Of a stretch of DNA of 36,178 nt, positions 1 to 36,178 are shown piece by piece. The notes beneath the pieces were generated by a model. The model had not been told where the DNA came from and did no database searches. It worked only from the letters and a program-made list of their open reading frames with translations. How positions within the stretch are numbered: the first letter of the stretch is position 1; each line of letters begins with the position of its first letter. The stretch lies in contig JAMPYE010000003.1 of the NCBI GenBank assembly GCA_023700825.1, positions 1-36,178 of the forward strand, read 5' to 3'. Position numbers and translations under genes: made by a program. This stretch comes from Thermoanaerobaculia bacterium (lineage in GTDB: Bacteria; Acidobacteriota; Thermoanaerobaculia; Gp7-AA8).

Positions 1-1692
1 GACCCGTTCGGATTCATGCACGAGAATCCGCCCGACACGGCCTCGGTCGTCTGGGATCTCGACTACACCTGGAACGACTCGGCCTGGATGGAACGCCGTG
101 CGGCGTCGGCGCCGCTCAACGAGCCGATGTCGATCTACGAGATCCACCTCGGGTCGTGGAGGCGCGTGCCGGAGGAAGGGGAGCGGTTCCTGACCTACCG
201 CGAGCTCGCCGAAGCGCTCCCCGCCTACGTGAAGCAGATGGGGTTCACGCACGTCGAGTTCATGCCGGTCATGGAGCATCCTTTCTACGGGTCGTGGGGC
301 TACCAGGCGACCGGTTTCTTCGCGCCGACGAGCCGCTTCGGCACGCCGCAGGATCTGATGTACCTCGTCGACCGGCTCCACCAGGAAGGGATCGGCGTGA
401 TCCTCGACTGGGTGCCGTCGCACTTCCCGACCGACGGACACGCGCTGGCCTACTTCGACGGCACGCACCTGTTCGAGCCGGCCGATCCGCGGCGCGGTTT
501 CCATCCCGACTGGAAGAGCATGATCTTCGACTACGGCCGGCCCGAGGTCTGCTCGTTCCTCACGAGCAGCGCGGTCCACTGGCTCGAGAATTTCCACGCC
601 GACGTCCTGCGCGTCGACGCCGTGGCGTCGATGCTGTATCTCGACTACTCGCGCCCCGCGGGGCAATGGATCCCCAACAAGTACGGCGGACGGGAGTACC
701 TCGAGGCGATCACGTTCCTCCGGAAGCTGAACGAGGCCGTCTACGCCGAGATCCCCGGCGCGCAGACGATCGCCGAGGAGTCGACGGCGTGGCCGCACGT
801 GTCGAAGCCGACCTACGTCGGCGGGCTCGGGTTCGGCTTCAAGTGGGACATGGGCTGGATGCACGACACGCTGAAGTACATGGCGGAAGACCCGATCGCC
901 CGCAAGTATCACCACAGCAAGCTGACCTTCAGGCAGATCTACGCGACGAGCGAGAACTTCGTGCTGTCGCTCTCGCACGACGAGGTCGTGCACATGAAGG
1001 GGTCGCTGCTCGGCAAGATGCCGGGTGACAAGTGGAAGAAGCTCGCGAACCTGCGCCTGCTCTACTCGTGGATGTACGCGCAGTCGGGCAAGAAACTCCT
1101 CTTCATGGGCAGCGAGATCGCTCAGTCGCGCGAGTGGAACCACGACGAGAGTCTCGACTGGCATCTGCTCGAGGATCCGGGTCACGCCGGCGTCCAGCGA
1201 TTCGTGCAGGATCTGAACGCGCTCTACCGCTCGCAACGCGCGCTGTGGGAGATGGACACGCTGCCGCAGGGCTTCGAATGGATCGACTGCAACGACTGGG
1301 AGCAGAGCATCGTAGCGGTGATGCGCCGCGGGGAGACGCAGGGCGAGGAGATCATCGCGGTGCTGAACTTCACGCCGGTCGTCCGCTACGACTACCGGGT
1401 CGGCGCGCCTCGCGCCGGAACGTGGACAGAAATCCTCAACAGCGACGCCGACACCTACGGCGGCAGCGGCATCGGGAACATGGGATCCGTCGTCGCGACC
1501 GAGCAGGCGCATCACGGGCGGCCGGCGTCGATGAGCGTGACGCTTCCGCCGCTCGGCGCCGTGTTCTTCAGAAATTTCGAGCCGATGCCGGAGGATGAGC
1601 GGGGACCGTTCGGACCCTCGTCGGAAGGCGGGCCGGAAGCTCCGGCGAGGCCGGCGAAGAGAGGGGCGAAGAAACCCTCGAAGAAGAAGTAG
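1..1692 (+). CDS. glgB: 1,4-alpha-glucan branching enzyme, 5'-truncated by the window edge (GH13)
   Basis: Frame is open from base 1 ([11 protein letters not shown]). GH13 motifs [25 protein letters not shown] and [13 protein letters not shown] are typical of GlgB. Ends in a Lys-rich tail. Confidence 0.95.
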
Positions 1693-1720
1693 GAGGCGAC
1701 AGGTGAAGGGAGACCTCGTG

Positions 1721-2191
1721 ATGGCGATCGACGCGAGCGGGTTCAAGAAGGCGATGAGCCGCTGGGTGAGCGGGGTCACGGTCGTGACCGCCGAGCACAA
1801 CAGCGTCCGGCACGGAATGACAGTCAGCTCGTTCTCTTCCGTGTCGCTCGACCCGCCGCTCGTACTGATTTGCATCGGCAAGGCGGCGCCGACGCACGAC
1901 ACGATCCGGAAGGGTGAAAGGTTCGTCGTCAACGTTCTCGCCGAAGGCCAGGAGGCAATCTCGATCCGCTTCGCAACGAAGCACGACGACCGTTTCGAGG
2001 GCGTCGCGGTGCACGACGGCCAGCTCGGTGTGCCGATGATCGACGGTTGTGTTGCGTCGATCGAGTGCCGACTCTTCGAGACGCTGCCCGGCGGCGACCA
2101 TACGATCTTCGTCGGCGAGGTGGTCAACGCAGAGCTCGCTGACGGATCCCCGCTGCTTTACTTCCAGGGCGGTCACCGGAAGATGGCGTAG
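1721..2191 (+). CDS. Flavin reductase-like, FMN-binding domain protein
   Basis: MAIDASGFKKAMSRWVSGVTVVTAEHNSVRHGMTVSSFSSVSLDPPLVLICI is typical of the flavin reductase fold. ATG at 1721 chosen over the upstream ORF-track start, which overlaps glgB. Confidence 0.88.
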   Translation: MAIDASGFKKAMSRWVSGVTVVTAEHNSVRHGMTVSSFSSVSLDPPLVLICIGKAAPTHDTIRKGERFVVNVLAEGQEAISIRFATKHDDRFEGVAVHDGQLGVPMIDGCVASIECRLFETLPGGDHTIFVGEVVNAELADGSPLLYFQGGHRKMA

Positions 2192-2220
2192 CTACGAGCC
2201 TTGCGATCAGCACGCTCACG

Positions 2221-2246
2221 GGCGACCCATCGGGTCGCCTGTTTTT
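2221..2246 (+). terminator. Rho-independent terminator
   Basis: GGCGACCC-ATC-GGGTCGCC stem followed by TGTTTTT, between convergent genes. Confidence 0.85.
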
Positions 2247-2273
2247 CTTGCCGATGTGAGGCAGAGGCTGCCG

Positions 2274-3158
2274 TTACTTCGGGTCGCGCTGTTTTTCGAG
2301 GCTCTTCTCGAACGCCTGGCGCCAGTAGTCGACGAACTCACGGAACTCGTCCGGCGAGACGAACGGGTTCTCCGTCCCTCCGGCCCTTAGCGCGGCCGCC
2401 TTCTTCGCGAGATCGAAGAACGACCCGTGCGTCGAGAGGAAGATATCGGGCGTCGGGCGGGCCGGATCCGCAAGGTTCCCGAGGCGCTCGAACGTCGCGC
2501 GGTAGTCGTCGACGATTTCCGGATACGAATCGTTGCGGGCCAGCTTGTAGCCTGGCGCAGAGAGGCTCGGCGCAAATACGACGAGAAACTCCCGGTCTCC
2601 CTCGCGGACGCGAGTCGTCCACGTAGTGTTGCCCTTCGTGTGCCCCGGAGTCAGGTACGCGACGAGCGTCGTGCCGCCGGGCGCGAATCCGCCCAGCGTC
2701 ACTCCCTGGCCGTCCAGGAGAATCACGTCGGCGGTGACTGGCGGGTACGCCGCGTCGTCGCCGAATGCGAAGTCGTCGCGCCCGCCGCGCGCGGCGAGCT
2801 CGGCGTCGGCCTTCGAGAGGTAGAGCCGCGCGCCGGTCTTCGCCTTGATCGCGGCGAGCCCGCCCGCATGATCGACGTGGGCGTGGCTGTTCAGCAGGAC
2901 CCGGATCTTCTTCGGGTCGAAGCCGAGCTTTTCGATGTTGCCGAGAATCAACTCCACGTTCTCCTCGAGCGGCGCATCGAGGAGGAAATACCCCTCGGGG
3001 GTCACGATGAGCCACGACGAGAGCTCCGCCGTCCCGACGTAGTAGATGTTGCCGGCAACCCGGAACGGCTCCACGGGGGTGGTCCAACTCTCGGGAATGT
3101 CCATCGCCGCGGCCGGGACGGCGAGGAGAGCCAGGAGCAGCAGTGACTGAAGTTTCAC
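2274..3158 (-). CDS. Subclass B3-type metallo-beta-lactamase, secreted
   Basis: HAHVDHAGG (H116/H118/D120/H121), [11 protein letters not shown] (H196), SLSAPGYKL (S221 region) and STHGSFFDL (H263). N-terminal signal peptide [21 protein letters not shown] start at 3158 with AGGAGGA upstream. Confidence 0.88.
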
Positions 3159-3296
3159 GTCGTTCGTCCTCCTGCATGGGATCATCCGTGGTGGAAATGG
3201 CAAAAAGATGACGGAACGGAGGCATTCGCAGGGCTTCGCGACGCCCCGCCGAGACTACCGGAATTCCGCGATCGACGGCCCGGATTTCAACGACCG

Positions 3297-4307
3297 ATGA
3301 CCCCTGTGGACACGCTTGGAAGGCCGCTGCGCGACCTGCGCATCTCGGTGACCGACCGATGCAACTTCCGCTGCGTCTACTGCATGCCGAAGGAGGTCTT
3401 CGGCCGCGACTTCAAGTTTCTCGACCGCTCGCAGATTCTCACGTTCGAGGAGATCGCGCGGCTCGCGGGAGTCTTCGTCGGCCTGGGCGTGGAGAAGATC
3501 CGGATCACGGGCGGCGAGCCGCTCGTCCGCCGCGACATCGAGGAGCTCGTCGGCCAGCTCTCTCGCGTACCCGGCCTCCACGACCTCACACTGACGACCA
3601 ACGGCTCCCTGCTCAGCCGCGCAAAGGCGCAGGCGCTGAGCGATGCCGGCCTCCGTCGCATCACCATCAGCCTCGACTCGCTCGACGACGAAGTGTTCAG
3701 GGTGATGAACGACGTGAAGTTCCCGGTTTCGGTCGTGCTCGACGCGATCGACTCCGCGCTTGCGGCCGGGCTCACCCCCGTCAAGGTCGACACCGTCGTC
3801 CGCCGCGGAATGAACGAGGCGGGCATCGCCGATCTCGCCGGACGTTTCCGAGGAACCGGCGTGATCGTCCGCTTCATCGAGTACATGGACGTCGGGAACA
3901 CGAACGGCTGGCGCATGGACGACGTCGTGCCGGCCTCCGAGGTCGTCGCCCGCATCGCGGAGCGCTGGCCGCTCGAGCCGGTGGACGCGAACTACTTCGG
4001 GGAGGTTGCCGAGCGGTGGCGCTACGCTGACGGCGCGGGCGAGATCGGCATCATCTCCTCGGTGACGCGCCCGTTCTGCGCGAGCTGTACCCGCGCCCGG
4101 CTTTCCGCCGAGGGAAAGCTGTACACGTGCCTCTTCGCGTCGAAAGGGGAGGATCTTCGCGCTCTCCTGCGAGGGGGAGCGAGCGACGACGCGATCGCGG
4201 CCCGCCTCTCGGTGGTCTGGGGCGCACGCGACGACCGCTATTCGGAGATCCGCACTTCGAACACCCCGCGCGGGCCGAAAGTAGAGATGTCGCACATCGG
4301 CGGGTGA
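3297..4307 (+). CDS. moaA: GTP 3',8-cyclase MoaA (radical SAM)
   Basis: [10 protein letters not shown] radical SAM motif, [11 protein letters not shown]-terminal [20 protein letters not shown] cluster motif, and terminal GG. Confidence 0.96.
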
Positions 4308-4373
4308 GCCTCGGGCTCCGCTCCTGCAACCTTTTCGCCCCGTTCCCGTTATTGCTCCACAGGGAGCAACGCC

Positions 4374-4916
4374 ATGAAAAGCTGGGGACGAATCGCACTG
4401 CTGGTCGCACTCGCTGCCTCCGCGGCGCCGGCGGCAAGAGCCTCGGATCTCTGGCTCCACATTCGCGTTGCGGAGACCGGTGCGCATCCCACCACGGTCA
4501 AGGTCAACGTGCCCTTCTCTTTGGTCCAGCGTGCGGCGCCGCTCATCGAGGACGCCCGGATCGACGACGGGGAGATCGCATGGAACGGCGACCACGTCGA
4601 GATCGCCGAGTTGAGAGAGACGTGGCGTGCGCTACGCTCGGGATCGAACCGTGTGACGAAGGACGGAGTGACGTGGGAGCTCACGGGCAAGGGTGCGTCT
4701 GAGGCGCTCGTCGTTCGAGAGACGAAGGGCTCCGGCGCCGTCGAAATGCGCATCCCCGCGGCGCTCGTCGACGCGCTGCTCGCCGATGGTCGCCAGCTCG
4801 ATCTCGTCGCGGCGGTCGACGCGATCTCTCGCCTCGGGTCGGGTGAGCTCGTCGCCGTCGACGAGGACGGAACCCGGGTGCGCATCTGGGTCGACAGGAC
4901 CCCGGAAGCGGAGTGA
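4374..4916 (+). CDS. Hypothetical exported protein
   Basis: Signal peptide MKSWGRIALLVALAASAAPAARA. No recognised family. Confidence 0.75.
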   Translation: MKSWGRIALLVALAASAAPAARASDLWLHIRVAETGAHPTTVKVNVPFSLVQRAAPLIEDARIDDGEIAWNGDHVEIAELRETWRALRSGSNRVTKDGVTWELTGKGASEALVVRETKGSGAVEMRIPAALVDALLADGRQLDLVAAVDAISRLGSGELVAVDEDGTRVRIWVDRTPEAE

Positions 4917-4925
4917 GGTGACACC

Positions 4926-5393
4926 ATGACGAAAACCCACAAGATCCTGATCGGAATCGCCGCCGGCGTTTGCCTGATGTTCGGCAGCATCGCGTACGCG
5001 GTGCACCACGTGGTGACGAGCCAGGGTGTCGTGTCGATCGACGTGGTGGAGAAGTTTCCCGGCGGCGCGCGGGTGAAGATCCTGGTGCCGGGTGCGCTCG
5101 TGAACTTCTGCCTGTCCTTCCTGCCGATCGCGATTCCTCAAGACGAGCGCGAGAGGCTGCAGGAGGAGCTCGCACGTTACGAGCCGCTCCTCGCGGCCGT
5201 CGTCGACGAGCTGGAGCAGGCGCCCGACATGGTCTTCGTCGAAGTCGAGGACGGGAACGAGCACGTGACGATCGCCAAGCGAGACGGCCACATCGTGATC
5301 GACGTCGAGACCGACGAGGAGGACGTGCGGGTGGAAGTCCCGGTGGCCTCGGTGCGGGCGACGTGGCGCGGAGTGATCGCCCCGATTTCCTGA
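4926..5393 (+). CDS. Hypothetical membrane-anchored/exported protein
   Basis: N-terminal hydrophobic segment ILIGIAAGVCLMFGSIAYAV. Adjacent to, and possibly related to, the preceding ORF. Confidence 0.75.
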   Translation: MTKTHKILIGIAAGVCLMFGSIAYAVHHVVTSQGVVSIDVVEKFPGGARVKILVPGALVNFCLSFLPIAIPQDERERLQEELARYEPLLAAVVDELEQAPDMVFVEVEDGNEHVTIAKRDGHIVIDVETDEEDVRVEVPVASVRATWRGVIAPIS

Positions 5394-5421
5394 ATCACAG
5401 CAGCCGACGCGATTCGCGGCG

Positions 5422-5454
5422 TACAATACGGCCGCGCGGAACGGGCCCATTCCG
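5422..5454 (+). promoter_or_regulatory. Putative -10 box (TACAAT) plus 18-bp near-palindrome
   Basis: TACAAT at 5422-5427; CGGAACGGGCCCATTCCG at 5437-5454 matches its reverse complement at 16 of 18 positions. Confidence 0.35.
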
Positions 5455-5475
5455 TGAGGGCCACCGCGTGAGGAC

Positions 5476-7200
5476 GTGCCGGTGGCAACGCGGAAGAAAA
5501 GCAGCGCAGCCACGCCCGGAAAGCGGTCTTCCGGATCGCCTGGGGCGGGAGCGCGCGGTCGCAAACCGGGTCCCGACGAGGCGGATCTCGCGGTCCTCAA
5601 CGAGATCGCTCGCGTTGCCAGCCTCGACCTCGAGCTGCAGCCGACTCTTCAGAGAATCACCGACGCGCTTGCCCGCCACTTCGACTGGGACACGGTTGCC
5701 TGCGTGCTGGTCGAACAGGAGCGGAATCGCTTCGTCTGCATGGCGCTCACGAGCCGTCTCGCAATGGTCCCCGCGATCGGAGTCCATCATCCGCTTGGAA
5801 CCGGCATCATCGGCGAGGTGGCGAAGCGCGGCCGCGCGGTACTGCTGCGCGACGTCAGGCGGTCAAAGCGATACGTCGCATGGAGCGCGGAGGTTCGCTC
5901 GGAGCTCTGTGTTCCGGTCAGGCACCATGGGCGGGTCGTGGCGGCTCTCAACATCGAGAGTCGCCGCCTCGGCGCGTTCGACGGCCAGAAGGTGCTCCTC
6001 GAGACGATCGCCGAGCAGATCAGCGGAGCGATCGCCAACGCCCGACTCTTCGAGCAGGTGAGGGCGCGGGCCGCCCAACTCGAGATGATCGGAGAGATCT
6101 CCCGGCTCGCCCTCGACGCTGGCGAGTTGTCGGAACTGCTCGAGCGCGTCGTCGGCTTCGTGCAGCGGAACTTCCGCCTGACGGCGACCGCGATTCTCCT
6201 GCTCGACGAACGCGGCGAGAGATTCGAGATCGCGGCGCGGGCCGGGAACGCGCCACAGAACGAGAGGATCGGAGCCTCGTTCCCGCTCGTCGGCGTCGTC
6301 GGACGGGCGATGAGAACGGGGACGTCGCTCCTCGTGAGCGACGTTCGCAGCGATCCGGAATACGTGATGCTCCACCCCGAGGTCGTCGCGGAGCTCGTGG
6401 TCCCCTTCCGCTTCCGCGAGAAGGTACTCGGCGCGCTCAACCTCGAGAGCGACGACAGTGAGGTGTTCTCGGAGGAAACCGTCGCGTTTCTCCAGGCCCT
6501 CGCAAGCCAGATCGCGGGCGGCATCCACATGGCGCGGGTCAACCGCCGCCTGGCCGAGACGAATCGTCTCGTCGAGGAGCGGACGCGCGAGGTCGAGCAG
6601 GTCAATCAGGAGCTCCACCTCTCCAACCAGGTACTGCAACAGCTTTCGACGCACGACGGGCTCACCGGCGTGGCGAACCGGCGACAGTTCGACGAGATCC
6701 TCCTCGTCGAATGGAGGCGCGCGGCGCGGGTCGAGGGTCCGATCGCGCTCGTCATGGTCGACATCGACCAGTTCAAGGCGTTCAACGACACCTACGGGCA
6801 CCAGGCGGGCGACGACGCGCTGAAAGAGGTCGCATATGCGCTGCAGGACTCGGTGCAGCGGGCGGGTGAAGTCACCTCCCGTTATGGCGGCGACGAATTC
6901 GCGATCATCCTTCCGGGGATGCACATCGACGAAGCGGCCCGGCTCGCCGAGGACCTTCGCCAGGCAGTCGAAGGGCGCAAGATCCGTCACGCGAGCTCGA
7001 GCGTGTCCCGGTATGTCACTCTGAGTCTCGGTGTGGCATCGTTGCAGGCCGCGCGTGCGGGATCGGCCGCAGAGCTGGTCGCGGCCGCGGATCGGGCGCT
7101 CTACTCGGCCAAGTTCGCGGGCCGCAATCGCGTAGAAGTCGAAAAGGATCGCGGGCCGGATCGCAGGCTGTCGGTGATCGGCGGGGGGAAGGTCGAATGA
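5476..7200 (+). CDS. GAF-GAF-GGDEF diguanylate cyclase
   Basis: Two GAF-like repeats (HHPLGTGIIGEVAKRGRAVLLRDV; ASFPLVGVVGRAMRTGTSLLVSDV), a coiled linker, and a GGDEF domain with RYGGDEFAIILPG. GTG start. Confidence 0.92.
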   Translation: MPVATRKKSSAATPGKRSSGSPGAGARGRKPGPDEADLAVLNEIARVASLDLELQPTLQRITDALARHFDWDTVACVLVEQERNRFVCMALTSRLAMVPAIGVHHPLGTGIIGEVAKRGRAVLLRDVRRSKRYVAWSAEVRSELCVPVRHHGRVVAALNIESRRLGAFDGQKVLLETIAEQISGAIANARLFEQVRARAAQLEMIGEISRLALDAGELSELLERVVGFVQRNFRLTATAILLLDERGERFEIAARAGNAPQNERIGASFPLVGVVGRAMRTGTSLLVSDVRSDPEYVMLHPEVVAELVVPFRFREKVLGALNLESDDSEVFSEETVAFLQALASQIAGGIHMARVNRRLAETNRLVEERTREVEQVNQELHLSNQVLQQLSTHDGLTGVANRRQFDEILLVEWRRAARVEGPIALVMVDIDQFKAFNDTYGHQAGDDALKEVAYALQDSVQRAGEVTSRYGGDEFAIILPGMHIDEAARLAEDLRQAVEGRKIRHASSSVSRYVTLSLGVASLQAARAGSAAELVAAADRALYSAKFAGRNRVEVEKDRGPDRRLSVIGGGKVE

Positions 7201-8945
7201 AGTTAGGCAGGTTGACAGGCTACGTTTCCGTGGTGCGGGCGCTTCTTTGCGCAGTAGTGGTGCTCGGTGTCGCGCTGCGAACGGAGGCCCAGGTGGACCG
7301 GGTCACCGGGAGATCATTCGCGACTCGCTCCGAGGTCATCGCGAAGCACGGGATGGCGGCCACCAGCCAGCCGCTCGCGACGCAGATCGCGATCGACATC
7401 CTGAAGAAGGGGGGCTCGGCGGTCGACGCTGCCATCGCAGCGAATGCGGCGCTCGGCCTCATGGAACCGACCGGCAGCGGCATCGGTGGCGATCTCTTCG
7501 CGATCGTGTGGGACGCGAAGAGCGGAAAGCTTCACGGACTCAACGCGTCGGGACGTTCCCCGAAGGCGCTCTCGTACGATCAGATGAAGGCCGAGCTCGA
7601 GAAACTGGGGCGCGGGACGATTCCGCCACACGGCGTGCTTCCGGTCTCCGTTCCCGGCGCCGTCGACGGCTGGTTCGAGCTGCATGCGAAGTTCGGCCGG
7701 CTGCCGATGAAGGACGTGCTCGCGCCGGCGATTGCCTACGCCGACGAGGGCTTTCCCGTCTCGGAGCTCATTGCCTACTACTGGCAACGAAGTGTGCCGG
7801 TGCTCTCGAAGCAGCCCGGGGGGTTCCGTGACACGTACTCGGTCAACGGAGCCGCGCCCGGCAAAGGCGACCTGTTCCGCAACCCCGATCTCGCGCGGGT
7901 GTACAGGCTTCTCGTCTCGAAGGGGCGCGACGGCTTCTATCGCGGCGAGACCGCGGAGCGCATCGACCGGTTTTTCCGCGAGAACGGCGGCTACCTCCGG
8001 CGCGAGGATCTCGAGGCGCACCGCTCGGAGTGGGTCGAGCCGGTAAGCGTCAACTATCGTGGCTACGACGTGTACGAGCTTCCGCCTAACACGCAGGGAA
8101 TCGCCGCGCTCCAGATGCTGCAGATCCTCGAGGCTTACGACCTTGCGTCGATGGGGTTCAACAGCCCCGAGGCGCTGCACCTGATGATCGAGGCGAAGAA
8201 GATCGCGTTCGAGGACAGGGCGCGTCATTACGCCGATCCCGACTTCTCGAGAATCCCGCTCGAAGGGCTCCTGTCCGACGAATACGCGGCGGAGAGGCGG
8301 AAGCTGATCGATCCGGCTCGCGCGCAGCGGCGTATCGCCTCGGGCAATCCGAAGATCGACGAGGGCGACACGATCTATCTCACGACGGCCGATCGCAACG
8401 GCAACATGGTTTCGCTCATCCAGAGCAACTATCGCGGGATGGGCTCGGGCATCGTCGTGCCGGGGCTGGGCTTCGGCTTCCAGGACCGCGGCGAGCTGTT
8501 CACGATGACGCCCGGGCACCCGAACGTCTACGCGCCTGGCAAGCGGCCGTTCCACACGATCATCCCGGCCTTCGTGACGAAGAACGGCGAGCCGTGGCTC
8601 AGCTTCGGACTGATGGGCGGCGCGATGCAGCCGCAGGGGCACGTGCAGATCGTCGTCAACCTGATCGACTTCGGGATGGGGCTTCAGGAGGCCGGTGACG
8701 CGGCGCGCTGGCAGCACGAGGGCTCCTCGGAACCGACTGGCGAAGAGATGACGGACGGTGGCTTCGTGTACGTCGAGTCAGGGGTGCCGTGGGAGGCCGT
8801 GCGTGCGCTGAAGGCGAAGGGGCACGACGTGCGCACCGACGTCGGCGGCTATGGCGGATACCAGGCGATCATGCGCGACGCGAAGCGCGGGGTGTACTTC
8901 GGGGCGTCGGAATCGCGGAAGGACGGACAGGCCGGCGGCTATTAG
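7197..8945 (+). CDS. ggt: Gamma-glutamyltransferase
   Basis: Signal-like N-terminus; GGSAVDAAIAANAALGLMEPTGSGIGGDLFAIVWD; nucleophile region GDTIYLTTADRNGNMVSLIQSN. Overlaps the upstream CDS by 4 bp (ATGA). Confidence 0.92.
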   Translation: MKLGRLTGYVSVVRALLCAVVVLGVALRTEAQVDRVTGRSFATRSEVIAKHGMAATSQPLATQIAIDILKKGGSAVDAAIAANAALGLMEPTGSGIGGDLFAIVWDAKSGKLHGLNASGRSPKALSYDQMKAELEKLGRGTIPPHGVLPVSVPGAVDGWFELHAKFGRLPMKDVLAPAIAYADEGFPVSELIAYYWQRSVPVLSKQPGGFRDTYSVNGAAPGKGDLFRNPDLARVYRLLVSKGRDGFYRGETAERIDRFFRENGGYLRREDLEAHRSEWVEPVSVNYRGYDVYELPPNTQGIAALQMLQILEAYDLASMGFNSPEALHLMIEAKKIAFEDRARHYADPDFSRIPLEGLLSDEYAAERRKLIDPARAQRRIASGNPKIDEGDTIYLTTADRNGNMVSLIQSNYRGMGSGIVVPGLGFGFQDRGELFTMTPGHPNVYAPGKRPFHTIIPAFVTKNGEPWLSFGLMGGAMQPQGHVQIVVNLIDFGMGLQEAGDAARWQHEGSSEPTGEEMTDGGFVYVESGVPWEAVRALKAKGHDVRTDVGGYGGYQAIMRDAKRGVYFGASESRKDGQAGGY

Positions 8946-8948
8946 CCC

Positions 8949-9063
8949 AATCGAGAATTGAGAATCGGGAATTGAGAAATGGCGGTCATCGCGGGGAGTT
9001 GAATCGATGATCGAAAACGGAGAGGTTTCGGTCTCTCAATTCTCGATTCCCACTTCTCAATTC
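8949..9063. repeat. Intergenic inverted/direct short repeat
   Basis: AATCGAGAATTGAGA at 8949-8963 and its exact reverse complement TCTCAATTCTCGATT at 9034-9048. Extra degenerate GAATTGAGAA copies lie at about 8968-8977 and 9054-9063. Confidence 0.7.
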
Positions 9064-11108
9064 AGTTTTTCGTCCTGCCGCGACATCAGCTCGTGGAGGT
9101 CCTCGACGGGGCGCGGTCTGCTGAACAGGAAGCCCTGCATCTGTTCGCACTGTTGCGAGCGGAGGAACTCCGACTGGCTCTCGGTCTCGACCCCTTCGGC
9201 GATCACCGTGAGGCGCAGCTTGTGCGCCATCGCGATCACCGCGCTGACGATGGCCGCGTCGTTCTCGTTCGTTTCGATGTCGCGCACGAACGACTGGTCG
9301 ATCTTGAGGCTGTCGATCGGGAAGCGGCGGAGGTAGCTCAGCGACGAGTAACCGGTGCCGAAGTCGTCGATCGAGATGCGAAGCCCCATCGCCTTGAGGT
9401 CGACGAGCATCTTGATCGCCATCTCCGGATTGCGCATCGCGTTGCTCTCCGTGATCTCGATCTCGAGGAACTCGGCGGGAAGGCCGGTCTTCTCCAGGAC
9501 GCGGGCGATGACCTGCGGCAGGTCCTTCTGATGGAATTGCCGCGGCGAGAGGTTGACGGCCACGCGCAGATCCCAGCCACGGTCGCGTCTCCAGGCGGCG
9601 GCTTCCGTGCACGCCTTCTCCAGGACCCATTCGCCGATCGGGATGATGAGCCCGACCTCCTCGGCGATCGGGATGAACGTGTTGGGAGGAACCAGCCCGC
9701 GCGTCGGGTGAAACCAGCGGATCAGCGCCTCCATGCAGAGCACGCGCCCGTTCGCCGAATCGATCTGCGGCTGGAAGTGGAGCCGGAGCTCGTCGCGCTG
9801 AAGCGCGCGGCGGAGGTCGTTCTCCAGCTCGAAGCGCTCGGCCGCGTGATCGCCGCTCGTCTGGCCGAAGAACTCGAAGGTGTTGCGCCCTGCGTCCTTG
9901 GCCCTGTACATCGCGACGTCGGCGTTCCTCAGGAGCGTCTCGGCGTCCTTGCCGTCGATGCCCGACATGGCGAGGCCCATGCTCGCGGTCATGAAGAACT
10001 CGCGCCCCTCGAGGAGGAAGGGCTCGGTGATCGAAGCAAGGAGCTTGCCGGCGATGTGGGCCGCGTCCTCGCGTGACTTGACGTGATGGAGGATGACGGT
10101 GAACTCGTCGCCGCCCAGGCGCGCGACCGTGTCGTACTCGCGCAGGCAATTCTGCAGCCGGTACGCGACCAGCTGAAGGAGCTGGTCGCCCACACGATGG
10201 CTCAGCGTGTCGTTGATCGCCTTGAAGTGGTCGAGATCGAGGAAGGCGACGCAGACGTGGCGGGTCAGGCGCCCCGCCTGGCTCAGGGCCACCTCGAGTC
10301 GCTCACGGAGAAGCGTGGGGTTCGGCAGCCCGGTGAGGGCGTCGTAGTTCGACTGGTACGCGATCTGTTCCTCGGCGAGGCGGCGGGCGGTGATGTCGAA
10401 CATCGTCCCTTCGACGAAGACGCGCTCGCCGTCGTCGATGAGCGCGAGATTCTGCAGCGCCCAGGCCGGCGTGCCGTCGGCCTTTCGCATGCAGACCTCG
10501 ATGCGGCTCTTCGTCCGTTCCTTCTTGAGCTCGCGGAAGAGCGTCTCGCGCTCTTGCGGCTCGAGGTAGGGGCTCGGGTCTCCGCTCTCGAGCAGGGCGC
10601 GCTGTGAGGGATACCCGAGCATCTGCGCGAACGAGTCGTTGCAGTCGAGGATCCGCCCCTCCAGATCGCAACGGTAGATTCCGGCGAGGTTGTGCTCGAA
10701 GAGCTGGCGGTAGCGGCTTGCGAGCGACCGATGATCGGCGCCCTCGGCCACTGGCGGGACTTCGCGGGCGGTCACGATGATCGAGCCGTCGATCCGCTCG
10801 CTGCCCAGGGCGAGCTCCACCCGCGCGGGCTGGCCGGGATGTGACGCCGTCAGCGTGATGCATCGTTCTGCGGCGCCGTCGGTCGAACGGCGTGCAAGCG
10901 CAAGTCTCTCGGCAGCGTCCTCTTCGAGAAAACGCTCCGCGAAGAAGGTGCCGTCGAGCGGCAGCCCAAGCAAGGCCGACGCCGGAGCGTTCGCAACAAG
11001 CACCGTTCCGTCCGTGCCCAGGACGAGCATCGGCACCGCCGCCGCCTCTACGAACTCCCGGTCGGCCTTCCGGCGGGTTCCACGCTGTTTTTCGGTTTCC
11101 GAGGCCAT
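9057..11108 (-). CDS. PAS-GGDEF-EAL protein (c-di-GMP synthesis/hydrolysis)
   Basis: GGDEF motif in RLGGDEFTVILHH; EAL signature CMEALIRWFHP; DDFGTGYSSLSYL; VIAEGVET. ATG at 11108 (MASETEKQRG) preferred over the longer ORF. Confidence 0.93.
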   Translation of the reverse strand: MASETEKQRGTRRKADREFVEAAAVPMLVLGTDGTVLVANAPASALLGLPLDGTFFAERFLEEDAAERLALARRSTDGAAERCITLTASHPGQPARVELALGSERIDGSIIVTAREVPPVAEGADHRSLASRYRQLFEHNLAGIYRCDLEGRILDCNDSFAQMLGYPSQRALLESGDPSPYLEPQERETLFRELKKERTKSRIEVCMRKADGTPAWALQNLALIDDGERVFVEGTMFDITARRLAEEQIAYQSNYDALTGLPNPTLLRERLEVALSQAGRLTRHVCVAFLDLDHFKAINDTLSHRVGDQLLQLVAYRLQNCLREYDTVARLGGDEFTVILHHVKSREDAAHIAGKLLASITEPFLLEGREFFMTASMGLAMSGIDGKDAETLLRNADVAMYRAKDAGRNTFEFFGQTSGDHAAERFELENDLRRALQRDELRLHFQPQIDSANGRVLCMEALIRWFHPTRGLVPPNTFIPIAEEVGLIIPIGEWVLEKACTEAAAWRRDRGWDLRVAVNLSPRQFHQKDLPQVIARVLEKTGLPAEFLEIEITESNAMRNPEMAIKMLVDLKAMGLRISIDDFGTGYSSLSYLRRFPIDSLKIDQSFVRDIETNENDAAIVSAVIAMAHKLRLTVIAEGVETESQSEFLRSQQCEQMQGFLFSRPRPVEDLHELMSRQDEKLN

Positions 11109-11273
11109 CAGTTCTGCAGTGTAAAGCTTACCGCGCCTTTTGCCGGAATCGTTGTGACTCGCGACACCTTTACCGACCTGGCAACCACGCCCGATGCGCG
11201 CATCGTCTTGACTCGCCACTGAATACGAAGTAATGGTGCGATCGTTTCAACGACCCAACCAAAGGGAGTAGAC

Positions 11274-11798
11274 ATGGTTTCGATCGAATGGCCGGCCCGC
11301 CGCATCCTCAAAGAGCTCTGCAGCCCGGAGCGACGTCGCGACATCCTCCTCGCGTTCTGGACGCGAGGAGACCAGACGAGCCGGCGAATGGCGCAGGCGC
11401 AGCTCGCGAAGAGCCTCCACTTCCGCGACGAGACGATGAAAAAGCTCCCGGCCGGGAAGAAGGCCGAGTTGCTCGCGGCTCGACTCGCGTCGACCGAGTT
11501 CGAGCCACACTTCGAGGCCGCGTTGCTGACGTTTCACGTCCTCGAGCGCGGCGAGTTGATGGGCGCGTTCCTCGACGCGTGGGGAATCCGGCACAAGGAG
11601 GGCTCGATCGAGGACGACGAGTACACCGTGCCGAGCCGCGAGAAAGTCGAGTCGGCGGTCGCCGAGCTGGGCGAGCGATTCGCCAAGGACGACGTCCTGC
11701 TCTACGTCGCTACGGCAGGGCTCGTCATGGGGCAGGGGATGCCCGAGTGGCGCGAGTCGACGTGGCCCGTCGTCGACGCGAACGTCTCCGCGTCGTGA
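11274..11798 (+). CDS. Hypothetical cytoplasmic protein
   Basis: ORF preceded by AAAGGGAG and ATG at 11274. No recognised family. Confidence 0.72.
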   Translation: MVSIEWPARRILKELCSPERRRDILLAFWTRGDQTSRRMAQAQLAKSLHFRDETMKKLPAGKKAELLAARLASTEFEPHFEAALLTFHVLERGELMGAFLDAWGIRHKEGSIEDDEYTVPSREKVESAVAELGERFAKDDVLLYVATAGLVMGQGMPEWRESTWPVVDANVSAS

Positions 11799-11817
11799 GC
11801 TCCGGTTCCGCCGCGGC

Positions 11818-12663
11818 TCAGAGGATGCGCTCTTCGCCCGAGTAGACGTTCATCTGCTCGTCGCGCAGAAAGCCGACGAGTGTCATGCCGAACTCGCGTG
11901 CCAGGTCGATCGCGAGGCTCGACGGCGCTCCGATCGCGGCCAGGATCGAGCAGCTCGCGGCCAGCGATTTCTGCACCAGCTCGAATCCTGCGCGGCCGCT
12001 GACGAGGATGATCCGGTCGCGGAGCGGAGTCGCCCCGGCAATGAACTGGTTTCCGATGATCTTGTCCAGCGCGTTGTGGCGCCCCACGTCCTCGCGACTC
12101 TCGAGAAGCCGCCCCTCGCTGTCGAAAAGCGCCGTCGCGTGAATGCCTCCGGTCGAGGCGAACACCTCCTGCGACGCCCCGAGCGCCGACGGAAGGGAGT
12201 GGAGGACGTTAGCGGGGACCCGCGGCCCCTTCTCGAGGGTCGGCTTTACCGCGAGGTGCACTGCCTCGATCGAGGTCTTGCCGCATACGCCGCAGCTCGA
12301 CGCCGTATAGATGTGGCGCTCGAGCCTTCGGTAGTCGACTTCGACTCCGTCTGCCAGGTCGACACGAACGACGTTCCTGGTCTCGTTCGGCCCCGCTCCG
12401 GGGCCGCAATGGCGGATGTCCCTGACGTCCGAGGCCTTCGCGATGATCCCTTCGGTGAAGAGAAAACCGGCGGCGAGCTCGAAGTCGTCGCCGGGCGTGC
12501 GCATCGTGATCGAGATTGTCCTGTGGGAGAAGCGTCCGCTTGCCCACGACCCAAGCTGGATCTCGAGCGGCTCCTCGATCGCGACCATGTCGCTCGCGGT
12601 CGAGGGGTTCCGCCCACGGGCGAGCCGTGTCCGGGAGATCTCCAAAGCCCGTGGATTGGTCAT
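11818..12663 (-). CDS. fdhD: Formate dehydrogenase accessory sulfurtransferase FdhD
   Basis: SSCGVCGKTSIEAV (CxxC), STGGIHATALF and EDVGRHNALDKIIG are FdhD hallmarks. ATG at 12663 (MTNPRALEIS). Confidence 0.93.
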   Translation of the reverse strand: MTNPRALEISRTRLARGRNPSTASDMVAIEEPLEIQLGSWASGRFSHRTISITMRTPGDDFELAAGFLFTEGIIAKASDVRDIRHCGPGAGPNETRNVVRVDLADGVEVDYRRLERHIYTASSCGVCGKTSIEAVHLAVKPTLEKGPRVPANVLHSLPSALGASQEVFASTGGIHATALFDSEGRLLESREDVGRHNALDKIIGNQFIAGATPLRDRIILVSGRAGFELVQKSLAASCSILAAIGAPSSLAIDLAREFGMTLVGFLRDEQMNVYSGEERIL

Positions 12664-12869
12664 GTTGGCGCAGATTGTAACGCCCGGCAGCGGGAGGGCC
12701 GTCGGGAACAAGTGCGGGGATGGATGCAATTTAGCTCGAAATCTACCAAAACTGAGTCCTCTATTGTGGACACTAAATTGAAATACGGTCCGGAGGGGGG
12801 TGGTTGTCGGGCGCTCAAAGAGGGAAGACTGCTCCCGAAACCAAGACAGATGGAGAACGAAACAAACCT

Positions 12870-13637
12870 ATGACGACCAGCCTGCTCATCGACGACGTGC
12901 GAGTGATCTGCGCTTGCCAGCGCGGAACTCACGAGACCTCGCCGACGCTGTCTCGCCTGGCCGCCCGCGCGAATGGGGCCTTGCCGCTCGCGCTTTCGCT
13001 TTGCCTGGCGATCACCAGCCTCGGATTCACGAAGTGGATTCCCGCCTCGGACCATCCCGCGGTCGCAGGTCTGCCGGAGGCCGATGCCTCCGACGACCGC
13101 GCCCTGACCGGCCCCCCGGCCGAGCTTCGAACGGACGACAACGTCGTCAACCGCGAACAGCTCGATGCGGCGCGCCGCAGCTACTTTCACCGCCATGTGC
13201 CTTTTGGCGCGCTCATCTATCGCGAAGCGGTTCGCAACGGGCTCGAGCCTGAGCTGGTTGCGGCCATCGTCCGCGCGGAGTCGAACTTCCGGCCGGTTGC
13301 CGTCTCTGAGAAGAGCGCTACAGGCCTGATGCAGCTGATTCCCTCGACCGGCAAGGAACACGGGGTCGAGGATCTGACTGATCCGCAGGCGAACGTTCGC
13401 GCCGGAGTGAAGTACCTTCGCCGGTTGAACGACCAGTACGGCGGAAACCTCTCCCTGACGCTCGCGGCGTACAACGCGGGCGAGGGGGCCGTTCGCAAGT
13501 ACGACGGGGTTCCTCCGTACCGCGAGACGCAGCAATACGTGCGTCGCGTTTCCAGCTATCGCCGGGCGTTCCGGCAGGCCGTGGCCTATCAGGCCGTGTA
13601 CGGCGAGGCCCCTGAGGGCCATCCGGCACAAAGGTGA
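12870..13637 (+). CDS. Lytic transglycosylase, SLT domain
   Basis: RAESNFRPVAVSEKSATGLMQLIPSTG and LTLAAYNAGEGAVRKYDGVPPYRETQQYV. Confidence 0.92.
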   Translation: MTTSLLIDDVRVICACQRGTHETSPTLSRLAARANGALPLALSLCLAITSLGFTKWIPASDHPAVAGLPEADASDDRALTGPPAELRTDDNVVNREQLDAARRSYFHRHVPFGALIYREAVRNGLEPELVAAIVRAESNFRPVAVSEKSATGLMQLIPSTGKEHGVEDLTDPQANVRAGVKYLRRLNDQYGGNLSLTLAAYNAGEGAVRKYDGVPPYRETQQYVRRVSSYRRAFRQAVAYQAVYGEAPEGHPAQR

Positions 13638-13644
13638 CGGATCG

Positions 13645-13670
13645 CACCCTTGCGAATCTCGCGAAGGGTG
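13645..13670 (+). promoter_or_regulatory. Hairpin in the leader of the ccm operon
   Basis: CACCCTTGCGA-ATC-TCGCGAAGGGTG: 11-bp stem with one bulged base and no U-tract. Confidence 0.45.
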
Positions 13671-14426
13671 AGAGAATGTGCCGGCTTGAGCGGACCGAGT
13701 ACCCCGCAATCCTCCCCTTCCCACGCTGTCGACGTGCGCGGAGTCTCGCGCAGGTACGGCCGCCGGTGGGCTCTCATCGACGTGTCGTTCACGGTGCCTC
13801 ACGGCAAGGTCGTGATGGTTGCCGGGAGGAACGGCTCGGGTAAGTCGACGCTGTTGCGCGTGCTTTCCACCGCGATCCGGCCGGATCTGGGTACCGCGAA
13901 GATCGAAGGCTTCGACCTCAAGCACGAGCGCGACGACGTCCGCCGGAAAGTCGCGATCCTTGGACATGCGTCGTACACCTACGACGAGCTGAGCGCCATC
14001 GAGAACCTTCAGCTGATGGCGCGGCTCGTCGGAGTCGACTCGAGCCGCGAGGCGATGCTGCACCTGCTCAACCAGGTCGGCCTCGCAGAGCGCGCCGAGG
14101 ACTCGATCAACACGTTCTCGGCCGGAATGCGCAAGCGGATCTCGCTCGCGCGGGTGCTGTTGCAGAAAGCGACGGTGGTGATGCTCGACGAGCCGTACGG
14201 TCAGCTCGATCCTCCCGGATTCCGGTTCATCGACGGGATGGTGCGGCATCTCCGCGACGAGGGTGTGACGCTGCTGATGGCGACCCATCAGCTCGAGCGG
14301 GCCTCGGCGCTCTGCGACCTCGGCATCGTGCTCGATCGTGGACGCCTGACCTGGGAAGGAGCGGCGAAGGACCTTCCCAGCGAGGGAGGGCTCGAGCCCG
14401 CGGGCACCCCGGAGGGCGGCCCATGA
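13650..14426 (+). CDS. ccmA: Heme exporter ABC ATPase CcmA (start may be TTG at 13686)
   Basis: Walker A GRNGSGKST, signature FSAGMRKRISLAR, Walker B VVMLDEP. First gene of the ccm cluster. Confidence 0.9.
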   Translation: MRISRRVRECAGLSGPSTPQSSPSHAVDVRGVSRRYGRRWALIDVSFTVPHGKVVMVAGRNGSGKSTLLRVLSTAIRPDLGTAKIEGFDLKHERDDVRRKVAILGHASYTYDELSAIENLQLMARLVGVDSSREAMLHLLNQVGLAERAEDSINTFSAGMRKRISLARVLLQKATVVMLDEPYGQLDPPGFRFIDGMVRHLRDEGVTLLMATHQLERASALCDLGIVLDRGRLTWEGAAKDLPSEGGLEPAGTPEGGP

Positions 14427-15088
14427 GGCAACTCATTGCCGCGCTCCGCAAGGAGATGTTGCTGCAGTGGAGGACCCGGGCGCAGATTCTCGCCATTTTC
14501 GTCTTCGGCGCGACGTCACTGCTGCTGTTCAGTTTCGCCGTGGGGCCGAATTCCACGGCGCTTCGCCTGCACGCTGCCGGGTTCCTCTGGCTCGCCCTTC
14601 TGCTCTCCTCGACGCTTGCGCTGGCCGAGAGCTTCCAGCTCGAAACCGAGCAAAAGGGGCTCGAGGGGCTGCTGCTGCTGCCCGCGAGCGCCAGGGCGAT
14701 GTACTACGCCAAGGCGATCGCCAATGCGTTCCAGCTATCGATCCTCGGCATCGCGCTGGTGCCGGTGATGGTCGTGCTCTACGACGTGAGCATCGAAAAC
14801 CTGTTCGGGGTGTTCGGGGTCATCGTGCTGGGCGCCGCGGGGCTTTCGGCCCCGGGAACGATTTACTCCGCCATGGCCTCGCAGGCGAGGGCGAAACAAA
14901 CCCTGCTCCCGCTGCTGTTGTTCCCGCTGGTCGTACCGGTCCTGCTCGCGTCGGTCAAGGCGACCTCGCTTCTCATCGCCGGTGACCCGATGGGCCAGCT
15001 CAAGTCATGGGTGACACTAGTCACAAGTTTCGATCTCATCTACTGGTCACTATGCGGCCTGGTATTTGGTCGCGTCGTGGAGGATTGA
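14423..15088 (+). CDS. ccmB: Heme exporter membrane protein CcmB
   Basis: Six-TM-like protein with RKEMLLQWRTRAQI and ALAESFQLETEQKGLEGLLLLP. 4-bp overlap with ccmA. Confidence 0.93.
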   Translation: MRQLIAALRKEMLLQWRTRAQILAIFVFGATSLLLFSFAVGPNSTALRLHAAGFLWLALLLSSTLALAESFQLETEQKGLEGLLLLPASARAMYYAKAIANAFQLSILGIALVPVMVVLYDVSIENLFGVFGVIVLGAAGLSAPGTIYSAMASQARAKQTLLPLLLFPLVVPVLLASVKATSLLIAGDPMGQLKSWVTLVTSFDLIYWSLCGLVFGRVVED

Positions 15089-15829
15089 TTGTCCGACCCC
15101 CTGTTCGATAACGCCGCATCCGAAGGGCGTCCCGTGGTGGCTTGGGTCCTGATCGGTCTCGGGATCGCAACGCTGTTGTTCGGTTCCTACGTCGGCCTCT
15201 TCGTGGCGCCGCAGGAAAAATTCATGGGCGAGGTCTACCGCATCCTCTTCGTCCATGTGCCGACCGCGTGGAACGCGCTGCTCGCGCTCACGTTCGCCTT
15301 CGGCTGCGCGCTGATGTTCCTTTTCCGGGGCGACTGGCGCTGGGATGCGCGGCTCGAGGCGGGCATCGAGATCGGCGTCGTGCTCTCGTTTCTCCTCTGC
15401 TGCCAGGGTGCGATCTGGGCGAAGCCGACCTGGGGCGTCTGGTGGGACTGGGATCCGCGCCTGACCACGACGGCCGTGCTGCTCGCCGCGTTCCTCGGCA
15501 TCCTCGCGCTCCGGCGCTTCGTCGACGATCCGGTCAAGCGCGCGACGTGGTCTTCGGTCGCGACGGTGATCGCCTACGTCGACGTGCCGATCGTCTACTT
15601 CTCGGTGAAATGGTGGAACTCGCTGCACCAGATGCAGTCGACGCCGAACACCGTGTCTTCCGCGTTTCACCTGCCGCTCCGCGTCAACGCGATCGGCATC
15701 CTGCTCCTCCTGATCGGCGTCATCACGCTCCGAACGCGGATCGCGAAGATGCGCCTGCGCGAGGAGCTTGCCCCGCCGGAGCCCGCCGCGGGATCGGCGA
15801 TGGAATACGCGCCAGGAGCCGGACGATGA
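15089..15829 (+). CDS. ccmC: Heme handling protein CcmC
   Basis: WWD-type motif WAKPTWGVWWDWDPRLT plus HVPTAWNA and VKWWNSLHQ. TTG start. Confidence 0.94.
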   Translation: MSDPLFDNAASEGRPVVAWVLIGLGIATLLFGSYVGLFVAPQEKFMGEVYRILFVHVPTAWNALLALTFAFGCALMFLFRGDWRWDARLEAGIEIGVVLSFLLCCQGAIWAKPTWGVWWDWDPRLTTTAVLLAAFLGILALRRFVDDPVKRATWSSVATVIAYVDVPIVYFSVKWWNSLHQMQSTPNTVSSAFHLPLRVNAIGILLLLIGVITLRTRIAKMRLREELAPPEPAAGSAMEYAPGAGR

Positions 15830-15990
15830 ACGAGACGAGCGGAGTGATTTCCGGCGGGTGGGAGTTCGTCACCGCCGCCTACGCGATCACGGCAGTCTTC
15901 CTGGGGGGGTACGTGGTTTCGGTCCTCGCCCGTTTCTCCAGGGAGAGCAAGGCAGCCCGGCGTCGCGCCTCGGGCTCGGAGGTGAACTAA
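15826..15990 (+). CDS. ccmD: CcmD-like small membrane protein (54 aa)
   Basis: MNETSGVISGGWEFVTAAYAITAVFLGGYVVSVLARFSRESKAARRRASGSEVN: one TM with a basic tail, located between ccmC and ccmE. In the ORF track it is hidden inside the out-of-frame ORF 15142..15990. Confidence 0.8.
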   Translation: MNETSGVISGGWEFVTAAYAITAVFLGGYVVSVLARFSRESKAARRRASGSEVN

Positions 15991-16481
15991 TGAGTGAACC
16001 CGTCATGAACGAAGCACCGGTGTCGCGCAAGAACGCGTCGCGAAACAAGTGGGCGGCAGTCGGCGCGTTGGGCGTCGCACTCGTCGCGTTTCTGCTGATC
16101 ACGGTCAGCGGCATCGGAGACAATCTCGTCTACTACTGGACTCCGAGCGATCTCGAAGCGAACCGCGACAAAGCGGTCGGCGCCACCATCCGTCTCGGCG
16201 GCATGGTCAAGCCCGGCTCGATCGTCGGCGGAAAGAACGGATCGACGCTCGAGTTCGACGTCACTGATTACAAATCGACGGTCCACGTGAAATCGAACGG
16301 CGTGCCGCCGCAGATGTTTCGCGAAGAGATCGGCGTCGTTGTCGAAGGCACCATGACCGATGCGGGCCATTTCGAGTGCAACCGCCTCATGGTTTCGCAC
16401 GGCAACGAGTACCGGGCACCCAAAGAAGGTGAGCACCCGGACGTCAAAGAGCTCATCCAGTCAACCGAAGGCCTCGAGTAG
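15990..16481 (+). CDS. ccmE: Heme chaperone CcmE
   Basis: N-terminal TM, VGATIRLGGMVKPGSI, and the heme-binding HxxxY motif SHGNEY. Confidence 0.93.
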   Translation: MSEPVMNEAPVSRKNASRNKWAAVGALGVALVAFLLITVSGIGDNLVYYWTPSDLEANRDKAVGATIRLGGMVKPGSIVGGKNGSTLEFDVTDYKSTVHVKSNGVPPQMFREEIGVVVEGTMTDAGHFECNRLMVSHGNEYRAPKEGEHPDVKELIQSTEGLE

Positions 16482-16496
16482 CGGAGGGTTCCCCCC

Positions 16497-18506
16497 GTGG
16501 TTCCTCTTATTGGTCGTACCCTGATCCTGCTGTCTCTTCTCGCGGCGGCTTCGGGCGCCATCATCGCGTTCACCGCGGGCTCCCGGAAGAGCGTCGTCGG
16601 AGCGCTTTGGGCCCGGCGGTTCGCGTACACCTACGCGATCCTCATCTCGTCGGCGAACTTCCTGATGATCTACGCGCTGATCGCGCACGACTTCACGGTC
16701 GGGTACGTCGCGCAGGTCGGCTCGCGGGCCACTCCCCTCTGGGTGACGATCTCGAGCCTCTGGTCGTCGCTCGAAGGATCGATCCTGTTCTGGGGCCTGG
16801 TGCTCGGCATCTACGTCTTCGTCGCGACGTGGACCTGCCGCAAGCACTACCCGGAGCATCTGCCTTACGCGATCGCCGTGTGGCTTGCGTGCGGCGCGTT
16901 CTTCAGCTTCCTGCTCGCGGGCCCGGCGCAGCCGTTTCACACCGTGCTGAACCCGCCGATGGACGGCCCGGGACCGAATCCGCTCCTTCAGAACCACGTC
17001 CTGATGGTACTGCACCCGCCGTTCCTCTACCTCGGCTACGTCGGAATGACGATCCCCTTCGGTCTCGCGTCGGCGGCGCTGCTCGTCGGGCGGCTCGGGC
17101 ACGAGTTCCTCCGTCCGCTTCGCACCTGGCTGCTGCTTCCGTGGACGTTTCTCACGGTCGCGATCGTCATGGGTGGCTGGTGGGCTTACGAGGTTCTCGG
17201 ATGGGGCGGCTACTGGGCCTGGGATCCCGTCGAGAATGCGTCGTTCCTGCCATGGCTGACCGCGACGGCGGCGCTTCACTCGGCGCTCGTCATGGAGCGA
17301 CGCTCGATCCTCAAGGGTTGGACCGTCACGCTCGTGATGGCGAGCTTCCTGCTGACGGTCCTCGGCACATTCATGACGCGCTCGGGCGTGTTCAACTCCG
17401 TTCACTCGTTCACGCAGAGCTCGATCGGACCCACGATCCTGGCATTCCTTGCGGTCTCGCTCGTCTGGTCGGTGCTGATCCTCGCAATGCGCGTCGATCA
17501 TCTCTCCGCCGAAGGTCAGATCGATTCGGGCAAGAGCCGCGAGGGCGCGTTCCTCGCGAACAACCTGCTCTTCGTGCTCTTCACCTTCACGGTGCTGATC
17601 GGCACGGTCTTCCCGCTGGTGGTCGAGGCGGTCAAGGGCGTGCAAATGAGCGTCGGAAGCCCCTACTTCAACAGGATGTCGGTGCCGATCGGTGTTGCAC
17701 TGCTGTTTCTCATGGGCGTCGGTCCGGCGCTTCCGTGGGGAAGGGCGACGAAGCAGCAGATGATCAAGGCTCTCGTTCCGCCAATCATCGGCGGAGTCAT
17801 CCTGCTCGCGATCGGTTTCGCTGTCGGCGCGCGCAACGCATGGACGCTGCTGGCTCTCTTCTTCGGCGGATACACGGCACAGGTGACCCTGCGTGAGATG
17901 TGGCTGCCGCTCGTCCAGAGGATGAAGGGAGGCGCGGGCATCGGCCAGGCGCTCGTCGAAGGCCAGCTCGTTCGCGGGCGCCGGCGTTTCGCCGCGTACG
18001 TCGTTCACGCGGCGGTCGTGGTCATCATCGTTTCGATCGCGGTGTCGAGCACGATGCAGCAATCGACAGAAGTGCAGCTGATGAAGGGCCAGTCGGCGAA
18101 GATTGGCCCGTACGAATTGACGCTCCAGGGCGTCGAGACGGTATCGGAGGCGCATCGAGAGGGAGTGCTCGCGAGGCTCTCCGTGACGAAGAACGGCAAG
18201 CCCAGCGGCGAGATGCTGCCGCGGATGAACTACTACGCGATGAGCAAGGATCCGATCGGCACGCCCGAGGTTCGGACGACGCTCACGCACGACCTTTACC
18301 TGTCGATCATGAACATCGACGAGCGCTCGCAGTCGGTCGGCCTTCACCTGATCATCAACCCGATGGTCGGCTGGATCTGGATCGCGACTGGAGTCATGGC
18401 GCTCGGCGGCTTCATGGCGACCTGGCCGACGAAGTCACGACGCAACGAGGCAATTCTGCGTGACGCCGCGCAAGCGCGCGGAGGAGAGGCCGTCGTTGAA
18501 TCGTAA
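16497..18506 (+). CDS. ccmF: Heme lyase CcmF
   Basis: GGYWAWDPVENASFLPWL motif, GTFMTRSGVFNSVHSF, multiple TM segments. GTG start. Confidence 0.96.
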   Translation: MVPLIGRTLILLSLLAAASGAIIAFTAGSRKSVVGALWARRFAYTYAILISSANFLMIYALIAHDFTVGYVAQVGSRATPLWVTISSLWSSLEGSILFWGLVLGIYVFVATWTCRKHYPEHLPYAIAVWLACGAFFSFLLAGPAQPFHTVLNPPMDGPGPNPLLQNHVLMVLHPPFLYLGYVGMTIPFGLASAALLVGRLGHEFLRPLRTWLLLPWTFLTVAIVMGGWWAYEVLGWGGYWAWDPVENASFLPWLTATAALHSALVMERRSILKGWTVTLVMASFLLTVLGTFMTRSGVFNSVHSFTQSSIGPTILAFLAVSLVWSVLILAMRVDHLSAEGQIDSGKSREGAFLANNLLFVLFTFTVLIGTVFPLVVEAVKGVQMSVGSPYFNRMSVPIGVALLFLMGVGPALPWGRATKQQMIKALVPPIIGGVILLAIGFAVGARNAWTLLALFFGGYTAQVTLREMWLPLVQRMKGGAGIGQALVEGQLVRGRRRFAAYVVHAAVVVIIVSIAVSSTMQQSTEVQLMKGQSAKIGPYELTLQGVETVSEAHREGVLARLSVTKNGKPSGEMLPRMNYYAMSKDPIGTPEVRTTLTHDLYLSIMNIDERSQSVGLHLIINPMVGWIWIATGVMALGGFMATWPTKSRRNEAILRDAAQARGGEAVVES

Positions 18507-19020
18507 AGTTCTCATCGCCGGCCTCGTCATCGTCGTTCCGTTCATCGTCCTGCTGGTGATGAACCTTGGGCGCGACCCGCACAAGGTCGACTCGCCGCTG
18601 ATCGGTAAGGCGTCGCCGCCGTTCTCGCTGCGACAGGTTGGAACACCCGCCGTCGTCGACATCATGTCGCTGCGCGGCAAGCCCGTCGTCCTGAACTTCT
18701 GGGCGACCTGGTGCGTGCCTTGTTATGCCGAACACCCCGTGCTCGTCGCGGGCGCCCGCCAGTACGCGGACAAGGCGCAGTTCGTCGGCGTCGTTTACGA
18801 CGACCAGGAGAACAAGATCGTCCAGTTCCTCGCCGAGAACGGGTCGAGCTACCCGACGCTGTTCGACGAGTCGGGGCAGACCGCGATCGCCTTCGGCGTC
18901 TACGGTGTGCCCGAGACGTTTTTCCTCGACGCGGACGGAAAGATCGTCGACAAGCACGTCGGCCCGCTCGATCCCGCCACTCTCGAAGCCAAGCTCCGGC
19001 TCGCCGGGGCATTCAGGTGA
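18460..19020 (+). CDS. ccmG: Membrane-anchored thioredoxin CcmG/DsbE/ResA-like (exact start uncertain)
   Basis: NFWATWCVPCYAEHP (CxxC) and YGVPETFFLDADGKIVDKHVG. ORF-track GTG at 18460 overlaps ccmF; TTG at 18496 is an alternative. Confidence 0.9.
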   Translation: MTPRKRAEERPSLNRKVLIAGLVIVVPFIVLLVMNLGRDPHKVDSPLIGKASPPFSLRQVGTPAVVDIMSLRGKPVVLNFWATWCVPCYAEHPVLVAGARQYADKAQFVGVVYDDQENKIVQFLAENGSSYPTLFDESGQTAIAFGVYGVPETFFLDADGKIVDKHVGPLDPATLEAKLRLAGAFR

Positions 19021-19025
19021 GTCCG

Positions 19026-19664
19026 ATGACATTCCGCCACACCATCGCGCGACGGTTCGTGCTCGCGTTGACGCTGCTCATGCTCGTGCTTCCCCTCGCG
19101 GCGCAGGCGCCCGAGCGGTCGGACGAGATCAAGTCGCCCGATCCGAAGTGGGTCGTCGGCGATCCCGCGGGCCCGCCGCGGACGGGTGTAGAGCTCGAGA
19201 AAGAAACCGCGCGTGTCGCGAGCCTTCTGCGCTGCCCGGTCTGCCAGGGGCTCTCCGTCAACGACTCGCCTGCCACGATGGCGCAGAACATGAAGCGCCA
19301 GGTGCGCGACCTCGTGGCGAAGGGCTACTCCGAAGAGCAGGCACTGCTCTATTTCGAGCGCGCCTACGGAGAGTTCGTGCGCCTCGAGCCGCCGCTCCGC
19401 GGGGTGAACTGGCTCGTCTGGGCCGCGCCCGTCGCGCTGCTCGTCATCGGGGGGTTCTTCGTTCTCTTCATGATGAAGCGGCTGCAACGAGCACCGAAGA
19501 ATGTCGAGGTCGCGAGCGTCGACTCGGCGACGCCGGGTCGTGACACGCTTCCCGACGACGAGCATCTTGCGCACTACGTGCTTCGCACGCGCGAGCTGGC
19601 CTATGGCTGGCCGGGCGGGCTCTCGCCCGCGTCGCGCGGCGAGGGCGGGGAGGAGTCGCGATGA
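19026..19664 (+). CDS. ccmH: CcmH/CycL heme ligation reductant
   Basis: LRCPVCQGLSVNDSPATMAQNMKRQVRDLVAKGYSEEQALLYF. ATG at 19026, in frame with the longer ORF 18711..19664. Confidence 0.93.
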   Translation: MTFRHTIARRFVLALTLLMLVLPLAAQAPERSDEIKSPDPKWVVGDPAGPPRTGVELEKETARVASLLRCPVCQGLSVNDSPATMAQNMKRQVRDLVAKGYSEEQALLYFERAYGEFVRLEPPLRGVNWLVWAAPVALLVIGGFFVLFMMKRLQRAPKNVEVASVDSATPGRDTLPDDEHLAHYVLRTRELAYGWPGGLSPASRGEGGEESR

Positions 19665-21097
19665 TGATGCTGATGCAGGCACCACCAGTCGACTGGACCC
19701 TGCCGATTGCGATGCTCCTCGGCGGGCTCGTGATCGGTACGATCGTCGCGATCGTCGTCTCGCAACGGAGCCCGAAAACGCGGAAGGACGACGCCCCCCT
19801 CGACGCCAACTCGCACGAGCTCGAAGTCCGCGATCTCGGTGCGAAGCGCGACTCGCTCTTCGACCAGCTTCGCGAGCTCGACGACACGAGCGCGAAACGC
19901 GACGCCGATCAGCTTGCCGTCGAGCGCTACGAGCTCGAGCTCGAAGCGGCGAGAACGCTTCGCCGGCTTGACGAGCTGACGGGACGCCACGCGCCCTCGA
20001 AGCGCAGTGCTCCCGGCGCGAAGGCTGTCGCGGCCGCCGCTCCGGCAGTCGAGGTCGAGACGGTCGTCGCTCCCCCGAGTCCAGTGAAGGGATTCCTCTG
20101 GGGAATCGGCAGCGCAGCCGCGATCGTCGCCCTCGTCTTCTTCGTCGCGAAGTCGGCGGACGAACGGGGCGACGGTGGCTCGATGACCGGCAACATCCCG
20201 GGTGGTGGAGGCATGCAGTCGGGAGACGGCGCGCCGCAGGATCCCGAGATGCAGCAGCTGCTCTCGCGCGTGCAGGCAAATCCGAACGACCTCGACCTTC
20301 GTAACGAGCTCGCGTTCCAGCAGCTGATGCGCGAGCAGCTCATGGGAGTGTTCGAGACGACGCAGTACGTTCTCGAGCGACGGCCCGGCGACCCTGCGGC
20401 GATGACCTATCAGTCCGTCGTACGGCTCGCGATGGGGCAGTCGGCCGAAGCGGAGCAGATGCTGAAGCGAGCGATCGAGGCGCGGCCCGACCTGCTCGAC
20501 GCGCGCGTCTACCTCTCGCTCACGTACGCGCAGCTCGGACGCTATGACGAGGCCAAGGCAGCCATCGACGAGGCGATCCGCCTGAGTCCCGCCGAGGCCG
20601 ACCGTCTCCGCCAGCTCTGGTCGCAGATCGAAGCGCAGAAAGCCGCGGGCCCTCCGCCGTCGACCGCGGGGAAGAAGGACGATCCTCATGCCGGCATCGC
20701 ACTCCCGCCGATGAGCGGAGAAGGCGTGCAGCCCGCCCAGGCGCCGCCATCGACGGCGTCGTCGGATCCGCGCGCGGTGCGCGGAACGCTGACGCTCGCC
20801 GCGGGGGGGAGCGTGCCGCGAGGCGCGGCCGTGTTCCTGATCGTGCGCACGGCCGGAGCGAAAGGCGGCGCGCCCGTGGCGGTCGCGCGCGTGGACGCCG
20901 GCTCGTTCCCGCTCGCGTTCGAAGTCAGCCTCGCGAACTCGATGATGGGGCAGCCGCTTCCCGACTCCATGCTCATCGAGGCGCGCGTCGATCTCGACGG
21001 CAACCCGATGACGCGCGATGCCGGTGCCCCGTCCGGGTCCGCCGACAACGTCGCAGCGGGATCTTCGGGAGTGAAGATCGATCTCTCGGTTCGCTGA
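19661..21097 (+). CDS. ccmI: CcmI-like TPR protein
   Basis: N-terminal TMs, TPR-like repeats (DLDLRNELAFQQLMREQLMGVFETTQYVLERRPGDPAAM; DLLDARVYLSLTYAQLGRYDEAKAAI), and a C-terminal beta domain as in CcmI. Last gene of the operon. Confidence 0.85.
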   Translation: MMMLMQAPPVDWTLPIAMLLGGLVIGTIVAIVVSQRSPKTRKDDAPLDANSHELEVRDLGAKRDSLFDQLRELDDTSAKRDADQLAVERYELELEAARTLRRLDELTGRHAPSKRSAPGAKAVAAAAPAVEVETVVAPPSPVKGFLWGIGSAAAIVALVFFVAKSADERGDGGSMTGNIPGGGGMQSGDGAPQDPEMQQLLSRVQANPNDLDLRNELAFQQLMREQLMGVFETTQYVLERRPGDPAAMTYQSVVRLAMGQSAEAEQMLKRAIEARPDLLDARVYLSLTYAQLGRYDEAKAAIDEAIRLSPAEADRLRQLWSQIEAQKAAGPPPSTAGKKDDPHAGIALPPMSGEGVQPAQAPPSTASSDPRAVRGTLTLAAGGSVPRGAAVFLIVRTAGAKGGAPVAVARVDAGSFPLAFEVSLANSMMGQPLPDSMLIEARVDLDGNPMTRDAGAPSGSADNVAAGSSGVKIDLSVR

Positions 21098-21123
21098 CCG
21101 GTCACGACATCGATTGGCCCTTC

Positions 21124-21153
21124 GGGCACCGGATTCCGGTGCCCGATTTTTTT
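21124..21153 (+). terminator. Rho-independent terminator of the ccm operon
   Basis: GGGCACCGG-ATT-CCGGTGCCC perfect 9-bp stem followed by GATTTTTTT. Confidence 0.93.
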
Positions 21154-21210
21154 GCGGGGAGTGCGGCTGCCGTTCCGCCGTGAGGTCGATTCGGCTAAAC
21201 TCTGCGAATC

Positions 21211-22512
21211 ATGGATAACTCGCTGCAGGGTAATCTCGGTCATTTCTCTCTCCATGACGTTCTTCGCTTCCTCGCGGACGGAGGACGTACGGGAACGATG
21301 AAGCTCACCAGCGGCGGCCGCGAAGCCATCGCGTGGCTCGACGGAGGCGCGATCGTCTTCGCCTGGTCCAACCAGGAGCAGATGCGGATGCCGCTCGTGC
21401 TGGCGCGGCGCGGAAAGCTGACGAAGGATCAGCGCGCACGGCTCGAGGAGCTCGCCAAACAGGAAGGCGAGCGCTTCGCGCAGGCGGCGATCAAGCAGGG
21501 TGTGTTCAAGGCCGATCAACTCCGCGACCTTTCCGCGGAGTACGTCGCCGAAGTGATGATCGACGCTCTCCTCTGGGACGGCGGTTCGTTCGGATTCTCG
21601 GTCGAGCTGGCGCTTCCCGACTCGGCGGTTCCGGTGCTGCTCAAGGTCGACGATCTGCTCGAGCGCGGCGCGAAGCGCGAGGCCGAGTGGGCGGAGTGCC
21701 GCAAGCTCTTCCCGAACCCCGCTCAGGCCTTCCAGGTCATGGGCGACCCCGAGGCCGACGAGAAGATCACGCTCAGCGTCACGCAGTTCAAGACGCTGCT
21801 CAAGATCAAGGAACTCGGCGCCGCGAGCGTCGAACAACTCTGCCTGATGCTCGACCGCGATCCTCTCGAGACCTACCGGACCATGGACGGCCTCCGCACT
21901 GCGGGGCTGATCGTCGAATCGTCGGCGCCCGTTGCCGTCGCGACTGCGCCAGCCGTCAGGCCGGTGCCTCCTCCACCGGCTCCCGCTCCTCCCGTCGTCG
22001 CCGCGCCCCCCCCGCCGCCGCCGGCACCGGAGCTCGAGAGCGAGGACGATGTCCCGACGGCAGTCGCGGACTGGCGTGATCAGGTCGCGCATCCCGCACC
22101 CGATGCCGCTGGCATTCCGGAACCGGAGCCGACTGTTGCCACGCCGCTGGCTTCGTTCCGTCCCGCGCCGGAGCCGTCGATCGAGTCGCTCATCGGAGTG
22201 CTCACGCTCGACAATGCCGACAAGACTTCGTTCCCTCTTTTCGAGACGGAACACTCGGTCGGACGCGAGGCGAACAACTCGATTCAGGTTCCCGACTCGA
22301 GCGTCTCGGGGGCGCACGCACGGATCCGGAAGACGCCCGAGGGATATCTGCTCGAGGATCTGAACAGCCGAAACGGAACGTACGTGAACGGCGAACGGAT
22401 TCAGACCCGCCTGCTTCGGAACGACGACAAGATCCGTCTCGGCAAGGTCCACATGGTGTTCAACCTGCCGACTCAGATGCAGCCGCCGAAGACGACGGCC
22501 CCGGGCGACTAG
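21211..22512 (+). CDS. DUF4388 (PATAN-like) plus C-terminal FHA domain protein
   Basis: LGHFSLHDVLRFLADGGRTGTMKLTSGGREAIAWLDGG is DUF4388-like. Pro-rich linker. FHA: VGREANNSIQVPDSSVSGAHARIRKTPEGYLLEDLNSRNGTYVNG. Confidence 0.88.
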   Translation: MDNSLQGNLGHFSLHDVLRFLADGGRTGTMKLTSGGREAIAWLDGGAIVFAWSNQEQMRMPLVLARRGKLTKDQRARLEELAKQEGERFAQAAIKQGVFKADQLRDLSAEYVAEVMIDALLWDGGSFGFSVELALPDSAVPVLLKVDDLLERGAKREAEWAECRKLFPNPAQAFQVMGDPEADEKITLSVTQFKTLLKIKELGAASVEQLCLMLDRDPLETYRTMDGLRTAGLIVESSAPVAVATAPAVRPVPPPPAPAPPVVAAPPPPPPAPELESEDDVPTAVADWRDQVAHPAPDAAGIPEPEPTVATPLASFRPAPEPSIESLIGVLTLDNADKTSFPLFETEHSVGREANNSIQVPDSSVSGAHARIRKTPEGYLLEDLNSRNGTYVNGERIQTRLLRNDDKIRLGKVHMVFNLPTQMQPPKTTAPGD

Positions 22513-22539
22513 CGTCGGCGGTCTCTCGTCGGCGCATTG

Positions 22540-22579
22540 ACGGCGCTTCACGCAGCGAGCTGCGCGAAGCGCCGTTTTT
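22540..22579 (+). terminator. Rho-independent terminator
   Basis: ACGGCGCTTC ... GAAGCGCCGT 10-bp perfect stem followed by a T-run ending at 22579. Confidence 0.88.
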
Positions 22580-22676
22580 CGTTGTGCCCGCGCGTCGTTT
22601 TCGAATGGTGCAGCGCGTGCGTCGCGGACTGACCGCGCAGGGCTTCCCGGCGTTCGCGAAACGCTTTCAAAAGAAT

Positions 22677-22712
22677 TCACATTTGGATGTGAGTTGTGCT
22701 AAAACTCAACTC
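22677..22712. promoter_or_regulatory. Overlapping inverted repeats upstream of the electron-transfer cluster
   Basis: TCACAT-TTGG-ATGTGA (22677-22692) overlapping GAGTTG-N10-CAACTC (22691-22712), in a locally AT-rich stretch 48-83 bp upstream of the ATG at 22760. Confidence 0.5.
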
Positions 22713-22759
22713 GTTTCCAAAAACTAAAGTTCGGATGAACGGAGAAGCTCGGCGAAGTC

Positions 22760-25159
22760 ATGAGCTCACGCCAGAGATTTGATCTCATCATCGTCGGCTC
22801 GGGCCCCGCGGGTATTGCAACCGCGTCGCACGCGCACGACAACGGCATCAACTACGTGCTTCTCGAGAAGACTGACCATCTCTCGGACACGATCTTCTGC
22901 TATCAGGCACGCAAGTACGTCATGGCGGAGCCGATGGCGATCCCCGCGCGCGGCGACGTGCCGTTCGAAGCGGGATCCCGCGAGCAGATTCTCGGAGCAT
23001 GGGAATCGCACGCGAAGAACAAGCAGCTGAAGGTCGAGTACAACAAGGAAGTCAAGTCGGTGAAGAAGGTCGGCGCGACCTTCGAGGTCAAGGCCGCCGA
23101 CGGCAGCGAGTACGAAGGCAAGTGGGTCGTGCTCGCGATGGGAACGCAGGGATCGCAGCGCAAGCCCGGGTGCCCCGGCGAGGACATGTCGCACGTCCTC
23201 TATCGCCTCGCGGATCCTTCCGAATACGCCGAGAAGGACATCATCGTCGTCGGCGCCGGCGATTCCGCGATCGAGATCGCTGTCGCGCTGGCCGACGAGA
23301 ACCGCGTGAGCCTCGTCGTGCGCTCGGCGGAAATCGTCCGTGCGAAGGACAGTCTCATTCGCGAGGTGCTCACGCGGCAGGCGCAGGGCAGCATGACGGT
23401 CTACTACGGCACGACGCTGAAGGAGATCACCCTCGGCCATACCGACCTGAACGTGCGCGGAGAGACCGTTCGCGTTCGGAGCGACTACATCTTCCTGAAG
23501 CTCGGAGCCGACGCGCCCCGGAAGTTTTTCGAGTCGATCGGCGTGAAGTACACGAGTTCCGACAAGGACGCGCGTCCTTCGCTGACGCCGCAGTACGAGT
23601 CGGTCGACGTTCCTGGGCTGTTCCTGATCGGCGCCGCGAGCGGTCGCGACCTGGTCAAGCTCGGCATGAACCAGGGGTGGGAAGTCGTCGAGCATCTCTG
23701 CGGACGCAAGGTCGATCCGGCCGACGAGGCCGTGCTCAAGGAGCGGCTGCCGCACTGGAGCGGTTCCGTCGTCGAGCGAATGCAGCAGATCAAGCAGCGC
23801 GTGCCGCTGCTGGCCGCGGCCGACGACGAGAATCTCCGCGAGATGTTCCTCTCGACGAACGTGCGTGAATACCGCGACGGCGAGGCGATCATCCGCCAGA
23901 ACGACTACACGAACGAGTTTCTCATCATCGCCGAGGGGCGCGTGCAGCTCTGGGTCTCTCCGGAGGGATCGAAGGAGCAGCGGAAGATCACGACGATGAC
24001 CGCGGGGAACTTCTTCGGCGAGATGAGCCTGATCTCCGGCCGCCGCCGCACGGCAACGGCGATCGCGGAAGGACCCACGCGGATCATCGAGGTTCCGCGC
24101 AAGGCGATTCTCAAGCTGCTCGTCACGTCGCCGCGAGTGAAGGATCTCGTCGACCAGGCGTTCCTGATCCGCGCGATCCAGGGATATCTCTTCGGCGACA
24201 CGCCCGCGACGGTGCTGGGCGAGCTCGCCGCCAAGGCGACGATGATCACGCTCGCCAAGGATGCACCGGTGTTCAAGGAAGGCGATCCGGGCGACGCGTT
24301 CTACCTGATCCGCAACGGCATGGTGAAGATCGGCAAGACTTCGAACGACAAGGAGATCGTCCTTTCGTATCTCGTCGCCGGCAACTTCTTCGGCGAGTCG
24401 GCGCTGCTCGAGGGCGCGCCGCGCACCGCGACCGTGACGACGATCTTCCCGTCGGAGCTGATCAAGCTTTCGAAGCGGGACTTCGACCAGTTCCTCGACA
24501 GTCAGCCCGAACTGAGGAAGAAGCTGCTCAAGAAGCTCGAAGACCGGCGCGTGCTCAGCCTCATCGCCGAGGCGACGCCGGGGTCGGGGAGCATCCTGAA
24601 CGACCTGATCCGCGAAGAGGTCGTCATGGGAACGCACTCGCTGATCATCGACAACCACAAGTGCGTGCGGTGCAGCAACTGCATCCGCGCGTGCGAGGGG
24701 GTCCACGCCGACGGGCAGTCGCGCCTCTCGCTCACGGGCATCCAGCTCTACAACCTGCTCGCGCCGAACTCGTGCTGGCAGTGCCAGAACCCGATGTGCA
24801 TGCTCGACTGTCCGCCCGACGCGCTCACGCGCGACCCGCGCGGCGAGGTCTACATCCGCAGCAACTGCATCGGCTGCGGCAACTGCGAGAGGAACTGCCC
24901 GTACGGCAACATCTTCATGGTGCATCCGAAGCATGAAGGCGGCGGTCTGTTCGGCTGGATCAAGGGACTCTTCAGCAAGGAGAAGGCGGCGCACGACGAG
25001 GTCGAACGCACGCTGGCGGTCAAGTGCGACCTCTGCCGCGAGATCAGCGGCGGGCCGGCGTGTGTTCGCAGCTGTCCCACGGGCGCCGCGGTCCGGCTCA
25101 CTCCCGAGGAATACCGGGGCACACTCGAGGAACTGGTCATCATGAGAGGAGAGCGTTAG
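22760..25159 (+). CDS. Fusion: NAD(P)/FAD-dependent oxidoreductase - two cyclic-nucleotide-binding domains - four-cluster [4Fe-4S] ferredoxin module
   Basis: FAD GxGxxG (IIVGSGPAGIATA) and NAD(P) GxGxxA/S (IIVVGAGDSAIEIA). cNMP phosphate-binding cassettes FFGEMSLISGRRRTATA and FFGESALLEGAPRTATV. Cys motifs CVRCSNCIRAC, CWQCQNPMCMLDCP, CIGCGNCERNCP and CDLC...CVRSCP. Confidence 0.92.
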   Translation: MSSRQRFDLIIVGSGPAGIATASHAHDNGINYVLLEKTDHLSDTIFCYQARKYVMAEPMAIPARGDVPFEAGSREQILGAWESHAKNKQLKVEYNKEVKSVKKVGATFEVKAADGSEYEGKWVVLAMGTQGSQRKPGCPGEDMSHVLYRLADPSEYAEKDIIVVGAGDSAIEIAVALADENRVSLVVRSAEIVRAKDSLIREVLTRQAQGSMTVYYGTTLKEITLGHTDLNVRGETVRVRSDYIFLKLGADAPRKFFESIGVKYTSSDKDARPSLTPQYESVDVPGLFLIGAASGRDLVKLGMNQGWEVVEHLCGRKVDPADEAVLKERLPHWSGSVVERMQQIKQRVPLLAAADDENLREMFLSTNVREYRDGEAIIRQNDYTNEFLIIAEGRVQLWVSPEGSKEQRKITTMTAGNFFGEMSLISGRRRTATAIAEGPTRIIEVPRKAILKLLVTSPRVKDLVDQAFLIRAIQGYLFGDTPATVLGELAAKATMITLAKDAPVFKEGDPGDAFYLIRNGMVKIGKTSNDKEIVLSYLVAGNFFGESALLEGAPRTATVTTIFPSELIKLSKRDFDQFLDSQPELRKKLLKKLEDRRVLSLIAEATPGSGSILNDLIREEVVMGTHSLIIDNHKCVRCSNCIRACEGVHADGQSRLSLTGIQLYNLLAPNSCWQCQNPMCMLDCPPDALTRDPRGEVYIRSNCIGCGNCERNCPYGNIFMVHPKHEGGGLFGWIKGLFSKEKAAHDEVERTLAVKCDLCREISGGPACVRSCPTGAAVRLTPEEYRGTLEELVIMRGER

Positions 25160-25161
25160 GC

Positions 25162-25992
25162 GTGCCAATCCCGCGTTACGGTGTCCGCTGGCGCATCATC
25201 GCCCTCGTTCTGACGATCGGGCTCGTCGCGTCGTACGTCTGGTACCAGGGGCGCGAGCCGTTCACTCACGGTGGAACGCCGACGGGCCTCATCTACGGCT
25301 TCGTCGCCCTCTTCATGATGGGGTTCCTGCTTTATTTCGGCATCCGGAAGCGCGCCTACCGCAGTCGCTTCGGCACCCTGCAGGAGTGGTTGCACGCACA
25401 CATCTGGCTCGGTCTCTTCAGTTTCTTCGTGATCGTGGCCCATACCGGCCTCCGCTTTCAGGACAAGATTGCCGTGGCGCTCTTCGTGGTGATCGTCGGG
25501 GTGATCGCCACGGGCATCTTTGGGGCGCTGCTCTACAAGACGATTCCGAGAGAGCTGACGGAGATCCAGTCGAACCTCACGGGGCAGGAGATCTCCGACC
25601 AGCTCAATCAGCTTTCGAAGGCGATGGCGCGAATCGCGTCGGGCAAGTCGTCGCCGTTCCAGAGGATCTACTACAGTCTCCAGCGCGAGGCGATGCCGGG
25701 ATTCCTGGCGGGCTGGAAGCTCATCCTCTCGAGCGGCAAGCGGAACGAGAAGGCGGGAGACTGGACCGGCCTGGTCGGGATGGTCGAGAAGAGCGAGCAA
25801 GACGAGCTTCGTCAGTTGCTCGTCGCCTCGCGCCAGCAGAAGGAGCTGCATCTTCGCCTCGTCTACCAGCAGCGCTACCGCAACATTCTCGATTTCTGGC
25901 TCTACCTGCACATTCCCCTGTCGGTTGCGATGATCGTGCTGATCTTCGCGCACGTGTGGGGTGTCTTCTACTACGGCGTGGTCAAGTTCTGA
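25162..25992 (+). CDS. Membrane b-type cytochrome-like protein (ferric reductase/cytochrome b561-like topology)
   Basis: N-terminal TMs. Helices with HIWLGLFSFFVIVAH and HIPLSVAMIVLIFAH (both H-X13-H), consistent with two stacked b-hemes. GTG start 2 bp after the upstream stop. Confidence 0.75.
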   Translation: MPIPRYGVRWRIIALVLTIGLVASYVWYQGREPFTHGGTPTGLIYGFVALFMMGFLLYFGIRKRAYRSRFGTLQEWLHAHIWLGLFSFFVIVAHTGLRFQDKIAVALFVVIVGVIATGIFGALLYKTIPRELTEIQSNLTGQEISDQLNQLSKAMARIASGKSSPFQRIYYSLQREAMPGFLAGWKLILSSGKRNEKAGDWTGLVGMVEKSEQDELRQLLVASRQQKELHLRLVYQQRYRNILDFWLYLHIPLSVAMIVLIFAHVWGVFYYGVVKF

Positions 25993-26035
25993 GGACGCGA
26001 GCCCCGCGAGACGGCTCGACGAGATACGGCGAACG

Positions 26036-28435
26036 ATGAGCTTCATCATTCAGAGGATCGAAGGCTCCAAGGTCATTCTTCGGGAGCACAAGGGCTCGAC
26101 GCTGCGGATCGGACGCGGCACGGATGCGCAGCTCCGATCGGAGAATCCGGTCGTTGCCCTCGAACACGCCATCATCGAGGCGCTCGAGTCGGGCTACGAC
26201 ATCGTCGACCGCGGCAGCATCACCGGCACCTACCTGAACGGCAGGACGATCGAGTCGAGCCGGCTCGGCAAGGGTGACGAGATCGAGATCGGCGACCTTC
26301 GGATCACGGTGCAGTCCGCCGACGCGGGCCGGCCGCTCTTCATCCGCGTCGAGGAGACCGACGAGGAGAGCGCCGCCGACGAGGACATTCCGGTGCCCGT
26401 GGGCACCGTCGCTCTCCCTCGGCCCGCTCCCGGAGGCGTGCTCAAGGCGCCGCGCGTCGACTACGTCGCGTCGTATCAGCTGCAGCGGAAGTTCCTCTCG
26501 AAGACCGTCGTGGCGTGGATGGCGATTCTCGTCGCTCTCACGACGCTCGGACTCGTCACCGTCGGCAACCAGCAGGTGGCGTTCCGCCCCGGCAAACTCT
26601 CCGTCGCGCACACCCAGGCCGCGGTCGAAGGCGTGCGACTGATCGGCGAGAGCAACTGCAGCGCGTGCCACGCGCCGTGGGGCGGCGCGACCGACGAGAA
26701 GTGCCAGGCATGTCACAAGCAGGCCGGTCACCAGGAAGGCCTCGCGCAGGTTGGCGCATGCACGGCGTGCCACACCGAGCACCGCCAGCTCGCGAATCTC
26801 GGCGAGGTCTATCAGCGCGAGTGCCTCGCGTGCCACAAGGAACTGCAGCCCGATCCCGGCAAGACGCTTCGCGTCGCGAAGAACATCACTGCGTTCGAGA
26901 AGGACCATCCCGAGTTCAAGCTCACCATCCTCGCCGGCGGCAAGGAGACGAAGGTCAGCCTGAGCGACCCGAAGGGTCGTTCGGCCGACGCCAATCGCTT
27001 CAAGTTCAACCACCAGTGCCACGTCGTCGGCACCTGCAACAAGCGACCCCCGACGATCGAGAACCCGGTCCAGGAAGTCGAGAAGCTGACGTGCGACTCG
27101 TGCCACAAGGTTCAGGGCGACACGGGCATCATCGACGACCGCTCGTACGACAAGTACTGTGCGCGCTGCCACCCTCTCACCTTCGACAACCGCTTCCCGC
27201 CGGTTCCTCACCATCTGAACCTGCAGACCGTCGCCGGCTACATCGCCAACGCCTACTCTGGAAACCAGAACATCCTGAAGATGAGCGCCGAGGAAGTCAC
27301 TCGCGTCTTCGCGTCGGGCTCGTCGAACCAGATCAACGTGGGAAGCGAGATCGTCCGCAGCGCGCAGCGAACGGTGCAGGCGCGATGCAAGGTCTGCCAC
27401 GACTTTCAGCCTAACGGGGAGGCCGTGCGTCCGCCGACCAAGTCGAACCGCTGGTTCAAGGGCCAGCGCGTCTTCGACCACGGCAAGCACCTCAACGAGA
27501 GCGTCAAGACCAAGTGCATCGACTGCCACGAAGGCGTGGTCGAGAGCAAGAAGACGTCCGACGTCAACATGCCGGGCATCAAGACCTGCGTCGGCTGCCA
27601 CAAGGCGGCGAGCGAGTACAAGGACAAGGGCATCGAGACGTGCCAGACGTGCCACGCGTACCACTCGCTGACGGTGTCGCAGGGAGCGGGTTGGACGCTC
27701 AAGGCCTCCGTCATTCCTGCGGAGATGCGACTCATCGCGCTCGGAGGCAAGTCGGAGTCGCAGCAACCCGGCAAGCCGGCGACGAACCGCTTCGCGGTAC
27801 CCCTTTGGGCGGCGTTCGCCGTGCCGATCGGCCTGGTCGTGCTCATCGGAGTCGTCGGCGGGTTGCTCGGCGCGATCCGTGCGCGCGCCGCCGCTCCGAC
27901 TCCTCCTCCCGCGCCGCCCAAGCCCAAGGGCGGAGCGCCGAAGCCCGCACCTTCCGCCGCGCCCGCTGCGCCCCCGAAACCCGCAGCCCCGAAACCTGCT
28001 GCGCCTAAACCGAAGCCGGCGCCCCCGCCTCCTCCCGTTCTTCCCGAGAGCACGGTGGCGATGGATCTCTCCGAAGTGAAGCGTACGGTCGCGGAGGCGC
28101 TGCCGGCGGGACCGACGGTGAATGCCGAGTACTTCGGCAGAATCGCCTTCACCGGAGGGAAGTTGTCGGGACAGAGCTTCACGATCGATCCCGACAAGGG
28201 TCTCTTCATCGGACGAGACCGCGAGGTCGCGAGCGTCGTGATCGATGACTCCCGCATCTCGAGACGCCACACGTGGGTCGGCGTTAGGGACGGCAAGGTC
28301 GTCGTGGTCGATCAGAAATCGACCAACGGCACGTACCTGGAGTCGACTCAGAACCGGATCACCGAGGCGGAGTTGAAGGAAGGCGCAGTCGTGATTCTCG
28401 GGGAGAACGCGGCGAGTTTCAGGTATGAGCGCTGA
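26036..28435 (+). CDS. FHA - TM - decaheme c-type cytochrome - TM - Pro-rich linker - FHA protein
   Basis: Ten CXXCH (CSACH, CQACH, CTACH, CLACH, CDSCH, CARCH, CKVCH, CIDCH, CVGCH, CQTCH) between two TM segments. N-terminal FHA-like fold (LRIGRGTDAQL...VDRGSITGTYLNG) and canonical C-terminal FHA (FIGRDREVASVVIDDSRISRRHTWV...STNGTYL). ATG at 26036. Confidence 0.93.
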   Translation: MSFIIQRIEGSKVILREHKGSTLRIGRGTDAQLRSENPVVALEHAIIEALESGYDIVDRGSITGTYLNGRTIESSRLGKGDEIEIGDLRITVQSADAGRPLFIRVEETDEESAADEDIPVPVGTVALPRPAPGGVLKAPRVDYVASYQLQRKFLSKTVVAWMAILVALTTLGLVTVGNQQVAFRPGKLSVAHTQAAVEGVRLIGESNCSACHAPWGGATDEKCQACHKQAGHQEGLAQVGACTACHTEHRQLANLGEVYQRECLACHKELQPDPGKTLRVAKNITAFEKDHPEFKLTILAGGKETKVSLSDPKGRSADANRFKFNHQCHVVGTCNKRPPTIENPVQEVEKLTCDSCHKVQGDTGIIDDRSYDKYCARCHPLTFDNRFPPVPHHLNLQTVAGYIANAYSGNQNILKMSAEEVTRVFASGSSNQINVGSEIVRSAQRTVQARCKVCHDFQPNGEAVRPPTKSNRWFKGQRVFDHGKHLNESVKTKCIDCHEGVVESKKTSDVNMPGIKTCVGCHKAASEYKDKGIETCQTCHAYHSLTVSQGAGWTLKASVIPAEMRLIALGGKSESQQPGKPATNRFAVPLWAAFAVPIGLVVLIGVVGGLLGAIRARAAAPTPPPAPPKPKGGAPKPAPSAAPAAPPKPAAPKPAAPKPKPAPPPPPVLPESTVAMDLSEVKRTVAEALPAGPTVNAEYFGRIAFTGGKLSGQSFTIDPDKGLFIGRDREVASVVIDDSRISRRHTWVGVRDGKVVVVDQKSTNGTYLESTQNRITEAELKEGAVVILGENAASFRYER

Positions 28436-28443
28436 TTTCCGGG

Positions 28444-28472
28444 TTGACAAGACACGGATCCAAGGTTACGTT
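28444..28472 (+). promoter_or_regulatory. Putative sigma70-type promoter
   Basis: TTGACA (28444-28449), 17-bp spacer, TACGTT (28467-28472); AAAGGTG RBS just before the ATG at 28500. Confidence 0.45.
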
Positions 28473-28499
28473 TTCGCCACAACTTAAAAAGGTGAATCG

Positions 28500-30269
28500 A
28501 TGAGCCCAAGAGCCTTGCATCGTGGGGTAGTACGCCGTTTTCTGCTCATTTTCACGATATCCCTGCTGGTCGGCGCGGGCGCAGCGCTGGCGCAGCCGAC
28601 TCCTCCCGACTGCGCGGGAGTCGACGTCGTCGGTTCTCCCTGTCGCGACGGGCGCCCCGGGGGGATCGAGGCGGCGGAGGGATCGTTCCTTCCGCTCAAC
28701 GCCGACGAGGTGAGAAGCCTGGCGGTGACGGCGTCGGTTCTGATCGACGATCCGAAGATCACCGTGGCGGTGGTCGATCGGGCAGGCAGGGTTCTCGCGA
28801 TCGTGAGAAATCCCGAGGCCGACCCCGCGAACGACGAGTTGGCAGTGGGCGTCGCGCGCACGTCAGCGTTCTTCAGCCACAACACCGCGCCGCTCTCGTC
28901 GCGCACCGTGCGTTTCATCAGCAGCCTGCACTTCCCACCTGGCGTGAAGAAGGCCTACGAGAACGCGCTGTACGGGATCGAGAACACCAATCGCGGCTGC
29001 GACTTCAACCTTCAGTTCAACGCGGGAAAGTGCATTCCCCGCGCGACTTCCGTCGTCAATGCCGGACCCTGCAACGGGCTCGACAACTCCGGCTGCGGGC
29101 CGGGGATCGTGACGGGCAAGCCGCAGCCGTTCGATCAGCACGAGGACGGGAAGCACCCGGCGCCGATCGGACTGCAGGGACCCTTCAACCCGGGCGGTCT
29201 GCCGGTCAATGCGGGCGGCATTCCGCTCTACCGCATCGGCAGTTTCGAGATTCTCAAGGGAAGCCTCGCCGAGGGCAATGCGAAGGTCGAAGTCGAAGGG
29301 CCCAGCTACATGGTCGGAGCCATCGGAGTCGCGGGCGTGTCGTCGGACCACGCGGAGTTCGCGGCGTTCGGCGCGGCCGCGCTCGGAGTCCCCGGGGTCA
29401 TCTTCCCGGCTCCGTCGTTCCCCGAACTGCCGCGGCCCGGGCGAGTCATCATCGACGGAATCCGCCTTCCTTTCGTCGACCAGGGGTTTCGTCCGAAAGG
29501 CACGAGGCAGGCGGCGGCGGCTTCGGGGACGTTCATCGTCGGTCCGAATCCCGGAGGGTGCGTCGGCAACCGTTATCTCGCCGGGCCGATCGGATCGCCC
29601 GAGCTGAGCCGTGACGAGGTGGACGGGATCATTCGCCGCAGCGTCGCGACCGCGCAGAAGACGCGCGGATACATCCGCCTTCCGCTGAACTCCTACTCGC
29701 GGATGGTCATCGCCGTCTCCGACCTGAACGGCAACATCCTCGGGCTCTATCGCATGCCGGACGCGACGATCTTCTCGATCGACGTCGCGGTGGCGAAGGC
29801 TCGCAACGTCGTCTACTTCAGCGGCGCAGGAAACTCGGATCTGCCCGGCGTGCCGGTGGGTACCGCGGTCAACGCCCGCACGCTCGGTTATGCCGGCTCC
29901 CCGCTCTTCCCGGGTGGCATCGATTTCACGGACCCGGGGCCGTTCTTCGACATCTTCCTCAACGACCTCGCCAACGCCTGTTCACAGGGGTTCCAGGCGC
30001 CTAACGCCAACCAGAACGGGATCGTCTTCTTCCCGGGCTCGACGCCGCTCTATCGGAACGGGGTTCTGGTCGGTGGCCTCGGGATTTCCGGGGACGGCGT
30101 CGACCAGGACGATTACGTGACGCTCAAAGGAGCAGCAGAGTTCTACCCCGATCCCTCGATCTGGGCCGATCGCGTGAAGATCGACGGAGTCCGACTGCCG
30201 TACCTCCACCTTCCCCGCCAGCCGGAAGGCGTAACCGAGAAATTCATTGAGCCCTTCGATGAGCCATAG
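28500..30269 (+). CDS. Secreted protein with tandem HbpS/GlcG-like (heme-binding/DUF336) domains
   Basis: Signal peptide FLLIFTISLLVGAGAALA. Two copies of a similar arrangement: VAVVDRAGRVLAIVRNPEADP...VGVARTSAFFSHN and IAVSDLNGNILGLYRMPDATIFSIDVAVAKARNVVYFSG. Each is followed by GIPLYRIG... or STPLYRNGVLVGGLGISGDG. Confidence 0.82.
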   Translation: MSPRALHRGVVRRFLLIFTISLLVGAGAALAQPTPPDCAGVDVVGSPCRDGRPGGIEAAEGSFLPLNADEVRSLAVTASVLIDDPKITVAVVDRAGRVLAIVRNPEADPANDELAVGVARTSAFFSHNTAPLSSRTVRFISSLHFPPGVKKAYENALYGIENTNRGCDFNLQFNAGKCIPRATSVVNAGPCNGLDNSGCGPGIVTGKPQPFDQHEDGKHPAPIGLQGPFNPGGLPVNAGGIPLYRIGSFEILKGSLAEGNAKVEVEGPSYMVGAIGVAGVSSDHAEFAAFGAAALGVPGVIFPAPSFPELPRPGRVIIDGIRLPFVDQGFRPKGTRQAAAASGTFIVGPNPGGCVGNRYLAGPIGSPELSRDEVDGIIRRSVATAQKTRGYIRLPLNSYSRMVIAVSDLNGNILGLYRMPDATIFSIDVAVAKARNVVYFSGAGNSDLPGVPVGTAVNARTLGYAGSPLFPGGIDFTDPGPFFDIFLNDLANACSQGFQAPNANQNGIVFFPGSTPLYRNGVLVGGLGISGDGVDQDDYVTLKGAAEFYPDPSIWADRVKIDGVRLPYLHLPRQPEGVTEKFIEPFDEP

Positions 30270-32298
30270 AACGAACGCACTCGCTCTTGCCGCGGCGGTT
30301 CTGATCGCCGTGGCCGCGCTCGGCGCGCACGCCGAGGATCTGACGCTGACGATCGGGGTGTCGGCAGACACGCCGGTCTACGCACACACCGCGAGGCCGG
30401 AGATCGCCGGCTCGACGAACGCCCCGCCCGGTTCGGTCGTCGCCATCACGATCGACGGACAGACGCAGAACGCGCAGGTCGGCGAGGACGGCAAGTTCTC
30501 CGTCGAATGGGGCATCGACCTCGAGGTCGGGTCGCACCTGGTCAGCGCGAGCGTTTCGACTGCCGACGGCCGGAGCGCGAAGGCCGAGCAGGATCTTCGC
30601 GTCGACCTCGAAGAGTTCATGCCGCGCCAGCCGATCGAGCCGCTTCTGATTCCGGAGCCGCTCCCGCGGATCGTCCCGAACATCGAGGACTTCGCCGCGT
30701 ACACCGACCGCTGGCAGATCTCCCCGCCGGCCGACTACGAGTTGCAGGTGTCCCCGCGAGGGAAGTGGGATCCGTACAACCAGAACATCCTCAAGGGAGA
30801 CAAGCCTCGCTTCGGCAAGGACATCTTCCTGAACCTGACCGGAATCTCCGACTTCCTCGTCGAGATCCGCGACCTGCCGACGCCCACGGGCATCTCGACC
30901 GACGACCCGACCTCGTTCCCGTTCTTCGGTGACAGCGAGCAGGTCGTCATGAACCAGAACGTCGTGATGACCGCGGACCTCTACAAGGGCCTGACCACCT
31001 TCCGCCCCGCGACGTGGCGTGCCCGCGCCACCCTGGTGGGCAACGTGAACCACGTGATTCTGCAAGAGGCGAACGCCGTGAACATCGACGTGCGAGAGGG
31101 GACCGATCGCACGGATGGAACCTTCGCCGTGCAGGAGCTCTTCTACGAACGCAAGCTCGCCGACCTGACTGAGAGCTTCGACTTCATGTCGATCCGCGCC
31201 GGGGTGCAGAGTTTCGTCAGCGACTTCCGCGGCTTCATCTTCAACGACCAGAACCTCGGTGTCCGTTTCTTCGGCAACTGGGACGCGAACCGTTACCAGT
31301 ACAACGCGGCTTTCTTCGATCGTCTCGAGAAGGACACCAACAGCGGGCTCAACAAGGTGGAGCGGCGCGAGCAGCAGGTGTTCATCATGAACGCCTACCG
31401 GCAGGACACGTTCGTGCCGGGTTACACCACTCAGGTCAGCTTCCACTACCTCCACGACGATCCGTCGGTGTACTACGACAAGAACGGCTTTCTCGTGCGC
31501 CCTGCGCCGGTCGGTGACTTCGTGCCGCACGAAATCGACGCTTACTACCTCGGCTGGTCAGGGCTCGGCAAGGTCGACGTCTGGAACGTCGATCACGCGT
31601 TCTACTACGTTACCGGCAAGGACAGTCGTAGCCCGATCGCGGGCTCGGATCCGCTCGGCGGCGGAGTCGGCAACGACGGCGTCACGCCGGGTTCGGCCGA
31701 GGTCGACATCAACGGGTACATGGGCTTCGTCGAGATCTCGCGCGACTACGACTGGCTTCGCCCGAGGGCGGCGATCTTCTTCGCGTCGGGAGACGACGAC
31801 CTGTACGATCGCGACGCGGAAGGCTTCGACGCGGTCTTCTCTAACGTGAACGCGCTCGGCGGCGGCTTCAGCTTCTGGAACCGCCAGGGAATCCGTCTTC
31901 CTGGGACGGGCGTCGGCCTCACGCAGCGCGGAAGCCTCCTGGCCGACCTGACGAGCAGCAAGGACGAAGGGCAACCGGAGTTCGTGAACCCGGGCGTGCA
32001 GATCGCGAGCGTCGGACTCGACGTCGACGTCACCCCGAGGATCAAGGCGATCTTCACGACGAACTACATTCGCCTGGCCAAAACCGAGGTCGTCGAGGGC
32101 CTGATCTTCCAGGACGACGTCGACAAGGAGATGGGGCTCGACGTGAGCCTCGGCGTCCGTTACCGACCGTTCTTCTCGAACAACATGACCGTCCTCGGTG
32201 GCGCGGCGATGTTCGCGCCTGGCTCGGGCTGGGAAGACATCTACGAAGACGACGATCTGCACTGGCAATTCTTCACGACACTGACTCTGCAGTTCTGA
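30259..32298 (+). CDS. Outer-membrane beta-barrel protein with N-terminal Ig-like domain
   Basis: Signal peptide. Ig-like segment SADTPVYAHTARPEIAGSTNAPPGSVVAITIDGQ. DRWQISPP...RGKWDPYNQNILKGDKP. Alternating aromatic/beta pattern and terminal Phe (FFTTLTLQF). Confidence 0.8.
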   Translation: MSHRTNALALAAAVLIAVAALGAHAEDLTLTIGVSADTPVYAHTARPEIAGSTNAPPGSVVAITIDGQTQNAQVGEDGKFSVEWGIDLEVGSHLVSASVSTADGRSAKAEQDLRVDLEEFMPRQPIEPLLIPEPLPRIVPNIEDFAAYTDRWQISPPADYELQVSPRGKWDPYNQNILKGDKPRFGKDIFLNLTGISDFLVEIRDLPTPTGISTDDPTSFPFFGDSEQVVMNQNVVMTADLYKGLTTFRPATWRARATLVGNVNHVILQEANAVNIDVREGTDRTDGTFAVQELFYERKLADLTESFDFMSIRAGVQSFVSDFRGFIFNDQNLGVRFFGNWDANRYQYNAAFFDRLEKDTNSGLNKVERREQQVFIMNAYRQDTFVPGYTTQVSFHYLHDDPSVYYDKNGFLVRPAPVGDFVPHEIDAYYLGWSGLGKVDVWNVDHAFYYVTGKDSRSPIAGSDPLGGGVGNDGVTPGSAEVDINGYMGFVEISRDYDWLRPRAAIFFASGDDDLYDRDAEGFDAVFSNVNALGGGFSFWNRQGIRLPGTGVGLTQRGSLLADLTSSKDEGQPEFVNPGVQIASVGLDVDVTPRIKAIFTTNYIRLAKTEVVEGLIFQDDVDKEMGLDVSLGVRYRPFFSNNMTVLGGAAMFAPGSGWEDIYEDDDLHWQFFTTLTLQF

Positions 32299-32314
32299 CC
32301 GAGGCACGCGCGCC

Positions 32315-35300
32315 ATGACTCAAATGATCGGAAAACTGACCACCAATCCGCCGCGCGCCGCAATCGCGGTGATCGCCTTCGTCGCGATTCTCTGCCTGCC
32401 GGCGATCGTCACGTCGTCGACCAGCGGCACACAGGTCGACGCGACGACCGCGTTGATGTCCCAGACGCACGAGCAGGCGCTCGCGAAGAGCCGTTCATGC
32501 CTCGGCTGCCACGAAGGGATCGAGGACGCGCACGCCTCCGACGCCGTCAAGCTCGGCTGCACCGACTGTCACGGGGGTGACGCGAACGTCGCGGTCACGA
32601 AGGGATGGTCGCGCGAGTCGGCCGAGTACGAGCAGGCGATGAACTCGTCGCACGTGCTGCCCCGCCATCCGGAGAACTGGGTGCGCGACGGGCGGCGCAC
32701 GTCGTCGAATCCGACGAACTCTTACGTCGACCTGATGAAGGAGCCGGCGGAGTTCGTGAAGTTCATCAACCCCGGCGATCTCCGCGTCGCGCAGGAAGCG
32801 TGCGGCGGCTGCCACCAGAAGCAGGTCAACAACGTGCCGAAGAGCACGATGGCGACGGCACAGACGTTCTGGGCGGCCGCTTCGTACGCGAACGGAATCC
32901 TCGGTCTCAAGTACGGCATCCTCGGCGAGCACTACACCCGCGACGGCGAGCCGGGCATGATCAAGGAAACGCGCACGCTCACCGACGAAGAGAAAGCGCG
33001 TGGCGCACTTTCCGTGGCGCTGCCGCTTCCCCGCTGGGAGCTCATCCAGCCGGGTGAGTACTTCCGCGCGTTCGAGCGCGGCGGCATCGAGTCGGGGAAC
33101 ACGCCGCCTGAGCCAGGCAATCCGAACATCCTGGAGGAGGCGGGCAAGCCCGATCTCCGCCTGAGCAATCGGGGCCGCGGCACGGGCCTCCGCATCAGCC
33201 CCGCGCTGATCAACATTCACAAGACCCGACTCAACGATCCGCACCTGTCGTTCCTCGGTACGAACGACCACCCGGGCGACTATCGCTCTTCGGGTTGCAG
33301 CGCGTGCCACGTCGTCTACGCGAACGACCGCGATCCGTTTAACTCCGGCCCCTACGCGAAGTACGGCCACCAGGGGCTCAGCCAGACCGGCGACCCGACG
33401 ATTCCGAAGAACGAGAAGGGCCACCCGATCCGCCATCGCCTGAGCCGTGCGATTCCGACGGCGCAGTGCATGGTCTGCCACATGCATCAGCCTAACTCGT
33501 TCGTGAACACCTATCTCGGCTACACGATGTGGGAGAACGAGATCAACGCGGAGTTCATGTATCCGAAGAAACAGAAGTACCCGACGGCCGAGGAGGAGGA
33601 TGCGATTCACATCCACAATCCCGAAGGCTCGTCGGTGCGTGGGCTCTGGTCTGACACCGACTTCCTCGAAAAGGTCAGCGAGCTGAACCCGAAGCTCGAA
33701 GATGGCCAGTTCGCCGACTACCACGGCCACGGCTGGATCTTCAAGGCGATCTTCAAGAAGGACCGCAAGGGAAACCTGCTCGACAAGGACGACAACATCG
33801 TCTCGTTCGAGGACCCCGAGAAGTTCAAGAAGGCGGTCCACCTCAAGGACATCCACCTCGAGAAGGGGATGCACTGCGTCGACTGCCACTTCGAGGTCGA
33901 CAACCACGGCGACAGTTACCTCAAGAGCGAGTACGCGGAAACGATCGAGATCGACTGCGAGAACTGCCACGGCGACAACGACTCGTACGCGAACCTGCGC
34001 ACGACCGGTCCCGCCGCCCCCAAGGGGGGCACCGATCTGTCTCTCATGACGACATCGGGAGGACGCCGCCGCTTCGCCTGGATCGACGGCAAGCTCTTCC
34101 AGCGCTCGGTCGTCGACCCGACGCTCGAGTGGGAAGTCAGCCAGGTCAAAGACTCGATCACGCCTGGACATCCGCAGTACAACGAGAAGTCCCGTTACGC
34201 GAAGACGATCCAGAAGGACGGCTCCACATGGGGGCTCCCCGCCACGGCGGACAAGCTCGCGCACTCGAACCAGAAGATGTCGTGCTACACCTGCCACTCT
34301 TCGTGGATCACGTCGTGCTTCGGCTGCCACCTTCCGCAGAAGTCGAATCGGAAGACCGAAATGCAGCACTACGAGGGAACCGAGACGCGCAATTACGCGA
34401 GCTACAACCCGCAGGTAGTGCGCTCCGACGTCTACATGCTCGGCGTCCACGGCCGCGCGGAGAAGGGCAAGATTGCGCCGGTCCGTTCGTCGAGCGCGCT
34501 GATGCTGAGCTCGACGCAGTCGAACCGCCAGAAGATCTACAACCAGCAGACGACGATCTCGGCGCCGGGCTTCAACGGCCAGGCGTTCAACCCGCACGTT
34601 CCGCACACGGTGCGAACCAGGGAGACGAAGGGCTGCCCCGACTGTCACGTCTCCGAGGCGAACGACAACAACGCCTGGATGGCGCAGCTGCTGCTTCAGG
34701 GCACGAACTGGGTGAACTTCATCGGGAAGTACGCCTGGGTGGCGACCGGGGACGAAGGGATCGAAGCGATCCGCGTGACGGAGGATCCGGAGCCGCAGGC
34801 CGTCATCGGGAGCACGCTCCACAAGATCGTCTATCCCGATTACTACGCGAAGCACGAGAAGAACCACAAAGAACTCGAGGACGCGTATCACCATCACGGC
34901 CACGGGATCCGCAGCCTCCAGCAGCGGGGTGAGTATCTTTACGTCGCGAAGGGCCACGATGGCGTGCAGGTCTACGACATCGCGGTCGTCGACAATAAGG
35001 ACTACTCCGAGCGCTTCGTGAGCTCGCCGTTCACCAAGTACGGCCAGAACACGAAGATCAAGACGAAGTACGCGACGGCGATCGCATTGCCGACGAACAT
35101 GCCGATGGCGCCGCACCGCAAGCCGTTGCCGGGCGAGCAGCTGATCCACCCGACCTATTCGTACGCGTATATCAGCGACAAGGAAGAGGGCCTGATCCTC
35201 TTCAACTCGAACACCTTCACCGACGGCGATCCGCTCAACAACTTCATCGAGAGGGCGGTCACCTTCAACCCCGACGACGCGCTCCACGGAGCGATGAACC

Positions 35301-36094
35301 TGACCGTGGCGGGCAACTATGTGTACCTGGTGTGTGACCGGGGACTACAGATCATCGATGTCAACGATCCGCTCAAGCCGTCGATCATCGCAACGGTCCC
35401 GGAGATCAAGCATGGCACGGCGGTCGCCGTGCAGTTCCGGTACGCGTTCGTGACCGATGCCGACGGGCTGAAGGTCGTCGACATCACGACTCCGAGCCAG
35501 CCGCGCCTCGCCGCAACCGTGCCGCTCGAGGACGCGCGCAACGTCTACGTCGCGAGAACCTACGCGTACGTGGCGGGCGGCAAGCAGGGAATGGTGATCG
35601 TCGACGTGGAGAAGCCGGAGCAGCCGTTCGTCGACCAGGTGTACGACGCCGAGGGCGAGATGCACGGGGTCAATGACATCAAGGTGGGCTCCACGTCGTC
35701 GAGTCTCTACGCCTACGTCGGCGACGAGCACGGGCTTTTCGTCATCCAGCTGACGTCACCGAAGACGGTGCCTGGGTTCGAGGGCTTCTCGCCCCGTCCG
35801 GTCCCGAACCTCATCGCGAAGCGGCACACGCACTCGGCGGTGCTCGCGCTCTCGAAGGGGCTCGATCGCGACAGGGCTGCCGACGAGAGCGGGAACCAGA
35901 CGATCGTCTTCAACAGGCAGGGAGCCCGGCCGATGAACCTGACCGAGCTGCAGAGAATGTACCTGAGAGACGGCCGCCTCTGGACGGTCAAGGCGACGCC
36001 GCCAGGCCCGCCGATGGATCCGCCTCCGGTTGGCGAACAGGCAACGGCGACGCCTGCCCCGAATTCGGCCACCACGACGGGAGGCGGACGATGA
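32315..36094 (+). CDS. Exported decaheme c-type cytochrome with C-terminal LVIVD-repeat beta-propeller
   Basis: Ten CXXCH (CLGCH, CTDCH, CGGCH, CSACH, CMVCH, CVDCH, CENCH, CYTCH, CFGCH, CPDCH). LVIVD-like repeats GLQIIDVNDPLKPSIIATV, GLKVVDITTPSQPRLAATV and GMVIVDVEKPEQPFVDQVY. N-terminal hydrophobic export segment. Confidence 0.93.
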   Translation: MTQMIGKLTTNPPRAAIAVIAFVAILCLPAIVTSSTSGTQVDATTALMSQTHEQALAKSRSCLGCHEGIEDAHASDAVKLGCTDCHGGDANVAVTKGWSRESAEYEQAMNSSHVLPRHPENWVRDGRRTSSNPTNSYVDLMKEPAEFVKFINPGDLRVAQEACGGCHQKQVNNVPKSTMATAQTFWAAASYANGILGLKYGILGEHYTRDGEPGMIKETRTLTDEEKARGALSVALPLPRWELIQPGEYFRAFERGGIESGNTPPEPGNPNILEEAGKPDLRLSNRGRGTGLRISPALINIHKTRLNDPHLSFLGTNDHPGDYRSSGCSACHVVYANDRDPFNSGPYAKYGHQGLSQTGDPTIPKNEKGHPIRHRLSRAIPTAQCMVCHMHQPNSFVNTYLGYTMWENEINAEFMYPKKQKYPTAEEEDAIHIHNPEGSSVRGLWSDTDFLEKVSELNPKLEDGQFADYHGHGWIFKAIFKKDRKGNLLDKDDNIVSFEDPEKFKKAVHLKDIHLEKGMHCVDCHFEVDNHGDSYLKSEYAETIEIDCENCHGDNDSYANLRTTGPAAPKGGTDLSLMTTSGGRRRFAWIDGKLFQRSVVDPTLEWEVSQVKDSITPGHPQYNEKSRYAKTIQKDGSTWGLPATADKLAHSNQKMSCYTCHSSWITSCFGCHLPQKSNRKTEMQHYEGTETRNYASYNPQVVRSDVYMLGVHGRAEKGKIAPVRSSSALMLSSTQSNRQKIYNQQTTISAPGFNGQAFNPHVPHTVRTRETKGCPDCHVSEANDNNAWMAQLLLQGTNWVNFIGKYAWVATGDEGIEAIRVTEDPEPQAVIGSTLHKIVYPDYYAKHEKNHKELEDAYHHHGHGIRSLQQRGEYLYVAKGHDGVQVYDIAVVDNKDYSERFVSSPFTKYGQNTKIKTKYATAIALPTNMPMAPHRKPLPGEQLIHPTYSYAYISDKEEGLILFNSNTFTDGDPLNNFIERAVTFNPDDALHGAMNLTVAGNYVYLVCDRGLQIIDVNDPLKPSIIATVPEIKHGTAVAVQFRYAFVTDADGLKVVDITTPSQPRLAATVPLEDARNVYVARTYAYVAGGKQGMVIVDVEKPEQPFVDQVYDAEGEMHGVNDIKVGSTSSSLYAYVGDEHGLFVIQLTSPKTVPGFEGFSPRPVPNLIAKRHTHSAVLALSKGLDRDRAADESGNQTIVFNRQGARPMNLTELQRMYLRDGRLWTVKATPPGPPMDPPPVGEQATATPAPNSATTTGGGR

Positions 36095-36150
36095 CCGTCG
36101 TGACGCCACGTACTCGCGCGCATGCAGAAGAGATGAAAAGGGAGTCGAAC

Positions 36151-36178
36151 ATGAAACGTCTCATGTCGATCGCAGCGA
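36151..36178 (+). CDS. 5' end of an exported protein, truncated by the window edge
   Basis: ATGAAACGTCTCATGTCGATCGCAGCG (MKRLMSIAA...) looks like the start of a signal peptide, preceded by GGGAG. An in-frame ATG at 36091 is a less likely start. Confidence 0.5.

Follow-up and report, generated by a model that had tools for sequence, protein, structure and literature searches.

A conserved gene cluster encoding a putative NAD(P)H-fed multihaem electron export module in a Thermoanaerobaculia bacterium

The described systems closest to the locus reported here include MtrCAB, MtoAB and PioAB and the Geobacter porin-cytochrome complexes, in which, as in our cluster, a barrel gene lies beside genes for decahaem cytochromes. 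The MtrB barrel has 26 strands and is far larger than the barrel encoded here. The Geobacter extHIJKLMNOPQS cluster, itself conserved, likewise brings together a porin-size barrel, an Fe-S protein, several cytochromes of the multihaem kind and a b-type cytochrome of the inner membrane, and it includes a Rieske/cytochrome b pair, a rhodanese, and cytochromes with 12, 10, 5 and 4 haems; its porin ExtI is required for selenite and tellurite reduction (PMC5877670). In Gallionellaceae, pangenome cluster 403, a 'Forkhead-associated protein' with 10 CXXCH motifs classed as 'Other', occurs in 27 of 87 iron-oxidiser genomes, while the nitrite-oxidising members lack any protein with at least ten haem motifs (PMC10734462). 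In our view this distribution could point to electron uptake.

The DNA analysed here (the window) is one entire contig of 36,178 nt, and the cluster is thus truncated at its right-hand edge (Table 1). Six co-oriented genes, g1 to g6, lie on the + strand at 22760-36094, and the parts that the preliminary description had assigned to them were all recovered at the positions and on the strand first read; the ORF start first listed for g2 is too early, and residue numbering in this protein is counted from 25156. The unit exceeds six genes, with an FHA gene (g0) upstream, which also stands ahead of g1 in most of those Acidobacteriota relatives whose flank is long enough, and g7, a pentahaem cytochrome gene in relatives, downstream. 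Genes for cytochrome c maturation (ccm) lie directly upstream of g0-g7; they are found beside the cluster in Burkholderiales and Sphingomonads too, and adjoin it in several phyla. The ten CxxCH motifs in each of g3 and g6 compare with 0.017 and 0.015 expected from shuffled g3 and g6, and these shuffles rule out chance clustering of the motifs.

Table 1. Features of the cluster and its surroundings in the window.
Feature	Position	Strand	Content
ccmA-ccmB-ccmC-ccmE-ccmF-ccmG-ccmH-ccmI	13650..21097	+	Cytochrome c maturation; read from translations
g0	21211..22512	+	DUF4388 + canonical FHA; Pfam DUF4388 8e-21, FHA 1.4e-19
g1	22760..25159	+	Reductase part (FAD/NAD(P)), a pair of cNMP domains, and four motifs for Fe-S clusters
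g2	25162..25992	+	Predicted 5 TM, dihaem b-type; GTG start
g3	26036..28435	+	FHA-TM-10 CxxCH-TM-FHA; Pfam FHA and Cytochrome_C7
g4	28500..30269	+	Exported, two HbpS/GlcG-like (DUF336) stretches; Pfam HbpS-like 2.3e-23
g5	30259..32298	+	N-terminal Ig-like domain + outer-membrane barrel
g6	32315..36094	+	Exported, 10 CxxCH + C-terminal LVIVD repeats; Pfam LVIVD 2.2e-20
g7 start	36151..36178	+	MKRLMSIAA, exported protein, cut by contig end

Conservation of the genes as neighbours, the check proposed at the outset, holds across phyla: of the 53 loci whose flanks are long enough to be informative, which come from Acidobacteriota, Proteobacteria, Nitrospirota and others, 46 contain the complete set g1 to g6, the order being 1-2-3-4-5-6 in 36 and 2-3-4-5-6-1 in 7. 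Among 101 class-mates, 15 carry both g1 and g6, one carries g6 only and 85 carry neither (Fisher p 5e-17). Pairwise distances measured for g6, the most conserved member of the cluster, are mirrored by those for g1-g5 and g7 (Mantel r 0.83-0.93). The carriers are many unrelated bacteria, mostly oxygen-using and in the majority heterotrophs, as judged by organism names, and on this range of organisms a narrow clade-specific oddity was rejected. The combination had not been recognised as a named system at first reading, and our searches returned none; we found no paper naming or studying the cluster, and the supplement of a multihaem survey (PMC11475568) may carry it unnamed.

Judged from its sequence, g1 is a cytoplasmic fusion of an oxidoreductase, with a flavin part of the thioredoxin-reductase type, to cNMP domains and a four-cluster [4Fe-4S] ferredoxin (Pfam Pyr_redox_3 2.3e-39, cNMP_binding x2 1.5e-43, and Fer4 families). 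All 16 Fe-S cluster cysteines are invariant in 60 homologues. The Glu and Arg of the phosphate-binding cassette expected of a cNMP domain are present, E421 being kept in 60 and R430 in 59 of the 60 homologues in the first domain, and E546 in 49 and R555 in 57 in the second; cyclic-nucleotide binding by g1 is plausible. In g2, whose TM segments were predicted from hydropathy, four histidines, H82/H96 (predicted TM3) and H252/H266 (predicted TM5), are invariant in 41 and 57 homologues, which gives the arrangement typical of transmembrane dihaem b reductases (NOX/FRD/b561 type), a His pair on each of two TM helices. Since the residues of each pair lie 14 apart on the predicted helices, one haem site would be located near each face of the membrane. 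The window protein falls below the Pfam cut-offs (Ferric_reduct 21.5 bits against 28, b561 16.1 against 30.1), while its homologues give a weak b561 match in 34 of 41 cases and a ferric-reductase match in 8 of 41; a g2 profile searched against solved structures matched coiled coils in the soluble loop and nothing else. The g1 NAD(P)H/FAD/Fe-S protein and the g2 dihaem b support the claim that electrons would enter otherwise than through CymA, CbcL or ImcH. No quinol oxidase of the NapC/NrfH or CbcL type was found in the cluster, where g3 matches NrfH at 17.5 bits (cut-off 134) and does not match NapC.

Besides g6, g3 is the sole decahaem in the cluster, and its ten haem motifs are kept in 62 homologues together with nine further conserved His. 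Hydropathy places TM helices at residues 158-176 and 593-611, and the predicted topology runs from a cytoplasmic FHA-like domain through a TM helix, the periplasmic decahaem, a second TM helix and a Pro-rich linker to a cytoplasmic FHA domain. By this prediction the inner membrane is where the decahaem is anchored and, because it is tethered there at both sides, it could not serve as an in-barrel wire. As for soluble decahaems of the MtrA/DmsE family, g3 gives no DmsE match and g7 a weak partial one. FHA control, also proposed in the preliminary description, comes out weaker than described there, and the two ends of the protein differ. In the N-terminal domain the Arg is found in 41 of the 62 homologues, the Ser position is mostly Ala and the Asn position is unconserved, so that the canonical phosphothreonine-binding Arg/Ser/Asn set is lacking; the domain is absent from about 8 of the 62 relatives, in which the cytochrome part stays. 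The C-terminal domain is canonical, with G726, R727, S742, H745, N764 and G765 invariant in nine Acidobacteriota, and occurs in Acidobacteriota only, other relatives being without it. Near the cluster we also found a PP2C phosphatase (14 loci), a kinase (6 loci) and FHA x2 proteins, with CHASE2 and CHAT proteins as further neighbours. The module is probably under cyclic-nucleotide or phosphorylation control.

On the exported side, g4 proteins begin with a lipobox-like stretch in 38 of the 70 relatives. The AlphaFold model of g5 (mean pLDDT 84) has about 18 long strands; its best Foldseek match is AlgE (E 3.2e-16), Occ porins also match, and the C-terminal residue is aromatic in 82 of 83 sequences; a sequence search against solved structures gave nothing useful. 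As modelled, g5 is an AlgE-like outer-membrane barrel, too narrow for an MtrA-type wire. Homology to MtrB was rejected on this model and on the lack of any PF11854 (MtrB_PioB) match among 50 g5 relatives; the family is absent from the window's genome and exceeds its cut-off in 1 of 18 carriers. The locus had first been set beside MtrCAB-type porin-cytochrome conduits, and that likeness is not supported, given an AlgE/Occ-like g5, a genome lacking MtrB_PioB and a g3 predicted to be tethered to the inner membrane. The ten CxxCH motifs of g6 are invariant in relatives, and the protein carries an export signal, with a lipobox-like start in some relatives. Its model has a propeller in the C-terminal part, for which fold searches find beta-propellers alone; against solved structures, a g6 profile gave local matches to octahaem nitrite reductase and nothing more, and a sequence search nothing useful. 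g6 and its relatives score 61-94 bits against ExtM, the 12-haem cytochrome encoded in ext, and g6 shares a cytochrome region with it; the cut-off being 800 bits and the match perhaps partly compositional, g6 was not accepted as an ExtM equivalog and the resemblance was retained as a lead. Directly after g6, relatives encode g7, an exported c554-like protein with four CxxCH and one CX4CH, in which all five haem motifs are invariant, accompanied by five distal His, and Cytochrome_C554 matches in 32 of 32. The best solved structure for its profile is Nitrosomonas cytochrome c554 (E 1.6e-8), from which g7 differs in being twice as long and in its fifth haem site, CX4CH. The three cytochromes of the cluster hold about 25 haem sites.

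On balance we lean towards reading the cluster as an export module that leads from NAD(P)H through FAD, Fe-S clusters and a dihaem b to multihaem cytochromes, bypassing quinone and feeding an exported reductase with a porin. With the g1 cysteines, the g2 histidines and the haem motifs of g3 and g7 all conserved, the cofactors make an unbroken series that starts at NAD(P)H and reaches the exported haems; electrons passed outward from NAD(P)H move downhill and along the membrane potential. In this scheme, whose outward direction, electron order, regulation, acceptor and outer-membrane crossing we infer, g1 would oxidise NAD(P)H in the cytoplasm and pass electrons through FAD and then four [4Fe-4S] clusters. 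The two b haems of g2 would take them across the inner membrane to the g3 decahaem, which one or two TM helices would hold against the periplasmic surface, and g7 and g6 would hand them on to the outer membrane, either as far as its periplasmic side or onto the membrane itself. The g5 barrel, of porin size, would most likely admit a substrate for reduction, or dock g6, with no cytochrome wire inside, and flow would be gated by the cyclic-nucleotide domains of g1 and the FHA/kinase/phosphatase surroundings. We are doubtful that it extends to a quinone-independent NAD(P)H route from one side of the envelope to the other, with gating by both cyclic nucleotides and phosphorylation, in which a narrow AlgE-like barrel and a propeller-decahaem act with no MtrAB-type wire; such a route would be shared by many nitrifiers and aerobic heterotrophs in which extracellular electron transfer is not known.

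An Ext-like assimilatory or detoxifying periplasmic reductase, whose porin would import a soluble oxyanion or a complexed metal for the exported cytochromes to reduce, is a special case of the export module, and confidence in the two overlaps; taken by itself it is possible rather than probable. The ExtM matches of g6 and its relatives and the porin size of g5 point to it, given the need for ExtI in selenite and tellurite reduction (PMC5877670), but the scores are far under the cut-off and perhaps partly compositional, and no relatives of the Rieske protein ExtO, cytochrome b ExtP, rhodanese ExtH or ExtKL were found among window proteins or conserved neighbours. We regard as rather unlikely a true outer-membrane conduit of the kind put forward in the preliminary description, with g6 or g7 placed within the g5 barrel or on it, and electrons reaching minerals, humics or other cells outside. 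A barrel gene does stand beside multihaem genes in all complete loci, g6 is exported with a lipobox-like start in some relatives, the three cytochromes have 25 haem sites, and a single-haem plug could still fit a narrow barrel, as in Cyc2; nevertheless, the AlgE-like barrel, the lack of MtrB_PioB in the genome and the anchoring of g3 argue against it.

The reverse direction, in which extracellular or periplasmic donors, Fe(II) for example, would be oxidised at g6 and NAD(P)+ reduced via g3 and g2, appears improbable. It is consistent with the ten-haem protein of iron-oxidising Gallionellaceae (PMC10734462), but the carriers are mostly heterotrophs, and reduction of NAD(P)+ through a b-haem pair would be unfavourable against both redox and electrical gradients. 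Least credible, and to our minds very improbable, is a redox sensor or signalling complex in which FHA and cNMP domains read the haem redox state: the FHA, cNMP, kinase, phosphatase, CHASE2 and CHAT neighbours would suit it, yet four [4Fe-4S] clusters, an NAD(P)H/FAD domain, some 25 haems and a barrel far exceed what a sensor needs, and FHA is lost in some lineages that keep the cytochrome.

If the export module works as we propose, it would provide a new electron entry for multihaem export, from NAD(P)H via Fe-S clusters and b haems instead of quinol, as well as a control layer so far undescribed for such systems. It would then be a widespread, unrecognised electron route in mostly oxygen-breathing bacteria of several phyla, and the use that aerobes make of about 25 exported haems would be testable in culturable Parahaliea, Limnobacter, Duganella and Steroidobacter.

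The g2 protein is similar to NADPH oxidase, ferric reductase, MsrQ and cytochrome b561 in its four invariant His, which form two pairs with a spacing of about 14 and are borne by two TM helices, and electrons would likewise come from a cytosolic flavin. Unlike the NADPH oxidase type, its flavin partner g1 is a protein of its own, which carries cNMP domains along with four [4Fe-4S] clusters, and the electron exit is a decahaem cytochrome. By description, g3 resembles the Gallionellaceae cluster 403 protein in combining FHA with ten haem motifs, but that protein, unlike g3, was assigned no gene cluster or pathway (PMC10734462). Compared with the MtrCAB, MtoAB, PioAB and Geobacter conduits, our cluster has an AlgE-like barrel of about 18 strands and is without an MtrA-like soluble decahaem; it also lacks a quinol-oxidising CymA, ImcH or CbcL. 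From Ext it is set apart by its NAD(P)H/FAD/cNMP/[4Fe-4S] fusion, FHA decahaem, HbpS-like protein and LVIVD propeller.

All six co-oriented genes of the preliminary description were found where it had placed them, on the + strand with intergenic gaps of -11 to 64 bases: g1 (a FAD/NAD(P)-cNMP-Fe-S fusion), g2 (a candidate dihaem-b membrane protein), g3 (an FHA decahaem protein), g4 (an HbpS-like exported protein), g5 (an outer-membrane barrel) and g6 (a decahaem LVIVD cytochrome). Both g3 and g6 carry ten CxxCH motifs, as against 0.017 and 0.015, respectively, in shuffled proteins. The window is a complete contig of 36178 bases from a genome of 4.7 Mb in 687 contigs (completeness about 91%), and its end falls 28 bases inside a further exported-protein gene, in the position of a cytochrome gene (g7) in relatives. 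Cytochrome c maturation (ccm) genes adjoin the cluster here and also in Burkholderiales and Sphingomonads.

Features of the window outside the six-gene cluster
Feature	Position	Strand	Remark
GAF-GGDEF protein	5476-7200	+	c-di-GMP turnover
PAS-GGDEF-EAL protein	9057-11219	-	c-di-GMP turnover
ccmA to ccmI	13650-21097	+	cytochrome c maturation operon, co-oriented, directly upstream of cluster
g0	21211-22512		DUF4388-FHA, upstream of g1-g6

The six genes travel together well beyond the family of the source organism. Of 40 relatives, nine encode FHA-decahaem-FHA proteins at full or nearly full length: eight belong to that family and one to the same order. All nine keep the gene order of the window up to the ends of their contigs. 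When a g6 alignment was scanned against 85,462 species genomes, it hit at least 571 encoded relatives. The best 80 of these match over nearly the full length at 50-64% identity and represent Alpha-, Beta- and Gammaproteobacteria, Acidobacteriota, Nitrospirota, Bdellovibrionota, Zixibacteria, KSB1, Ignavibacteria and others. Where the flank upstream of g6 reaches 9 kb or more, which is the case in 53 loci, the complete set is present in 46, from several phyla; the order is 123456 in 36 loci, 234561 in seven and 456-123 in a few. Of 101 genomes from the class to which the window belongs, 16 contain g6; g1 occurs in 15, every one of which is among the 16 (Fisher p 5e-17). With this neighbourhood and co-occurrence, the loss of linkage among relatives that the preliminary description had named as its refutation is therefore not what we found. 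Each of the 18 carriers reached via their loci has a single locus, and the distances of g1-g5 and g7 track those of g6 (Mantel r 0.83-0.93), shared species history accounting for part of this.

Presence is nevertheless patchy: g1, g3 and g6 are all absent from the sole congener sampled, and the cluster has therefore been gained or lost within one genus. Sphingobium and Sphingopyxis also have copies on megaplasmids, which are conjugative in Sphingobium herbicidovorans (L118, pMSHV) and Sphingopyxis indica (L119, pMC4). The Sphingobium surroundings include two-partner secretion, CHAT and CHASE2 genes, and on pMSHV a giant secreted protein gene also lies beside the cluster. In Candidatus Binatia MAG SKYG48 (L039), g5 and g6 are as close to the Acidobacteriota copies as these are to one another, reflecting either recent transfer or mis-binning. 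In five loci of the Ignavibacteria/Zixibacteria/KSB1 type (L048, L053, L054, L068, L084), g1 is matched in its cNMP and Fe-S half only and g1-g3 are placed after g6; in the first three a separate FAD reductase gene (~765 aa) follows, as if the g1 modules were split between genes. Seven alphaproteobacterial loci (e.g. L057, 5782-6231) have between g3 and g4 a gene for a small exported protein of about 150-170 aa, whose family has no assignment.

Since the cofactors that lead from NAD(P)H to exported haems are kept together as one unit, the cluster is best read, from its sequences, as a path of electron export, in which electrons would pass from NAD(P)H through g1, g2 and g3 to g7 and g6. The g1 protein, which lacks a signal peptide, is a fusion of a FAD/NAD(P) module resembling thioredoxin reductase with two cNMP domains and a ferredoxin part for four clusters; all 16 cluster cysteines are invariant across 60 homologues. 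The g2 protein matches Pfam weakly and has five predicted TM helices, with invariant histidine pairs on TM3 and TM5 (82/96 and 252/266); such spacing is shared by dihaem-b membrane reductases of the NADPH-oxidase, ferric-reductase and b561 kind. In g3, a predicted TM helix on each side of the decahaem part provides a membrane anchor, and the ten haem motifs are conserved in 62 proteins, with a single axial histidine change in one of them, as are nine additional histidines. Of the exported proteins, g4 is a double HbpS-like protein with a lipobox-like N-terminus in 38/70, g6 combines a decahaem region with a beta-propeller behind it, and g7, which resembles cytochrome c554, carries five invariant haem motifs (four CxxCH and one CX4CH) together with five more conserved histidines. 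Outward flow would be likelier than uptake, because the potential of NAD(P)H is low and the membrane potential favours outward electrons.

The barrel, as modelled, is the weak point of the conduit originally proposed. MtrB has 26 strands and holds MtrA. The g5 model (mean pLDDT 84) has an Ig domain and about 18 long strands, its best solved-structure relatives being AlgE and then Occ and chitoporin-type porins, and its C-terminal residue is aromatic in 82/83. An AlgE-like barrel of porin size, together with a g3 confined to the inner membrane, does not fit an MtrCAB-type conduit; therefore, either g5 would be a porin admitting substrate to periplasmic cytochromes, as has been proposed for Geobacter ExtI (PMC5877670), or g6 and g7 would contact the barrel by some so far undescribed arrangement.

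Of the suggested second-messenger and FHA control, the latter calls for caution. Cassette Glu and Arg are largely retained in both g1 cNMP domains (60 homologues), a conservation that makes cNMP control plausible. The g3 FHA domains would face the cytoplasm according to the predicted topology. The N-terminal one is widespread but without the usual phosphothreonine-contacting residues, and about eight relatives lack it altogether. The C-terminal domain is canonical and restricted to Acidobacteriota; outside that phylum g3 is shorter (FHA-like, TM, decahaem). A PP2C phosphatase gene comes after the cluster in 14 loci, and double-FHA and Ser/Thr kinase genes lie near it in several Gammaproteobacteria, where genes of these three kinds follow it (L121, L125, L127, L129 and others). 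A kinase gene lies upstream in the Acidobacteriota locus L031.

As for known systems, none of the NCBIfam or Pfam models gives the cluster a name, and ExtM matches g6 far below its own cut-off. Full-text searches of open-licence papers for LVIVD, FHA or cNMP with multihaem proteins returned no description of it except one line in PMC10734462, which classes as 'Other' a ten-haem 'Forkhead-associated protein' from 27/87 iron-oxidising Gallionellaceae genomes. Hundreds of unnamed multihaem neighbourhoods are listed in the supplement of PMC11475568, which may include this one. Because neither a naming model nor a description was found in the model collections and open-licence full texts searched, the cluster is called an unnamed form of multihaem trans-envelope electron transfer rather than a categorically new one.
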